This document shows, one piece after another, positions 1 through 64,000 of a DNA stretch of 64,000 nucleotides (within the stretch, counting starts at the first letter, position 1; every line of letters begins with the position of its first letter). The DNA comes from Kitasatospora paranensis (GTDB taxonomy: Bacteria > Actinomycetota > Actinomycetes > Streptomycetales > Streptomycetaceae). The translations under genes were made by a program, and so were the position numbers. Location: contig NZ_BAABKV010000001.1 in assembly GCF_039544005.1 (NCBI RefSeq), positions 2,666,001 through 2,730,000 of the forward strand, in the 5' to 3' direction. A model generated the notes under the pieces. It searched no databases. It was not told the origin of the DNA and saw only the letters and a program-made list of their open reading frames with translations.

Positions 1-106
1 TCTCGGCGTACGAGGCCCGGCCGTCCTTGCTGAGGTGCTCCAGCAGCAGGCGGTCGGTCTCGTCCAGCGCCGCGCCGCCCTGGTCGGGCGCTCGGTGCGT
101 GCTCAT
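1..106 (-). CDS. AsnC/Lrp-family transcriptional regulator, N-terminal fragment
   Basis: Only the first 35 or so codons are inside the window; the gene runs off the left edge. The reverse-strand reading starts at an ATG (complement 104-106) and contains LDETDRLLLEHLSKDGRASY, which matches the first helix of the AsnC/Lrp winged helix-turn-helix domain (usual form 'LDxxDxxILxxLxxDgRxs'). Proteins of this family are amino-acid-responsive DNA-binding regulators, often controlling a neighbouring transport or catabolic gene. The effector-binding RAM domain is not visible here, so nothing can be said about the ligand. Confidence 0.75.
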   Translation of the reverse strand, partial: MSTHRAPDQGGAALDETDRLLLEHLSKDGRASYAE

Positions 107-196
107 CGTGCTGCTCCACTGGGTTGTCGTCCGTCGGGCGGTGCGGCGTCGGGGGTGGGACGGGCGCACCGCCCCATTCTCGCGTGCCGGTCGATC

Positions 197-1119
197 TCAG
201 CCCACCAGCAGCACGATCTTGCCTCGTGTTCTTCCCTCGGCGTTCAACGCCTGGGCGGAGGCGGCCTGGGCGAGCGGGAAGGTGGAGGCGACCGGGACGG
301 TGAGCAGGCCGCGGTCGGCGAGGCCGGCCAGCGCCGCGAGGTCGGCGGCGTCGGGGCGCGCCCAGATGTAGCGGCCGCCGCGGGCGGTGACGGCGAAGTC
401 GACGACGGAGGCGATCCGGGCGGGGTCGGCGACCAGCTGCACGGAGGTCTCGACCGCGTCGCCGCCGACCAGGTCGAGCGCGGCGTGCACGCCGTCGGGG
501 GCGAGGGCGCGGACGCGGTCGGCCAGCCCGGGGCCGTGGGCGACCGGTTCGGCGCCGAGGGTGCGCAGCCAGGCGTGGTTGCGCTCCCCGCGGTGCCGAT
601 CACCCGGGCGCCGCGGGCGACCGCGAGCTGGACGGCGAGGCTCCCGACGCCGCCCGCGGCGGCGTGCACGAGCAGGGTCTCCCCCTCGGCGGGGTCGAGG
701 GCGCGCAGGGCCTGGTAGGCGGTGAGCCCGGCGAGCGGGAGGCCGCCGGCCTGGGCCCAGTCGAGCGCGGCGGGCTTGCGGGCGAGGGTGCGGACGGGGG
801 CGGCGACCAGTTCGGCGTAGGTGCCGTGTTCGACGGAGTCCCGGCGGACGAGGCCGATGACCTCGTCGCCGGGGGCGAACTCGGTGACGGCGCCGCCGAC
901 GGCCTGGACCTCGCCGGCCAGGTCCCAGCCCATGACGAGCGGGAAGCGGACGTCGAGCATGCCGTCGAGCCGGCCCTCGCGGACCTGCCAGTCGACGGGG
1001 TTGACGCCGGCAGCGCGGACCCGGACGAGCACGGAGTCGGGGCCGACCTTCGGGTCGGGCACCTCGGTGTACTCGACGACCTCGGGGCCGCCGTACTCCC
1101 TGATGACGATGGCTTTCAT
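197..1119 (-). CDS. NADP-dependent quinone oxidoreductase-type enzyme (zinc-independent MDR family), frame broken once
   Basis: Medium-chain dehydrogenase/reductase of the quinone oxidoreductase branch, about 307 residues after correction. Seen: N-terminal MKAIVIREYGGPEVVEY, the GroES-like region with AAGVNPVDWQVREG, and the nucleotide-binding motif HAAAGGVGSLAVQLA. Typical structural-zinc cysteines are absent, as in QOR-type members that reduce quinones or enones with NADPH. The frame changes at the CCCC run at 586-589 (GGGG in the gene); one added G joins VIGTAG to ERNHAWLRTLGAEP and gives a full-length product ending KIVLLVG. ATG at 1119 is chosen because the family begins MKAI. Substrate is not predictable. 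It is divergent from nadA. Confidence 0.8.
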
Positions 1120-1224
1120 GGGGCAAGCCAACGCGATCGGCGGGTGATATCGATTCGGCCACGCCGGGAAGGCGCCGATCCGGCGAGCGGTTCTCGTCAC
1201 ATCGACAGGACGGACATCGTCAAC

Positions 1225-1254
1225 CTGACGCTAACGGGTTATCATAGATAGTGT
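1225..1254 (+). promoter_or_regulatory. Candidate nadA promoter in an AT-rich patch
   Basis: CTGACG (1225-1230) and TAGTGT (1249-1254) are separated by 18 bases, fitting the housekeeping actinobacterial promoter pattern TTGACN / TAGNNT. The surrounding stretch 1240-1261 is unusually AT-rich for this genome and carries repeated GATA/ATAG elements and a TAGTGTCA half-site that could be an operator. Transcription would begin near 1261, leaving a leader of about 75 bases before nadA. Nothing else is recognised in the 215-base divergent gap 1120-1334. Confidence 0.4.
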
Positions 1255-1334
1255 CAGATAGACGAGAAGGCCCCGGCGAAGCCGCCGACCGGCAGGGGCC
1301 GCACGAGATCGGCCTCACAGGAGGGCACCCGCCC

Positions 1335-2516
1335 GTGACCACGACCACCGAGACCTACGGCGTCGACCCCACCCCGTCGCCCCTGGCGCTGCTGCTGCTC
1401 GGGCGCGAGGCCGACCCGAACAGCGAGCGCGGCGTCGAGTGCCCCGGGGACCTGCCCGCCGCGTCCGACCCGGACCTGGTGGCGCGGGCCCGCGCCGCCA
1501 AGGCAGCCCTGGGCGACCGGGTGTTCATCCTCGGCCACCACTACCAGCGCGACGAGGTCATCGAGTTCGCCGACGTCACCGGCGACTCCTTCAAGCTGGC
1601 CCGGGACGCCGCGGCCCGCCCGGAGGCCGAGTTCATCGTCTTCTGCGGCGTGCACTTCATGGCGGAGTCGGCGGACATCCTGACCTCCGCCGCCCAGCAG
1701 GTCGTGCTGCCCGACCTCGCCGCCGGCTGCTCGATGGCCGACATGGCCACCGCGGAGCAGGTCGCCGAGTGCTGGGACGTGCTCACCGAGGCGGGCGTCG
1801 CCGACGCGACCGTGCCGGTCGCGTACATGAACTCCTCCGCCGACATCAAGGCCTTCACCGGCCGGCACGGCGGCACCATCTGCACCTCCTCCAACGCGAA
1901 GCGGGCGCTGGACTGGGCCTTCGAGCAGGGGCAGAAGGTGCTGTTCCTGCCGGACCAGCACCTCGGCCGCAACACCGCCGTGCTGGAGATGGGCATCACG
2001 CTCGACGAGTGCGTGCTCTACAACCCGCACAAGCCGAACGGCGGCCTGACCGCCGAGGAGCTGCGGAACGCGAAGATGATCCTGTGGCGCGGCCACTGCT
2101 CGGTGCACGGCCGCTTCACCGCGGAGTCGGTGAACGAGGTCCGCGAGCGGATCCCCGGCGTCACCGTGCTGGTGCACCCCGAGTGCCGGCACGAGGTCGT
2201 CACCGCGGCCGACCTGGTCGGCTCGACGGAGTACATCATCAAGGCGCTGGACGCGGCCGAGCCCGGTTCGAAGTGGGCGATCGGCACGGAGCTGAACCTG
2301 GTGCGCCGCCTCGCCAAGGCCCACCCGGACAAGGAGATCGTCTTCCTCGACCGCACGGTCTGCTTCTGCTCGACGATGAACCGCATCGACCTGCCGCACC
2401 TGGTCTGGGCGCTGGAGTCGCTGGTCGAGGGCCGGGTGCCGAACGTGATCACCGTCGACCCGGAGACCGAGAAGTACGCGAAGGCCGCGCTGGACCGGAT
2501 GCTGGCGCTGCCGTAG
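1335..2516 (+). CDS. nadA: Quinolinate synthase NadA
   Basis: NadA condenses iminoaspartate with dihydroxyacetone phosphate to quinolinate, the de novo NAD precursor, using a [4Fe-4S] cluster. The 393-residue product is the longer actinobacterial form. Seen: ILGHHYQRDEVIEFADVTGDS (a substrate-binding histidine region), FCGVHFMAESADIL, YMNSSADIKA, and the cysteines in HPECRHEV and RTVCFCSTMN that, with the upstream Cys in AAGCSMADM, fit the cluster ligands. GTG at 1335 is chosen because AGGAGG (about 1319-1324) sits 10 bases upstream; an upstream in-frame extension to 1251 has no support. nadB/nadC are not adjacent on the right, unlike many actinobacterial nadABC operons. Confidence 0.95.
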   Translation: MTTTTETYGVDPTPSPLALLLLGREADPNSERGVECPGDLPAASDPDLVARARAAKAALGDRVFILGHHYQRDEVIEFADVTGDSFKLARDAAARPEAEFIVFCGVHFMAESADILTSAAQQVVLPDLAAGCSMADMATAEQVAECWDVLTEAGVADATVPVAYMNSSADIKAFTGRHGGTICTSSNAKRALDWAFEQGQKVLFLPDQHLGRNTAVLEMGITLDECVLYNPHKPNGGLTAEELRNAKMILWRGHCSVHGRFTAESVNEVRERIPGVTVLVHPECRHEVVTAADLVGSTEYIIKALDAAEPGSKWAIGTELNLVRRLAKAHPDKEIVFLDRTVCFCSTMNRIDLPHLVWALESLVEGRVPNVITVDPETEKYAKAALDRMLALP

Positions 2517-2550
2517 CGGCCGCCCCGGGCAGCCGGGCCGCACGAACGCC

Positions 2551-2586
2551 CGAGGGCGGGCATCCCGTACGGGATGCCCGCCCTCG
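2551..2586. terminator. Perfect 36-base palindrome between convergent nadA and pspAA
   Basis: The 18-base arm CGAGGGCGGGCATCCCGT is followed directly by its exact reverse complement, so either strand folds into a long GC-rich hairpin. It lies 34 bases after the nadA stop and 13 bases before the end of the opposing gene. This position and symmetry fit a bidirectional terminator of the Streptomyces type, which usually lacks a U-tract. Confidence 0.8.
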
Positions 2587-2599
2587 ACGCGTCGCGCGC

Positions 2600-2893
2600 C
2601 TACTCCGGCAGGCCGGGGATGAGGCCGTCGCCCTCCGTCCGCAGCATCTCGCGGACTTCGTCGATCGTCGCCTCGCAGTCCGGGAGGATCAGGTCGGAGG
2701 GCTCCAGGGAGTCGTCCGGCAGCGGCGTGCCGAACTCCTTGACCGCGCCGAGCAGGCCTTCGAGGGCGGCCCGGAACCTCCCGTCGTCCCCCGAGTCCAG
2801 TGCCTTGAGGAGCTCGTCGTCGAGCTCGTTGAGCCGGTTCAGGTGGGCGTCGCCGACCTGGAACTGCCCCTCACCCATGACCCTCATGATCAT
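2600..2893 (-). CDS. PspA-associated protein (PspAA family)
   Basis: A 97-residue protein starting MIMRVMGEGQFQVGDAHL, matching the start of the PspA-associated family (usual form MIVRIMGEGQFEV). It ends in acidic and helical sequence. It lies 23 bases downstream of pspA on the same strand, so the two are probably co-transcribed. Known family context: small partners of PspA in actinobacteria that appear with it in envelope-stress modules. The molecular activity is not established from the sequence. The start was chosen by family alignment; ATGs at 2887 and 2878 would also be possible. Confidence 0.85.
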   Translation of the reverse strand: MIMRVMGEGQFQVGDAHLNRLNELDDELLKALDSGDDGRFRAALEGLLGAVKEFGTPLPDDSLEPSDLILPDCEATIDEVREMLRTEGDGLIPGLPE

Positions 2894-2916
2894 GCCGACG
2901 CGTCTCCCTGTCCGGG

Positions 2917-3699
2917 TTACTTGTTGTAGTTGATCTTCGGCGAGTCCTGCTGGCCCTGCTCGATCGCCTGCGGCGCCGACTGCGGGGTACCGCCGGTCAG
3001 CTCGGCCTTCATCCGGGCGAGCTCCAGCTCGACGTCGCTGCCCCCGGCCACGCGCTCCAGCTCGGCCTCGATGTCGTCCTTGCGGCCGAGGCCGCTGGAG
3101 TCGTCGAGCGCGCCGGAGGCGAGCAGCTCGTCGATCGCCCCGGCCCGGGCCTGCATCTGCGCGGTCTTGTCCTCGGCCCGCTGGATGGCCAGGCCGACGT
3201 CGCCCATCTCCTCCGAGATGCCGGAGAAGGACTCCGCGATCCGGGTCTGCGCCTGGGCGGCGGTGTAGGTGGCCTTGATGGTCTCCTTCTTGGTACGGAA
3301 GGCGTCCACCTTGGCCTGCAGGCGCTGGGAGGCGAGCGTGAGCTTCTCCTCCTCGGCCTGGAGCTGCTGGTACTGCGTCTCCAGGTCGGTGATCTGGGAC
3401 TGCAGGTTGGACTTGCGGGTCAGCGCCTCGCGGGCGAGGTCCTCGCGGCCGAGCGCGAGGGCCTTGCGGCCCTGCTCCTCGTACTTGGAGGACTGCTGCT
3501 GGAGCTGGGTCAGCTGGAGTTCCAGGCGCTTGCGGGAGGTGGCCACGTCGGCGACACCCCTGCGTACCTTCTGCAGCAGCTCCAGCTGCTTCTGGTAGGA
3601 GTAGTCGAGCGTCTCTCGCGGGTCCTCCGCACGGTCCAGGGCCTTGTTCGCCTTGGAGCGGAAGATCAGCCCCATACGCTTCATGATTCCGTCGCTCAT
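2917..3699 (-). CDS. pspA: Phage shock protein A / IM30 (Vipp1) family protein
   Basis: A 260-residue, almost wholly helical coiled-coil protein. MKRMGLIFRSKANKALDRAEDPRETLDYSY is the typical amphipathic N-terminal helix of PspA/IM30, and it is followed by long heptad-like helices rich in Q, E, K and L. PspA-family proteins assemble on the inner face of the membrane as ESCRT-III-like oligomers and preserve membrane integrity under stress; in Streptomyces this is an envelope-stress protein. The last ~40 residues are a loose Q/S/P-rich tail. The gene is followed by its partner gene and diverges from the DUF3043 gene across 286 bases that should hold both promoters. Confidence 0.93.
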   Translation of the reverse strand: MSDGIMKRMGLIFRSKANKALDRAEDPRETLDYSYQKQLELLQKVRRGVADVATSRKRLELQLTQLQQQSSKYEEQGRKALALGREDLAREALTRKSNLQSQITDLETQYQQLQAEEEKLTLASQRLQAKVDAFRTKKETIKATYTAAQAQTRIAESFSGISEEMGDVGLAIQRAEDKTAQMQARAGAIDELLASGALDDSSGLGRKDDIEAELERVAGGSDVELELARMKAELTGGTPQSAPQAIEQGQQDSPKINYNK

Positions 3700-3985
3700 G
3701 GGCCTCGGGTGCCCCCTTCTACGGGCCTGCGGATTCCGTCTCGTAACACGTTGAGTGTATGTGCAGCGAGCTGGTCGCCGCAGTGCACGAGCTGCAACAA
3801 GACTGCTACAGCGGCACACTGTCCGGCATCGTTCCTGGGGTGGATCCGACCCTGAGACCATGATCCGTCCCGGTGGGCGCCTCCCGTACGGGGACACGCC
3901 GTCCGGCGGACCCGCCGGACCATCGATATCTGTTCGGTGCCGACGGCACTGCGGAAAGCCCCCGGCCACCACGTACGCTGGGAGT

Positions 3986-4582
3986 GTGTTCCGACGCCGC
4001 TCAGATGAAGCCTCCTCCTCCGCCACGGTCCTGCTGACCAAGGAGGACGAGAAGACCCGTGACCCCCAGGCCAAGAAGGGCCGGCCCACCCCCAAGCGCA
4101 GCGAGGCCGAGGCCAACCGGCGCACCCGGGTGACCGTCCCCAAGGACCGCAAGGAGGCCTCCCGCCAGTCCCGCGACCGGCTGCGCGCCGCCCGCGAGAA
4201 GCAGCGCACCGCGCTGCTCGAGGGCGACGAGCGCTACCTGCCGGCCCGCGACAAGGGCCCGGTGCGGCGCTTCGCCCGCGACTACGTGGACTCCCGCTGG
4301 TCGCTGGCCGAGTTCTTCCTGCCGTACGCGGTGGTCGTGCTGGTGCTCAGCATCCTCAAGGTGCCCTCGCTCCAGCTGCTGTCGACCCTGCTGTTCCTGG
4401 TCTTCTTCGTGCTGGTGATCCTCGACTTCGCCCGCTTCGGCCTCGGCCTGCGCAAGGCGCTGCGGGTGCGCTTCCCGAACGACAACACCCGCGGGGCCGT
4501 CCCCTACGCGCTGATGCGCACCCTGCAGATGCGCCGGCTGCGGCTGCCCAAGCCGCAGGTGAAGCGGGGCGAGCGACCCTGA
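3986..4582 (+). CDS. DUF3043 family membrane protein
   Basis: A 198-residue protein beginning MFRRRSDEASSSATVLLTKE. The first ~110 residues are highly charged and rich in K/R/E, followed by RYLPARDKGPVRRFARDYVDSR, the most conserved segment of DUF3043. Two hydrophobic segments follow (about 118-137 and 140-160), then a basic tail. Actinobacteria-specific; function unknown. The GTG at 3986 gives the family-typical N-terminus. The gene keeps its usual Streptomyces neighbours (pspA on one side, methyltransferase and cob genes on the other). Confidence 0.88.
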   Translation: MFRRRSDEASSSATVLLTKEDEKTRDPQAKKGRPTPKRSEAEANRRTRVTVPKDRKEASRQSRDRLRAAREKQRTALLEGDERYLPARDKGPVRRFARDYVDSRWSLAEFFLPYAVVVLVLSILKVPSLQLLSTLLFLVFFVLVILDFARFGLGLRKALRVRFPNDNTRGAVPYALMRTLQMRRLRLPKPQVKRGERP

Positions 4583-4617
4583 CCGCGGAGCCGGTCCCGC
4601 CGCCCTGGGCCCAGCCG

Positions 4618-5458
4618 GTGCAGCCGGAGGGCCCGGGGCTCTACGCGCTCCCCTGGCAGGGCGCGGGCGACCACGACCGGCTGCCGGCCCGCGGCGGCGG
4701 ACGGCACGCCGCCGGACCGTGGCCCGAGCGGCAGGGGGCCTGCACCGGCTCGTCCGCGACGAACTGGTCACCCGGCAGCTCGCCGAGCAGCTGGCCGGAC
4801 GGACGGCCCTGCGGGTGCTGGACGTCGGCTGCGGCCCAGCCACCCAGACGGTGCGCCTGGCCCGGGCCGGGCACCTGGTCACCGGCGTCGACCCCGATCC
4901 GGTCACCCTGGGCGCCGCCCAGGCCGCCGTCGCGGCCGAACCGGCCGAGGTGCGGCAGCGGATCCGGCTGCTCGGCGGCGACGGCCACGCCTGCGGGCGC
5001 TGGTTCGAGCCGCGCTCCTTCGACGCCGTGCTCTGCCACGGCGTCCTGCAGTACCTGCCCGACCCTGACGCCCTGCTGGCCTCGCTGGCCCGGGTGCTGG
5101 ACGTCGGCGGGGTGCTCTCCTACTGGTGCGCAACGCCGAGGCGCTGGCCATGCGGCCCGCCCTGGGCGGCGACTGGCGCACCGCGCTGGCGTCCTTCGAC
5201 ACCCGCCGCTACACCGACCGGTACGGCGTCCCGGCCCGGGCCGAACGCCTCGCGGACCTCGCCACCACCCTCTCCGGGCTGTCGGTGCCGATGCGCACCT
5301 GGTACGGCGTACGGGTCTTCACCGACGCCGCCGCGGACGGGGCGGTCCCGGTGGACGGACGCCAGCTGGCCCAGCTGCTGGACGCCGAGGAGCAGGCCGG
5401 CCGCCGGGATCCGTACCGGCAGGTCGCGGCGCTGCTCCACGTCGTCGGGGCGAAGTAG
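4618..5458 (+). CDS. SAM-dependent methyltransferase, frame broken twice
   Basis: Class I methyltransferase of about 280 residues after correction. Motif I is ALRVLDVGCGPATQTVRLA (SAM-binding glycine loop), followed by GVDPDP (acidic ribose-binding position), FDAVLCHGVLQYLPDPD (motif II region), and a SmtA/CmoM-like C-terminal part with YTDRYGVPARAERL and RVFTDAAAD. One added G in the GGGGG run at 4734-4738 and one added C at 5123 (restoring GVLSYLVRNAEALAMRPAL) make a continuous gene. The start is uncertain; GTG 4618 is the first start codon in the corrected frame after the previous stop. Substrate unknown. Confidence 0.75.
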
Positions 5459-5475
5459 CCCCGCTCCGTCCGGAC

Positions 5476-5676
5476 CTACTCGGCGTGCAGGCTCATCGTG
5501 TAGATCTCACGGTCGTCGTCGAGCAGGACCGCGCGGTCCGCCCCGTCCGCCAGCAGCTGCTTCCAGCTCTCGCCGATCCACGACTCCGCGTCCCCCTGGC
5601 CGGGGAACTCCTCCCGGCCGCCGGGCTGCTCGACCTGGGTGCCGTCCTCCCGCTCCAACCGCCACGTCCACACCAT
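5476..5676 (-). CDS. Small conserved hypothetical protein
   Basis: 66 residues starting MVWTWRLEREDGTQV and rich in W, E and D. It has no signal peptide or membrane segment. The look is of a small cytosolic actinobacterial protein with an N-terminal beta-strand (VWTWRLE) and a helix (WIGESWKQLLADG). Converges with the methyltransferase and diverges from cobU. I recognise no domain; coding is supported by length, G/C at third positions and a start near an SD-like GGAG. Confidence 0.6.
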   Translation of the reverse strand: MVWTWRLEREDGTQVEQPGGREEFPGQGDAESWIGESWKQLLADGADRAVLLDDDREIYTMSLHAE

Positions 5677-5786
5677 GTGCCGGACTCCTCCCGCTCCGTG
5701 ACCTCGCTGTCGTGCGCACACTAGCGTGCCCGCCCGGCGGCTCCCCAAGCCTGAACCGCCGATCGGCCTGGGGCAGGATGGCCCGC

Positions 5787-6347
5787 ATGGCACTCCCCCG
5801 CACCCTGATCCTCGGCGGCGCCCGCTCCGGCAAGTCCACCCGGGCCGAGCAGCTGCTCGGGTCCTTCGACGACGTCCTGTACGTCGCGACCGGCGGCACC
5901 CGCGACGGCGACCCGGAGTGGGCGGACCGCGTCCGGCTGCACCGCGAGCGGCGGCCCGGCAGCTGGCGGACGGCGGAGACCTGCGACCTGGAGGCGGTGC
6001 TCGCCGACCGGGCGGACACCGCCCCGGTGCTGGTCGACTGCCTGGCGCTCTGGCTCACCTCCGTCATGGACGCGTGCGGCGCCTGGGACGACGACACCTG
6101 GCTCGGCGGCGGCGAGCGGGCCGTGCAGGCCCGCTGCGACGCCCTCGCCGCCGCCTGGCGGGCGAGCGGACGGCAGCTCGTCGCGGTCTCCAACGAGGTC
6201 GGCATGGGCGTGGTGCCCGCCACCGCCTCCGGGCGGCGCTTCCGGGACACCCTCGGACGGCTGAACATGGCCGTCGCCGAGGCCTCCGAGCAGGTCCTGC
6301 TGGTGGTCGCCGGACAGGTGCTGACCATCAAAGCCGCCGCCGTGTAG
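5787..6347 (+). CDS. cobU: Adenosylcobinamide kinase / adenosylcobinamide-phosphate guanylyltransferase CobU
   Basis: Bifunctional enzyme of the cobalamin nucleotide-loop pathway: phosphorylates adenosylcobinamide and then attaches GMP. The 186-residue product has the P-loop LILGGARSGKSTRAE, then LYVATGGTRDGDPEW and HRERRPGSW (the catalytic-histidine region for guanylylation), VLVDCLALWLTS, and VSNEVGMGVVPATASGRRFRDTLG, all characteristic of CobU/CobP. The ATG at 5787 has a GGGCAGG about nine bases upstream; an ATG three codons earlier is possible. cobT follows after 11 bases and then cobS, so this is a cobUTS operon. Confidence 0.93.
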   Translation: MALPRTLILGGARSGKSTRAEQLLGSFDDVLYVATGGTRDGDPEWADRVRLHRERRPGSWRTAETCDLEAVLADRADTAPVLVDCLALWLTSVMDACGAWDDDTWLGGGERAVQARCDALAAAWRASGRQLVAVSNEVGMGVVPATASGRRFRDTLGRLNMAVAEASEQVLLVVAGQVLTIKAAAV

Positions 6348-6358
6348 CCTTCCGAGCG

Positions 6359-7525
6359 ATGGACACGACCGTGGATCTCGATACCTTCTCCTCGCTGGTC
6401 GAGCGCCCCGACGAGAGCGCCCGCCGAGCCGCCGAGGAACACCGGCAGCAGCTCGACCTGCCGCCGGGCGGACTCGGCGCGCTGGAGGAGCTCGGCGCCT
6501 GGCTGGCGTCCGTGCAGGGCACCGCACCCGCGCGGCCGGTGACCGCCGCGAAGGTGCTGCTGTTCGCCGGCGACCACGGGGTCGCCGCGCTCGGCGTCTC
6601 CCGCCCCGACCCGGCCTCCGAGCCCGTCCCCAGCCCGATCGCGGGCCTGGGCAGCACCCCGGCGGCGAGCACCGTCCGCCGGGTGCACGCCGTCCTCGAC
6701 GGCACCGCCCCGGTCGCCGTGCTGGCCCGCCGCTACGGCGCGGCCGTGCGGGTGGTGGACATCGCGGTCGACGCCGACCCCCTGGAGTTCCCCGAGGAGG
6801 TCTCGCGGCACCGGGTGCGGCGCGGCTCCGGCCGGATCGACGTCGAGGACGCGCTGACCGCCGACGAGGCCGTCCGGGCCTTCCGCGCCGGCATGGCCGT
6901 CGCCGACGAGGAGGCCGACCTCGGCACCGACCTGGTGCTGCTCGGCGACCTCGGGGCCGGCTCGACCACCGTCGCCGCCGTCCTGGTCGGCGCGCTGTGC
7001 GGCACCGACGCGGCGGCCGTCACCGGCCGCGGCTCCGGCATCGACGACCGGGTGTGGATGGTCAAGTGCGCGACCGTGCGGGACGCCCTGCGCCGCGCCA
7101 GGCCCGTGCTCGGCGACCAGCTCGCCCTGCTCGCCGCAACCGGCGGCGCCGACTTCGCCGCGATCACCGGCTTCCTGCTGCAGGCCGCCGTCCGCCGGCT
7201 GCCCGTGGTGCTGGACGGCGTGGTGTCCGCCGCGTGCGCGCTGGTCGCGCAGCGGGTCGCCTTCCGCGCCCCGGAGTGGTGGCGGGCCGGCCAGGACAGC
7301 GGCGAGCCCGCCCAGGCCAAGGCGTACGACCGGCTGACCCTGACCCCGCTCCAGCAGATCGGCGTCCGGGCCGGCGGCGGGGTCGGTGCGCTGCTGGCGC
7401 TGCCGCTCGTCCAGGCCGCCTCGGACGCGCTCGCCGAGCCGTCCGCCGTCCCGGCCGCCGCCCCGGTCGAGCCCCCGCCGCCGGCCAGGCTGCCGAGTGC
7501 GGCGGAGCTGCTGGGCCTGGGCTGA
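6359..7525 (+). CDS. cobT: Nicotinate-nucleotide-dimethylbenzimidazole phosphoribosyltransferase CobT
   Basis: Transfers phosphoribose from nicotinate mononucleotide to dimethylbenzimidazole to give alpha-ribazole phosphate, the lower-ligand precursor. 388 residues. Seen: QLDLPPGGLGALEELGAWLA at the N-terminus, LLFAGDHGVAALGVS, LGDLGAGSTTVAAVLVGAL, and GVVSAACALVA. One oddity is that the C-terminal motif, usually GEGTGA with the catalytic glutamate (Glu317 in the Salmonella enzyme), reads RAGGGVGALLALP here, so the acidic residue is missing at the expected place. A Pro/Ala tail of about 35 residues follows. It lies 11 bases after cobU and its stop is one base before the cobS start. Confidence 0.9.
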   Translation: MDTTVDLDTFSSLVERPDESARRAAEEHRQQLDLPPGGLGALEELGAWLASVQGTAPARPVTAAKVLLFAGDHGVAALGVSRPDPASEPVPSPIAGLGSTPAASTVRRVHAVLDGTAPVAVLARRYGAAVRVVDIAVDADPLEFPEEVSRHRVRRGSGRIDVEDALTADEAVRAFRAGMAVADEEADLGTDLVLLGDLGAGSTTVAAVLVGALCGTDAAAVTGRGSGIDDRVWMVKCATVRDALRRARPVLGDQLALLAATGGADFAAITGFLLQAAVRRLPVVLDGVVSAACALVAQRVAFRAPEWWRAGQDSGEPAQAKAYDRLTLTPLQQIGVRAGGGVGALLALPLVQAASDALAEPSAVPAAAPVEPPPPARLPSAAELLGLG

Positions 7526-7526
7526 G

Positions 7527-8308
7527 GTGTTCCGGGGACGCCTGCCCGGGCTGCGGTTCGCCTTCGGGACGCTGTCCGTCCTGCGGGTGCACGTCGAACG
7601 CTGGGACCGGCCGACCGCCGGGCGGGCCATGCTGGCTGCGCCGCTGGTCGGGCTGGTGCTCGGGGCGGCCGCGGCCGGCGCGGGCGCGCTGGTGGCCGCC
7701 CGCGGCGGCGGGCTGCTCGCGGCCGTGACCGCGGTGGCGGTGCTGGCCGCCCTCACCCGCGGACTCCACCTGGACGGACTGGCCGACGTGGCCGACGGGC
7801 TGGGCAGCGGCAAGCCGGCCGAGGACGCGCTACGGATCATGAAGCAGTCCGACATCGGGCCGTTCGGCGTGCTCACCCTCGTCCTGGCGCTGCTCGCCCA
7901 GTGCGCCGCGCTGGCCGGACAGTTCGACCGCTCCCCGGACGCGGCGCGCTGGCCGTGCTGGCCTGCGCGGTGACCGCGCGCTGCGCCCTGGCCTGGGGCT
8001 GCCGGGCCGGGGTTCCGGCCGCCCGGCCGGGCGGGCTCGGCGCGATGGTCGCCGGCACCGTCCCCGGCCTCGGAGCGGTGGCGGTGTCGGCCGGGTCGGC
8101 GGTGCTGCTGGGCCTGGCCGGCCTGCCCTGGGGCGCCCGGGCCGCGGCGTACCCGGCCGCCCTCGTGGCCGGGCTGCTCTGCGCGGGGCTGCTGCTGCGC
8201 CGCTGCGTCCGGCGCTTCGACGGGATCACCGGGGACGTGCTGGGCGCGATGGCGGAGACCGCGGCGACCGGCACCCTGGTCGCCGTGGCACTGATCGTCC
8301 CGCGCTGA
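7527..8308 (+). CDS. cobS: Adenosylcobinamide-GDP ribazoletransferase CobS, frame broken once
   Basis: Cobalamin (5'-phosphate) synthase, an integral membrane enzyme that joins adenosylcobinamide-GDP and alpha-ribazole. After correction it is 260 residues, with LRFAFGTLSVLRV, several hydrophobic helices, and the signature LHLDGLADVADGLGSGKPAEDALRIMKQSDIGPFGV with its acidic metal-binding cluster. The frame changes at the CCCC run at 7933-7936; one added C gives FDRSPGRGALAVLACAVTARCALAWG and the normal C-terminus. GTG 7527 starts one base after the cobT stop, so the gene is translationally linked to it. Confidence 0.88.
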
Positions 8309-8578
8309 ACCGGCCCGCCCGGGCCGTTCGCTGACGGCCGATCATCTCCGCGCCCACCCGGCCGACCTGCGCGGACCGGCCCGGCGGGGACGGGCGGTGA
8401 CGGTGCGGCACCGCCGCGGTGCCCGGGGCCGGAGCCGCGCAATCCCACTATGCGGACTACCATGCCTGGAGCACCGTAGCCCTGCGCCCCGTTTCCCCGC
8501 GGAGTACGCCGGGGTTATGCCGGTGGGGCACCCCGAGCCGTACCGGCCGTGGACCGCGAAAGAACAGGACGCATTGAC

Positions 8579-10072
8579 GTGACTGCACTGTCTGTGAGCA
8601 CCTCCTCCGCCGCAAGCCTGCGCGCGGACGCCGTGGTGATCGGCGTGGCGAAGGGCCCCAAGGGCCTGCTGCTCGCCCCCGGCGCCGAGGCGGTGGCCGA
8701 GGCGTTCGACGGCACGCTGGCGGAGGTCCTCGCCACCCTGGGCGCCACCGGCGCCGAGGGTGAGGCGGTCAAGGTCCCCGCCGCGGCAGGTCTGAAGGCC
8801 CCGCTCGTGCTCGCCGTGGGTCTCGGCGAGGCCGCGGAGAACGGCTGGGCGGCCGAGGCGCTGCGCCGGGCCGCCGGCGTCGCGGCGCGCACCCTGGCAG
8901 GCGTGAAGAAGGCCGCGCTTGCGCTGCCCGCGGACTCCGCCGAGCAGGTCGAGGCCGTCGCGCTGGGCGGTCTGCTCGGCGCGTACGCGTTCGGCGCGTA
9001 CAAGGGCGAGGGCGGCAAGGCCCCGGTCGGCGAGCTGACCGTGGTGACCACCCGCAAGGGCGGCAAGGAGGCCAAGGCCGCGGTCGAGCGCGCCACCGCG
9101 CTGGGCGAGGAGATGAACCGGGCCCGCGACCTGGTCAACACCGCCCCGAACGACCTCAACCCGAAGTCGTTCGCGGCGATCGCGCAGGCGGCCGGCAAGG
9201 AGCACGGCCTCAAGGTCGAGGTGCTGGACGAGAAGGCGCTGCTGAAGGGCGGCTTCGGCGGCATCCTGGGCGTCGGCGTCGGCTCCGCCAACCCGCCCCG
9301 GCTGGTGAAGGTGGCCTACACCCACCCGAAGGCGAAGGCCTCGCTGGCGTTCGTCGGCAAGGGCATCACCTACGACTCGGGCGGCATCTCGCTGAAGCCG
9401 GCCGGCCACAACGAGACCATGAAGTGCGACATGGCCGGCGCCGCCGCGGTGTTCGCCGCCGTGGTCGCCGCCAAGCGTCTGGGCCTGCAGGTCAACGTCA
9501 CCGCCTGGCTGGCGCTGGCCGAGAACATGCCGTCCGGCTCGGCGACCCGCCCCGGCGACGTGCTGCGGATGTACGGCGGCAAGACCGTCGAGGTCCTGAA
9601 CACCGACGCCGAGGGCCGCCTGGTGCTCGCCGACGCGATCGTGCGGGCCGGCGAGGAGAACCCGGACGTCATCGTGGACGTCGCCACCCTGACCGGCGCG
9701 ATGGTGCTGGCGCTCGGCAACCGCACCTTCGGCGTGATGGCCAACGACGACGCGCTGCGCACCAGGCTGCACGAGACCGCGGAGGCGGTCGGCGAGCAGT
9801 CCTGGCCGATGCCGCTCCCGGCCGACCTGCGCAAGGGCATGGTGGAGTCGACCATCGCCGACCTCGCCAACATGGGCGAGCGGATGGGCGGCGGCCTGGT
9901 GGCCGGCCTGTTCCTCAAGGAGTTCGTGGCCGAGGGCATCGACTGGGCGCACCTGGACATCGCGGGCCCGGCGTTCAACGAGGCCGGCCCGTTCGGCTAC
10001 ACCCCCAAGGGCGGCACCGCGAGCGCGGTGCGCACCCTGGTGCGGTACGCCGAGGACGTCGCGGCCGGCTGA
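8579..10072 (+). CDS. pepA: Leucyl aminopeptidase (M17), PepA
   Basis: Two-metal cytosolic aminopeptidase of 497 residues. The N-terminal macro-like domain covers about residues 1-170. The catalytic domain carries FVGKGITYDSGGISLKP (metal-binding Asp and catalytic Lys nearby), MKCDMAGAAAVFA, NTDAEGRLVLADA (the NTDAEGRL signature) and VATLTGAMVLALGN. GTG 8579 gives a usual family length. The gene ends at a strong hairpin and is followed, as in other Streptomyces, by lpd and sucB. The 270-base gap 8309-8578 before it holds no gene I can support. Confidence 0.95.
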   Translation: MTALSVSTSSAASLRADAVVIGVAKGPKGLLLAPGAEAVAEAFDGTLAEVLATLGATGAEGEAVKVPAAAGLKAPLVLAVGLGEAAENGWAAEALRRAAGVAARTLAGVKKAALALPADSAEQVEAVALGGLLGAYAFGAYKGEGGKAPVGELTVVTTRKGGKEAKAAVERATALGEEMNRARDLVNTAPNDLNPKSFAAIAQAAGKEHGLKVEVLDEKALLKGGFGGILGVGVGSANPPRLVKVAYTHPKAKASLAFVGKGITYDSGGISLKPAGHNETMKCDMAGAAAVFAAVVAAKRLGLQVNVTAWLALAENMPSGSATRPGDVLRMYGGKTVEVLNTDAEGRLVLADAIVRAGEENPDVIVDVATLTGAMVLALGNRTFGVMANDDALRTRLHETAEAVGEQSWPMPLPADLRKGMVESTIADLANMGERMGGGLVAGLFLKEFVAEGIDWAHLDIAGPAFNEAGPFGYTPKGGTASAVRTLVRYAEDVAAG

Positions 10073-10086
10073 CCGGTCGTGCTCCC

Positions 10087-10124
10087 GAAGGGTCCGGTGC
10101 CGCGGGGCACCGGGCCCTTCGTCG
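10087..10124 (+). terminator. Rho-independent-like terminator after pepA
   Basis: GAAGGGTCCGGTGCC pairs with GGCACCGGGCCCTTC through a short GCGG loop (stem 10087-10120), followed after a few bases by TTTT (10127-10130). It lies 15 bases after the pepA stop and is one of the few terminators in the window with a T-run. Confidence 0.8.
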
Positions 10125-10183
10125 CATTTTACTTACCAGCGGGTAATACCACGGACCGGCCGCGGCCATCGGAAAAGATCGTG

Positions 10184-10219
10184 TTCGCCGCGGGCGAAAC
10201 TCTGTTCCGCACTGCGGAA
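10184..10219. promoter_or_regulatory. Two adjacent 15-base palindromes upstream of lpd
   Basis: TTCGCCGCGGGCGAA (10184-10198) and TTCCGCACTGCGGAA (10205-10219) are both inverted repeats, with starts 21 bases apart, or two helical turns. A third, TTACCAGCGGGTAA, lies at 10133-10146. Each has the size of a dimeric repressor operator, such as a TetR or GntR type. They lie 260-350 bases before lpd. The regulator is not identifiable from the window. Confidence 0.4.
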
Positions 10220-10481
10220 GAGCATCGGCCCCGCGGCCCGCCCGCCGCGCCTCCCCGCCCCGACAGCACCGCTGTGAGCTGCGGTGATACCCACCCGTAC
10301 GGGGCATTCGAGCACCGCGTGAGCGGCGTGGCCCGCCCGCCGGAGCGGCCCCGGACACCAGTCGCCTCGAACAAGTGCAAAGATGTATTTCCGGCACGAC
10401 TGGGCGCCTTACAAAGGCTTCCCGCACCACCGGACCGCGACCGGCCCGGCGAACCGCACACCTTTGCATGGAGGACGTGAC

Positions 10482-11870
10482 GTGGCGAACGACGCCAGCA
10501 CCGTTTTCGACGTAGTCATTCTCGGAGGCGGAAGCGGCGGTTACGCCGCGGCGCTCCGCGCCGCCCAGCTGGGCCTGAGCGTCGCACTGATCGAGAAGGG
10601 CGAACTCGGCGGGACCTGCCTGCACCGCGGCTGCATCCCGACCAAGGCCCTGCTGCACGCGGCCGAGGTCGCGGACGAGACCCGCGAGGCCGCCGAGTTC
10701 GGCGTGCTCGCGACCTTCCAGGGCATCGACATCAAGGGCGTCCACAAGTACAAGGACGACGTGGTCAGCGGCCTGTACAAGGGCCTGCAGGGCCTGGTCG
10801 CCTCCCGCAAGGTCACCTTCATCCAGGGTGAGGGCCGGCTGTCCTCGCAGACCTCGGTGGACGTGAACGGCCAGCGCGTCGAGGGCCGCCACATCGTCCT
10901 CGCCACCGGCTCCGTCCCGAAGTCGATCCCGGGCCTCACCATCGACGGCGACCGGATCATCTCCTCGGACCACGCCCTCAAGCTCGACTCCATCCCGAAG
11001 TCGGCGGTCATCCTCGGCGGCGGCGTCATCGGCGTCGAGTTCGCGTCGGTCTGGAAGTCCTTCGGCGTCGACGTCACCATCGTCGAGGCCCTGCCGCACC
11101 TCGTGCCGCTGGAGGACGACAACTCCTCCAAGCTGCTGGAGCGCGCGTTCCGCAAGCGCGGCATCAAGTTCGAGCTGAAGGCCCGCTTCTCCGGTGTCGA
11201 GTACACCGAGAACGGCGTCCGCGTCTCGACCGAGAACGGCAAGCAGATCGACGCCGACCTGCTGCTCGTCGCCATCGGCCGCGGCCCGGTCTCGGCCGGC
11301 CTGGGCTACGAGGAGCAGGGCGTCGCGATGGACCGCGGCTACGTCCTGGTCGACGAGTACCTGCGCACCAACGTGCCCACGATCTCGGCCGTCGGCGACC
11401 TCGTCCCGACCCTGCAGCTCGCCCACGTCGGCTTCGCCGAGGGCATGCTCGTCGCCGAGCGCCTGGCGGGTCTCAAGACCGTGCCGATCGACTACGACGG
11501 CATCCCGCGGGTGACGTACTCCAACCCCGAGGTCGCCTCGGTGGGCCTGTCCGAGGCCAAGGCCGTCGAGCAGTACGGCAAGGACAAGATCGTCACCCTG
11601 AAGTACAACCTGGCCGGCAACGGCAAGAGCAAGATCCTGAAGACCGCCGGCGAGATCAAGCTCGTCCAGGTCAAGGACGGCGCCGTGGTGGGTGTCCACA
11701 TGGTCGGCGCCCGGATGGGCGAGCAGGTCGGCGAGGCCCAGCTGATCTACAACTGGGAGGCCCTGCCCTCCGAGGTCGCGCAGCTCATCCACGCGCACCC
11801 CAGCCAGTCCGAGGCCCTCGGCGAGGCGCACCTGGCGCTGGCCGGGAAGCCGCTGCACGCGCACGACTGA
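10482..11870 (+). CDS. lpdA: Dihydrolipoyl dehydrogenase (E3)
   Basis: FAD/NAD-dependent flavoprotein of 462 residues that reoxidises the dihydrolipoyl groups of the 2-oxoacid dehydrogenase complexes. Seen: FAD-binding VVILGGGSGGYAAALRAAQLG, the redox-active disulfide GGTCLHRGCIPTKALLHAAE (Cys-x4-Cys), NAD-binding AVILGGGVIGVEFASVW, the FAD-contact motif ISAVGDLVPTLQLAH, and the C-terminal His-Glu dyad region IHAHPSQSEALGEA. GTG 10482 has GGAGG seven bases upstream. sucB follows after 63 bases; the pair supplies the E3 and E2 parts of the pyruvate/2-oxoglutarate dehydrogenase complexes. Confidence 0.96.
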   Translation: MANDASTVFDVVILGGGSGGYAAALRAAQLGLSVALIEKGELGGTCLHRGCIPTKALLHAAEVADETREAAEFGVLATFQGIDIKGVHKYKDDVVSGLYKGLQGLVASRKVTFIQGEGRLSSQTSVDVNGQRVEGRHIVLATGSVPKSIPGLTIDGDRIISSDHALKLDSIPKSAVILGGGVIGVEFASVWKSFGVDVTIVEALPHLVPLEDDNSSKLLERAFRKRGIKFELKARFSGVEYTENGVRVSTENGKQIDADLLLVAIGRGPVSAGLGYEEQGVAMDRGYVLVDEYLRTNVPTISAVGDLVPTLQLAHVGFAEGMLVAERLAGLKTVPIDYDGIPRVTYSNPEVASVGLSEAKAVEQYGKDKIVTLKYNLAGNGKSKILKTAGEIKLVQVKDGAVVGVHMVGARMGEQVGEAQLIYNWEALPSEVAQLIHAHPSQSEALGEAHLALAGKPLHAHD

Positions 11871-11933
11871 TCCGCGGCACCCCCTTAGTTCACCCATTCC
11901 TGTACGCAAGACTTGATAGGAGTCGCTGGAACC

Positions 11934-13700
11934 ATGGCGGTCTCAGTAACACTGCCCGCACTGGGCGAGAGCGTGACCGAGGGCACCGTCACCCGCTGGC
12001 TGAAGGCCGAGGGTGAGCGCGTGGAGGTCGACGAGCCCCTGCTCGAGGTGTCCACCGACAAGGTCGACACCGAGATCCCGGCGCCCGCGTCCGGCATCCT
12101 GGCCTCGATCAAGGTCGGCGAGGACGAGACGGTGGAGGTCGGCGCCGAGCTGGCCATCATCGACGACGGCTCCGGCGCCCCGGCTGCCGCGCCGGCCCCG
12201 GCCGCCGAGGCCGCTCCCGCCGCCGCCCCGGCCCCGGTGGCCGAGGCCCCCGCCGCGGCCCCGGCCGCCCCCGCCGCTCCGGCTCCCGCTGCCGCCGCCC
12301 CGGCGGCCGACGCCACCCCGGTGCTGCTCCCCGCGCTCGGCGAGTCCGTCACCGAGGGCACCGTCACCCGCTGGCTGAAGGCCGAGGGCGACACCGTCGA
12401 GGTCGACGAGCCGCTGCTCGAGGTCTCCACCGACAAGGTCGACACCGAGATCCCGTCGCCGGTCGCCGGCACCCTGGTGAAGATCCTGGTCGGCGAGGAC
12501 GAGACGGCCGAGGTCGGTGCCCAGCTGGCGCTGATCGGTGCCGCCGGTGCCGTCGCCGCCGCCCCGGCCGCTCCGGCCGCCCCCGCTGCTCCGGCCGCGC
12601 CGGCCCCCGTGGCCGCCGCCCCGGCCCCGGTGGCTCCCGCCGCCCCGGCTGCTCCGGCCGCCCCGGCCGCGCCCGCTCCGGTGGCAGCCGCCCCCGCCCC
12701 GGTCGCCGCTCCGGCCCCCGTGGCCGCGCCGGCCCCGGTGGCTCCGGCCGCCCCCGCCGCCCCGGCCGCCGCGGCCGACAGCGGTGACGCCTACGTCACC
12801 CCGCTGGTGCGCAAGCTCGCCGCCGAGCACGGCGTCGCGCTGGCCTCCGTCACCGGCAGCGGTGTCGGCGGTCGCATCCGCAAGCAGGACGTGCTGGCCG
12901 CCGCCGAGGCCGCCAAGGCCGCGCCGGCGCCCGCCGCCGCCCCGGCCGCCGCGCCCAAGGCCGCCGCCGCCCCGTCCCCGCTGCGCGGCCAGACGGTCAA
13001 GATGAGCCGCATGCGCAAGGTCATCGGCGACAACATGCTGAAGGCCCTGCACGAGCAGGCCCAGCTGACCAGCGTGGTCGAGGTGGACGTCACCAAGATC
13101 ATGGCGCTGCGCGGCAAGGCCAAGGACTCCTTCCTCGCCCGCGAGGGCGTGAAGCTGTCCCCGATGCCGTTCTTCGTGAAGGCCGCCGCCCAGGCGCTGA
13201 AGGCCCACCCGGTCATCAACGCCCGGATCAACGAGGCCGAGGGCACCATCACCTACTTCGACACCGAGAACATCGGTATCGCGGTGGACTCCGAGAAGGG
13301 TCTGATGACCCCGGTCATCAAGGGTGCGGGCGACCTCAACATCGCCGGTGTCTCCAAGAAGACCGCGGAGCTGGCCGGCAAGGTCCGCGGCAACAAGATC
13401 ACCCCGGACGAGCTGTCCGGTGCGACCTTCACCATCAGCAACACCGGCTCGCGCGGTGCGCTGTTCGACACCGTCATCGTGCCGCCGAACCAGGTCGCCA
13501 TCCTGGGCATCGGCGCCACCGTGAAGCGCCCGGTCGTCATCGAGGCCGACGGCGGCACCGCCATCGGCATCCGCGACATGACCTACCTGTCGCTCTCCTA
13601 CGACCACCGCCTGGTGGACGGCGCCGACGCCGCCCGCTACCTGGTGGCCGTCAAGGAGATCCTCGAGGCCGGCGAGTTCGAGGTCGAGCTCGGTCTGTGA
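11934..13700 (+). CDS. sucB: 2-oxoacid dehydrogenase E2 component (dihydrolipoamide acyltransferase, SucB type)
   Basis: 588 residues. Two near-identical lipoyl domains each carry [11 protein letters not shown], with the lipoylated lysine in DKVD, at about residues 41 and 162; they are followed by very long Ala/Pro linkers, a peripheral-subunit-binding domain ([34 protein letters not shown] region), and the acyltransferase domain with [16 protein letters not shown], which contains the catalytic His. An E2 with two lipoyl domains is normal in actinobacteria, where one E2 can serve both pyruvate and 2-oxoglutarate complexes. AGGAG lies 11 bases before the ATG. The Ala/Pro repeats are linker, not mobile DNA. 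Confidence 0.94.
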
Positions 13701-13716
13701 GTCCCCACGGCAGATC

Positions 13717-13748
13717 GGCCCCCGTCCCGGGTTTCCGGGGCGGGGGCC
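13717..13748 (+). terminator. Hairpin after sucB
   Basis: GGCCCCCGTCCCGG pairs with CCGGGGCGGGGGCC across a GTTT loop, with one G-U pair in RNA. It starts 16 bases after the sucB stop and is followed by CCGTTTCC. It fits a terminator for the lpd-sucB unit. Confidence 0.65.
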
Positions 13749-13867
13749 CGCCGTTTCCCCGCAGCGCCGCGCCCGTGCCCCGGGCGGGGCGCCCGTGACA
13801 GGGTCCGCGCCTTCGAACCCGTGTGTCGCATGCGATCGCCGGGGCGAGCGAGGATGCTGGAGCAGTG

Positions 13868-14383
13868 ATGTACGAGACGGACTTCTGGCAGCTGATCGAC
13901 GCGACCCGCGAGGCCGCCGACGGGGATCCGGACGAGCAGGCGGACGCGCTGGTGGACCGGCTGGCGCAGCTCACCCCGGACGACGTCGTGGACTTCGCCC
14001 GGCTCTTCGAGGCGCGCTTCCAGCGCGCCTTCACCGTCGACCTCTGGGGCGCCGCGCACCTGCTGCTCGGCGGCGCCTCCGAGGAGGACTTCGACTTCTT
14101 CCGGTGCTGGCTGATCGGCCAGGGCCGTGAGGTGTACGAGGGCGCGGTGCACCACCCCGACGAACTGGCCGACCTGGTGCCCGACTTCGACGAGGACGAG
14201 GACGGCGACGCGGAGGACCTCGGCTACGCCGCCGACGAGGCGCACGAGCAGCTGACCGGCCTGCCGCTGCCCGAGCTGGGCCTGGAGCAGCCGGACGGAC
14301 CGGAGGGCGCCCCCTTCGACTTCGAGGACCCGGACATCATGGCCAAGCAGTATCCCCGCCTCTGGGAGCGCTACGGCGGCTGA
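13868..14383 (+). CDS. DUF4240 family protein
   Basis: A 171-residue acidic protein beginning MYETDFWQLIDATREAADGD. The core DDVVDFARLFEARFQRAFTVDLWGAAHLLLGGASEEDFDFFRCWLIGQG is characteristic of DUF4240, a family of unknown function seen next to toxin-immunity genes and stand-alone in Streptomyces. The middle carries an acidic run of Asp/Glu (about residues 103-118). This is the last left-flank gene before the biosynthetic cluster. Confidence 0.8.
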   Translation: MYETDFWQLIDATREAADGDPDEQADALVDRLAQLTPDDVVDFARLFEARFQRAFTVDLWGAAHLLLGGASEEDFDFFRCWLIGQGREVYEGAVHHPDELADLVPDFDEDEDGDAEDLGYAADEAHEQLTGLPLPELGLEQPDGPEGAPFDFEDPDIMAKQYPRLWERYGG

Positions 14384-14445
14384 CCGGCCGGCCCCCGGGG
14401 ACAAGTGGACCGGGCGGTTCCCCCGCTAGTGGTCTGGAGCCGGAC

Positions 14446-14474
14446 CTGACACCTTCGCAGACTGGTGGCATATC
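14446..14474 (+). promoter_or_regulatory. Candidate promoter of cluster block A
   Basis: CTGACA (14446-14451) and CATATC (14469-14474) are separated by 17 bases, in the gap between the last left-flank gene and the first cluster gene. The transcript would start about 50 bases before the GTG of the Gfo/Idh gene. The -10 match is weak, so this is a suggestion only. Confidence 0.3.
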
Positions 14475-14532
14475 CGTTCGAAGTCCGCCGCATCGGTGCG
14501 CGGACTCGGGGAGTGCCGAGGCGGGGGACGCT

Positions 14533-15548
14533 GTGACCGGGTTGCGCACCAGCACCGAGGACGGACGGGAACGTCCGCCCTCGGTGATCGTCGGATACGG
14601 CCACGCAGGCCGGGATCTGCACCACCAGGCGCTGCGGTCCCTCCACGGGGCCGACTTCGAGGTCCTCGTGGTCGACCCGGCCCTGACCGAAGCGCCTCCC
14701 GGCACCCGGCTGCTGCCCTCGCTGCGCGCCGCCGCCGAGGCCGGCCCGGTCGAGGAGACGATCTTCCACGTCGCGACCCCGCCCCGCGACCACCTGGGCT
14801 GCGTCGAGGAGCTGGTGGCGCTCGGCGCGCGCCGGATCATCCTGGAGAAGCCGATCGCGCCGACCTCGGCGGAGAGCCGCAAGCTCTGCGAGCTGGCCGG
14901 CGAGGCCACCATCCTGCCGGTCAGCGTCTGGCCCAACAGCAAGGTGACCGAGCGGCTGCGGCAGATCGTCGCGGACGGCGAGGTCGGCGAGCCGGTCGCG
15001 CTGTACATGGAGCAGAGCAAGCCCCGCTTCGGGCGCACCGGCTCGTCCGACTCGCACCGCACGGCCTTCCAGGTGGAACTCCCGCACCAGGTCCTGCTCG
15101 CCCTCCACCTGGCGGGCGACGCGGCCCGGATCCTCTCCTCGCCGACCTGGTCGATGCCGCTGCCCGACCGCTCGGTGCCCGCCATGGGCGGCGCCCTGCT
15201 GCGGCTGGAACACGTCGGCGGGATGGTCAGCACGCTGCTGAGCGACCTCACCTCGCCCTCGCGCCGCCGCCACCTGCGGCTGACCGGCACCCGGGGCGAG
15301 ATCCTGGCCGACTTCCCGGTCAGCACGGACGACGCGTTCGGGCAGATCCGGATCGCCGGGCGGCCCGGCCGCGCGGTGATCGAGGACGCGCCGCTGACCG
15401 CCTTCATCGAGAGCGCGTACGCCCACCTCACGGGTGAGGGCCGCTGCCGCCGGCCGACCTGCTGCTGCACCACCGCACCATCGAACTGCTCGAAGAGGCG
15501 CAGGCCCGGGCCGTCCCCACCGAGCTGGAGGAGCTGGCGACATGGTGA
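14533..15548 (+). CDS. Gfo/Idh/MocA-family oxidoreductase, first gene of the cluster; frame broken once
   Basis: NAD(P)-dependent dehydrogenase of about 338 residues. The N-terminal Rossmann half has SVIVGYGHAGRDLHHQAL and the hallmark EKPIAPTSAESRKL, in which the lysine of E-K-P is catalytic. Family members usually oxidise a sugar or inositol hydroxyl to a ketone, or reduce the reverse. The frame changes at CC 15441-15442; one added C restores EGPLPPADLLLHHRTIELLEEAQ and a TGA at 15546-15548. That stop overlaps the start of the ATP-grasp gene by 7 bases (ATGGTGA), showing translational coupling. It most likely prepares or modifies the substrate of the two ligases that follow. Confidence 0.8.
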
Positions 15549-16830
15549 GGATCGCGATCGTCGAGCCGCGCTCGGCGGGCCACCGGCTGATCGACCGGGG
15601 GCCGAACTCGGCCACGAGGTGGTGGTGGTGACCGCCGGACACGGTGAGCGGCGGGTGCCGGACGCCCACCTCGCCCACGCGGCCCTGGTCGAGACGGTGG
15701 ACACCAACGACGACGCGGCGACCCTCGCCCTGCTGCGCGGCCTGCACGCCCGCGCGCCGCTGGCGGCCGTCGTGCCCGGGTTCGAGCACTACGTGCCGCT
15801 GGCCGCCGCGGCCGCCGCCGAGCTCGGCCTGCCGGGGCTGACGGCCCGTACGGCGGTGGCGCTGCGGCACAAGCACGTGATGCGCGAGGTGCTGCGGGCG
15901 CACGGCATCGACCAGCCGGGCCACGTCCTGGTCGCCGAGGAGGAGCAACTCGCCTCCGCCGTCGCGGCCGTGGGCCTGCCGTGCGTGGTGAAGCCGGTCG
16001 ACCAGTCGGGCAGTCTGCACGTCTGCAAGGCCGCCACGGCCGCCGAGGCGCTCGCGGCGTTCCGCCGGATCCGCGGCTACGGCGCCGGGTACCTGGACCG
16101 GGCCGGCCTGCCGCTGGTGCTGGTCGAGGAGTACGTCGCCGGACCGGAGTTCAGCGTCGAGGGGTACGTCGAGGACGGCCGGGTGACGGTGCTCGGCATC
16201 ACCGAGAAGCAGCTCGGGCCGGAGCCGTGGTTCGTCGAGGTCGGACACCTGGTGCCGGCCCGGCTGGAGCCGTCCGTCGCCGCCGGCGTCGAGGAGTACA
16301 CCCGGCGCACCGTGACCGCCCTCGGCCTCGAACTCGGGCCCTTCCACGCCGAGCTGAGGCTCTCCGCGCGCGGCCCGCTGCTGATGGAGGTGGCCGCCCG
16401 GCTCCCCGGGGACCGCATCCCCGACCTGCTGCGGCTGGCCCACGGCATCGACCTGTACGAGATCACGCTGCGCTGCCACCTCGGCCTGCCGGCGGCGCCG
16501 CGGCCGCCGGCGGGCGGTACCGGGCATGCCGGGATCCGCTTCCTGCTCCGTCCCGACCTCGACCGCTACCGCGCGATGGTGGTCGACCCGGTCCTGCGGG
16601 CGGACGCGCGGATCCGCGAGATCGGCGTGCTGATCGAGCCCGGTGCGCCGATCCCGCCGCGGGGCAGCTCGTCGAGCCGGCTCGGCTACGCCATCGCCGC
16701 GGGGCCCGGCCGCGACGAGACCGCGGCGGCCCTGGACGCCGCCGAGCGCGGCGTGCGCTTCACGCCGCCGTCCTCCCCCGCCACGACCACCGCACCCCGA
16801 ACGGAGCCCCCATGGGACGGCACGTCCTGA
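15542..16830 (+). CDS. ATP-grasp carboxylate-amine ligase 1; frame broken once
   Basis: About 429 residues after one G is added to the GGGGG run at 15597-15601, which joins GHRLIDRGAELGHEVVVVTAGHG. Seen: the pre-ATP-grasp domain (about 1-110), RHKHVMREVLRAHGIDQPG, the glycine loop CVVKPVDQSGSLHVCKA, EEYVAGPEFSVEGYVEDG, and ELRLSARGPLLMEVAARLPGD carrying the metal-binding acidic residues. ATP-grasp ligases form a peptide-like amide through an acyl-phosphate. The M-E-V-A-A-R-L-P-G-D form resembles L-amino acid ligases such as BacD. The second ligase overlaps its 3' end by 19 bases. Substrates are unknown. Confidence 0.85.
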
Positions 16831-18053
16831 TCCTCAACCGCTGGAACAACCGGTTCGCCGAGTACCACCGCTACCTGGACCACCGGGTCGACCGGGTGAG
16901 CTACCTGACCACCGCGGCCGGGCGCGGCCCGCTGGACGCGGCGCTGGCCGAGGAGATCCGGGAGGTGGCCGACCTGGCCGACCGGGCCGAGGTGATCGCG
17001 GCGGCCGCCGAACTCGTCGCCGCGCACGGGCCGTTCACCCATGTGCTGGCGCTGTCCGAGTTCGATCTGGAGCTCGGCGCGGAGCTGCGCGAGGCGCTCG
17101 GCGTGCCCGGCAAGGGCAGCGCGGAAGTCCGGCTGGTGCGCGACAAGGTCGTCATGAAGGCGGCGGTGGCCGCCGCCGGCCTGCGCGTCCCGGCGAACCG
17201 CGCGGTCGCGTCCGCCGACGAGGTCCGCGCCTTCGCCACCGAGCACGGCTTCCCGTTCGTGCTCAAGCCGCGGGCGGGCGCCGACAGCCAGGGCGTGCAC
17301 ATCCCGGCGGACGCGGCGGCGCTCGACGCGGTGCTGGCCCGGGAGGCGGCGGACGACGGCACCCTGACGGACCAGCAGTGCGAGGAGTTCGTCGACGGGA
17401 CGCTGTACCAGGTGGACGGCGTGGTCAGCGGCGGGGTGCTGCGGACGGTGCGCAGCTGGCGCTGCCTGGGCTCGTGCCTGGACTTCGCGGTCGGCTCGCC
17501 GTTCGGTTCGGTGGCCAACGACGACCCGGCCTTCGAGGCCCGGGTGGTGGAGTTCACCGAGGGCGTGCTGGCCGCGCTGCAGCTCACCGACGAGGTCTTC
17601 CACCTGGAGATCTTCCGGACGGCCGGCACCGACGAACTGGTCTTCCTGGAGATCGGCGCCCGGGCGGGCGGCGGCCAGGTCCGGTTCGTCTGGGAGGAGG
17701 TGTACGGCCTGGACCTCATCGAGGCCTCGGTGCACGTCCAGCTCGGCGTGGAACGGGAGTACCCGCGGGCCGACGTCGGCGGCGAGGTCGCCGGGTACCT
17801 GATGATGCCCGAGCCGCCGGTGCGGCCCGCCGTGGTGCACCGGGTGGCCCCGCTCGGCGGGGCCGTCCCGGAGATCTACGCCGAGGCGCTGCCGCCGGCC
17901 GGGACCGTGCTGGACGGCAACGGCGGGGCGGTGCACACGGCCGGCGCCTTCCGCTTCCGGGCCGGCACCTCGGCGCAGGTGCAGAGCGCGATCGAGACCG
18001 CTGTGAAGCTGTACGAGATCGACTGGTCACCCGCGGAGGCGACCGGTGTCTGA
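16812..18053 (+). CDS. ATP-grasp carboxylate-amine ligase 2
   Basis: 413 residues, intact frame. Begins MGRHVLILNRWNNRFAEYHRY. Seen: LVRDKVVMKAAVAAAGLRVP, the ATP-binding FVLKPRAGADSQGVHI, CEEFVDGTLYQVDGVVSGG, and FLEIGARAGGGQVRFVWEE, where E and the N/R-equivalent residues would bind magnesium. Only weakly like its neighbour, so the two probably act on different substrates or in sequence rather than being a recent duplication. The stop overlaps the exporter start by 8 bases. Two ligases in a row, together with the absence of an NRPS, suggest one or two amide bonds in the product (inference). Confidence 0.85.
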   Translation: MGRHVLILNRWNNRFAEYHRYLDHRVDRVSYLTTAAGRGPLDAALAEEIREVADLADRAEVIAAAAELVAAHGPFTHVLALSEFDLELGAELREALGVPGKGSAEVRLVRDKVVMKAAVAAAGLRVPANRAVASADEVRAFATEHGFPFVLKPRAGADSQGVHIPADAAALDAVLAREAADDGTLTDQQCEEFVDGTLYQVDGVVSGGVLRTVRSWRCLGSCLDFAVGSPFGSVANDDPAFEARVVEFTEGVLAALQLTDEVFHLEIFRTAGTDELVFLEIGARAGGGQVRFVWEEVYGLDLIEASVHVQLGVEREYPRADVGGEVAGYLMMPEPPVRPAVVHRVAPLGGAVPEIYAEALPPAGTVLDGNGGAVHTAGAFRFRAGTSAQVQSAIETAVKLYEIDWSPAEATGV

Positions 18054-19332
18054 GCTCCGGCCGGCCGCCGGCGGGACGCTCTGGCGGCATGCGGACTTCC
18101 TGCGGCTGTGGGCGGGCCAGACGGTGGCGCTGTTCGGCGCGCAGGTCACCCTGCTCGCGCTGCCGCTGACCGCCATGCAGGTGCTGGACGCCGCACCCGG
18201 CCAGCTCGGCCTGCTGAACGCGATGGAGTACCTGCCGGTCGCCTGCGTCACCCTGCTCGCCGGTGTGCTGGCGGACCGGGTGCGCCGCCGGCCGCTGCTG
18301 ATCACCGCGAACGTGGGACGGGCGCTGGTGCTGGCCCTCGTCCCGGCGTTCGCCTGGGCCGGGCACCTGTCGATGGGCCTGCTGTACGCGGTCGCCTTCG
18401 CCACCGGGCTGTTCACCGCCCAGTTCGACGTCGCGTACCAGGCCTTCCTGCCGACCCTGATCGAGCGGCGGCTGCTGGTGGAGGGCAACAGCAAGCTGCA
18501 GTCCAGCCAGTCGGTGGCGCAGACCGCCGGGCAGGGGCTCAGCGGTGTGCTGATCCAGCTGCTGACGGCGCCGGTCGCCGTCGTGGTCAACTCGGCCGGC
18601 TATCTGCTGTCGGTGGTGTCGCTGCTGGCCATCCGCACGCCGGAGCCCGTGCACGACGGGCCCCGGCGCAGTGTCCGGGCGGAGATCGCCGAGGGGTTCC
18701 GGGTCACCATGGCGCACCCCGTGCTGCGCGTGGTGATGGTCGAGTCGGCCTGGTTCAACCTGCTGTGGGACGTGGTGCTGGTGGTGGTGCCGATCTTCGG
18801 CGTCCGTTCGCTGCACCTCGGTGCGGCCGGGCTGGGGCTGGTGATCGCGGCCGGCAGCATCGGCGCGTTCGGCGGCTCGCTGGTGGCCCGCCGGTTCGGC
18901 ACCCAGGTGGGCACCGGCCGGGCGATGGCGGCCGGGATGCTGCTGGCCTGCGCGGCGCTCCTGCTGCTCCCGGCCGCGGGCGGGCCGACGCCGGTGGCGG
19001 TGGCCGTGCTGACCGCGGGCTACGTCCTGAACGGGTTCGGCATGACGGTCTTCAACGTGCACTCGGTGGCGCTGCGGCAGGCCCTGGTGCCGACCGAGCT
19101 GACCGGCCGGGTGAGCGCCACCTTCCGGTTCGCGGCGTTCGCGGTGATCCCGGTCGGCGGCTTCGCCGGCGGGCAGCTCGCGGGATGGCTGGGGCCGCGA
19201 CCGGCGCTGCTGATCGCGGTGGTCGGCCTGGTGCTGGGGGCGGTCGTCTTCTACGCCTCGCGGGTCGTCCGGCGGGCCGGCGCGCCGAATCCGGCCGCGG
19301 AGGCAGCGCCGGCCCTGGTGCCCGCCGGGTGA
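18046..19332 (+). CDS. MFS exporter (enterobactin/multidrug type)
   Basis: 428 residues with 12 predicted membrane helices. Begins with LWRHADFLRLWAGQTVALFGAQVTLLALPLTAM, the typical start of DHA3-type MFS exporters, followed by the loop AGVLADRVRRRPLLI (MFS motif A form D-R-x-R-R-R). The family expels siderophores, macrolides and other small products. Coupling with the upstream ligase gene by an 8-base overlap suggests that it exports the cluster product or protects the producer. Ends 16 bases before the convergent EamA gene. Confidence 0.88.
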   Translation: MSELRPAAGGTLWRHADFLRLWAGQTVALFGAQVTLLALPLTAMQVLDAAPGQLGLLNAMEYLPVACVTLLAGVLADRVRRRPLLITANVGRALVLALVPAFAWAGHLSMGLLYAVAFATGLFTAQFDVAYQAFLPTLIERRLLVEGNSKLQSSQSVAQTAGQGLSGVLIQLLTAPVAVVVNSAGYLLSVVSLLAIRTPEPVHDGPRRSVRAEIAEGFRVTMAHPVLRVVMVESAWFNLLWDVVLVVVPIFGVRSLHLGAAGLGLVIAAGSIGAFGGSLVARRFGTQVGTGRAMAAGMLLACAALLLLPAAGGPTPVAVAVLTAGYVLNGFGMTVFNVHSVALRQALVPTELTGRVSATFRFAAFAVIPVGGFAGGQLAGWLGPRPALLIAVVGLVLGAVVFYASRVVRRAGAPNPAAEAAPALVPAG

Positions 19333-19348
19333 ACACGGCCCGGGCGGG

Positions 19349-20235
19349 TCAGCCCTCGGCCCGGGCGGCCGGCCCCGATCCGACCCCGTAGAGCACCGCC
19401 GCACCGACCATGGCGGCGCCGAGCAGGGCGCTCGGCGCCAGTCGGCCGGTGCCGAGCACCGGCCCGAGGAGGACGGCGGTGAGCGGGACGATCCCGGCGA
19501 ACAGCCCCGCCCGGTCGACGCCGAGCAGGCCGATGCCCCGGTACCAGAGGAAGAAGGCGAGGGCGGTGACCACCAGCGTCAGGTACACCAGGGCCAGGCC
19601 CTCGGTGCGGGTGGGCAGGCGCAGCGCGGCCGCCCCTCGGTCAGCGCGGCGGCCAGGCCGAGCAGCGGCGCCGCGGCGAGGCAGGCCAGCCCGGACAGCC
19701 GGCGCGGACCGAGCGCGGGCAGCAGGCCGACGGCGAGCAGGGAGAAGCAGCATTCGCAGGCCAGTGCGCCGAGCGCGTACAGCAGGCCGGTGGCCGAGCC
19801 GGCGCCGAAGGTCTGGATGACGCAGACGCCGGCCGTGGTGACCAGGGCGCAGACCGCGACCCGGGTGGAGGGCCGGCGGGCTGCGCCGAGCGGGCCGGCC
19901 AGGGCGAGCACCACGGGCGCCGCGCCGACCACCGCTCCGACCGTGGACGGGTCAGCGTGCTGGACGGCCTTGAGCAGGCAGACGTTGAAGCCGGCCATCC
20001 CGGTGGCGGCGAGGAGCAGGATTCTGGTCCACTGGGCGGGTGTCGGCCGGGCGGCCGGTGCACCGGCCCGGTGGGCCAGCAGGAGGATCAGGCCGGCCAC
20101 CAGGTAGCGCCAGGCCTGGCCGGACAGCAGCGGATAGCCGGTGAGGACCGGGCTGACCGCGGCGGAGCTCCCGACGGCCACCATGGCGGCGGCGGCGCAC
20201 AGGCTCCCGCGTAGCGTGTTTGCGTCAATCGGCAT
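19349..20235 (-). CDS. EamA/DMT-family transporter; frame broken once
   Basis: About 295 residues after correction, with ten hydrophobic segments in two EamA repeats. Begins MPIDANTLRGSLCAAAAMVAVGSS. The frame changes at the CCCC run 19632-19635 (GGGG in the gene), and one added G joins LAAALTEGAAALRLPTRTEGLALVYLTL. The repeat-2 motif YRGIGLLGVDRAGLFAGIVPLTAVLLG is typical. EamA proteins export amino acids and metabolites such as cysteine, threonine and aromatic compounds. It is the only reverse-strand gene in this part besides the regulator and shares a 128-base divergent gap with trpF. Confidence 0.82.
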
Positions 20236-20363
20236 ACGGAAGAACGTAGGGCACTCCGTCGGCCGTTGAGCCGGGCCACTTCCGGTCCGGTTCACCGAAC
20301 CAATTGCCCTGCCGGGTGCGGTGCGCGCCCGGCGGGGCCCGTCAGTGGGGAGACACCAGCAAC

Positions 20364-20971
20364 GTGTTCGTCAAGATCTGCGGTCTGAGCACCGCGCGGG
20401 ACGTCGCCGCAGCCGTCGGGGCCGGGGCGGACGCGGTGGGCTTCGTGCTCACCGAGAGCCCGCGCCGGGTCTCCCCGAGGTGGTGCGCGGCCTGGTCGAG
20501 GAGGTGCCCGACGGGGTGCTCACGGTGGCGGTGTTCCGGGAGGAGCCGTCGGCCGAGGTGCGCCGGGCGGCGCTGGCGGCCGGGGTCGGCGCGGTGCAGC
20601 TGCACGGCGGCCACCCGGCTTCCGCCTTCGCCGAGTTGGCGGATCTGGGGCTGACCCTGGTGCGGGCCACCACGGCGGCGCTGGCGGCCGGCGCGTCGGT
20701 CGGGGACTTCGGTGAGGACCTGATGATCCTGGATTCGCCGAGCCCGGGCTCCGGTGAGCCGTGGAACTGGTCGGACCTGGGCGCGAACCGGCCGAGCGGA
20801 TCGTGGATGCTCGCGGGCGGGCTCGGCCCGGGCAACGTGGCGGAGGCCGTCGCCGCGGCCCGCCCGTGGGGGGTGGACGTCTCCAGCGGGGTCGAGGTGC
20901 GGCGCGGCGTCAAGAGCCCCGAGCTGATCGAGGAGTTCGTCCGGCGGGCGCGGCTCGCCCCGACGGGCTGA
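20364..20971 (+). CDS. trpF: Phosphoribosylanthranilate isomerase TrpF; frame broken once
   Basis: Amadori isomerase converting N-(5'-phosphoribosyl)anthranilate to CdRP, a (beta/alpha)8 barrel of about 202 residues. Seen: FVKICGLSTARDV (catalytic Cys in KICG), AVQLHGG, MILDSPSPGSGE (catalytic Asp), LAGGLGPGNVAEAV and GVDVSSGVE (phosphate site). One C added to the CCCC run at 20473-20476 restores RRVSPEVVRGLVEEVP. Its presence is notable because Streptomyces normally lacks trpF and uses the HisA/TrpF bifunctional PriA. GTG 20364 is a likely start; no strong SD is seen. It is separate from the other trp genes, with a terminator behind it. Confidence 0.92.
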
Positions 20972-20993
20972 GCCGGCACCGTCGGTGGTGCAC

Positions 20994-21035
20994 CGCGAGG
21001 GCCGTCGTCCGGGTGTCCGGGCGGCGGCCCTCGCG
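20994..21035. terminator. Bidirectional hairpin between trpF and the MocR gene
   Basis: CGCGAGGGCCGTCGTCCGG pairs with CCGGGCGGCGGCCCTCGCG over a GTGT loop, a 19-pair stem with two G-U pairs in one orientation. It lies 22 bases after the trpF stop and 14 bases before the end of the opposing regulator gene, so it can end both transcripts. Confidence 0.75.
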
Positions 21036-21049
21036 CGTGGGCGGGGCGG

Positions 21050-22521
21050 TCAGCAGCGCCCGGCCGGGGCGGGCCGGGCCACCCTGCGGTGCACGGGGGC
21101 GGCGGGCGGGCGGCGGCGGCCGGCGCGCTGCTCGTCGACGGCGTCGCGGATGGCGTACATCGACTCGGCGATGCCGGCGAGCGGCAGGGTCGAGTAGCCG
21201 ATCACGAGGGCGGCCGGGTGCTCGCCCGGGCCGAACCGGTGGCGCCGGCCGCCGTGCACCAGGACGGACCGTGCCAGGGCGGCCTCCACCAGCACCGACT
21301 CGTCGATGTCCGGGGGAGTTCGAGGTAGGCGTGCAGCCCGGCCGAGGATCCGGCGACCCGGGCGAACGGCAGGTGCAGGTCCACGGCCTGGGTGAAGGCC
21401 TCCCGGCGCGAGCGGTAGCGGGAGCGGACGCGGCGCAGGTGGCGGTCCAGCATGCCGCTGGTGATGAGTTCGGCGAAGGCCCGCTGGGTGATGCCGTCGG
21501 AGCCGAGGTCGTGCCGGGATCTGATCCGGCCGATCATCGCGGCGAGGTGCGGCGGGATGACCATCCAGCCGAGCCGCAGCCCCGGCACCAGGGCCTTGCT
21601 GGCGGTGCCGGCGTAGACCACGTGGTCGGGTGCCATGGACTGGAGCGCGGAGGGGCGGCTGTGGCGGTCGAACCAGAACTCGCCGTCGTAGTCGTCCTCG
21701 ATGATGAGCCCGTCCACCTCCTCGGCCCAGCGGACGAGGTCGCGGCGGCGCTGCGCGGACATGGTGACGCCGGTCGGGAACTGGTGGGCGGGTGTCACCA
21801 GGACGGCCCGGACCCCGGTCGAGGCGAGGTACTCGACGTCGATCCCGTCGGCGTCCACCGGGACGGGCACGGTGTGCATGCCGCTGTCGTCGATGAACCG
21901 GCGCTGGCCGCTGTGGCCCGGGTCCTCGATCGCCAGCGTCCGGACCCCGAGCCGGGGCAGTGCCTCGCAGAGCAGGGAGAGCCCCTGGGCGAAGCCCGCC
22001 GTCACCATCACCGTGTCGGTGCTGCCGCGTACCCCGCGCACCCGGCCGAGATAGCCGGCGAGCGCATCGCGCAGCGCCGCCAGACCGGCGACGGGCGGAT
22101 AGTCGAGTTCGTCGCGGCCGGCTGCCGCGAGGACCGTCCGATAACAGGCCAGCCACTCGATGCGCGGAAAATTGGTCACATTTGCACGGCCGGTGCGAAG
22201 GTCCCAGGAGACGGGTAACGCCGGCTCCCGCTCCACCAGCGGCGTGGAATTCGTTGATGTTTCACCGTACGGCCGTTCGGCGACCCGCGTCCCGGATCCC
22301 TGGAGGCATATGAGATATCCCTCGGCGGTCAGCTGCTCGTATGCCTCGACCGCCACGCTCCGCGATATGCCCAGGTCACTGGCGAGTTGGCGGGTGGACG
22401 GGAGGCGGGTGCCGGGATGCAGGATCCGTTCGGCGATCCGACATTTGACGGCTTCCTGGATTTGCTTTGTCAGCGACTCGCTGGATTCACGATCCACCTC
22501 GATCGAGATGTGCCATGTCAT
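21050..22521 (-). CDS. MocR/GabR-type transcriptional regulator (GntR HTH fused to PLP aminotransferase-like domain); frame broken once
   Basis: About 490 residues. Residues 1-80 form a GntR winged helix (LTKQIQEAVKCRIAERIL, GTRLPSTRQLASDLGISR, AEGYLICLQGSGTRVA). From about residue 110 there is a fold-type I aminotransferase domain with IIEDDYDGEFWFDR (PLP-contact Asp) and YAGTASKALVPGLRLGW (Schiff-base Lys in S-K). Such regulators sense PLP or an amino compound as external aldimine and often act on a divergent gene. One G added to the GGGGG run at 21312-21316 restores the C-terminus LPPDIDESVLVEAALARSVLV. It is divergent from block B, so it is the best candidate for the cluster-specific regulator. 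Confidence 0.88.
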
Positions 22522-22574
22522 ACCGCGCCCCTCCCCAAGAGCCGTGGCCAGCCTGCCACACGAACTCTCCACAT

Positions 22575-22602
22575 TACATAGCCACAGCTTGCAAATTTTC
22601 AA
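22575..22602 (-). promoter_or_regulatory. Predicted promoter of the MocR-type regulator
   Basis: On the reverse strand TTGAAA (22597-22602) and TATGTA (22575-22580) are 16 bases apart, a good sigma-70-type pair in an AT-rich island of an otherwise very GC-rich gap. Three CCACA-type elements spaced about 13 bases apart (about 22555-22587) overlap it and could be direct-repeat operator sites, the usual MocR arrangement. The rest of the 272-base gap up to the dehydrogenase start at 22794 shows no clear forward promoter. Confidence 0.5.
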
Positions 22603-22793
22603 ATCCCGCGGCTCCCGGACCATTCGCCCAGTCCGGCATATCCGCGCGCAAATCGGGCCCCTCCGGCGCCGTCCGCACCGGGCCGGCTGGTCTGTTCCGG
22701 GAGCGCCCGAGTGGTCTGGGTGCCCGTCAACTCCAGCTGGTCGACTGAGGGCACTGCACACCGAGCCGCTAGCAGGACTGAGGGAACGAAGAC

Positions 22794-24161
22794 ATGACGA
22801 GCTTGTCCGGTCACGCTCTCACCGTCGCGAGGACGGACGTGACAACGGCCCACGAGCCGATCCAGACCACCGCCGAGGGCTTCGACGCCCGGGTCGCCGA
22901 CCGCACCCTGACGGTGGGAATCGTCGGACTCGGCTACACCGGGCTCCCGTTGGCGATCGGGTTCGCCACCGCCGGATTCGGCGTGGTGGGCGTCGACCTC
23001 GACACCGCCAAGGTCGCGGCGGTCAACCGGTCCGAGTCCTACCTGCCCGACCTGACCGACATCGAACTGCAGGACGTCGCCGAGAAGTTGACGGCCGTGG
23101 CCGACCCGGCCGCGCTGCGCGGCGCGGACGCCGTGGTGATCTGCGTCCCCACGCCGGTCACCCCCGAGCAGACCGCCGACCTGAGCTTCGTGGACGCCGC
23201 GGTGGCGAGCGTGCTGCCGTACCTGCGGGCCGGCAGCCTGGTCGTCCTGCAGTCCACCGTGCCCGCGGGCACCACCGCGGGCATCGCCCGCACCATCGCG
23301 GACCGTACCGGCCTTCGGCCGGGCGAGGACCTCTTCCTGGCGATGGCCCCGGAGCGGGTCGACCCGGCCAACACCAACGGCTGGACGCTGCTGAACACGC
23401 CGAAGCTGGTCGGCGGCGTCGGCCCGGAGTCCACCCGGCGGGCGCAGCTGCTGTTCGAGCAGATCTGCCGCACCGTCGTCCCGGTCTCCGACCCCGCTGT
23501 CGCCGAACTGTCGAAGGTGTACGAGAACACCTTCCGGCTGGTCAACATCGCACTGTCGCTGGAGCTCTCGGACCTCTGCCGATCGCTCGGCCTGCCCGTG
23601 CGGGAGGTCGTCGACGCGGCCGCCACCAAGCCGTTCGGCTTCCTGGCGCACTACCCCGGCCCCGGGGTGGGCGGCGAGTGCATCCCGGTGGACCCGCTGT
23701 TCCTGAGCGAGCGCGCCCGGCGCGAGGGCGTCGCCCTGGAGCTGGTGGACACCGCCCACCGGCGGGTGTCCGAGCGCCCGCGCCAGGTCGTCGCCCGGGT
23801 GGCCGACCTGCTGGCGGCCCGCGGTGTCGCCACCGCGGGCGCCGAGGTCCTGCTGGTCGGCGTGAGCTACAAGCCCGGCGTGGCCGACCTGCGCAACGCC
23901 CCGGCCCTGGACGTCATCCGCGGCCTGCGCGAACTGGGCGCCGAGGTCTCCTACTTCGACCCGATGGTGCCCGACCTGGAGGTCGACGGCACCGCCGTCA
24001 AGGTGGCCGCCTGGAGCCGCGAGACGCTCGCCGCCGCGGACTGCGCGGTGCTGATCACCCCGCACGGCCGGCTGGCCGGCGACCCGGCCTGGTCGGCGGC
24101 CCGGCTGGTGCTGGACACCCGCAACGAGCTGGCGCCGGCCGACAACGTCGAGGTGCTGTGA
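22794..24161 (+). CDS. UDP-sugar 6-dehydrogenase (WbpA/WecC-type nucleotide sugar dehydrogenase)
   Basis: 455 residues. Rossmann start VGIVGLGYTGLPLAIGFATAG, CVPTPVTPEQTADLSFV, APERVDPANTN, KVYENTFRLVNIALSLELSDLC (central dimerisation helix) and GPGVGGECIPVDPLFL, with catalytic Cys at about residue 296. The family oxidises UDP-GlcNAc or UDP-ManNAc twice to the uronic acid with 2 NAD+. The usual motif is G-G-H-C-I-P-V-D-P, so the residue before the catalytic Cys is Glu instead of His here. First gene of block B; its TGA overlaps the trpD ATG (ATGA-type), coupling a sugar enzyme directly to tryptophan genes. Confidence 0.88.
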   Translation: MTSLSGHALTVARTDVTTAHEPIQTTAEGFDARVADRTLTVGIVGLGYTGLPLAIGFATAGFGVVGVDLDTAKVAAVNRSESYLPDLTDIELQDVAEKLTAVADPAALRGADAVVICVPTPVTPEQTADLSFVDAAVASVLPYLRAGSLVVLQSTVPAGTTAGIARTIADRTGLRPGEDLFLAMAPERVDPANTNGWTLLNTPKLVGGVGPESTRRAQLLFEQICRTVVPVSDPAVAELSKVYENTFRLVNIALSLELSDLCRSLGLPVREVVDAAATKPFGFLAHYPGPGVGGECIPVDPLFLSERARREGVALELVDTAHRRVSERPRQVVARVADLLAARGVATAGAEVLLVGVSYKPGVADLRNAPALDVIRGLRELGAEVSYFDPMVPDLEVDGTAVKVAAWSRETLAAADCAVLITPHGRLAGDPAWSAARLVLDTRNELAPADNVEVL

Positions 24162-25186
24162 TGGCTCCCGCCGCGGTGCTCACCGCCTCGACCCGGCAGC
24201 TGGTCCTGGGCCGGGCGCTGGATGCGGACACCGCCTTCGAGGCCGTCTCGACGCTGCTGGACGGGGCGACCGACCCGGTCGACGCGGCCGCCTTCCTGAC
24301 GGCGATGTCCGCCAAGCGCCCCTCCTCGACCGAACTGGCCGCCACCGTCCGGGTGATCCTGGCCGCGGCCCGCCCGGTGGCCTGGGACGGCCCGGCCGTC
24401 GACGTGGTCGGCAGCGGCGGCGACGGCAGCGACTCGGTGAACGTCTCCACCGTGGCGGGCCTGCTCGCCGCGGCCGCCGGGGCGACGGTCGCCAAGGCCG
24501 GCAACCGCGCCGCCACCAGCCGCTGCGGCAGCGCCGACGTGCTGGAGGCGCTGGGCGTGCCGATCGACTCCGTCGGGCGCGTGCCGGCCCTGCTCGCGGA
24601 GCACCGGTTCGCCTTCCTGTTCTCGCCGGCCGTGCACCCGCTGATCGGGCGGCTCACGCCCGTCCGGCGGCGGCTGGGGTTCCGCACGCTGTTCAACCTG
24701 GCCGGCCCGCTGGCCAACCCCGTCCGGTTGAGCGGCCGGCTGATCGGCGCCGCCGACCCCCGCGACCAGGACGTGATGGCCGAGGCCGCGGCCGAGCTCG
24801 GCCTGCGGCGGACGTGGGTCGTGCACGGCCACGGCGGCCTGGACGAGCTGACCACCTCCGGGGCCAACCGGGTGCTGACCGTGGACGAGGGTCTCATCAG
24901 CGAGAGCGACTTCGACCCGGCGGGCCTCGGTCTGCGGCCGGCCGGGGCGGAGGACCTGCGCGGCGGGGACACCGCCGCCAACGCCGCCGCCGCCCGGGCC
25001 GTCCTGGACGGCACCGCACCGGCCCCGGTGGTGGACACCTGCCTGCTCAACGCGGCCGCCGTGCTGCAGCTGGCCGGCCTCGCCGCCGACCTGCCGGCCG
25101 GGCTCGACCTCGCCCGCGGTGCGATCGCCTCCGGCGCCGCCCGGGACCTGCTCGCCGGCCTGGCCGCCACCCCCTCACCGATCTGA
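24161..25186 (+). CDS. trpD: Anthranilate phosphoribosyltransferase TrpD
   Basis: 341 residues; joins anthranilate to PRPP. Seen: the PRPP loop DVVGSGGDGSDSVNVST, the second binding segment AKAGNRAATSRCGSADVLEALG, FLFSPAVHPLIGRLTPVRRRLGFRTLFNLAGPLANP, and LDELTT (Asp-Glu pair that binds the second Mg). One deviation: the K-H-G-N motif at the anthranilate/PRPP site is K-A-G-N (Ala113), losing the conserved His. The gene overlaps the dehydrogenase stop and is followed after 32 bases by trpC. The His-to-Ala change may point to a modified anthranilate substrate (inference). Confidence 0.93.
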   Translation: MAPAAVLTASTRQLVLGRALDADTAFEAVSTLLDGATDPVDAAAFLTAMSAKRPSSTELAATVRVILAAARPVAWDGPAVDVVGSGGDGSDSVNVSTVAGLLAAAAGATVAKAGNRAATSRCGSADVLEALGVPIDSVGRVPALLAEHRFAFLFSPAVHPLIGRLTPVRRRLGFRTLFNLAGPLANPVRLSGRLIGAADPRDQDVMAEAAAELGLRRTWVVHGHGGLDELTTSGANRVLTVDEGLISESDFDPAGLGLRPAGAEDLRGGDTAANAAAARAVLDGTAPAPVVDTCLLNAAAVLQLAGLAADLPAGLDLARGAIASGAARDLLAGLAATPSPI

Positions 25187-25218
25187 CGCACCACCGCTAC
25201 CGAAGGAGAGCCGTTCCC

Positions 25219-26002
25219 GTGCACCTCGACGAGATCGTCGCGCGCAAGCGCGAGGACTGGAGCCGGATCACCGGTGTCCCGTCCCTGGGCGCCGCACGCC
25301 CCGCACCCGCCGTGCCCGGCACCTTCGCGGCCGCGCTGCGCGGCGCGGAGGTGTCGGTGATCGCGGAGGTCAAGCCCAAGTCGCCGTCCAAGGGGCAGCT
25401 GCTCGCCCCAGAGCGTGCGGCCGGGCAGGCCCGCACCTACGCCGCGGCCGGTGCGTCCGCGGTCTCGGTGCTGGCCGACACCCCGTACTTCGGCGGGTCG
25501 CCGGAGCTGGTGGCCGAGATCGCGGCGGACCCGCAGGTCACCGTGCCGGTGCTGTACAAGGACTTCCTGGTGGACGTGCGGCAGGTCGAACTCGCCCACC
25601 GCACCGGCGCCGACGCCGTGCTGCTGATCGTCCGCGCGGTCGACGACGCGCTGCTGAAGGACCTGCTGCAGACCGCGGCCGGGCTGGGCCTGGACGCCCT
25701 CGTGGAGACCTTCACCGCACAGGAGATCGAGCGGGCCCTGGCGGCCGGCGCGACCATCGTCGGCATCAACAATCGCGACCTGCAGACGTTCTCGGTGGAT
25801 CTGGAGAACTCCGCGCGGCTGCGGGCCGGCATCCCCGCGGGGGTGCTGACGGTGAGCGAGAGCGGCATCGGCGGGCGGGCCGACCTGGAGCGGGTCGCCG
25901 GCCACGGCTTCGACGCCGCGCTGATCGGCGAGAACCTGCTCGGCGCGGCCGACACCGCCCAGGCCCTCTCCGCCCTGCTGGGCGTCACGGTCGGGGGACG
26001 GC

Positions 26003-26006
<4 letters not shown>
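25219..26006 (+). CDS. trpC: Indole-3-glycerol phosphate synthase TrpC; last codons frame-shifted
   Basis: 262-residue (beta/alpha)8 barrel that closes CdRP to indole-3-glycerol phosphate. Seen: the N-terminal helix MHLDEIVARKREDW, VIAEVKPKSPSKGQL (catalytic Lys in EVK), PVLYKDFLVD (second Lys), VETFTAQEIERAL (catalytic Glu), GINNRDLQTFSVDLE, VSESGI and ALIGENLL. GAAGGAG lies 10 bases before GTG 25219. As written, the frame runs past trpB's start without a stop; one G added to the GGGGG run at 25993-25997 gives ...GVTVGGTA and a TGA overlapping the trpB ATG (ATGA), the expected arrangement. Confidence 0.93.
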
Positions 26007-27182
<1,176 letters not shown>

Positions 27183-27196
<14 letters not shown>

Positions 27197-27983
27197 GAAG
27201 ACCTTCGCCCGGCTCGCCGAGCGCGGCGAGACCGCGCTCGTGGCGTACCTGACGGGCGGCTACCCGAGCCTGGCCGAGACCGGCCCGCTGATCGAGGCGG
27301 TCAGCTCGGCCGGCGCCGACATCATCGAGCTCGGGGTGGCGTTCTCCGACCCGCTCGGCGACGGCCCGGTCATCCAGGCGACCACCCAGGCCGCCCTGGA
27401 CGGCGGCGCGACCGCCGCCGCCGTGCTGGACATCGTGGCCGGTGCCCGGGAGAACGGCGTGCAGACCCCCATCATGCTGATGGGGTACTGCAACCCGTTC
27501 CTGCGCTACGGCCTGGAGCAGCTGTACGCCGACGCCAAGGCGGCCGGCGCGGACGGCTTCATCGTCCCCGACCTGCCCGCGCACGAGGCCGACGAGTGGC
27601 TCGCCGCCGCCCGCACCCACGACATGGCCCAGGTGTTCTTCTCCGCGCCGGGCAGCAGCGAGGAGCGGCTGCGCAACACCGCGGCACGCTCCCGCGGCTT
27701 CCTCTACTCGCTGGCCGCCAACGGCGTTACCGGTGTCCGCGAGGAGCTCGACCCGGGCATCGACGCCTACCTGGAGCGGGTCGGGGACGCGGCCGGCACG
27801 CTGCCGGTCTGCGTCGGCTTCGGCATCTCCCGGCCCGAGCACGTGCGGGCGCTGCGCGGCCGGGCCGCGGGCGTCATCGTCGGCAGCGCGCTGCTGCGCG
27901 CCATCGGCGACGCGGACACCCCCGCCGGCCGCATCCTGGCCGCCTCCCGGCTGGTCGGCGAGCTGAAGGAGGCCTGCCGGTGA
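27183..27983 (+). CDS. trpA: Tryptophan synthase alpha chain TrpA
   Basis: 266 residues; splits indole-3-glycerol phosphate to indole and glyceraldehyde 3-phosphate. Seen: VAYLTGGYPSLAET, IIELGVAFSDPLGDGPVIQ (catalytic Glu in IELG and Asp in DGP), GYCNPFLRYG, GADGFIVPDLPAHEADEW, YSLAANGVTGVRE and VCVGFGISRPEHV. GTG 27183 lies inside the trpB end. The stop overlaps the first aminotransferase start (GTGA), so tryptophan genes and amino-sugar genes are in one transcript with coupled translation. Confidence 0.95.
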
Positions 27984-29124
27984 GCGCCCCCGGGAGGAGA
28001 TCCCGTTCTTCACCGGCGCCGCCTCGCTGCGGGCCGGCTGGGCCGGCCTGGAGGCGCGGCTGCGCACCGTGGCGCGCAGCGGCCGCTTCACCTACGGCCC
28101 GCTCGGACGCGAGCTGGAGCAGGCGATCGCCGAACGCACCGGCGCCCGGCACGCGGTGGCCGTGGGCAACGGCACCGACGCCCTGGTGATCCTGCTGCGG
28201 GCGGCCGGCATCGGCCCCGGCGACGAGGTCATCGTCCCGGCGTACACCTTCTTCGCGACGGCCTCCTCGGTGCTCCACGTCGGCGCCGAACCGGTGCTGG
28301 TGGACATCCTGCCGGGCTCGTACGCGATGGACCCGGAGGCGGCCCGCGCCGCGATCACCGAGCGCACCCGGGCGATCATGCCGGTCCACCTGTTCTCGCA
28401 GATGGCCGACATGCGCCGGCTGCGCGACCTCGCGGACGAGCACGGCCTGCTGCTGCTGGAGGACAGCGCCGAGGGCATCGACATGGTGATGGGCGGCGTG
28501 CACGCCGGCCTGTGGGGCAAGGGCGGGGTGCTCTCGTTCTTCCCCACCAAGACCCTGGGCTCGCTCGGCGACGCGGGCATGGTGCTCACCGACGACGACG
28601 AGGTCGCCGCCCGTGCCCGCCGGCTGCGCAGCCACGGCCAGGAGGTCGACGGCTCCTACGAGTATCTCGAACTGGGCTACAACAGCCGCCTGGACGAGAT
28701 CCAGTCGGCGGTACTGCTGACCAGGCTGGAGACCCTCGGTGCCGAGATCGAGCGGCGGGCCGAGATCGCGGCCCGCTACGACCGGCAGCTGGCCGCGCTG
28801 GCCCCCGCGGTGCGCACCCCGTGGTTCCCGGAGACGGCCGAGCCCGGCAACCCGGTGTTCTACGTCTACCTGATCGAGAGCGACCGCCGGGACGCGCTGG
28901 TGGAGTACCTGACCGAGCACGGCGTGGGCACCGAGGTGTACTACCCGCGCGCGCTCACCGAACAGCCCGCCCTCGCCGCGCTGGCGGGCGCCCGGCACCC
29001 GGTGCCGGTCGCCGTCGCGGCCAGCCGCCGCGCGGTGGGCCTGCCACTGTACCCCGATCTGACGGACGACCAGGTCGACCGGGTCTGCGAGCTGATCGCC
29101 CGGTTCCACAAGGAGACGCCGTGA
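27980..29124 (+). CDS. DegT/DnrJ/EryC1/StrS aminotransferase 1; frame broken at the start
   Basis: PLP-dependent sugar aminotransferase of about 381 residues. Seen: GRFTYGPLGRELEQAIAERTG, AVGNGTDALVILLRAAG, VPAYTFFATASSVLH, IMPVHLFSQMADM, LLLLEDSAEGID, and LSFFPTKTLGSLGDAGMV with the PLP lysine in T-K. The PVHLF and FFPTK motifs place it near WbpE/QdtB-type enzymes that aminate a 3-keto nucleotide sugar. GTG 27980 overlaps the trpA stop. The CCCCC run at 27987-27991 lacks one C; with it the N-terminus reads MSAPREEIPFFTGAASLRAG. Likely partner of a Gfo/Idh dehydrogenase that makes the keto sugar. Confidence 0.87.
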
Positions 29125-30253
29125 CCACGAGCCTGCCCCCGTCCCGTACTTCGACTGGGACAACCGCTACCCGGACTGGACCGAGCAGGTGGTCGCCGCC
29201 GTCCGCGAGGTGGCAGAGTCGGACGAGTTCATCCTGAAGTCCCGGGTGGCCGCACTGGAGACGGCGGTGCGGGAGCGGACGGGTGCCCGGCACGCCGTCG
29301 CGGTGGCCAGCGGCACCGGCGCGCTGACCGTCATCCTGGCGGCGCTGGGCCTCGGCGAGGGCGACGAGGTGGTCACCCCGGCCTTCTCGTTCATCTCCAC
29401 CGCCAGCACCGTCGCGCTGCGCGGCGCCCGGCCGGTCTTCGCCGACGTCGACCCCGACACCGCGTGCCTGGACCTGGCGGCCGCGGAGGCCGCCGTCACC
29501 CGGCACACCCGGGCCGTGCTGCCCGCCTACCTGTTCACCACCCACCCGGACATGACCGGCCTGGCCGAGCTGGCCCGGCGCCACGGCATCGCCCTGGTCG
29601 AGGACAGCGCCGTCGGCCTGGGCGCGACGGTCGACGGGCGGCCCGCCGGGCGCTTCGGCCGCGCCGGGGTGTACTCGTTCTTCCCGGCCAAGCCGATCGG
29701 CGGCGCCGGCGACGCCGGCATGATCGTCACCGACGACGACGACCTGGCCCGCGACATGCGGATGCTCCGCAACCACGGCCAGGACCTCGGGGTGCGCTTC
29801 CTGCACCACACGGTGGGCTTCAACTGCCGGATGGACGAGATCACCGCCGCCTTCCTGCTGCAGCGGCTGCCGCACCTGGACGAGTTCCTGAACGCCCGGC
29901 GCCGGATCGCCGAGGAGTACCAGGAGCGGCTCGCCCACCTGGCGCCGGACGTCCTCACGCCGCCCGACGGGTACCGCGACCGGGCCGTCTACACCTACGT
30001 CGTGCGGGCCCGGCGCCGGGACGAGCTCAAGGAGTTCCTGGCCGGCGAGGGCATCGAGACGGTGGTGTACTACCCGAAGCCGCTGCACCTGCAGCCCGCC
30101 TTCGCCCACCTCGGGCACCAGGAGGGCGACTTCCCGGTCGCCGAACGGATCTCCCGGGAGGCGCTGGCCCTGCCGCTCCACCCCGACATGCGGCCCGGGG
30201 ACGTGGCCCGGGTGGCCGCGGCCGTCGAGCGCTTCTACCGGAGGAGCCGGTGA
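29121..30253 (+). CDS. DegT/DnrJ/EryC1/StrS aminotransferase 2; frame broken at the start
   Basis: About 377 residues. Adding one C to the CCCCC run at 29136-29140 gives MTTSLPPVPYFDWDNRYPDW. Seen: AVASGTGALTVILAALG, VTPAFSFISTASTVAL, VLPAYLFTTHPDMTG, ALVEDSAVGLGATVDG, and YSFFPAKPIGGAGDAGMIV with the PLP lysine in A-K. GTG 29121 overlaps the previous stop. It is only partly similar to aminotransferase 1 (different second-shell motifs, PAYLF versus PVHLF), so the two probably aminate different keto groups or substrates; one may serve an amino-acid-like rather than nucleotide-sugar substrate. Confidence 0.87.
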
Positions 30254-31095
30254 GCTGGCGGGAACGCTCCTGCGGAATCGGCGACGAGGCGGCCCCCGAC
30301 CTCGCCGGGCAGATCGCCGTCCACACCGAACTCGGCATCGGCTCGATCGAGTTGCGCACCATCGACGGCCTCGGTCTGCACGAGCTGGACGAGGCCGCGC
30401 TGGCCGGGGCGGCCGAGGCGCTGACCGCCGCCGGGCTGACCGTGCCGGTGGTGGACACCCCGATCGGCAACTGGGCCACCACCGTCGCCACCGACCCGGA
30501 CGGCGAACTCGCCGTGCTGGCCGGCTCGGCGCGCGCGGCCCACGCCCTGGGCGCGGCCCGGCTGCGGGTGATGTCCTACCCCAACGACGGCCGCCCCGAG
30601 CCCGAGTGGGCCGCCGAGTCGATCCGCCGCCTGACGGCGCTGGCCCGCGAGGCCGAACGGCTGGGCGTGGTACTGCTGCACGAGAACTGCCAGGGCTGGG
30701 CCGGCCAGGGGCCGGAGCAGACGCTGCGGCTGCTGGCCGAGGTCGACAGCCCCGCGCTGCGCCTGGTCTTCGACCTCGGCAACGGGCTCGCCTACGGCTA
30801 CGAGGCGGGCGAGTTCCTGGAGCGGGTGCTGCCCTGGGTGGACCACGTGCACGTCAAGGACGGCCTGCGCACCGCCGACGGCGCCGTGTTCACCGAGCCG
30901 GGCCGCGGCGAGGTCGACGTCGCGGGCTGCGTGAAGCAGTTGGAGGCATACGGGTACCGCGGCCGCTACAGCCTGGAGCCGCACGTCGCGCACATCCCGC
31001 ACCTGGCGGCGACCGCCGGGGCCGCCGAGCTGGCGGCCGGCTACCGGGCGTGCGCGGAGGCGTTCCGGGCGATCTGGGAGACCGGCCGTGACTGA
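30250..31095 (+). CDS. TIM-barrel sugar phosphate isomerase/epimerase (AP-endonuclease-2 family)
   Basis: 281 residues, intact. The barrel carries metal-ligand-type motifs: LGIGSIELRTIDG, LGVVLLHENCQGWAG (Glu ligand), RLVFDLGNGLAYGY (Asp ligand), VDHVHVKDGLR (His pair) and YSLEPHVAHI (Glu). This set is typical of xylose-isomerase-like epimerases and isomerases acting on keto sugars or hydroxypyruvate-like compounds. It follows the aminotransferases with a 4-base overlap and overlaps the M20 gene by 8 bases. Substrate unknown. Together with the aminotransferases it suggests remodelling of a sugar-derived carbon skeleton. Confidence 0.82.
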   Translation: MSWRERSCGIGDEAAPDLAGQIAVHTELGIGSIELRTIDGLGLHELDEAALAGAAEALTAAGLTVPVVDTPIGNWATTVATDPDGELAVLAGSARAAHALGAARLRVMSYPNDGRPEPEWAAESIRRLTALAREAERLGVVLLHENCQGWAGQGPEQTLRLLAEVDSPALRLVFDLGNGLAYGYEAGEFLERVLPWVDHVHVKDGLRTADGAVFTEPGRGEVDVAGCVKQLEAYGYRGRYSLEPHVAHIPHLAATAGAAELAAGYRACAEAFRAIWETGRD

Positions 31096-32401
31096 ACGAC
31101 GCGCCGGCGCCGAGCCGTTCGGCCCGGACGAGCTGGAGTGGCTGCTCGACCTGATGGCCGTCGCCTCGGTCTCCCCGTTCGAGGGCGGCAAGCCCGAACT
31201 CACCCTGGACGCCCAGCAGGTCTTCCTGGCCGGTGCGCGCGAGCGCGGCTGGGCCGACGTCCTGCACGCCGCCCCGCCGGCGGCCGTGCTGGAGCGCGCC
31301 GACGTGCCCGCGCCCGTCCGCGAGGCCGTCCAGGCGGACCCGGGCCTGCTCGCCACCCAGGCGAGCGCGGTGGTGCGGATGGGCCGGCCCGCCGACCACC
31401 GGCGGCGCCTGGTCGTCAACTTCCACGTCGACACGGTGGGCCCGCACGTCGAACCGCGGCTCGTCGACGGGGTGCTGCACGGCCGCGGCGCGGTCGACGA
31501 CAAGGGCCCGGGCATCGCGGCGGCGGCCGGCATCGCCGCCGCGTTCCGCGACGAGCCGTGGCTCGCCGACACGATCGAGGTGCAGCTCGCCTCCGTGCCG
31601 GGCGAGGAGGGCGGCGCCATGGGCACCTACGGCACCCGCTGGCTGGTCGAACAGGGCCTCACCGGGCGGCTGATGCTCTTCGCCGAACCGACCGGCGGAC
31701 GGGTCATGGACGCCTGCACCGCCGCCATGACCCCGCGCCTGCGGGTGACCGGCGCGGACACCACCGACGACCACCCCGCCGCGGGCCACAACGCCACCGT
31801 CGCGCTCGGCTTCCTGGCGGACTTCCTGGCGCGCCGGCTCGGGCCCGTCGTGCACACCCTCGGCGCCAAGCTCTGCGTCGCGGGCCTGCACACCGGCACC
31901 TCCCACAACCGGGTCTACGGCACCGGCGAGCTCCGGATGAACATCGCCTACCAGGACGCGCGGCAGGCCGCCGCGGCCGAACGCGAACTCACCGCCCTGC
32001 TGCCGCGGGCCCGGGAGGAGTTCGCGGTGGCTCACGCGGGCAACCCGCTGACCGCCCGGCTGGTCGCCGACTGGGACGAGGTCGTCCGCCTCGACTGGCT
32101 CAAGCGCGGCCTGCCCGTGCTCGACAACCGGGACGCGGCGATGGAGGGGCTGCTGGCCGCCGCCGGCCTCCCCCGGCACGACGGCCGGGCCGACGGCTCG
32201 GCGTTCACCTGCGACGCGATCTGGGCCGGCGGCCCCGACCGGTACGTCGCGGTCTGCGGGCCCGGCGGACTCGACACGCACGGCGCCCACACCCCCGGCG
32301 AGTTCGTCGAACTCGACCTTCTGGCCCGCTACGCGCGGCAGATCAAGGAACTCGTGGTGCGCTTCGGCACCCACACGGCAGCACTGGAGGCAGACCGATG
32401 A
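31088..32401 (+). CDS. M20-family metallo-amidohydrolase (ArgE/DapE/carboxypeptidase type)
   Basis: 437 residues. Metal-binding motifs of the M20 dizinc family are present: LVVNFHVDTVGPH (His and Asp), HGRGAVDDKGPGIAAA (Asp), VPGEEGGAMG (catalytic Glu then metal Glu), FAEPTGG, and GGLDTHGAHTPGEF (final His). The segment between about residues 190 and 310 is the dimerisation domain. M20 enzymes remove an acyl group or cleave a terminal amide. In this position it may deprotect an N-acetylated or N-acyl intermediate, like ArgE or DapE in amino acid pathways. Overlaps both neighbours (8 and 4 bases). Confidence 0.85.
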   Translation: MTERRAGAEPFGPDELEWLLDLMAVASVSPFEGGKPELTLDAQQVFLAGARERGWADVLHAAPPAAVLERADVPAPVREAVQADPGLLATQASAVVRMGRPADHRRRLVVNFHVDTVGPHVEPRLVDGVLHGRGAVDDKGPGIAAAAGIAAAFRDEPWLADTIEVQLASVPGEEGGAMGTYGTRWLVEQGLTGRLMLFAEPTGGRVMDACTAAMTPRLRVTGADTTDDHPAAGHNATVALGFLADFLARRLGPVVHTLGAKLCVAGLHTGTSHNRVYGTGELRMNIAYQDARQAAAAERELTALLPRAREEFAVAHAGNPLTARLVADWDEVVRLDWLKRGLPVLDNRDAAMEGLLAAAGLPRHDGRADGSAFTCDAIWAGGPDRYVAVCGPGGLDTHGAHTPGEFVELDLLARYARQIKELVVRFGTHTAALEADR

Positions 32402-33505
32402 CCGTCCGGATCCCGCTGGAGACCCTGCGCGCATTCGCCCGCGAGGCGCTGCACCGCTCCGGCCTCGGCGAGCAGGACGCCGCCACCGCCGCCGAGGTGG
32501 TGGTGTACGCCGACGAGCACGGCTTCACCACGCACGGCAGCAACGCGCTCGCCGGCATCTACTCCCCGCGCCTGCTCGACGGCCGGATCAACCCGGCCGC
32601 GCAGCCCCGCACCGTCCACGAGAGCGCGTCCTCCGCCGTCCTCGACGGCGACGGCGGGCTCGGCCTGGTCACGACCTCCTCGCCACCGACCTCGCGGTCG
32701 CCAAGGCCCGGCAGACCGGCATCGCCATGGTCGCCGTCCGCAACAGCAGCCACTTCGGGAGCGCGGGCTACTACGCGCACCGCGCCACCGAGGCCGGCCT
32801 GATCGCCATCGCAATGACCAACTGCGGCGCCCAGGGCGTCGCCCCGCCGCTCGGCGGGCTGACCCGGATGCTCGGCACGAACCCGCTCGCGGTGGCCGCG
32901 CCGGCCCCGGCGGCGCCCCGTTCGTCCTCGACATGAGCGCCACCACGGTCGCCACCGGCAAGATCCGGGCCGCCCAGCGCGAGGGCCGGCAGGTGCCCGA
33001 GGGCTGGCTGACCACCCCGGACGGCAGCCCGGTCACCGACCCCGACGCGTACTTCGAGGGCAAGGCGGACGTCACCTGGCTGGGCGGCTCTGCCGCCACC
33101 GGCGGCGCCAAGGGCTACGGCCTGGCGATCCTGGTCGACCTGCTCTGCGGGCCGCTGGCCGGAGCCTCCTGGGGGCCCACCCCGGACCTGCTGGTGAACG
33201 GCGACGAGCGGCCGGACACCGACATCGGCCACACCGTGATAGCCATCGACCCGGCCGCGTTCGGCGCCGCCGAGTCCTTCGGCCGCGGCGCCCGCGAGCT
33301 GCTGGACACCGTGAGCGCCTGCCCGCCGGCCGTCCCCGGCGGCCGGGTCACCTACCCGGGTGCGCCGGAGGCCGTCCGCGCCGCCGAGTCCCGCAGCGCG
33401 GGCGTGGCCCTGCCCGGCCACGTCGCGGCCCAGCTCGCCGCCATGGCCGAGCGCCTCGAACTCCCGCTCCCCGCCGAGCTGCAGGCCGCGGAGGCAGCGC
33501 GATGA
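32398..33505 (+). CDS. Ldh-family (malate/L-lactate dehydrogenase type II) oxidoreductase; frame broken twice
   Basis: About 369 residues after adding a C at CC 32678-32679 and at CCCC 32905-32908. Seen: EQDAATAAEVVVYADEHGFTTHGSNAL, IAMVAVRNSSHFGSAGYYAHRA (His of the catalytic region), AIAMTNCGAQGVAPPLGG, MLGTNPLAVAAPAPGGAPFVLDMS and TGGAKGYGLAILVDLL. This is the NAD(P)-dependent family of ureidoglycolate, sulfolactate, delta-1-piperideine-2-carboxylate and 2,3-diketogulonate reductases. It usually reduces an alpha-keto acid or cyclic imine. Coupled to both neighbours by ATGA-type overlaps. It may reduce the 2-oxo acid made by one of the other enzymes (inference). Confidence 0.83.
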
Positions 33506-34812
33506 GGATCGGTGTGATCGGCCTCGGGGTGATCGCCCCGTACTTCCTGCGGGCGATCGAGCAGGACGACCGGCTGAAGCTGACCGCGGCCTGCGACCTC
33601 GACCGGGCGAAGCTGGACGCCCTGCCGGAGGGGGTGGCCCGTTTCACCGACCACCGCGAGCTGCTCGCCTCCGGGCTGGTCGACGGCGTCGTCGTCACCC
33701 TGCCCAACCACCTGCACGCACCGGTGGTGACGGCCGCCCTCACCGCGGGCGTGCACGTCTGCTGCGAGAAGCCGCTCACCGTGGCCGGCGCCGACGCCCG
33801 CGAGCTCGCGGCCGTCTCGCAGCGCACCGGCAGCACGCTCTTCACCGCCTTCCACCGCCGCTACAACAGCCATGTGCAGCGCCTGGCGGCGGAGTTGCCC
33901 GACCGGAGCGAGATCGTCCGGGTGGTCGCCCGCTACCACGAGCGGATCGAGGAGCACACCGGCGACGACCACTGGTACCTGGACCGCGACCGGTGCGGCG
34001 GCGGCTGCGTCATCGACAACGGGCCCAACGCCCTGGACGCGCTGCGCCAGGTGCTCGGCGAGCTGACCCTCACCGACGCCACCCTCGGCGACGTCCGCGG
34101 CGGCGTGGAGTTCTACGCCGAACTCGAACTGCGCACCGAGGACGGCATCCCGGTCGCGGTCGAGCTGGACTGGGCACTGCCCACCGGCGAGACCAAGGAC
34201 ATCACCGTCCACCTCCGGGACGGCAGCACGCTGGACGCTGACATGCTGGCCGGCTACGAGGGCTTCAAGTCCTCGCTGGACCACGAGTACCGGGGCATCA
34301 TGGCGGACTTCCGCGCCGCGGTCGAGGCCGGGCCGGAGCGGGTCGACGACGGCCCGGTGGTGGTCGACCTGGTCGAGGAGGCCTACCGGATCGGCCGGCG
34401 CAAGGAGCGGCGGCTGCGGATGCCCGCCAAGCGGCCGGTCGAGGCCGCCCTGGTCAAGCTGCTCTTCCACCGCCGGACGGACCGCGGGATGGAACTGTCC
34501 CCGTGGGACACCCGCTGCGTACGGGCCGGCGACGTGCACGAGCTGGTCACCACCACCGACCGGCCCGCCGCGGCGGGCGGCCGGGTCGACGCCGTCGGAT
34601 TCCTCGGATTCGCCGAGTTCCGCGACGCCACGGTGCTCGGAAAGGGCGATCAACTGTGGCTGGGTGAGAGGCTGGTGGGTGTGGTGGCCGGCTTCGACGA
34701 ATGCCATGCGCCGAACCACTACAACGTCCTGATCCACACCGACCGGCTGCTCAGCGCGGAGGACCTCGACCTGCGGGCGGGCGACCGGGTCGTCTTCAAG
34801 GAGCACGCATGA
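33502..34812 (+). CDS. Gfo/Idh/MocA oxidoreductase with an extra C-terminal domain
   Basis: 436 residues, intact. Residues 1-300 are a standard Gfo/Idh/MocA protein: IGVIGLGVIAPYFLRAIEQ, VVVTLPNHLHAPVV, VCCEKPLTVAGADAREL (catalytic E-K-P), TAFHRRYN, and GGCVIDNGPNALDALRQ. Residues from about 320 to 436 form an additional compact domain with RGMELSPWDTRCVRAGDVHE, VDAVGFLGFAEFRD and FDECHAPNHYNVLI, with conserved-looking Cys, His and Asn. I do not recognise its function. Total length is about 100 residues above the family norm. A WbpB-like role, oxidising a sugar to the 3-keto form for an aminotransferase, is possible but not shown. Confidence 0.82.
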   Translation: MRIGVIGLGVIAPYFLRAIEQDDRLKLTAACDLDRAKLDALPEGVARFTDHRELLASGLVDGVVVTLPNHLHAPVVTAALTAGVHVCCEKPLTVAGADARELAAVSQRTGSTLFTAFHRRYNSHVQRLAAELPDRSEIVRVVARYHERIEEHTGDDHWYLDRDRCGGGCVIDNGPNALDALRQVLGELTLTDATLGDVRGGVEFYAELELRTEDGIPVAVELDWALPTGETKDITVHLRDGSTLDADMLAGYEGFKSSLDHEYRGIMADFRAAVEAGPERVDDGPVVVDLVEEAYRIGRRKERRLRMPAKRPVEAALVKLLFHRRTDRGMELSPWDTRCVRAGDVHELVTTTDRPAAAGGRVDAVGFLGFAEFRDATVLGKGDQLWLGERLVGVVAGFDECHAPNHYNVLIHTDRLLSAEDLDLRAGDRVVFKEHA

Positions 34813-35486
34813 CGGACACCACCACCGCCGCGACCCCGGCCCCCATCACCGTGGACGCCGCCGCCGCGGACGCCTTCCCCGGCGTCGAGGTGCTCGGCAC
34901 CGTCGCGGACGTCCGGGACGAGGGCCTCGCGGAGGCCGCCGAGGAGCTCTGGCTGGCCCAGCACGCCCTCTGGCAGGGTCACTCCCGGGCGGAGATCCGC
35001 AACCACCCGCGGGTGGCCGCCTACCGGCAGCTGTCCAAGCTGATCGGCACCGACCCCGACCGCCAGCCGCCGTCGATCCAGGCACTGATCGACCGCGGGC
35101 TGCGCGGCAAGCCGGCCGGCGCCTGGCCCCGGATCAACCCGGTGGTCGACGCGGTCAACGCGGCGGCCGTCACCGACCTGGCCGCGCTCGGCGTCTTCGA
35201 CGCCGACAAGGTGACCGGCGCGGTGCGGCTGACGGTGAGCCGCGGCGGCGAGTCCTTCCTCGCCCTGGGTGCGGACCACTCCGCCGAGCTCGACGCGGGC
35301 CGCCTCGTGCTCGCCGACGACGCCCGGGTGCTCTCGCTGTTCGCCCACCGCGACGGCGTGCACCAGTCCGTCACCGCGGCCAGCCGCCGGGTCCTGCTGC
35401 TCGGCTGCGTCGTCCCGGGCATCGACCCGCAGTCGGTGGCCGACTCGCTCGTCCGCGCCGCCGCCCTGGTCACCGGGCGCGGTTGA
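34809..35486 (+). CDS. B3/B4 domain protein (tRNA-synthetase editing-domain type)
   Basis: 225 residues. The body matches the B3/B4 domain of the phenylalanyl-tRNA synthetase beta chain, the site that hydrolyses mischarged tRNA: RVAAYRQLSKLIGTDPDRQPPSIQALIDRGL, RINPVVDAVNAAAVTDLAALGVFDADKV, and ADDARVLSLFAHRDGVHQSV. Stand-alone copies are widespread, and some are thought to edit tRNA or to recognise amino acids. As the last gene of block B, translationally coupled (ATGA) to the Gfo/Idh gene, it could protect the host by clearing tRNA charged with a toxic amino acid analogue (inference). Confidence 0.83.
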   Translation: MTDTTTAATPAPITVDAAAADAFPGVEVLGTVADVRDEGLAEAAEELWLAQHALWQGHSRAEIRNHPRVAAYRQLSKLIGTDPDRQPPSIQALIDRGLRGKPAGAWPRINPVVDAVNAAAVTDLAALGVFDADKVTGAVRLTVSRGGESFLALGADHSAELDAGRLVLADDARVLSLFAHRDGVHQSVTAASRRVLLLGCVVPGIDPQSVADSLVRAAALVTGRG

Positions 35487-35500
35487 CCGTTCCGGCACGG

Positions 35501-35535
35501 CTCGGGGTGCGGCGCCACGGCGCCGCACCCCCGAG
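35501..35535 (+). terminator. Hairpin ending block B
   Basis: CTCGGGGTGCGGCGCC and GGCGCCGCACCCCCGAG form a stem with a two-base loop and one bulged C, 15 bases after the B3/B4 gene stop and followed by TTCGT. It separates block B from the trpE-led block C. The remaining ~170 bases before trpE (to 35704) should carry a new promoter; I see no tryptophan-codon-rich leader peptide there. Confidence 0.7.
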
Positions 35536-35704
35536 TTCGTACGGCACACGCACCTTTCCGCAGGCCCGAACTGGTCCGTGCACACCGGTGCGAAGTGGTT
35601 TGGGTCCGCGACCGGCCGAGATGGTGGAGTGATCCCAGAGACCGACGGAGCGGAGCGGCCGGCGCCGCCCGCCCGCCCGCGGTCCAGGCCCTACCGGGGG
35701 ATTG

Positions 35705-37166
35705 ATGACCACACTCACCACCTCGTCGGCCACGGACACCCTGACCGTCAGCGTCACTTCGGAGCCGCTGCTCCACCGCGATCCGCTGACGCTCTACCAG
35801 GACGTCCGTACCGTCACCGAGGACTGCTACCTCTTCGAGAGCCTGGCCGGACCGGCCGACGACCTGCGCTGCGCCGTCGTCGGCTGGGGTCGGCTCGCCG
35901 AACTGCGCTTCCACGAGGACCGGGTGGAGCTCGACGCCGAGGGCCGGTCGGCGACGCACTGGGCGCCGCACTGGACGCGGTGCTCGGACCGGAGCGCCGG
36001 CTCGCCGGCCCCGGCCGGGTGTTCGACGCGATCCGGGCCGCGCAGGCGGTCTTCACCGTCCGCACCGACCGTCCCGCCGCCTTCGCCTTCGGCTTCCTGA
36101 CCACCCTCGGCTACCGGGCCGCCTGGGACATCGAGGACCTGCCGTCGCCCGAACGCGCCGACGACACCCCGCGGCAGACGCTCACCCTCTTCCAGCACAC
36201 CGCCTGGTACGACCTGGCCACCGGCACCGCCCGGCTGCTGACCGCCACCGGGCCGCTGCTCCCCGAACCGGCACCGCTGCCTCCCGCGGGCCCCCGGCCG
36301 GCCACGAGCCGCCGCCGGCGCCGGCCCCGGACGCCGTCCACGACAGCGTCACGGAACGGGAGTTCCTGGCGCGCACCGAGCGCTGTCTGCGCCACATCGG
36401 GATCGGCGACGTCTACCAGATCCAGATCGGCCACCGGATCGACGTACGGACGGCACTCGCCCCGCTCGACGCGTACCGGCGCCTGCGGCACCGCAGCCCG
36501 GCGCCGTACATGTACCTGCTGCCGTGGGCCGGCCGGACGGTGGTCGGGGCCAGCCCCGAGCTGTACGTCCGGCTGGACGACGGGGTGCTGACCATGCGGC
36601 CGATCGCCGGCACGGTGGCCGCGGGGCCGGACGGCGAGGAGGCCGACGCCTCCCGGGCGGCCTCGCTGAGCGGCAGCGCCAAGCAGCGCGCCGAGCACGT
36701 GATGCTGGTCGACCTCTGCCGCAACGACGTCGGGCGGGTCTGCCGCCCCGGCACGCTGGGCGTCGACTCGATGATGCGGGCGGAGCCGTTCGGCTACGTC
36801 CACCACCTGGTGTCCACCGTCTCCGGGCGGACGGAGGCCGGCGTCGACGTCTGGGACGTGGTGAAGGCGACCTTCCCGGCCGGGACGATGACCGGCGCGC
36901 CCAAGATCCGGGCGATGGAGCTGATCGAGGAGATCGAGCGCGAGCCGCGCGGCCTGTACGCGGGCGCGGTCGGCCTGGTCGACGTCCGGGGCTTCGCGGT
37001 GTTCGCGCTCTGCATCCGCACCGCCGTGCACCACCGGGGCGTCTACTCCATCCAGGCCTCGGCCGGGGTGGTCGCCGACTCCGACCCTCGCGAGGAGTGG
37101 CAGGAGACCAACACCAAGCTGAGCGCCGCCTACTGGGCGCTGACCGGTGAGGAGTCGACCGCATGA
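35705..37166 (+). CDS. trpE: Chorismate-utilising enzyme, anthranilate synthase component I type (TrpE-like); frame broken twice
   Basis: About 487 residues after adding G at 35950-35951 and C in the CCCCC run at 36291-36295. The C-terminal chorismate-binding domain has IGDVYQIQIGH, GASPELYVRLDDG, MRPIAGTVAAGPDG, LVDLCRNDVGRVC, HLVSTVSGR, FPAGTMTGAPKIRAMELI and YAGAVGLVDVRG. The P-I-A-G-T form (Ala, not Lys) excludes a PabB-type aminodeoxychorismate synthase and fits anthranilate or 2-amino-2-deoxyisochorismate synthase. The N-terminus has YLFESLAG, like the L-x-E-S feedback motif of TrpE. The ATGA overlap with trpG shows that the two subunits are made together. Confidence 0.87.
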
Positions 37167-37752
37167 ACGTCCTGCTGGTGGACGCCTACGACAGCTTCAG
37201 CCACATCATCGACCAGTACCTGCGGGCTCTCGGCGCCCGGACGACCGTCGTCCGCTCGCACACCCGGACGCCGGCGCAGCTGGTCGGCCTGGCGCCGGAC
37301 GTCGTGGTGCTGGGCCCCGGCCCGGGGCACCCGGCCGACAGCGGCCACGTCGAACTCGTGCACGCCTTCGCCGCGGAGCGGGTGCCGATGCTCGGCGTCT
37401 GCCTCGGCCACCAGGCGATCGCGCTGGCGTTCGGCGGCCGGGTGTCGGTGGCCCCCGCCCCATGCACGGCAAGACCAGCGCGGTCGACCACGACGGCGCC
37501 GGCGTCTTCGCCTCGGCCCCGCCCGGCCCGCTGACCGTCACCCGCTACCACTCGCTGGTCGTCGAGGAGCCGCTGCCCGCCGACCTCCGGCTGACCGCGC
37601 GCTCCCTCGACGACCACCAGGCGATGGGCCTGCGGCATCACGAACTCCCGATCGAGGGAGTGCAGTTCCATCCCGAGAGCGTCACCACCCAGGGCGGTGA
37701 GCGGCTCTTCGCGGCCTTCCTGGACGGCGCCGCCGTACGCGCCGCGGCCTGA
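37163..37752 (+). CDS. trpG: Glutamine amidotransferase, anthranilate synthase component II (TrpG/PabA); frame broken once
   Basis: About 196 residues, class I amidotransferase supplying ammonia to component I. Seen: VLLVDAYDSFSHIIDQYL, VVVLGPGPGHPADSG, MLGVCLGHQAIALAFGG (nucleophile Cys), VAPAPMHGKTSAVDHDG after adding one C to CCCC 37458-37461, YHSLVV, and VQFHPESV (His and Glu of the triad). The PMHGKTS motif is shared by TrpG and PabA, so the partner decides the product. Followed after 45-84 bases by the PaaK-type gene. Confidence 0.92.
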
Positions 37753-37836
37753 CCCCGGCCGCGATCCGGGCCCGCCGACACCGGGCCCCGAGCCGCCATG
37801 TCCACCCACCGAACACCCAGAGAGGACACACCGCAC

Positions 37837-39245
37837 ATGTGGCTGCCCAGCGAGGGCCCCGCGGCGGAGTTCGCCGCCGACTACCTCCCACTCCACCGAG
37901 CCTTCTACGCACGTGAGTTGAGCGACGAGGCGCTGACCGGGTGGCGCACCGCCCAGCTCGCCCGGGTGCTGGACCAGGTGGTCGCCGGATCACCGTTCTA
38001 CGGCAAGCACCTGGCCGGGGTCGACCTGGCCGCGGTCGGGCCGGACGACCTCACCGACCTGCCCTTCACCACCAAGGACGACCTGCGGCGCGAGATGCTC
38101 GACGTGCTCAGCCGGCCGCTGCACGAGGCGGTGTTCTTCTACGAGACCACCGGCACCACCGGCCGCGCCACCCCCTGCCCGCGCGACGGCCGCGAGGTCC
38201 TGGCGAGCAACGCGCACGTCACCGAGAGCTGGGCGTCGATCTTCCGGCACCACTTCGGCGACCGCAGGCCGCGGATCGGCCTGATGGGCCCGACCGAGGT
38301 GCACTCCTTCGGCGACACCCTGGGCGACGTGGCCCGCAACACCGGCTCGATGAACGCCAAGATCTGGCCGTACTCCCCGGTGATCGGCTTCCCCAAGGCG
38401 CTCCAGCTGATGAAGGACCTCGGCCTGGAGGTGATCTGCTGCACCCCGGCGTGGCCCTCACCCTGGCCAAGGCCGCCGAGCACTACGGCTACGACCTCAA
38501 GAACGACTTCGGCGTCAAGCTGCTCTTCGTCACCGGCGAGATGTGCACCCCGGCGCTGGCCGCCAACCTGGAGTCGGTCTGGGGCGCGGACGTCTACAAC
38601 ATCCTGTACGGCTCGCAGGAGGCGTTCGTCATCGCCACCGCCTGCCGCAACAAGCGGATGCACCTCTCGCAGACCAATTACCTCTTCGAGGTGGTCGATC
38701 CGGACGACGGCACCTCGCACGGGCCCCGCGGCACCGGCGAACTGACCGTCACCATGCTGGTCGACGGGGTGAAGCCGCTGGTGCGCTACCGGACGGGCGA
38801 CACCGTCGTGGTGGAGGAGTCGGACTGCGACTGCGACATGCCCGGCGACCTCGTCCGGATCGTCGGCCGCACCCTCGACCGGATCAGCCTCGGCGAACAG
38901 CGTTTCACCGCCGGGCAGATCGAGACGGCCGTGCTCGGCGGCGTGACCGGCTCGGCCGGCTACCAGGTGGTCATCGAGGCCGACGAGGCCGGCCGCGACC
39001 GGCTCACCGTCCGGCTGGAACTGCTGCGCGGCGAGAGCGTCGACACCGCGGCGATCGCCGCCCGCGCCACCGGGGCGCTCGGCGTCCCCGTCACGGTCGA
39101 GCTCAGCGACGGCCTCGACCCGATCGTCAGCACCGGCGCCTTCGTCAGCTGGAAGGCCGCCCGGATCGTCGACCGCCGCACCGAGCCCGACCACGAGACC
39201 CGGGTGGCCCAGAAGATGGCGGCGAACCGTGGCTTCACCGACTGA
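37837..39245 (+). CDS. Phenylacetate-CoA ligase (PaaK)-type adenylate-forming enzyme; frame broken once
   Basis: About 469 residues after adding a C to CCCC 38444-38447 (VICCTPGVALTLAKAAEHYG). Seen: QVVAGSPFYGKHLAG, LPFTTKDDLRREM, FFYETTGTTGRATPCPRDG (the P-loop-like T-T-G-T-T-G), FVTGEMCTPALA, LYGSQEAFVIATAC, LVRYRTGDTVVV and RTLDRISLGEQRFTAGQIE. PaaK relatives activate aromatic acids such as phenylacetate, anthranilate or hydroxybenzoates to the AMP ester and often the CoA ester. Position behind trpE-trpG suggests an anthranilate-like acid as substrate (inference). The first ATG at 37798 would add 13 residues; 37837 is chosen for the nearby GAGAGGA. Confidence 0.83.
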
Positions 39246-39258
39246 CGCCCGGCCCGCC

Positions 39259-39900
39259 GTGACGGATCTGGTCGACCGGCTGGTGGACGAGTTCGCGACC
39301 CGATGGACGGACCTGACCGAGCGCTGGGCGGCCAGACCCGGCACCGTGCTCGGCACGCTCGGCCCGAGCGGCACCTCCAGCCACCTGGCCGCCGACTTCC
39401 TGGCCGAGCGCTACCCGATCGCGGTGCGGCTCTACCCCGCCTTCGACGAGGTGCTGAACGCCCTGCTGCAGGGCGAGGTCGACATCGTCCTCGTCCCCAG
39501 CGCCTACTCCGGGCTGACCAGCTTCCACTGGCACCGCGAGCTCGAACTGCTCGGCTTCTTCCCGCGGGCCACCCCCGACTACGGGATCGCCTCCCGCACC
39601 GACGGGTTCGGCGACAAGCCGGAGCTGCGGGTGTCGGCGATGTGGGAGGTCCGCCGGATCTACGACGAGGTGGTGCCGGACGACCTGCGCGAACGCCCGA
39701 TCACCTGGGTCGACGCCGAGTCCACCCAGCAGGCCGCCGAGATCCTCGCCGCCGGCGGCAGCGACCTCGCGGTCACCAACGGCCCCGGCGTGCGGGCGCA
39801 CCACCTGCGCTGGATCGCCGCCCGGCCGGGCGCGGAGATCCTCTGGACGGTCTTCGGCCCCCGCACCCAGCCCCTCGCCCCTTCCGCACCTTTGGAGTGA
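39259..39900 (+). CDS. BacA-like prephenate decarboxylase / prephenate dehydratase-fold protein
   Basis: 213 residues, close in length to Bacillus BacA (204). GTLGPSGTSSHLAADF (32-47) parallels BacA's N-T-L-G-P-E-G-T-S-S; ESTQQAA (154-160) parallels its T-S-Q-A-A; AVTN (171-174) parallels A-L-T-N; and WTVFG (196-200) parallels W-S-L-F-G. Prephenate dehydratases carry T-R-F in that last region; here it is absent, as in the non-aromatising decarboxylases (BacA, and homologues in salinosporamide and aeruginosin pathways). The predicted reaction is prephenate to a dihydro-4-hydroxyphenylpyruvate. No regulatory ACT domain. GTG 39259 is chosen over an upstream GTG because it gives the BacA-like length. 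Confidence 0.72.
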   Translation: MTDLVDRLVDEFATRWTDLTERWAARPGTVLGTLGPSGTSSHLAADFLAERYPIAVRLYPAFDEVLNALLQGEVDIVLVPSAYSGLTSFHWHRELELLGFFPRATPDYGIASRTDGFGDKPELRVSAMWEVRRIYDEVVPDDLRERPITWVDAESTQQAAEILAAGGSDLAVTNGPGVRAHHLRWIAARPGAEILWTVFGPRTQPLAPSAPLE

Positions 39901-39908
39901 ACACCGCC

Positions 39909-41177
39909 ATGGCACCCAGACTGCTGCTGCACAACGTCGGCGTGCAGGAGGGCCTCGGCCGGGCCACCGTGCCCGCCCGGAGCGTCCTGCTCGACGGCGA
40001 CCGGATCGAGGCCGTCCTGCCGGCCGGCGAGGCCCCGGTCGACACCCCCGGCATCGAGACCGTCGACCTGACCGGCCGCACCGTCATGCCGGGCATGACA
40101 CTCGGCCACACCCACATCGCCTACCTGGACGTGCACGACGCCCGGGAGATGCTCTTCAAGTACTCCGTCCCGGAGCTGACCCTGCGGGCCGCCGCCAACA
40201 CCACCGCGCTGCTGGGCTGCGGCTACACCGCGTTCGTCGGCGCCGGATCGGTCTCCGGCATCGACATGGCGCTGCGCCGCGCGGTGGACTCCGGCCGGCT
40301 GCTCGGCCCGCGGATCACCCCGTGCAGCCGGGACCTGATGGTGTCCGGCCCGCCGGAGCGGCGCAACGGCGAGGTGAAGAAGCGCATCCCGACCGACCTG
40401 ATGCGGCTCGCCGACACCCCGGAGGAGATGGCCGAGTACGTCGCCGGGGAGATCGCCGAGGGCGCCGAGATCGTCAAGGTCTTCTCCTCCGGCGACGACA
40501 CCTTCCCCAACGGCCGTTCGCACGAACTCCTTTTCACCGCCGAGGAACTGGTCGTCGCCGCACGCACCGCGCACGAGCACGGCGCCCGGATCCGGGCGCA
40601 CTCCCGCGGCCTGCAGGGCATCCGCAACGCGATCGCCGCCGGCGTGGACGTGATCGACCACGCCAGCTACGCGGACGACGCCGCCCTGGAGGCGATCGCC
40701 GAGCGCGGCATCTTCGTCGTGCCGAGCCTGCACCAGCCGCACCGGCTGCTCACCACCGGCGAGCAGCACGGGAAGACCACCGACTACCTGGAGTCGCTGG
40801 AGTTCACCGCCGAGGTGGAGAACACCCTGCGGATCCTGCCACTGATGGTCGAGATGGGCATCCCGGTGGTGGCCGGCGACGACTTCGGCTTCGCCTGGAC
40901 TCCGCACGGCAGTTACGCCGAGGAGCTCGAGACGTACGTGACCATGGCCGGCATCCCGGCCCGCGAGGTGCTGCGCTGGGCGACCGCGAACGGCGCGGCG
41001 CTGGCCGGCCGCGGCGACGAGGCCGGCACGGTGCAGCCCGGCCGGCTGGCCGACCTGGTGGTCACCGCCGAGGACCCGGCCGAGTCGATCACCGTGCTGT
41101 CCCGCCCGGGCGGCATCGAGGCCACCCTGCTCGGCGGCCGCGTGGTCGCCGGCACCCTCTCCCCGCCCGCACCCTGA
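39909..41177 (+). CDS. Metal-dependent amidohydrolase-superfamily enzyme
   Basis: 422 residues, intact. N-terminal beta-sandwich start LLLHNVGVQEGLGRA, then metal motifs GMTLGHTHIAYLD (H-x-H), VKVFSSGDDTF in the carbamylated-Lys region, RIRAHSRGLQGIRNAIAAG (His), VDVIDHASYADD (His), and PVVAGDDFGFAWTPHGS (Asp). The C-terminal PGRLADLVVTAEDP closes the beta-sandwich. This is the organisation of imidazolonepropionase/Xaa-Pro dipeptidase-type amidohydrolases that hydrolyse amides, cyclic amides or dipeptides. In the cluster it could open a ring, remove a protecting group or mature a pro-form; the substrate is not predictable. It starts 8 bases after the BacA-like gene's stop. Confidence 0.87.
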   Translation: MAPRLLLHNVGVQEGLGRATVPARSVLLDGDRIEAVLPAGEAPVDTPGIETVDLTGRTVMPGMTLGHTHIAYLDVHDAREMLFKYSVPELTLRAAANTTALLGCGYTAFVGAGSVSGIDMALRRAVDSGRLLGPRITPCSRDLMVSGPPERRNGEVKKRIPTDLMRLADTPEEMAEYVAGEIAEGAEIVKVFSSGDDTFPNGRSHELLFTAEELVVAARTAHEHGARIRAHSRGLQGIRNAIAAGVDVIDHASYADDAALEAIAERGIFVVPSLHQPHRLLTTGEQHGKTTDYLESLEFTAEVENTLRILPLMVEMGIPVVAGDDFGFAWTPHGSYAEELETYVTMAGIPAREVLRWATANGAALAGRGDEAGTVQPGRLADLVVTAEDPAESITVLSRPGGIEATLLGGRVVAGTLSPPAP

Positions 41178-41190
41178 CCGGAGCCGCCCG

Positions 41191-42424
41191 ATGACCGCCA
41201 CCGCCCCCGGGGCCTGCCCTTCCTGCCCGTACTGGCCGTCGGCGCGTTCGCCATCGGCACCGACACCTTCGTGGTGGCCGGAGTGCTGCCCGAGGTCGCC
41301 CGCTCGCTGTCGGTCGGAATCGACGAGGCGGGCTGGATCAGCACCGCCTTCGCGCTGACCTACGCGGTGATGGCCCCGGTGCTGGGCGCCCTCACCGGCC
41401 GCATAGACCGCCGGACGATCCTGCTGGTCTCGCTGCTCGGCTTCGCCCTCGGCAACGCGCTCTCCGCGCTGGCACCCGGGCTCGGCCTGCTGCTCGCGGC
41501 CCGCGTGGTCACCGCGGCGAGCGCCGCCCTGTACATCCCGGCGGCCTCCGCCGGCGCCGCGGCGCTCTCCGCCCCCGAACGCCGGGCCCGCGCCATGGCG
41601 GTGGTGCTCGGGGGCCTGTCCGCGGCGACCGTCGCCGGGGTGCCCTTCGGCACCTGGCTGGCCGCCGACCTGAACTGGCGCGCGACCTTCTGGCTGCTGG
41701 CCGGCCTCGGCGTGCTGTGCGCCGCCGCGGTGGCCTTCGGCCTGCCGTCGCTGCGGCTGCCGGCCTCCCCGGCCTGGCCGCCCGGCTCGCCCCGGCCCGC
41801 GACCCGCGGGTTGCGGCCACGGTGGCCACCACCCTGCTGTTCATGACCGGCGGCTACCTCGCGCTCACCTACATCGGCGCCGTGCTCGCCCCGGCCACCG
41901 GCGGCAACGGCAGCACGCTGGCACTGCTGCTGCTCGCCTTCGGCGTCACCGCGGTGGCGGGGACGACACTGGCCGGCCGCGCGGTCGACCGGTGGAGCCC
42001 GTCGCCGGTGCTGCTCGTCTCCGTGCTGCTGCTGGGCGCGGCCGTGGCGACGCTGCCGCTGACCCGGGGCCACCTGGCCACGGCGGCCGTCGCCCTGGCG
42101 GTCTGGGGATTCGCCGGGATGGCCACCCAGCCGCCGCAGCAGCACCGGCTGTTCGGCATCGCCCCGCAGTCCGGGCCGCTGCTGATCTCGCTGAACTCCG
42201 CGGCCACGTTCGCCGGGATCGCCCTCGGCGGCTGGCTCGGCCAGCAGGTGCTGCGGTCCGCGGACGGCGCCGACCAGGGCCTGGACCGGCTGGGCCTGTT
42301 CGGCGGCGCGATCATCGGCCTCTCGCTGCTGGTCGCCCTGGTCGCCACCCGGCTTCCGGCCCCGGCCGCGCCGGCGCCCGCACCGGCGGCGGCACCGGCT
42401 CCCGCCGGCGTCTCCGCCGACTGA
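41191..42424 (+). CDS. MFS transporter (arabinose-efflux/chloramphenicol-resistance type); frame broken twice
   Basis: About 411 residues with 12 helices after adding one C to CCCCC 41204-41208 and one to CCCC 41767-41770. Corrected start MTATAPRGLPFLPVLAVGAFAIGTD followed by FVVAGVLPEVARSLSVGIDEAGWISTAFALTYAVMAPVLGALTGRIDRR, the characteristic N-terminus of DHA1-type efflux pumps (CmlR, AraJ). The C-terminus ends in an Ala/Pro tail. A second exporter within the locus, likely for export or self-resistance. Follows the amidohydrolase by 13 bases. Confidence 0.86.
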
Positions 42425-42465
42425 CCCGCCCCCGACCGACCGATCCGACCGGGAGTCAGCGCACC

Positions 42466-43128
42466 ATGGACGAAAGACCAGTGAGCATCCTCGCGATCTG
42501 CGGGTCCGAACGGGAGGGCGGCAACACCGATCTCGCGCTCGGGTACGCGGGCCGGCTGCTGCGCGAGCGCGGCGCCCGTTTCGAGGTGCTGCACCTGCGG
42601 GACCACCGGATCAGCCCGTGCAGCCCGTGCGGGGACTGCAACAGCCGACCGGTCACCTGCGAACTGCGCGACGACATGCCGTCGATCGTGGCGCGGATGG
42701 CGGCGGCCGACGGCCTGATCTACGCCACCCCGGTGCACGGCTTCGGGCTGGCCCACCTGATGCAGATCTTCATCGAGCGGGCCGGCGTGGGCTACCTGCG
42801 CTTCGAGCGGCCGCTGGCCAACAAGGTCGGTGGGGTGATCGTCACCGGCCGCCGCTACAGCGAGGCGTCGGTCCACAACCAGCTGGTGGACAACCTGCTG
42901 CTGAACCGGATGATCCTGGTCGGCAGCGGCTTCCCGGCACTGCTGCGCAACACGGCGCCGGACCCGGGTCTGAACGACCCGGAGGGCGTGGACGCGCTGG
43001 AGCGGATGGTGCACCGGATGCTGGACATGTGCCTGCTGCTGCGGCGCAGTAGGGGAGAATGCCCGGACGACCCGTTGCCGTCGTACGACCGCAACGAGCG
43101 GATCTCCCGCCGGGGGCTCCCGGTCTGA
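42466..43128 (+). CDS. Iron-sulfur flavoprotein / NADPH-dependent FMN reductase-type protein
   Basis: 220 residues. The flavodoxin-like fold has ILAICGSEREGGNTDLAL (FMN phosphate loop), YATPVHGFGLAHLMQIFIERAG and LANKVGGVIVTGRR. Between them is a cysteine cluster, CSPCGDCNSRPVTC (C-x2-C-x2-C-x6-C), the compact motif by which iron-sulfur flavoproteins bind a [4Fe-4S] cluster. So it is more than a simple FMN reductase. In the C-1027 enediyne pathway an Fe-S FMN enzyme (SgcG, from memory) oxidises 2-amino-2-deoxyisochorismate made by a TrpE-like protein. The presence of this gene with trpE and trpG makes such a role a live alternative. It starts 41 bases after the transporter. Confidence 0.83.
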   Translation: MDERPVSILAICGSEREGGNTDLALGYAGRLLRERGARFEVLHLRDHRISPCSPCGDCNSRPVTCELRDDMPSIVARMAAADGLIYATPVHGFGLAHLMQIFIERAGVGYLRFERPLANKVGGVIVTGRRYSEASVHNQLVDNLLLNRMILVGSGFPALLRNTAPDPGLNDPEGVDALERMVHRMLDMCLLLRRSRGECPDDPLPSYDRNERISRRGLPV

Positions 43129-43156
43129 CCTGTCGTCACCTCCGGGAGCGCCGCGC

Positions 43157-43459
43157 ATGACCACTGTGGACCCTCGCATCACCGACCTGCGGCAGCGGAT
43201 CGACGCTCTGGACGAGCAGTTGGTGGCCGTCCTGGCCGAGCGGGTCGCGGTGGTGCGCGAGGTGTCGCGGTACAAGACGGACGAGGCGTCGGTGAAGGCC
43301 CCGGACCGGGTCGAGCAGGTGGTCGCCAAGGTCCGGGCCCTGGCCGACGGCCACGGCCTGCCGGCCGACCTGGTGGAGCGGCTCTACCGGCTGCTGATCG
43401 CCGAACTGACGGCCGTGGAGCTGGCCTGCGTCGAGGAGCGGGTGGCCGGCCGGCCCTGA
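43157..43459 (+). CDS. AroQ-class chorismate mutase / isochorismate lyase-like protein
   Basis: 100 residues, the all-helical AroQ subunit size. RIDALDEQLVAVLAERVAVV, VSRYKTDEASVKAPDRVEQV and LVERLYRLLIAELTAVEL align with both AroQ mutases and PchB. R12, R29, K40 and R51 occupy the substrate-binding positions. Position 88 is Glu where bacterial mutases and PchB carry Gln. The A-P-D-R-V stretch is closer to PchB's A-P-E-R-V. It could make prephenate for the BacA-like enzyme or act on an amino-isochorismate. Last gene of the cluster; its end is inside a strong hairpin. Confidence 0.82.
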   Translation: MTTVDPRITDLRQRIDALDEQLVAVLAERVAVVREVSRYKTDEASVKAPDRVEQVVAKVRALADGHGLPADLVERLYRLLIAELTAVELACVEERVAGRP

Positions 43460-43473
43460 GCCGGCCGGCCACC
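43441..43473 (+). terminator. Terminator at the right end of the cluster
   Basis: GGTGGCCGGCCGG and its exact complement CCGGCCGGCCACC flank a 7-base loop, beginning within the last codons of the AroQ-type gene. The opposing DUF2510 gene ends at 43500, so this hairpin can serve both strands and marks the border of the cluster. Confidence 0.75.
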
Positions 43474-43499
43474 GCGGCTTTCGCCCGCCCCGGGCACCG

Positions 43500-44480
43500 T
43501 CAGGTGCCGCTGCCCGAGGTGGAGCGGATCCCGCCGGCGATCTGGTCGAGCACGGTCGGCCGGGGCGCCTTCGGGTCGTCGTCCACACCGCCGTGCAGGA
43601 GCACGAACCCGCTGCCCTGCGCGTCCGGCACGGCGATCATCAGGATGTAGCCCTTGGCACCCTGCTTCGGCGTGGCGTACCAGCGGACGGCGTATCCGGT
43701 GGCACCCGCCACCGCGATCGGGCCGGAGGTCAGCTCCTCGTGGCCGTCGAGCTCGCCGAAGATCCGCGGCGCGTAGTTCGCCATGGCCGCGCGGGCGACC
43801 GTGGCCGCGTCCGTACCGGGGACGGAGACCGCCTCGATGGAGAACTGCCCGCGGATGCACTGCGAGGTCATCCCGCAGTCGTACGGGCCGGTGGTCTCGT
43901 AGAGGGAAGTCGCGGAGCTGCCGGTGTGCAGCGTCCAGGCGGCGGGCCGCGGCACGCGCCAGCCGTGCAGCAGGTCGGGCAGGGCGCCGGCCGCGGCAGG
44001 CGTGGCGGTGTCGTCGCTGGGCGCCGGGAGCGGCGTGCTCGGGTCCGCGCTGGGCAGGTCGAACGAGGGGACGGAGATGCTCGGCAGCGGGCCGATCACC
44101 GCCGGGTCCTTCTTCCCGCTGCCGAGCACGAACACCGCGCCGACCACCGCGGCCACCACCAGCACACCCGCCGCGATGCCGATGATCACGCCGTTGCGGT
44201 TCTTCGAGGCCGGCACGGCGGAGGGGTAGGCGTACGCCGGGGCCTGGGGCGGGTAGCCGTACCCGGCGGCGGGCTGCTGCGGGTATCCGTAGCCGGGGTG
44301 GGCCGCCGGCGCGGGGGCCGCCGGGGCCGTCCAGGCCTGGGTGGGGGCCTCGGCGATTCCTGCGGCCCCCGCGGCCGGGCGGACCTCGGCCGTCCAGGCG
44401 CTGCCGTCCCACCACCGCTCCTGCGCGGTGCCGTCCGGACCGGTGACCGGGTACCACCCGGGAGGAGTGGATGTGCTCAC
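43500..44480 (-). CDS. DUF2510-domain membrane-anchored protein
   Basis: 326 residues. The N-terminal PPGWYPVTGPDGTAQERWWDGSAWT is the DUF2510 (tryptophan-rich, W-Y-P...R-W-W-D-G...W-T) domain. It is followed by a Pro/Ala/Tyr-rich linker with repeated GYGYPQQP-like units, a single membrane helix at about residues 96-117 (NGVIIGIAAGVLVVAAVVGA), a Ser/Pro-rich stalk, and an extracellular C-terminal region of about 160 residues with two Cys (CGMTSQC). Typical actinobacterial surface protein of unknown function. GTG at 44480. This is the first right-flank gene. Confidence 0.85.
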   Translation of the reverse strand: MSTSTPPGWYPVTGPDGTAQERWWDGSAWTAEVRPAAGAAGIAEAPTQAWTAPAAPAPAAHPGYGYPQQPAAGYGYPPQAPAYAYPSAVPASKNRNGVIIGIAAGVLVVAAVVGAVFVLGSGKKDPAVIGPLPSISVPSFDLPSADPSTPLPAPSDDTATPAAAGALPDLLHGWRVPRPAAWTLHTGSSATSLYETTGPYDCGMTSQCIRGQFSIEAVSVPGTDAATVARAAMANYAPRIFGELDGHEELTSGPIAVAGATGYAVRWYATPKQGAKGYILMIAVPDAQGSGFVLLHGGVDDDPKAPRPTVLDQIAGGIRSTSGSGT

Positions 44481-44572
44481 GCGCCGTACCGTACCGGTCC
44501 CCGGCCGTGCCGGGCAGGGGCGTCGGGGTCACGACTTGGACGTGCCCGGCGCACACCGGTGCCGACGCGGCG

Positions 44573-45076
44573 TCAGCCGGCCGACACCCAGCGCCCCATC
44601 AGGACGTCGTCCACATACGCACCGTCGATCAGGAACTCCTCCGGCAGCACGCCCTCCGTCCGGAAGCCGCACCGCTCGTAGAGGCGGCGGGCGGCGGTGT
44701 TGCCGCCCAGCACGCGGAGGGTGACCCGGCGGGCGCCGGTCCCGTGGGCGGCCGCGCAGGCCGCCTCCACCAGGGCCCGGCCGACGCCGCGGCCGCGGGC
44801 CTCCGCCGCGACCGCGAGGCCCTGGATCTGCCGCACGTGCCGGTTGCCGGCAAGCGGTGTCGGTGCCGCGTGCCGGACGTAACCGACGACCCGTCCGGCG
44901 AGTTCGGCCACGAGGTAGCCGTCGGCCGGGCTCCGCCCGCCGAAGAAGTCGTGGTCGTCCTCGGCCCGGCGGGGCGCGACATCACTGACCGGCGACCAGG
45001 CCGCCCGGTCGAGATCGGCGAGCACCTGGCCGTCCCCGGCGCACGCCGCACGGATGGTCGGTTCGTCGGAAGGCAT
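44573..45076 (-). CDS. GNAT-family N-acetyltransferase
   Basis: 167 residues. Acetyl-CoA-binding motif A reads VRQIQGLAVAAEARGRGVGRALVEAAC (R-G-x-G-x-A), followed by VTLRVLGGNTAARRLYERCGF (motif B) and the C-terminal EGVLPEEFLIDGAYVDDVLMGRWV. This resembles RimJ/PhnO-like small-molecule or protein acetyltransferases. The start at 45076 was chosen; a Met three codons upstream is also possible. Acceptor substrate unknown. Confidence 0.88.
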   Translation of the reverse strand: MPSDEPTIRAACAGDGQVLADLDRAAWSPVSDVAPRRAEDDHDFFGGRSPADGYLVAELAGRVVGYVRHAAPTPLAGNRHVRQIQGLAVAAEARGRGVGRALVEAACAAAHGTGARRVTLRVLGGNTAARRLYERCGFRTEGVLPEEFLIDGAYVDDVLMGRWVSAG

Positions 45077-45513
45077 GCCCGCCATCCTAGGCCGCACCCG
45101 CACACCCACCCGCAGGCGAGCGGGCGAGAACACACCCCCTGAGCCGAAGGCCTGGGACGACCGGGCGGAGCGGGGACCGGGCGGGCGGGAGGGGCAGGGC
45201 AGCTGCCCTTCCGCCGCGCGCAGTTCCCCGCGCCCCTGGTGGTGAACCCGCCACAGGAAGCTCCCGCCCCGAGCCGAAGGGCGCGCCGGTGTCGAAAGGG
45301 AGGCGCGAGGGAGCGACGCAGGAGCGACGGAGCAACGACGGTCGGCGCCGGGTTCGAGCGCCCGGAGGCGAGCGGGCGAGAACACAGCAGCGACGACCGT
45401 CGACACCGGATCAAGAGCGGCCGTCGGCGAGCGGGCGAGAACACAGCAGCGACGACCGTCGACACCGGATCAAGAGCGGCCGTCGGCGAGGGGGCGGATG
45501 CGAGGATGCCGGT
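45077..45513. other. 437-base non-coding gap rich in repeats
   Basis: No gene is supported here. The gap holds an isolated copy of a GGCGAGCGGGCGAGAACACA element near 45115, a GCGCAGTTCCCCGCGCCCCT sequence (about 45216-45236), which is a very common Streptomyces intergenic element, a purine-rich stretch 45285-45340, and the 59-base tandem repeat described separately. It lies between divergent genes, so promoters of both should also be inside. Confidence 0.6.
45368..45490. repeat. 59-base tandem direct repeat, two full copies plus a partial third
   Basis: The unit begins GCGAGCGGGCGAGAACACAG and continues through a GACGACCGTCGACACCGG core, itself containing the palindrome-like ACGACCGTCG. Starts are at 45368, 45427 and 45486, exactly 59 bases apart, with the last copy diverging after about 5 bases. 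The first 20 bases recur alone near 45115. The copies are identical over the full unit. No coding frame is supported through it, and the spacing does not fit CRISPR because there is no unique spacer. Confidence 0.85.
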
Positions 45514-46425
45514 ATGCGTATTGCGGTGACAGGTTCCACGGGTCTGATCGGTTCTGCCCTCGTCCGTTCGCTGCTCGCCGACGGGCACGAGGTACGGCGG
45601 CTGGTGAGGCGGCGCAGCCGGACGGGCGTGCAGCCGGACGGCACCATCGGGATCGGCTGGAATCCGCACCTGATGCAGGTGGACTCGGCCGGACTGGAGG
45701 GCGTGGACGCGGTCGTCCACCTGGCCGGCGCCGGGGTCGCCGACCGCCGGTGGACCGCGTCCTACCGGCAGGAGATCCGGGACAGCCGGGTGCTGGGCAC
45801 CGAGACGGTGGCGGGTGCGCTGGCCCGGCTGAAGCAGCCGCCGCGGGTGCTGGTGAGCGCGTCAGCGGTCGGCTACTACGGGCAGACCGGCGACCGGGTG
45901 ATCGACGAGGACGCCCCGGCCGGGGACGACTTCCTGGCCCGGGTCTGCGTGGAGTGGGAGGAGGCCGCCCGCCCCGCGGCGGACGCCGGCATCCGGGTGG
46001 TGCACCCGCGGACGGGGCTGGTGCTGTCCGCGGCGGGCGGGGCGGCGGGCCGCATGGTGCCGTTGTTCCGGCTGGGCCTGGGCGGCCGGCTGGGCTCGGG
46101 CGAGCAGTTCTGGAGCATCATCTCGCTGGCGGACGAGGTCGCCGCGCTGCGCTTCCTGATCGACCGGAAGGAGATGTCCGGGCCGGTAAACCTGACCGGG
46201 CCCCGGCCGGTGACGAACGCGGAGCTGACGGCCGCCTTCGGCCGCGTGCTCGGACGGCCGACCGTGTTCGCCGTCCCGGAGCCGGTGCTGAAGGCGGTGC
46301 TGGGCGACATGGCGATCGAGGTGGTGGGCAGCCACCGGGTGGTCCCGGACCGGCTGCTGGCGGCGGGCTTCCGGTTCCGGCACCCGGACGTGGACGCGGC
46401 GGTGCATGCGGCCCTGGCCGGCTGA
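45514..46425 (+). CDS. TIGR01777-family epimerase (SulA-type NAD-dependent epimerase/dehydratase)
   Basis: 303 residues. Rossmann start MRIAVTGSTGLIGSALVRSLLADGHEV, AVVHLAGAGVADRRWTASYRQEIRDSRV, SASAVGYYGQTGD with the active-site Tyr region, and the family-specific C-terminus DUF1731 with PVTNAELTAAFGRVLGRPT and ...VVPDRLLAAGFRFRHPDVDAAV. It belongs to extended SDR proteins of unknown substrate, related to plant SulA-like and bacterial YfcH. It is part of the normal chromosome around sucB/lipB in Streptomyces. Confidence 0.9.
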   Translation: MRIAVTGSTGLIGSALVRSLLADGHEVRRLVRRRSRTGVQPDGTIGIGWNPHLMQVDSAGLEGVDAVVHLAGAGVADRRWTASYRQEIRDSRVLGTETVAGALARLKQPPRVLVSASAVGYYGQTGDRVIDEDAPAGDDFLARVCVEWEEAARPAADAGIRVVHPRTGLVLSAAGGAAGRMVPLFRLGLGGRLGSGEQFWSIISLADEVAALRFLIDRKEMSGPVNLTGPRPVTNAELTAAFGRVLGRPTVFAVPEPVLKAVLGDMAIEVVGSHRVVPDRLLAAGFRFRHPDVDAAVHAALAG

Positions 46426-46788
46426 CGAACCGTCAGAAGGCAGCTGCAGGAGGGGCAGTGGTGGCGCTCCGACAGCCGGCGGACGGCGCGAACAGGGGGC
46501 GCACGGTGGCAGGCAGAGGGCGCGTCGCGCGCCGCCGGTGACCGTGCGCGCCCGGCGCCGCCGCCCCGCCCGACTCTCGTCACCCCGCGTGACCGAATCG
46601 GTGCCCCGCCTTGCCGGATACCGGCCACACCTCGATTCGGTGCCATCGATCGGTCTGATCGACGTACTGACTGGGCATCACAAGGTCGGACCGTATCCCG
46701 GCACCCCGCTGCCCGCCTCGGCCGGAGCTCCACGGGCCCGGCCACGCGCGCGGGCCCCGGAGGCCGCCGTCAGGGAGGGAGCACTCGC
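46426..46788. other. 363-base gap with a repeated operator-like element, no gene
   Basis: I find no convincing coding region. There are two near-identical elements, GAATCGGTGCC (about 46593-46603) and GATTCGGTGCC (about 46635-46645), roughly 42 bases or four helical turns apart, which could be regulator sites for the FAD oxidoreductase downstream. GGAGGGAGC (about 46773-46782) precedes its GTG and is the likely ribosome-binding site. Confidence 0.4.
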
Positions 46789-48104
46789 GTGCCCGCTTAC
46801 GACTTCACCCGCCGTACCCGCCACCCGTCGGACCCGGACGTCGTCGTGGTCGGCGCCGGCCTGTCGGGCCTGGCCGCCGCCCGCGCGCTGACCGGGCAGG
46901 GCCTCACCGTCCAGGTCCTGGAGGCCCAGGCGCACCTCGGCGGCCGCACGGCCACCCACGAACTGGACGGCTTCCGGCTCGACCAGGGCGTCCACCTGCT
47001 CAACACCGACCACCCCGAGCCGGGCCGCCGCCTCGACCTCGACCGGCTGGACCTGCGGCCGCTGTCCCCCGGGGTCCTGGTGCACAGCGCCGGCCGCCGC
47101 TACCGGGTGGGCGACCCCCAGCAGACGCCCGCCCGGCAGGCCGCGACCCGCGGCCCGCTCGGCAGCCCGCTCGACAAGGCCCGGCTGGCCGCCACCCTCG
47201 GCCGGCTCGCGGCCACCCCCGCCCCCGGCTGCTCGCCAGGCCGGAGACCAGCGCCGCCCGGGCGCTGGCCGACCGCGGCCTCGGCCCACGCACCGTGGAC
47301 GGCTTCCTGAAGCCGCTGCTCGGCGCACTGCTCGGCGACCCCTCGCTCACCACCAGCAGCCGGGTCGCCGACCTGGTGCTGCGCTCGTACGCGCGCGGGC
47401 GCCTCTGCCTGCCCGCGCACGGCACCGGGGCACTTCCGGCGCAGCTCGCCGACGGGCTGCCGGCGGGCACCGTCCGGCTGGGCGTGGAGGTGACCGCGGT
47501 GGCGACGGACGGCGTGGAGACCGCCCGGCACGGCCGGATCGCGGCGTCGGCCGTGGTGCTGGCGTGCGACGCCCGGTCCGCGGCCGTGCTGCTGCCGGGC
47601 CTGCGGGTGCCGAGCTTCCACCCGGTGACCACCTATTACCACGCGGCCGACCGTTCGCCGCTCGGTGAGCCGTCCCTGCTGCTGGACGCCGACGCCTCGG
47701 GGGTCGCGCACACCTTGGTGCTGAGCGACGTGCACCCCTCGTACGCGCCGGCCGGCCGGGCGCTGATCGCCACCACGGTGCTCGGCCGCCGCGGGTTCGG
47801 GGCGGGCGGGCCGGCCGGGTTCGAGCCGGCGGTGCGCCGCCGGCTTGCCGAGCTCTACGGGACGCCCACCGAGGGGTGGGAGTTCCTGAGTGTGCGGCAC
47901 CTCCCGGACGCGATACCGGCGATGCCCGCCCCGCACCATCTGCGGCGGTCGGTCCGGCTGCTCGCCGGGCTGTACGTCTGCGGGGACCACCGGGACACCA
48001 GCAGCGTGCAGGGCGCGCTGGTGTCCGGTCGCAGGGCCGCGCAGGCGGTGCTGCGCGACCTCGGGCTGGACACCGCGAGCCGCTCGGCGGACGTGGCGGC
48101 CTAG
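46789..48104 (+). CDS. FAD-dependent amine oxidase/phytoene desaturase-like oxidoreductase; frame broken once
   Basis: About 438 residues after adding a C to CCCCC 47222-47226 (ATPAPRLLARPETSAARALADRGLG). Seen: the dinucleotide-binding motif VVVVGAGLSGLAAARALTGQG, LEAQAHLGGRTATHEL (the G-G-R FAD signature), RLDQGVHLL and the C-terminal FAD contact AGLYVCGDHRDTSSVQGALVSGRRAA. This layout is that of flavin amine oxidases and protoporphyrinogen/phytoene-type oxidases. The substrate is unknown, and no carotenoid genes are adjacent. Confidence 0.85.
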
Positions 48105-48197
48105 GGCTCGTCCGGCGCCGGGAGGGGCCGGCCCGGCCCGGAGGCACCCGGGCCGGCCGGCCCGGGTGCCCCGCCCGCTCGGACTCACCACCCCCGC

Positions 48198-49831
48198 TCA
48201 GATCACCCCCGCCTGCCGGGCCGCCTCCTCGAACGCGCGCACCGCGGGGTGGCCCGGTACGGCGCGAGGCGGCGGTGGAAGTCGCGCAGGTACTCGACGG
48301 TGCGGGCGGAGCGCATCTCGCCCGCCGCCCGCAGCGACTCGGTCGCCATCGTGCAGGACTCCTCCAGCTCGCCCATCCCGAGCCGGGCGGTGGCCAGCAC
48401 CAGCCGGCACAGGATCCGGCTGCGCGCGTACGCCGGGGCGCGCAGCCGCAGCGACTTCTCCGCGTGCTGCGCGGCCGGCCGCCACTGCTGGAGATCCCGG
48501 TAGGAGTGGGCGAACTCGTCGGCGAGCTGCGCCTCGTCGAAGTAGCGCGCCCAGGACGGGGTCTCGTCGCCGGGCCGGGCGGCGGCCAGCGCCCGTTCGC
48601 AGCGCACCAGGGCGGCGGTGCACGCCCGGACGTCGCCGAGCAGGGCGTGGCCGCGGGCCTCCGCGCCGTGCATCAGCGCCTGGACGATCGGGGCCGCGGC
48701 GGTGCCGACGCCCTGCTGGGCGACCCGGGCCAGCTGGATGGCCTCCCGGCCGTGGCCGAGGTGGACGGCCTGCTGGCTCATGGTGGTGAGGATGAATCCG
48801 CCGAGGACCCGGTCGCCCGCCGCCTGGGACAGGCGCAGCGACTGGACGAAGTACCGCTGGGCCAGGCCGTGCGCGGCGATGTCGAAGGACGTCCACCCGG
48901 CGAGCCGGGTGAGGTCGGAGACGGCACCGAACAGGGCGCGGCCGATCTGCTCGCCGTAGCGGCCGCGGAGCATCGGCTCCGCCTCGCTCTCCAGGTAGCG
49001 CACCAGTGCCTGGCGGGCGTGGCCGCCGCCGTAGGCCTGGTCCAGGGCGCGGAACAGGTCGCCGACGGCGCGGATGGCGGCGATGTCGCCGCGGCCGACC
49101 CGGACGGCGGGCCGCGACTCGCGGCCCCCGGCGGCCGTCTCCGGGCCCTCGGGGCCGGAGGGCAGCGGGCGGCGCGCCTGCTGCGGGACCCTCGGCCCGG
49201 TGGGCCGGCCGACGGTGAGGCCGGGCCGGACGGCGCCGAGCTCCTCGGGCGGCAGGGTGGTGGCGTCCCGGGCGACCCGTTCGTCGGTGCGGCCGATCAG
49301 CCAGTCCCGACTGGGGACGACCAGCCCGGCCGGGGTGAAGGCGATCTTGCGGAGCTCGGCGTAGGGGCCGTTGTCCTTGCGCCACATGGAGGCGACGATG
49401 TCGACGGCCTCCTGCGGGGTCTCGGCGAACTCCAGTCCGGCGTACACCGGGGCGCAGGCGTCGAGGCCGACGTCCTGGGCGGTGAGCCGGCGGCCGAGGC
49501 GCCGGGTGAACACCTCGGCGATCAGCGCCGGGGTGGCTCCGCGGGGCTGCTGGCCGCGGAGCCAGCGGGTCACGGAGGTCTTGTCGTAGCGGAGGTCGAG
49601 GCCGTGTTCCAGGCCGAGCTGGTCGACGCGTCTGGCGAGACCGGCGTGCGAGAAGCCGGACTCCTCGATGAGGGAGGCCAGGTGCGGGTTCTGGGTGCGG
49701 TGGGCGCCCGACGCGGCGTCCGCCTGGTGGTCGTCGGGCGCGTGCGGAGGCACCGCGGCCTGCACGTCGTGCGGGTCGAGCGCGTCGAGCGGTCCGTACG
49801 CAGGGCTGTCGGTTGCAGGCCGTTGGGGCAT
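48198..49831 (-). CDS. TPR-like transcriptional regulator (NsdA/NsdB-like family); frame broken near the end
   Basis: About 544 residues. Residues ~45-120 form a helix-turn-helix (LASLIEESGFSHAGLARRVDQLG, YDKTSVTRWLRGQQPRGATPALIAEVFTRRLGRRL), characteristic of a large Streptomyces family of pleiotropic regulators including NsdA. The C-terminal half is tetratricopeptide-like helical repeats. One base added at about 48251 restores YRAHPAVRAFEEAARQAGVI, the normal end. NsdA homologues repress sporulation and antibiotic production; whether this gene is the orthologue cannot be decided here. ATG at 49831. The 298-base gap to the divergent dehydrogenase gene (49832-50129) should contain both promoters. 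Confidence 0.75.
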
Positions 49832-50129
49832 ATCAGTCAACACCTCTCGGGCGCCGCACCGGTCCCCCGGTGTTCGGGGCGGCACCCCCTGTCGGGAATC
49901 GGCGTGAATGTAGCGAGCATTCGGGCGCTATGGGCCTAATCGGACGGGCAATCCTCCGAACGGGTGACGCAAGCGCCCTCGTTCTGAGGAAGCCGGCGCC
50001 GCCGGTGTTTGACTGGTGCGGGCGCGGGCGCCCGATCGCCCCCATGGCGGTGGAACACACGTCCGGGTGCGGGTCTGTGGCAGCCGGACACATAGGAGCG
50101 CGGGCCCGCGCTTCCTACCGTTCTCGGCC

Positions 50130-50903
50130 ATGGACACCACTTCAGCCGCGGCCCCGGCGGGACCGCTCGCCGGCCGGACGGCACTGGTCACCGGCGCGGC
50201 CTCCGGGATCGGACGGGCCTGTGCGGAGGCCTTCGCCGCCGCCGGCGCCCGGGTCTACGTCGTCGACCTGGCCGCCGGCCCGGCCGAGGAGCTCGCCGCG
50301 CGGATCGGCGGCGTCGCCGCCGTCGCCGACCTCTCCGACCCACGGGCGGTGGAGGACCTGCCGGACGACGCCGACATCGTGGTCAACAACGCCGGCCTGC
50401 AGCACGTCGCGCCGCTGCACGAGTTCCCGACCGAGCGGTTCACCCAGATCCAGCGGGTGATGGTCGAGGCACCGTTCCGGATCATCCGCCGCACCCTGCC
50501 GCACATGTACGAGCGGGAGTGGGGACGGATCGTCAACATCTCCTCGGTGCACGGCCTGCGCGCCAGCGCCTTCAAGTCCGCGTACGTGACCGCCAAGCAC
50601 GCGCTGGAGGGGCTCAGCAAGACCGCCGCCCTGGAGGGCGCGCCGTACGGCGTGACCAGCAACTGCATCAACCCCGGCTACGTCCGCACCGCCCTGGTGG
50701 AGAAGCAGATCGCCGCCCAGGCACTGGCGCACGGCATCCGCGAGGACGAGGTGGTCGAGCAGATCATGCTCGACCGCACCGCCGTGAAGCGGCTGATCGA
50801 GCCGGACGAGGTCGCCCAGCTCGCGCTCTGGCTCTGCTCGCCGTCCGCGTCCTGCATCACCGGTGCCAGCCTCCCCGTGGACGGCGGCTGGACCGCGCAC
50901 TGA
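50130..50903 (+). CDS. 3-hydroxybutyrate dehydrogenase-like SDR
   Basis: 257 residues. Short-chain dehydrogenase with TALVTGAASGIGRACAEAFAAAGA (NAD-binding T-G-x3-G-x-G), ADIVVNNAGLQHVAPLHEFP (N-N-A-G; the G-L-Q-H-V motif is characteristic of D-3-hydroxybutyrate dehydrogenases), IVNISSVHGL with the catalytic Ser, SAYVTAKHALEGL (Tyr-x3-Lys) and NCINPGYVRTALVEKQI. Oxidises D-3-hydroxybutyrate to acetoacetate with NAD+. The MHS transporter follows after 87 bases, and together they look like a small uptake-and-use module controlled by the downstream PucR-type gene. Confidence 0.87.
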   Translation: MDTTSAAAPAGPLAGRTALVTGAASGIGRACAEAFAAAGARVYVVDLAAGPAEELAARIGGVAAVADLSDPRAVEDLPDDADIVVNNAGLQHVAPLHEFPTERFTQIQRVMVEAPFRIIRRTLPHMYEREWGRIVNISSVHGLRASAFKSAYVTAKHALEGLSKTAALEGAPYGVTSNCINPGYVRTALVEKQIAAQALAHGIREDEVVEQIMLDRTAVKRLIEPDEVAQLALWLCSPSASCITGASLPVDGGWTAH

Positions 50904-50990
50904 CCCCCGCCCCTGCCCTTCGCCCGCCCCGCCCTCCCCCGGACCGCCCTCCCCCGGACCGCCTCCCGACCCCCGAGAACAGGTGACCCC

Positions 50991-52334
50991 ATGGCCCACT
51001 CTCCCGACGACGCGAGATCAGGCTCGAAGCTCTGGAAGGTCGTCGGTGCCAGCCTCATCGGCACCACGATCGAGTGGTACGACTACTTCCTCTACGGCAC
51101 CGCCGCGGCCCTCGTCTTCGGCAAGGTGTTCTTCCCGAACACCGACCCGCTGACCGGCACGCTGCTCTCCTTCCTGACCTACGCGATCGGCTTCGCCGCC
51201 CGCCCGCTGGGCGCGCTGGTCTTCGGCCACTTCGGCGACCGGATCGGCCGCAAGCGGCTGCTGGTGCTGAGCCTGCTGCTGATGGGCGGCGCGACCGCCC
51301 TGATCGGCTGTCTGCCGACGTACCGCCAGGTCGGCGTGGCCGCACCGGTGCTGCTGACCGCGCTGCGGCTGGTGCAGGGCTTCGCGCTCGGCGGCGAGTG
51401 GGGCGGCGCGGTGCTGCTGGTCTCCGAGCACGGCGACAGCCGGCGGCGCGGCTTCTGGGCGTCCTGGCCGCAGGGCGGCGCCCCGGCGGGCAACCTGCTG
51501 GCGGCCGGCGTCCTGTCGCTGATGACCGGCGTGCAGTCCGACAGCGCCTTCCTGGCGTGGGGCTGGCGGGTGCCGTTCCTGCTCTCCGCGCTGCTGGTGA
51601 TGGTCGGTCTGTGGATCCGGCTGTCGGTGGACGAGTCGCCGCTGTTCCGGCAGGCGCTGGCCGCGGCCGAGGCCCGCCGGAGCGTCGAGCAGCCGCCGCT
51701 GATCGCGGTGCTGCGCCACCACTGGCGGGACGTGCTGATCGCCATGGGCGCCCGGATGGCGGAGAACATCTCGTACTACGTGATGACCACCTTCGTGCTG
51801 GCGTACGCGGTGGGCCACGTCCACCTGCCCAAGCAGACCGCGCTGAACGCCGTCCTGATCGCCTCCGCCGTCCAGTTCGCGCTCATCCCGGTGTTCGGCG
51901 CGCTCTCCGACCGGGTCGGCCGCAAGCCCGTCTACCTGGTCGGCGCGGTGGGCGTCGGCATCTGGGCGTTCGTCTTCTTCGGCATGGTCGACAGCCGGTC
52001 GTTCGGCACCATGGTCGCCGCGATCACCGTGGGGCTGATCTTCCACAGCGCGATGTACGCGCCGCAGGCCGCCTTCTTCTCGGAGCTGTTCGCCACCCGG
52101 ATGCGGTACTCCGGCGCGTCCATCGGCGCCCAGTTCTCCTCGGTGGCGGCGGGCGCCCCGGCCCCGCTGATCGCCACCGCCCTGCTCAAGGACTACGGCA
52201 GCGCCACCCCGATCGCGGTGTACGTCGCGATCGCGGCCGCGATCACGATCGTGGCGGTGCTCTGCGCCCGGGAGACCCGCGGCAGCGACCTCGCCGAGGC
52301 CGAGCCGGCCCCGGCGGCCGTGCCGGTGGGCTGA
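50991..52334 (+). CDS. MHS-family metabolite:proton symporter (MFS)
   Basis: 447 residues, 12 membrane helices. Starts with SLIGTTIEWYDYFLYGTAAALVFGKVFFP, the signature of the metabolite:H+ symporter family (proline/betaine ProP, alpha-ketoglutarate KgtP, shikimate ShiA). GHFGDRIGRKRLLVLSLLLMGG (motif A) and QGFALGGEWGGAVLL are also typical. With the 3-hydroxybutyrate dehydrogenase before it, the likely cargo is a small carboxylate (inference). A large hairpin follows. Confidence 0.92.
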   Translation: MAHSPDDARSGSKLWKVVGASLIGTTIEWYDYFLYGTAAALVFGKVFFPNTDPLTGTLLSFLTYAIGFAARPLGALVFGHFGDRIGRKRLLVLSLLLMGGATALIGCLPTYRQVGVAAPVLLTALRLVQGFALGGEWGGAVLLVSEHGDSRRRGFWASWPQGGAPAGNLLAAGVLSLMTGVQSDSAFLAWGWRVPFLLSALLVMVGLWIRLSVDESPLFRQALAAAEARRSVEQPPLIAVLRHHWRDVLIAMGARMAENISYYVMTTFVLAYAVGHVHLPKQTALNAVLIASAVQFALIPVFGALSDRVGRKPVYLVGAVGVGIWAFVFFGMVDSRSFGTMVAAITVGLIFHSAMYAPQAAFFSELFATRMRYSGASIGAQFSSVAAGAPAPLIATALLKDYGSATPIAVYVAIAAAITIVAVLCARETRGSDLAEAEPAPAAVPVG

Positions 52335-52343
52335 ACCGCCCCC

Positions 52344-52411
52344 GCGGGGCGCGGGGCCGGGCGCGCGGCGCGGGCACGGGGCCCGCGCCGTTCCCCGGCC
52401 CCGCGCCCCGC
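52344..52411 (+). terminator. Large two-tier stem-loop after the MHS transporter gene
   Basis: GCGGGGCGCGGGGCCGG (52344-52360) is exactly complementary to CCGGCCCCGCGCCCCGC (52395-52411), a 17-pair stem. The 34-base loop itself can form a second stem from GGCGCGGGC and GCCCGCGCC. It lies 10 bases after the transporter stop and 33 bases before the regulator start. The size suggests a strong transcription block or cruciform. Confidence 0.75.
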
Positions 52412-52443
52412 CGTTGTTCCGCCCGTCCCGCAGGAATGGCACG

Positions 52444-54348
52444 ATGGCCCGCACCATGAACGACCCCCACGACAGCTCGGCCCCGGCACTGCGGCGGCTG
52501 CTCGACCTGCTCGCCTCCGGCGCGGCCACCGAGGACTTCGCCGACGTGCTCGCCGACGCCCGGCGGCTCGGTGCGCCCCCGCAGGTGCTCGCCGAGATCG
52601 ACGCGGCCACCTGGCAGGCGCTGCGGGTGCACCGCACGATGCGTCAGCACCGCCGCCGGGAGACCGAGCTGACGGCCCTGTTCGACACCGCGGGCGACCT
52701 CGCCGCCTCCCGCGACCTGGACGCCGTGCTGCAGGCCATCGTGCGCCGCGGCCGGATGCTGCTCGGCACCGACACCGCCTACCTGACCCTCCCGGACGAA
52801 GACGCCGGCGACACCTACATGCGGGTCACCGACGGCTCGGTGTCGCAGCTGTTCCAGACCCTGCGGCTCAGCCTCGGCGACGGGCTCGGCGGCCTGGTCG
52901 CGCAGACCGCCCGCCCCTACGCCACCCCGGACTACCGCACCGACGAGCGGTTCCACCACACCGGCACCATCGACGCCGGCGTGCTCGACGAGGGGCTGGT
53001 CGCCATCATCGGCGTGCCGCTGCTGCTGGGCGGCCGGGTCATCGGCGTGCTGTTCGCCGCCGACCGCTCGCCGCGGGCGTTCTCCCCCGACGAGGTGGCC
53101 CTGCTCTGCACGCTGGCGGCGCACGCCGCGATCGCCCTGGACACCGCCAAGGCACTGGCCGACACCCGCGCCGCGCTGGCCGACCTGGCGGCCGCCAACC
53201 ACGTCATCCAGGCGCACTCGGCGGCCGTGCAGCGCGCCGAGCAGGCCCACGACCGGCTCACCGACCTGGTGCTGCGCGGCGCCGAGGTCGGGGCGGTGGC
53301 GGCCGAGGTGGCCACCCTGCTGGACGGCGAGGTCGCCGTGTACGACACCGAGGGCCACCCGCTGTCGGGCCGGCCCGGCGACGTCGGGGACCTCGCCGAG
53401 GCGCTCGCCGCCTCCCGCACCGAGGGCCGGGCCGTCCGGCACGGCCGCGACTGGGTCTGCGCCGTCCTCGCCGGGCAGGACCCGCTCGGCGGCCTGGTGC
53501 TGCGCGGCCGCCCCGACCTGGACGACCCGGACCGCCGGATCTTCGAACGGGCCGGTGTGGTCACCGCCCTGCTCCTGCTGCTGCGCCGCTCGGTCGCCGA
53601 GACGGAGAACCGGGTCCGCGGCGAGCTGCTCGCCGACCTGCTCACCGCCCCCGACCGGGACCCGGCCGGGCTCGCCGCCCGCGGCCGCCGGCTCGGCGTG
53701 GACCTGGCCCGGCCGCACCTGGTGCTGGTGGCCGCGAGCGAGCCCGAGGGCCGGGCCCGGCTGGCCGGCGCCGCCGCCCGCTACCTGTTCGGCACCCGGG
53801 GCATCAGCGCCGAGCACGGCGAGGCCGTGGTGGTGCTGCTGCCCGACGACGGCACCGACCCCGACCGGGCGGCCGCCGAGGCCGCCGACCGGCTCGCCCG
53901 GCTGGTCGGCTGCCCGGTCACGGTCGGCACCGGGCGGCCGGCCGCCGGTCCGGCCGCGCTGGCCGCCGCGCACGCCGAGGGGCTGCGCTGCGTCCGCGCC
54001 CTGCGGGTGCTGGGCCGGGACGGCGACGGCGCCTCGTCGGCCGGTCTCGGCTTCCTCGGCGTGCTGCTGGGCGACGGGCACGACGTGGAGGGCTTCGTCA
54101 CGGCGGCGCTCGGCCCGCTGGTCGAGTACGACGCCCGGCGCGGCACCGAGCTGGTGCGGACACTGCGCGCGTACTTCGACTGCGGCGGCAGCCTGACCCG
54201 GGCCAAGGACGACCTGCACGTCCACGTGAACACCGTCGTCCAACGCCTGGACCGGATCGAGGTGCTGCTCGGCCGCGACTGGAGCGGTCCGGAGCGCTCG
54301 CTGGAGCTCCAGCTGGCGCTGCGGCTGCAGCTGCTCGCGGACGGCTGA
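52444..54348 (+). CDS. GAF-domain PucR/CdaR-family transcriptional regulator
   Basis: 634 residues. Order: N-terminal helical region (1-70), GAF domain (about 85-245; TELTALFDTAGDLAASRDLDAVLQAIVRRG start and ...VIGVLFAADRSPRAFSPDE), a coiled helical linker, a GGDEF-like/PucR middle domain, and a C-terminal PucR helix-turn-helix (ELVRTLRAYFDCGGSLTRAKDDLHVHVNTVVQRLDRIEVLLGRDW). This architecture is usual for regulators of catabolic operons for purines, amino acids or carboxylates. Same strand and immediately downstream of the hydroxybutyrate/MHS pair, so it probably controls them. AGGA precedes the ATG at 52444; a second ATG four codons later is possible. Confidence 0.88.
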   Translation: MARTMNDPHDSSAPALRRLLDLLASGAATEDFADVLADARRLGAPPQVLAEIDAATWQALRVHRTMRQHRRRETELTALFDTAGDLAASRDLDAVLQAIVRRGRMLLGTDTAYLTLPDEDAGDTYMRVTDGSVSQLFQTLRLSLGDGLGGLVAQTARPYATPDYRTDERFHHTGTIDAGVLDEGLVAIIGVPLLLGGRVIGVLFAADRSPRAFSPDEVALLCTLAAHAAIALDTAKALADTRAALADLAAANHVIQAHSAAVQRAEQAHDRLTDLVLRGAEVGAVAAEVATLLDGEVAVYDTEGHPLSGRPGDVGDLAEALAASRTEGRAVRHGRDWVCAVLAGQDPLGGLVLRGRPDLDDPDRRIFERAGVVTALLLLLRRSVAETENRVRGELLADLLTAPDRDPAGLAARGRRLGVDLARPHLVLVAASEPEGRARLAGAAARYLFGTRGISAEHGEAVVVLLPDDGTDPDRAAAEAADRLARLVGCPVTVGTGRPAAGPAALAAAHAEGLRCVRALRVLGRDGDGASSAGLGFLGVLLGDGHDVEGFVTAALGPLVEYDARRGTELVRTLRAYFDCGGSLTRAKDDLHVHVNTVVQRLDRIEVLLGRDWSGPERSLELQLALRLQLLADG

Positions 54349-54423
54349 CCGGGCCACCCGAACGGCGCAACCGCAGGGCGTACAGTGGCGAGGTTGGTCT
54401 CGAACGCCTGGCAAGGAGCAGCG

Positions 54424-55221
54424 GTGAGCGAGGACGTACGGTTCGTGACGATGGGCATCGGCGAGGCGGCGGTGTCCTACGAGGCGGCGTGGGAGGAGCA
54501 GCAGCGCCTGCACGCGCTGCGGGTGGCGGACGAGATCCCGGACACCGTGCTGCTGCTGGAGCACCCGCCGGTGTACACGGCGGGCAAGCGGACCAACCCG
54601 GAGGACTACCCGCTGGACGGCACCCCCGTGGTGCAGGTGAACCGCGGCGGGGAGATCACCTGGCACGGCCCCGGCCAGCTGGTGGGCTACCCGATCGTGA
54701 AGCTGCCCGACCCGATCGACGTGGTGGCGTACGTGCGACGGCTGGAGGAGGCCCTGATCCGCGCCTGTGCCGAGCTCGGGGTGGCCACCTCGCGGGTCGA
54801 GGGCCGCAGCGGGGTGTGGGTGCTCGGCGAGGAGATCCCGGACGCCGTGGTGGACCCGGCCGAGGTGCTGGAGATCGGCAAGCTGACGCTGCGGATGGGT
54901 CTGCCGCTGGGCATCGACCCCCGGCTGGCGGGCCCCGAGTACGCCGCGTCCAACGCCGGGCAGCGCGGCGACGACCGCAAGCTGGCGGCGATCGGGGTGC
55001 GGGTGGCGCGCGGTGTGACGATGCACGGCTTCGCGCTGAACTGCGACCCGGACATGACCTGGTTCGACCGGATCGTGCCGTGCGGGATCCGCGACGCCGG
55101 GGTGGGTTCGCTCGCCTCGGAGCTGGGCCGGCCGTTCCCGGTCGGTGAGGCGCTGCCGGTCGTCCGGCGGCACCTGGCGGACGTCCTCGCGGAGCTCCCG
55201 GAGCCCGCGTTGGCCCGCTGA
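54424..55221 (+). CDS. lipB: Lipoyl(octanoyl) transferase LipB
   Basis: 265 residues; moves octanoate from acyl carrier protein to lipoyl-domain lysines. Seen: [45 protein letters not shown] (R-G-G-x-x-T-x-H-G-P-G-Q signature), [23 protein letters not shown] (catalytic Lys), and [14 protein letters not shown] (catalytic Cys). It serves the lipoylation of the E2 protein encoded at 11.9 kb. lipA follows after 118 bases; this pair is conserved in Streptomyces. Confidence 0.96.
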
Positions 55222-55339
55222 GGCGGGAATCTACCGGCCGGTACCTCTGTTGCCCTGCGAATGCCGGGCGGAGGTCCGGCGAAGACCCGGAAAGCACAGG
55301 CGTACCCTGGGGGTACCCCGTCTAGTTCTAGGAGTGCCC

Positions 55340-56293
55340 GTGTCCGCTGTCGCGCCCGACGGCAGGAAGCTGCTCCGCCTGGAGGTCCGCAACAGCGAGA
55401 CCCCCATCGAGCGGAAGCCCGAGTGGATCAAGACCCGGGCGAAGATGGGGCCCGAGTACAACGCGCTCCAGTCGCTGGTGAAGAAGGAAGGGCTGCACAC
55501 GGTCTGCCAGGAGGCCGGCTGCCCGAACATCTTCGAGTGCTGGGAGGACCGTGAGGCGACGTTCCTCATCGGCGGCGACCAGTGCACCCGCCGCTGCGAC
55601 TTCTGTCAGATCGACACCGGCAAGCCCGCCGAGTTCGACCGCGACGAGCCGCGCCGGGTCGCCGAGTCCATCGTGACCATGGACCTGAACTACGCCACCA
55701 TCACCGGTGTCGCCCGTGACGACCTGCCGGACGGCGGCGCCTGGCTGTACGCCGAGACGGTGCGCCAGGTGCACGCGCTGACCGCCGACCGCCAGGCCGG
55801 GCGGACGGGCGTCGAGCTGCTGATCCCGGACTTCAACGCGGTGCCCGAGCAGCTCGCCGAGGTCTTCTCCTCGCGCCCCGAGGTGCTGGCGCACAACGTC
55901 GAGACGGTGCCGCGGATCTTCAAGCGGATCCGCCCGGCGTTCCGCTACGAGCGGTCGCTGGACGTCATCACCCAGGCCCGTGCGGCCGGCCTGGTCACCA
56001 AGTCGAACCTGATCCTGGGCATGGGCGAGACCCGCGAGGAGGTCAGCCAGGCGCTGGCCGACCTGGTGGGCGCCGGCTGCGAGCTGATCACCATCACCCA
56101 GTACCTGCGGCCGTCGCTGCGCCACCACCCGGTCGAGCGCTGGGTGAAGCCGCACGAGTTCGTGGAGCTGCAGCAGGAGGCCGAGGAGCTCGGCTTCGCC
56201 GGTGTGATGTCCGGGCCGCTGGTCCGCTCGTCGTACCGGGCCGGCCGGCTGTACCGGCAGGCGCTGGAGCACCGGGAGCGCACGGCGGTCTGA
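55340..56293 (+). CDS. lipA: Lipoyl synthase LipA
   Basis: 317-residue radical-SAM enzyme that inserts two sulfurs into the octanoyl chain. Both iron-sulfur sites are visible: auxiliary [14 protein letters not shown] (C-x4-C-x5-C) and radical-SAM [10 protein letters not shown] (C-x3-C-x2-C), with the C-terminal RSSYRAG motif whose Ser ligates the auxiliary cluster. GTG 55340 is preceded by TAGGAG. It overlaps in function with lipB just upstream, and a strong hairpin follows. Confidence 0.97.
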
Positions 56294-56312
56294 GGCCGTT
56301 CGGCAGTGCGGA

Positions 56313-56343
56313 GGAAGGCGGCGGTCCCGGACCGCCGCCTTCC
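56313..56343 (+). terminator. Hairpin after lipA
   Basis: GGAAGGCGGCGGTC pairs with GACCGCCGCCTTCC around a three-base loop, 19 bases after the lipA stop. It should end the lipB-lipA transcript. Confidence 0.75.
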
Positions 56344-56467
56344 GGCGTTCCGCCTTGCCGTTGCGCGGCTTTCATGCGACTTTGACGGGCAGGTCACCGA
56401 TCGGTAACACCACCGGGGGATGCTGACGGAGTCGGCGTCCACCCGGTCATGAGGGGAGCTGTTGAGC

Positions 56468-56710
56468 ATGGGGGCAGTGAGCGGAGTACCGCGCGGCCTG
56501 GTCCCGACCCGGATGCGGTCGGTGGGCGGTGCGCTGCGGTACGCCGAGAGCGTGCTGCTGGCCGGCGGCCAGCGGCAGGCCCGCAGGAACGCCTGGGCGG
56601 CGGTCTGCGAGAACCGCCGGCACGCGGCCGAGCGCGAGCTCGACGGCAGCGGTGACGGGGCTCACGGCGGGGCCCCGGACCCTGCGGTGGTCGGCCGCCG
56701 GCACGCCTGA
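56468..56710 (+). CDS. Small basic hypothetical protein
   Basis: 80 residues beginning MGAVSGVPRGLVPTRMRSVGGA, rich in Arg, Ala and Gly, with a helix RYAESVLLAGGQRQARRNAWAAV. AGGGGAGC lies just before an in-frame TTG/ATG pair (56462/56468). Its location between lipA and the DUF4191 gene matches a short gene annotated in other Streptomyces genomes, as far as I recall. No domain is recognised, and coding potential rests on position, codon bias and the ribosome-binding site only. Confidence 0.5.
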   Translation: MGAVSGVPRGLVPTRMRSVGGALRYAESVLLAGGQRQARRNAWAAVCENRRHAAERELDGSGDGAHGGAPDPAVVGRRHA

Positions 56711-56780
56711 GCGGCCGCACCGGCGGTGTCGGGGCCACCGCCCTTGGATATACCGCCCCCCGCCACGTACCATGAGCGTC

Positions 56781-57470
56781 ATGGCGAGGGAAACATCCGA
56801 GAACCCCGGACGGCTGAAGCAGATCCGTCTGGCATACACCATGACCAAGAAGGTCGACACCAAGATCGGCCTGATCATCGCAGGCGTCGGCCTCATCACC
56901 TTCGGCGTGTTCCTCGCCATCGGCTTTGCGATCGGCCACCCCATCTACCTGGGGATCCTCGGCTTCGTCGTGGGCTTCCTGGCGATGGCCGTGGTCTTCG
57001 GACGCCGGGCCGAGCGGGCCGCCTTCGGGCAGATGGAGGGCCAGCCGGGCGCGGTCGCGGCGGTGCTGAACAACATCCGGCGCGGCTGGAACGCCAACCC
57101 GACGCCGGTGGCGGTCACCCGCAACCAGGACGCGGTCTACCGCGCCGTGGGCCGGCCGGGCATCGCCCTGATCGGCGAGGGCAACCCGAACCGGGTGCGC
57201 CCGCTGCTGGCGGCCGAGAAGAAGAAGATGGCGCGCGTGGTCGGCGACGTCCCGGTGCACGACATCATGGTCGGCGACGGCCAGGGCGAGGTCCCGCTGA
57301 AGAAGCTCCAGGTGCACCTGATGCGCCTGCCGCGCTCGATCACGCCCGCCCAGGTCACCGAGACCAACGACCGGCTGCGGGCGCTGGGCGACCTGCTCTC
57401 GAAGGCGCCGATCCCCAAGGGCCCGATGCCCAAGGGTGCCCGGATGCCCAAGGGCGGCCAGGTCCGCTGA
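56781..57470 (+). CDS. DUF4191 family membrane protein
   Basis: 229 residues beginning MARETSENPGRLKQIRLAYTMTKKVD, the conserved start of DUF4191. Two adjacent membrane helices follow (about 35-55 and 58-78), then a cytosolic domain with FGRRAERAAFGQMEGQPGAVAAVL and AEKKKMARVVGDVPVH, and a repetitive Pro-Lys-Gly tail (PIPKGPMPKGARMPKGG). Actinobacterial, function unknown, regularly placed beside lipA and glnA. An ATG three codons upstream is possible. Confidence 0.88.
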   Translation: MARETSENPGRLKQIRLAYTMTKKVDTKIGLIIAGVGLITFGVFLAIGFAIGHPIYLGILGFVVGFLAMAVVFGRRAERAAFGQMEGQPGAVAAVLNNIRRGWNANPTPVAVTRNQDAVYRAVGRPGIALIGEGNPNRVRPLLAAEKKKMARVVGDVPVHDIMVGDGQGEVPLKKLQVHLMRLPRSITPAQVTETNDRLRALGDLLSKAPIPKGPMPKGARMPKGGQVR

Positions 57471-57505
57471 CCCCGCCCCCGGGCGGCCTTCCCTCACGAC
57501 ACACC

Positions 57506-57540
57506 ACGGCCCCGCCGCGATCCTCTCGCGGCGGGGCCGT
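57506..57540. terminator. Bidirectional terminator between the DUF4191 and RDD genes
   Basis: ACGGCCCCGCCGCGA and TCGCGGCGGGGCCGT are perfect 15-base complements around a TCCTC loop, centred between two convergent genes (stops at 57470 and 57564). Confidence 0.85.
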
Positions 57541-57563
57541 TCGACGTCCGGGCCCGGGGCGGG

Positions 57564-58031
57564 TCAGATGCGGATCTCGACCGTGCCGACCGCCTTGTCG
57601 TGCAGGCCGCGGCCGTCGCGGTCCCAGACGGCGGCGGGGACGACCAGGCACAGCAGCAGGGTGCGGAGCAGCACCTGGGGGATGGTGGCGCGGCGGCCGT
57701 CCAGGCGGACGATCCGCAGGCCGAACAGCCGCTTGCCGACGGTCGTGCCGGCGGTGGCGAGCAGCAGCACGGTGACCACGTAGAAGAGCGGGGTGGTCCA
57801 CAGGTTGGCCCCGGCCCGGTCGCCGTGGGAGAGCAGGCCGTACGCGACGAGGCTGCACAGCCAGCCGTCGACGAACAGGGCGCCCAGCCGGCGGCCCGGG
57901 CCCGCGAGGGAACCGGAGCCCTCCTTCGGGAGGCCGAGGCGCTCGCCGCGGTGGCCGAAGTCGGCACCCATCTTCTCGGCGGCCGCCTTCGGGCCGTCGA
58001 TCCACGATCCCAACGCTTCTCTGGTATCCAC
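57564..58031 (-). CDS. RDD-family membrane protein
   Basis: 155 residues. After a soluble start MDTREALGSWIDGPKAAAEKM, the RDD domain begins GPGRRLGALFVDGWLCSLVAYGL (R...D pattern) and has three membrane segments, TTVGKRLFGLRIVRLDGRRATIPQVLLRTLLL, and the ending DRDGRGLHDKAVGTVEIRI (D-x-x-x-R-x-L-H-D-K-x-x-x-T). The family has unknown or transport-related function. GTG at 58031 is the likely start. Shares a 259-base divergent gap with glnA. Confidence 0.87.
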   Translation of the reverse strand: MDTREALGSWIDGPKAAAEKMGADFGHRGERLGLPKEGSGSLAGPGRRLGALFVDGWLCSLVAYGLLSHGDRAGANLWTTPLFYVVTVLLLATAGTTVGKRLFGLRIVRLDGRRATIPQVLLRTLLLCLVVPAAVWDRDGRGLHDKAVGTVEIRI

Positions 58032-58205
58032 GAAATCCACAGTATCCGGGCGTTCCGGGCGATCTTCGGCGGCCTCCCCCGACGGGGTGAACCGTGTCGC
58101 CACGAGAGGGACAAGTGGTCCAGACCACTCGCCGCCCACCCCCGGCCAGGGCGGGGCGATTTGCCCGAAACCGTACGTGTTTGCCGCCCCCGTCGGCGCG
58201 CCCGG

Positions 58206-58243
58206 TTAACATGCAGGAAACGAACGAGTCACCAATCGGAAAC
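58206..58243 (+). promoter_or_regulatory. GlnR box upstream of glnA
   Basis: The segment reads TTAAC-n6-GAAAC-n6-GTCAC-n6-GAAAC, an exact fit to the actinobacterial GlnR double-site consensus gTnAc-n6-GaAAc repeated twice with 6-base spacers. It ends 47 bases before the glnA start. GlnR activates glnA under nitrogen limitation in Streptomyces, so this gene is the nitrogen-regulated glutamine synthetase. Confidence 0.9.
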
Positions 58244-58290
58244 GGGCGGCTCCTACCGTGAGGCCGATACCCGCTCGCTGAGGAGGATCG

Positions 58291-59706
58291 ATGTTCACCA
58301 ACGCCGACGAGGTCAAGCAGTACATCGCCGACAACGACATCAAGTTCGTCGATGTCCGGTTCTGCGACCTGCCGGGCGTCCTGCAGCACTTCGCCGTGCC
58401 CGCATCGACCTTCGATCCGTCCGAGACGCTGATGTTCGACGGCTCGTCGATCCGCGGCTTCCAGGCCATCCACGAGTCCGACATGGCGCTCGTCCCGGAC
58501 CTGGCGACCGCGCGGCTCGACCCGTTCCGCACCGAGAAGCACCTGAACATCAACTTCTTCATCCAGGACCCGATCACGGGTGAGGCCTACAGCCGCGACC
58601 CGCGCAACGTCGCCCGGAAGGCCGAGGCCTACCTCGCCTCGTCCGGCATCGCCGACACCGCGTACTTCGGCCCCGAGGCCGAGTTCTACGTGTTCGACGA
58701 GGTCCGCTACGAGACCAGCGCGAACGCCTCGTACTACCACATCGACTCGATCGCGGGCGCCTGGAACACCGGCCGGGTGGAGGAGGGCGGCAACCGCGGC
58801 TACAAGGTCAAGTACAAGGGCGGCTACTTCCCCGTCCCGCCGGTCGACCACTTCGCCGACCTGCGCGCCGAGATGTCGCTGGAGCTCGCCGCCGGCGGCC
58901 TCCAGGTGGAGCGCCAGCACCACGAGGTCGGCACGGCCGGCCAGGCGGAGATCAACTACAAGTTCAACACCCTGCTGCACGCCGCCGACGACCTGATGCT
59001 GTTCAAGTACATCATCAAGAACGTCGCCTGGCGGAACGGCAAGACCGCGACCTTCATGCCCAAGCCGATCTTCGGCGACAACGGCTCCGGCATGCACGTG
59101 CACCAGTCGCTGTGGACGAGCGGCTCGCCGCTCTTCTACGACGAGCAGGGCTACGCGGGTCTGTCCGACACCGCCCGCTACTACATCGGCGGCCTGCTGC
59201 GGCACGCACCCTCGCTGCTCGCCTTCACCAACCCGTCGGTGAACTCGTACCACCGCCTCGTCCCCGGCTTCGAGGCACCGGTCAACCTGGTCTACTCGCA
59301 GCGCAACCGCTCGGCCGCGATCCGCATCCCGATCACCGGCTCCAACGCCAAGGCCAAGCGCATCGAGTTCCGCGCGCCCGACCCGTCCTCCAACCCGTAC
59401 CTGGCCTTCTCGGCCATGCTGATGGCCGGCCTGGACGGCATCAAGAACAAGATCGAGCCGCTGGAGCCGGTCGACAAGGACCTGTACGAGCTCGCGCCCG
59501 ACGAGCACTCCGCGGTGCCGCAGGTGCCGTCCTCGCTGCCGGCCGTGCTGGAGGCGCTGGAGGCCGACCACGAGTACCTGCTCGCCGGCGGCGTGTTCAC
59601 CCCCGACCTGATCGAGACCTGGATCGACTTCAAGCGCACCAACGAGATCGCCCCGATCTCGCTGCGGCCGCACCCGCACGAGTTCGAGCTGTACTTCGAC
59701 CTGTAG
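58291..59706 (+). CDS. glnA: Glutamine synthetase type I (GSI-beta)
   Basis: 471 residues. Seen: [64 protein letters not shown]-like [32 protein letters not shown] (latch and ATP/ammonia site), NRSAAIRIP, and [28 protein letters not shown] (Tyr about residue 399) is the adenylylation site typical of GSI-beta, so activity is expected to be controlled by GlnE. The 25-residue insert typical of GSI-beta is present (GYFPVPPVD region). AGGAGG lies four bases before the ATG. Confidence 0.97.
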
Positions 59707-59747
59707 GACCCCTCCGGCCTGCGGGGACGCAGGTCGAAAGGCTGCTG

Positions 59748-59782
59748 CCTCCGCAGGCCGGCGAACTGCCGGCCTGCGGAGG
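59748..59782 (+). terminator. Terminator after glnA
   Basis: CCTCCGCAGGCCGGC is perfectly complementary to GCCGGCCTGCGGAGG with a GAACT loop, 41 bases after the glnA stop. The sequence just before it also contains a weaker GCCTGCGG/CGCAGG pairing that could compete. Confidence 0.8.
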
Positions 59783-59863
59783 CGTGTCCGGGCGACGACA
59801 TGCACCCCCGGCGGCGTCGGCCCAGGGTCGGATCACCACCGGCCTGCAGCACAAGGGGACCGC

Positions 59864-61365
59864 GTGCCCGAGATCGAGTCCGCGCCCGCCTCCCTCGTCA
59901 CCCCCGACACCGTGAAGACCACCGCCGGCACCTTCGAGTTCGCCGACGGGCTGCCGACCGAGGAGACCGCGGCGGCGGTGTACGCGCAGCTGGACCGGAT
60001 GCACGGCATCGAGGCCTACCGGGCCGGGCTGCCGGCGGTGTCGCTGTGGGCGATGCGCAGGGCGATGCTGGCGGCCGGGGTGGCCGACGGGGACGTCCCG
60101 CTCTTCTCCGAGCTGATGGACAGCCGGTCGCTTTTCCTGACCGCCAACGCGGACACCGTCTACTTCTTCACCTTCCTCGACCTCTCCGCCGGGCCGCTGG
60201 TGGTCGACGTCCCCGGACCGGACCGCGGCCAGGGCGGCCGGTACCTGTTCGCCGGCCCCGGGTACGAGGGCCCGCTGCCCGAGGGCGGCGTGTCCGTGCA
60301 CCGGGTCCGCACGAGCCGGGTGTGGCTGCTGGGCCGTTGCTTCCTGGAGGACGGCGACCCGGCCCCGGCCGCCCGCCGGATCCGCGAACAGCTGAGGATC
60401 ACGCCCTGCACCCCCGGCGGCCACGGCACCTCCGTCGCCTCCTTCCTGCTCGGCCGGGCCGCGCTCGCCGAGCCCACCGGGCCGCGCCCGCCCCGGTTCG
60501 TCGAGGGCAGCGGCCTGGTGATCAACACCGTCGCGCCGGTGGACGCCTCCTTCTTCACCCTGCTCGACGAGGCCCTTCAGGCCGAGAGCGCCGGTGCCCT
60601 CGATCCCGAGGTGGCCGCACCGATCGCGGCCGTCGGCATCGTCCACGGCCGCCCCTTCGAGCCGGACGCCGCCCGGCAGGAGGTCCTGGCGGACGCCGCC
60701 GCGACCGCCAACGCCTATGTGCGCACGGTGGCGATGCGCCCGCGCGCCGCCGAGGGCTTCGACTTCTACCCGGGCAGCGGCTCCCGCTGGACCTCGCCGC
60801 TCTTCAGCGGCGGCTTCGACTTCCAGGCGGCGCCGCCGCTGGTCACCCGCGACGGCCTCCAGCCGTTCCCCGACCGCGGTGCCAAGCACCTCAACGCCCG
60901 GGCCGCCTTCTTCTACCTGGCCACCGGCATCACCCCGGCGATGTGCATGAACCTCCCCGGATCGGCTCGCAGTACGTCGGGACCACCCTGGACGCCACCG
61001 GAGCCCCGCTGGACGGCGACCGGACCTACCGGCTGGTGCTGCCGCCGGACATCCCCGCCGAGAAATTCTGGTCGATCACCCTGTACGACACCCGGACGCG
61101 CTCCATGCTCGCCACCGACCAGCGCTTCCCCCGCGCCGGTTCGCAGTCCTGCCCGACCCCGGCGGCCGTCCCCGACAAGGACGGCTCCACCAGCCTGTGC
61201 TTCGCCCCCTCCCGCCCGGACGGCGTGCCCGAGGGCAACTGGGTGCAGACCCTGCCCGGCCGCAACTGGTTCGCCCTCCTGCGCTTCTACAACCCGCTGC
61301 CCGCCTGCTTCGACAAGTCCTGGCGCCCCGGCGAGATCGAACCCGTCTCCCCCGCGAACGCCTGA
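59864..61365 (+). CDS. DUF1254/DUF1214 domain protein; frame broken once
   Basis: About 500 residues after adding a C to CCCC 60955-60958 (MNLPRIGSQYVGTTLDATGAPL). The N-terminal DUF1254 part has LTANADTVYFFTFLDLSAGPLVVDVPG, and the C-terminal DUF1214 part has YRLVLPPDIPAEKFWSITLYDTRTRSMLATDQRF and PEGNWVQTLPGRNWFALLRFYNP, the conserved endings of this family. No signal peptide is evident, although many relatives are secreted. Biochemical function unknown. Confidence 0.87.
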
Positions 61366-61408
61366 ACCGCCGCCGCCCAGGAGGAACACACCGGCTGCGG
61401 GGCCGTCC

Positions 61409-62868
61409 TCAGCGGGGCGGGGGCGCGGGCGGCAGGGTGACGGTGAACGCGGCGCCGCCCTCCGGGCCGTGGCCCCGCACCGCGACCGAGCCGCCGAGCA
61501 GGCCGGCCAGGCGGTGGGCGATGGCCAGGCCCAGGCCGCTGCCGACCGGGCGGACGGACCGGTAGCGCTCGTGCAGCGCACCGCTGTCGAAGGCGACCCG
61601 GACGTCGTCGTCGGTGAGGCCGGGGCCGCCGTCGCGGACCTCCAGCCGGGCTCCGCCGCCGTCGGCCGGACGGACGGCCAGCACCACCGGCCGCCCGGCG
61701 GGCGTGACCCGCAGCGCGTTCTGCACCAGCCCGTCGATCAGCTGCCTGACCCGGAAGGCGTCCGTGGCCACGACCACCGCCTCCGGCTCCTGCTCCGGCT
61801 CCTGCGGCGCCCCGGACGGCCGCGGCGGCTCGCACCGCAGCCCGACGCCGTGGCGGGCCGCGGGCTCGGCCCAGAACGCGGCCGCCTCGGCGACCAGGGC
61901 GGTGAGGTCGGTGGCGGCGGTCTCCAGCCGGAAGTCGTCGGCCTCCAGCCGCGCCAGGTCCAGCAGGTCGCCGAGGAAGCGGTCCAGCCGCTGGGTCTCG
62001 CCGGCCAGGATCCGCCCGACCTCGGGGAGCCGTTCGGGCTCGATCATGCCGTCCGCGAGCGCCTCGGCGTAACCGCGCAACGCCGTCAGCGGCGTGCGCA
62101 GCTCGTGCGAGACCGACAGCAGGAACTCGCGCTGGCGGTTCTCGCTGTGCACCAGCGAGCCGTCCAGGACGTTGAGCGCATGGCCGATCTCCGCGGCCTC
62201 GCGCGGCCCGTCCACCCCGGCCCGTACGCCGCGTTCGCCGTCGGCGAGCCGGTGCGCGACCCGCGCCGCCGCGACCAGCGGGCGGGCGATCCGGCGGGCC
62301 AGCAGCCCCCGGCCAGGGCCGCGCCCACCATGCCCACGACCAGCGGCAGCAGCGTGTTGCGGCGGATCCGGTCGGTGTCCCGCGCGACGACCGCGTACGG
62401 CTCGGTGAGCACCACGGCGCCGCCGCGCGGTCCCGGCCGCCCCACCAGCAGCACCTCCTCGCCGCCCAGCACGCCCCGGGTGTCGACCGGCCGCCCGGCC
62501 AGCAGGTCGGCCCTGGACGCCAGGTCGACGGCCGGGGTCGCGGCCCCGGCGATCGCGCCGTCCGCGCCGAGGACGGCCAGCCGCTCGCCGTTCGGGCCGC
62601 CCAGCGCCTGGGCGCCGTCGAAGAGCGGCTGCGACAGGTCGGGCATCCGGCTGAGCAGCGTGGCCTGCCGCCCCAGCCGGTCGCGCTCGCGCTGCTCGGT
62701 GCCGTGCGCGGCGGTCTGCCAGGCGATCAGCCCGGTCAGCGCCACCGCGAGCGCCGCCACGGCCGTGGTCAGCAGCACGATGTTGCGGGCCAGCGACCCG
62801 CGGCGGTGCGGAGCCGGGCGCCCCTCGGAGACCGGACGCCCCTCTGCCGCCGGGTGCCGCTCGGTCAT
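61409..62868 (-). CDS. Sensor histidine kinase; frame broken once
   Basis: About 486 residues after adding one base to the CCCCC run at 62306-62310 (GGGGG in the gene), which gives LAGGLLARRIARPLVAAARVAHRLADG. First membrane helix at about 28-50, periplasmic sensor domain to about 160, second helix about 165-185, HAMP-like linker, HisKA with FLLSVSHELRTPLTALRGYAEA (phospho-His), then HATPase motifs VQNALRVTPAG (N box), VRDGGPGLTDDDV (G1) and GSGLGLAIAHRLAGLLGGSV (G2). Its ATG overlaps the response-regulator stop (ATGA on the reverse strand), so the pair is co-translated. Signal unknown. Confidence 0.9.
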
Positions 62869-63551
62869 GCGTCGGTGTCCGCGGCGCTGTAGCCGACCCC
62901 GCGGACGGTACGGATCGGGCTGGCGTCCCCGAGTTTGGCGCGCAACTGGGAGACGAAGACGTCGACCATCCGGGTGTCGCGGTACCGCGGGTAGCCCCAC
63001 ACCTGGGCGAGCAGCTGCTCGCGGGTGAAGACCTGCCCGGGGTGGCGCAGCAGGTGCGCGATCAGGTTGAACTCGGTGGCGGTGAGCTCCACCGGCACGC
63101 CGTCCCGCCGCACGGTGCGGCTGACCGGGTCGACGCCGATCCGGCCCACCGCGGCCGCCGGCGCACCGGGCGGGCCGGCGGACCGGCGCAGCACCGTCCT
63201 GACCCGGGCCACCAGCTCCCGCGGCGAGAACGGTTTGGTCAGGTAGTCGTCGGCCCCCAGCTCCAGGCCGAGGATCCGGTCGGCCTCCTCGCCGCGCGCG
63301 GTCACCAGCAGGACCGGCGTCCAGTCACCGGCGTCGCGCAGCGCCCGGCAGAACGCGATGCCGTCCAGGCCCGGCAGGCCGATGTCCAGCACGATCGCCA
63401 CCGGATGCATCCGCCGGGCCGCGGCCAGCCCGGCGAGCCCGTCCGTCTCCACGTGCACGCCGAAGCCCTCACGGGCCAGGTAGAGCCGCTGGACGTCGGC
63501 GATGTGGGCCTCGTCCTCGACGACCAGCACGAGACCCCTGGATTCCGTCAT
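62865..63551 (-). CDS. OmpR/PhoB-family response regulator
   Basis: 228 residues. Receiver domain with VEDEAHIADVQRLYLAREGF, IVLDIGLPGLDG (phospho-Asp), LLVTARGEE and YLTKPFSPRELVARVRTVL (conserved Lys). The DNA-binding winged helix has LTATEFNLIAHLLRHPGQVFTREQLLAQVWG and DTRMVDVFVSQLRAKLGD, ending TVRGVGYSA. Divergent from the MMPL transporter gene, which is therefore a likely target of the two-component system. Confidence 0.94.
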   Translation of the reverse strand: MTESRGLVLVVEDEAHIADVQRLYLAREGFGVHVETDGLAGLAAARRMHPVAIVLDIGLPGLDGIAFCRALRDAGDWTPVLLVTARGEEADRILGLELGADDYLTKPFSPRELVARVRTVLRRSAGPPGAPAAAVGRIGVDPVSRTVRRDGVPVELTATEFNLIAHLLRHPGQVFTREQLLAQVWGYPRYRDTRMVDVFVSQLRAKLGDASPIRTVRGVGYSAADTDA

Positions 63552-63721
63552 GGCCGCCTCTCCTCCCGCGCCGCCGCGCCGTACGCCGGGTGCGCCGCGC
63601 GTCGGCGCACGGCCGATGCTAACCAGGTCCGACGCGGTGCCCGGGGCGCGGGCCGGGCGTCCGTACACTCCCCGAACACTGCGCCAACCTGGCCCTTACA
63701 GGCCTCGCCCAGGGTGGGGCC

Positions 63722-64000
63722 ATGAAATCCGAATCGGGCGAACGCCCCGGACTGCTGCACCGGACGGGCCGCTGGTGCGCCCGGCACGCCTGGCGCACCG
63801 TCGCCGCCTGGGTCCTCCTGCTGGTCGCCGTCGGCGTGGCCGACGCGCGGTGGGGCGGCACCTACGCGGACAGCTTCTCGCTGCCCGGCACCGGCACCCA
63901 GACCGGCACCGACCTGCTCAAGGCGCACGGCAGCGCCGGCGTCGGCGGGATCACCGCGCCGGTCGTGATCCGCTCCGACGATGGGGCGCTGACGGACCAC
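63722..64000 (+). CDS. MMPL-family transporter, N-terminal fragment
   Basis: The first 93 codons of a gene that runs off the right edge. After MKSESGERPGLLHRTGRWCARHAW there is a first membrane helix (about 25-41, TVAAWVLLLVAVGVADARW) and the start of the large extracellular loop with YADSFSLPGTGTQTGTDLL, a motif typical of actinobacterial MMPL/RND lipid or drug transporters. The substrate cannot be inferred. Its promoter lies in the 170-base gap shared with the response regulator. Confidence 0.85.
   Translation, partial: MKSESGERPGLLHRTGRWCARHAWRTVAAWVLLLVAVGVADARWGGTYADSFSLPGTGTQTGTDLLKAHGSAGVGGITAPVVIRSDDGALTDH

Follow-up and report, generated by a model that had tools for sequence, protein, structure and literature searches.

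The window (the whole 64,000-nt stretch of Kitasatospora paranensis DNA that was analysed) carries the features listed in Table 1, among them an ORF of 223 amino acids for a BacA-like protein, situated directly 3′ of a PaaK-like adenylate-forming ligase gene. Two in-frame GTG codons are both possible starts; the ligase frame stops at 39243–39245 and overlaps the BacA-like gene if the first of them, at 39229, is used. The families of the operon genes were assigned mostly on an orthologous locus, L029, and TrpC and TrpD of the window were read by eye only. The BacA-like, amidohydrolase, FMN reductase and AroQ frames read through; apparent frameshifts affect TrpE (two), TrpG (near 37453), the PaaK-like ligase (one, near 38445) and the MFS gene (near 41771), which, in an otherwise intact-looking cluster, reflect either indel (assembly) errors or decay. 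A further apparent frameshift was noticed by eye at about 32400–33505, and at 33502–34812 a Gfo/Idh oxidoreductase is fused to a DUF6917 domain.

Table 1. Features of the window, with coordinates, strand and the basis of each assignment (percentages are identities to the L029 orthologue unless stated otherwise)
Feature	Coordinates	Strand	Basis
ATP-grasp protein with LAL_C2, accessory	15640..16830	+	family scan
Second ATP-grasp-type protein, accessory	16806..18053	+	weak Pfam matches
TrpF-like (PRAI)	20321..20971	+	PF00697
MocR/PdxR-like regulator, two pieces	21128..22530	-	50% and 45%; NF052282 in orthologue
TrpB, cluster copy	26003..27196	+	TIGR00263, 562.5 bits
TrpA	27183..27983	+	TIGR00262, 239.2 bits
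B3/4-domain-type protein, accessory	34809..35486	+	divergent, 29-31% identity to its counterparts in other loci; PF03483 in L029
TrpE-like chorismate-binding subunit, PIAGT	35702..37166	+	52-69% in three frames
TrpG-like glutamine amidotransferase subunit	37163..37752	+	65-73%; named by eye
PaaK-like adenylate-forming ligase	37837..39245	+	80-83% in two frames
BacA-like, prephenate-dehydratase-fold protein of clade I (fold predicted)	39229..39900	+	GTG 39229 or 39259
Amidohydrolase, Xaa-Pro dipeptidase / arginine carboxypeptidase type	39909..41177	+	82%
MFS exporter (start approximate)	41214..42424	+	67-78% in two frames
NADPH-dependent FMN reductase family (start approximate)	42472..43128	+	78%; PF03358 in orthologue
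AroQ-fold protein, PchB (isochorismate lyase)-like	43157..43459	+	PF01817, 77.1 bits (cut-off 27)

The host genome, a single contig of 8.4 Mb with 96% completeness, yielded one copy of the BacA-like protein on search. A second TrpB (59% identical) is encoded elsewhere in the genome, with a TrpE-like gene near it, which makes the trp genes in the window an extra copy. The tryptophan/ATP-grasp setting described in the initial annotation is thus borne out, trp genes and two ATP-grasp proteins being present. The resemblance it drew to bacilysin, by way of an ATP-grasp ligase and an MFS exporter, stands in part: both are present, but ATP-grasp is an accessory and the two proteins are not BacD orthologues, the first scoring 45.5 bits against a BacD cut-off of 850 and the second finding no BacD row at 1e-5. 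Two aminotransferases of DegT type are also encoded in the window, and both score best, below cut-off, on models of sugar aminotransferases; a cupin resembling that of other clade I loci (see below) was not found in it. To assign the B3/4 protein to tRNA editing or self-resistance would be a guess.

Four blocks which had been matched to BacA are all located in the ORF (GTLGPSGTSS at residue 42, STQQAA at 165, AVTN at 181, WTVFG at 206), and the TRF motif, said to be missing, is indeed lacking, with W-x-x-F at that place. Among 20,000 shuffles of the protein, the ordered pattern LGPxGT..STxxAA..T..WxxF occurred in none, LGPxGT alone in 11. That the protein is a prephenate dehydratase making phenylpyruvate is very improbable: its fold (see below) and a weak match to the Pfam PDT family (PF00800) would agree with such a function, but the match (21.4 bits) is below the cut-off of 25.2, so that neither of the two marks of that enzyme, the Pfam score and the TRF motif, is found, and the genome already encodes a normal prephenate dehydratase (166 bits) in whose sequence TRF is kept.

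A search of PDB sequences with the BacA-like protein gave weak, unrelated matches only, as did one with a BacA-type protein (defined below), which made a fold search necessary. An AlphaFold2 model computed from the 19 clade I rows reached a pLDDT of 86.8. With this model Foldseek placed prephenate dehydratases at the top (6vh5, E 1.2e-10), and VIA-align against 3mwb gave Z 14.7 over 173 residues (rmsd 3.6, 17% identity); other dehydratases were at Z 11–13 and porphobilinogen deaminases at about 10. Structure prediction had been proposed initially as a check on the assignment; the protein is predicted to have the catalytic fold of prephenate dehydratases and, at 223 residues, leaves no room for an ACT domain.

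Homology to BacA holds as well. On plasmids, tblastn found 19 records at 25–35% identity, nine of them annotated as BacA (29–35%). Among 70 genomes of the genus, five contain a BacA-like match, the host being one of the five; 28 of 394 genomes of the same family have one, namely the window's own, six close ones (58–66% identity) and 21 distant ones (31–37%). A contig scan with the close group recovered 18 named loci, 13 in Streptomyces and five in Micromonospora, a lower bound as the scan demands exact peptide patterns. When a clade I profile was searched at class level, 9 of 394 genomes gave a match, and two of these have divergent clade I-like loci (L090 and L091). As a working label, the 24 distant rows are called “BacA-type”; they comprise the 21 genome rows, L077 and L078 (both annotated as BacA), and L075, whose annotation reads prephenate dehydratase domain protein.

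A branch with 100/100 support, whose stem measures 3.66 changes per column, sets the 19 clade I rows apart from the others in a 44-row tree. This tree does not resolve the BacA-type rows as a single group (10% of bootstrap trees show one change), and its sole outgroup is one long dehydratase row. Common to clade I and BacA-type rows are GPxGTSS, AY, TPxYG, STxxAA, T183 and WxxF. Ten positions are fixed in all 24 BacA-type rows, namely Glu73, Tyr100, Met101, His138, Pro139, Pro141, Ser167, Phe195, Ile202 and Met204 (window numbering), and every one of them is changed in the window protein and, by commonest residue, in clade I, eight being fixed to other residues in 19/19 clade I rows. In all 19 rows the Tyr-Met following Phe99 is His-Trp, Ser167 is Gln and Phe195 is Trp; the His-Pro pair, kept in the host dehydratase as in the BacA-type rows, is lost throughout, and is also absent from the divergent L090 and L091, the latter of which retains Phe195 and Met204. 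On sequence grounds the BacA-like protein is thus a member of a separate, well-supported subfamily, clade I, and not simply a BacA.

This bears on the function first proposed for the gene. BacA, SalX and AerD are said to have been described as prephenate decarboxylases by Mahlstedt and colleagues in 2010. The protein resembles them, judged on the BacA-type rows used here, in its predicted dehydratase-type fold, the missing TRF, and the GPxGTSS, AY and WxxF motifs; it differs from the same rows in the loss of His-Pro and eight other fixed positions, and in its operon. It is a real possibility that the protein nevertheless acts as BacA does, as a canonical, non-aromatising decarboxylase of prephenate supplied by primary metabolism, and that the ligases join its dihydro-hydroxyphenylpyruvate to an anthranilate- or tryptophan-derived unit. 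The identity of 29–36% to BacA-annotated proteins, the shared fold type, the lack of TRF and the retention of TPxYG beside AY and WxxF are consistent with it; the changes at the ten positions leave BacA chemistry unsecured and count against it, as do findings on the surrounding genes.

Clade I genes lie in a conserved operon, seen in Streptomyces and Micromonospora. Its core consists of TrpE, TrpG, PaaK-like ligase, BacA-like protein, amidohydrolase and FMN reductase, usually with an MFS protein and a small AroQ. TrpG, PaaK, BacA-like, amidohydrolase and FMN reductase are present in 18/18 named loci, as is TrpE, with PIAGT in every one (17 in a first count), and a MocR match, which is weak and distant in L053. 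The first MFS, B3/4, ATP-grasp, a second MFS and TrpB2 occur in 17 of the 18 loci each, a small cupin in 16, AroQ in 15, and an SDR in 11 by tblastn (7 by ORF clustering). Two of the three named loci without AroQ (L060 and L065) end at contig ends; the third, L053, was negative by profile search too and additionally has no B3/4, ATP-grasp, second MFS, TrpB2 or cupin. L090 has TrpE, TrpG, FMN reductase, PaaK, BacA-like, amidohydrolase, MFS and AroQ, and L091 has the same set minus a detectable AroQ; by the gene content of these three loci, ATP-grasp, B3/4 and TrpB2 are accessories. Homologues of BacB and of BacF- or IlvE-type proteins were not found at 1e-4 in the window and the 18 named loci (tblastn, with S. 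goshikiensis proteins as queries for BacB and BacF), which weighs further against a BacA-like decarboxylation; the cupin (16/18) and SDR (11/18) would fit such a pathway, the small cupin matching a BacB-type cupin marginally (E 0.013). A reduced cyclohexenyl amino acid as building block, the product once anticipated for this cluster, is possible in this light but not supported, neither ATP-grasp protein of the window being a BacD orthologue either. No description of the operon was found by searching an open-access library, nor in the available parts of PMC12118335, PMC5481532, PMC13336041, PMC5754491, PMC7204872, PMC8388817, PMC12329711, PMC2866466, PMC10143770 and PMC11416591.

The small AroQ passes its Pfam model (Table 1), and its best PDB matches are PchB at 43.1 bits and, behind it, E. 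coli chorismate mutase (EcCM; 1ecm) at 37.7; its orthologue in L031 behaves in the same way. For 5/5 operon AroQ proteins scanned, the top NCBIfam model is isochorismate lyase (NF005475), with scores of 51–68 bits where the cut-off is 126. According to the part of PMC12329711 that was available, Ala51 and Val55 of PchB correspond to Asp48 and Glu52 of EcCM; Glu52 contacts the 4-OH of chorismate, and Val55 suits the C4 of isochorismate. In 19 distinct operon AroQ rows (22 minus three duplicates) the Glu52 position is Val in 18 and Ala in one, and the Asp48 position is Ala or Ser, in no case Asp; neither the Glu at position 52 nor a score above the equivalog cut-off for chorismate mutase is found. 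The operon AroQ hence shares with PchB, an isochorismate-pyruvate lyase, the AroQ fold and PchB-type residues at both sites, although it stays well short of that family's cut-off. The idea that it is a chorismate mutase supplying prephenate was dropped on account of its best matches to PchB and isochorismate lyase and of Val or Ala at the Glu52 position (PMC12329711, same part). A profile built from the operon rows also detected AroQ proteins in 6 of 13 BacA-type loci; these keep Arg-Glu, two of the six being read inside longer frames, and the four scanned all exceed the cut-off in two models of chorismate mutase. The AroQ proteins found in BacA-type loci are thus of chorismate mutase type, whereas that of the operon has residues of isochorismate-lyase type, which again speaks against a prephenate decarboxylase in the operon. 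The top score for isochorismate lyase would also suit an AroQ acting as ADIC (2-amino-2-deoxyisochorismate) pyruvate lyase, so that TrpE, TrpG and AroQ would supply the PaaK-like ligase with anthranilate, and the ligase would have in the BacA-like protein a partner that is non-catalytic or acts differently. We regard this as unlikely, since the predicted dehydratase fold and the kept GPxGTSS and STxxAA suggest a working site, and since AroQ accompanies BacA-type genes too.

The TrpE-like subunit of the operon carries PIAGT, as does the host TrpE-like gene near the other TrpB (L069); PIKGT is found in 8hx6, named 4-amino-4-deoxychorismate synthase, and in the host paralogue L070. The motif is not fully diagnostic, for 4grh, named aminodeoxychorismate synthase, carries PIAGT. 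Neither TrpE nor TrpG was matched at 1e-8 in any of 14 BacA-type loci of 17–20 kb each, and within loci of this size three features vary in concert: the type of AroQ, the presence of TrpE/TrpG and the changed positions of the BacA-like protein. Since the search of the window and the 18 loci found no homologue of BacF or IlvE type, the nitrogen could plausibly be introduced into the ring by TrpG. An amiclenomycin/stravidin-like route via 4-amino-4-deoxychorismate was considered and set aside because of PIAGT in TrpE, evidence which 4grh undercuts, and of an AroQ without a residue to hold the C4 substituent; the accessible part of PMC13336041 contains no prephenate step.

PaaK-like ligases occur in both groups of loci. 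They are 41–44% identical in seven comparisons with that of L029 and 35% to the Pantoea one, and of 14 BacA-type loci 9 have a PaaK gene in the neighbourhood of the BacA-type gene, which favours a BacA-like decarboxylation in the operon as well. The closest solved structure is AjiA1; 6siw, in the same list of structure matches, is presumably NatL2. AjiA1 is a benzoxazole-pathway ligase (PMC8388817, in the part available), and its resemblance to PaaK would suit anthranilate as substrate of the ligase, with AroQ as ADIC lyase. The same resemblance prompted the idea of benzoxazole formation, which was rejected, the amidohydrolase giving no clear link. As far as the accessible portions of PMC5481532, PMC7204872 and PMC12118335 go, the nataxazole, caboxamycin and closoxazole clusters encode an AMP ligase and an amidohydrolase, as here, and that of caboxamycin an anthranilate-synthase-type enzyme too, but no BacA-like protein; the PDB matches listed for the operon amidohydrolase are of the dipeptidase/carboxypeptidase type, and no isochorismatase was among the genes family-scanned.

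Two BacA-type loci, L075 of Streptomyces and L078 of Pantoea, have a PaaK-like ligase near the BacA-type gene, as here, in a PaaK-aminotransferase-BacA-OCD arrangement; they differ from the operon in encoding an aminotransferase of IlvE type, an OCD and a Dabb protein, and in giving no TrpE/TrpG match. NRPS and PKS genes adjoin the PaaK-IlvE-BacA-OCD set of L075; L078 is on a plasmid. L077, on a plasmid of Streptomyces goshikiensis, has a bacilysin/anticapsin-like set, which shares a BacA-type gene and an MFS gene with the operon and differs from it in a cupin of two-domain length, two SDRs and an aminotransferase, without a match to TrpE, TrpG or PaaK; L077 and L045, both from Streptomyces, combine a BacA-cupin-SDR-SDR-MFS-aminotransferase set and a Dabb protein. 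The PaaK-like and BacA-type pair recurs in L075, L078, L041, L042, L044, L046, L047, L048 and L093, that is, in Streptomycetaceae, on the Pantoea plasmid and in another actinobacterium, once beside NRPS/PKS genes, and several of these loci also encode an aminotransferase of IlvE type together with OCD and Dabb proteins; one literature search for the pair found no description. An MqnA-like family (PF02621 in the L044 member) is encoded near the PaaK and BacA-type genes of L044, L046 and L048.

The operon seems to be biosynthetic and chorismate-consuming. The reading we prefer, at a probability of roughly 0.4, is that the substrate of the BacA-like enzyme is an intermediate of isochorismate type, aminated at C2, which TrpE/TrpG and AroQ provide, on a route from chorismate via ADIC and amino-isoprephenate to the BacA-like product; every substrate and reaction in it we infer from sequence. 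TrpE/TrpG would aminate chorismate at C2 to give ADIC, AroQ would rearrange ADIC to a pyruvyl-bearing aminocyclohexadiene (amino-isoprephenate), and the BacA-like enzyme may carry out an elimination of the dehydratase/BacA type or an allylic proton shift on the ring of the latter. Activation and final processing of the product would then fall to the PaaK-like ligase, the amidohydrolase and the FMN reductase, and its export to the MFS protein. In its specific form, an isoprephenate-type pathway with AroQ as ADIC mutase and the BacA-like protein as amino-isoprephenate dehydratase, deaminase or isomerase, the proposal is doubtful. For plants, the formation of isoprephenate from isochorismate is described with a putative isochorismate mutase, an activity in extracts of tobacco and a dehydratase that is left unnamed (PMC11416591, in the part available).

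The ADIC route appears to be favoured by the fully supported clade I branch, the ten changed positions, the conservation of the operon, the AroQ residues and the contrast with BacA-type loci; the host, moreover, has its own dehydratase. Several points count against it. Anthranilate may be formed by AroQ acting as an ADIC lyase, or be released directly by TrpE, and the BacA-like enzyme would then need a different substrate; and with an extra trp set in the same cluster, TrpE/TrpG may simply feed tryptophan. AroQ is undetected in L053 and L091, its scores are all below the isochorismate lyase cut-off, and PIAGT is shared by 4grh. The motifs kept in clade I, from GPxGTSS to WxxF, would be compatible with unchanged chemistry; the small cupin and SDR could replace BacB- and BacG-like steps in the named loci that have them; and decarboxylation, the known reaction of BacA, is chemically awkward on isoprephenate. 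Canonical prephenate decarboxylation accordingly ranks close behind the ADIC route.

If the ADIC route is true, the dehydratase/BacA and AroQ scaffolds would have been retuned in step, from the prephenate side to the isochorismate side; isoprephenate-type chemistry would then gain candidate genes, and the operon would mark a family of actinomycete metabolites of which the literature searched gave no description. Even if only prephenate decarboxylation takes place, clade I would extend the BacA family to sequences which lie below Pfam and NCBIfam cut-offs.
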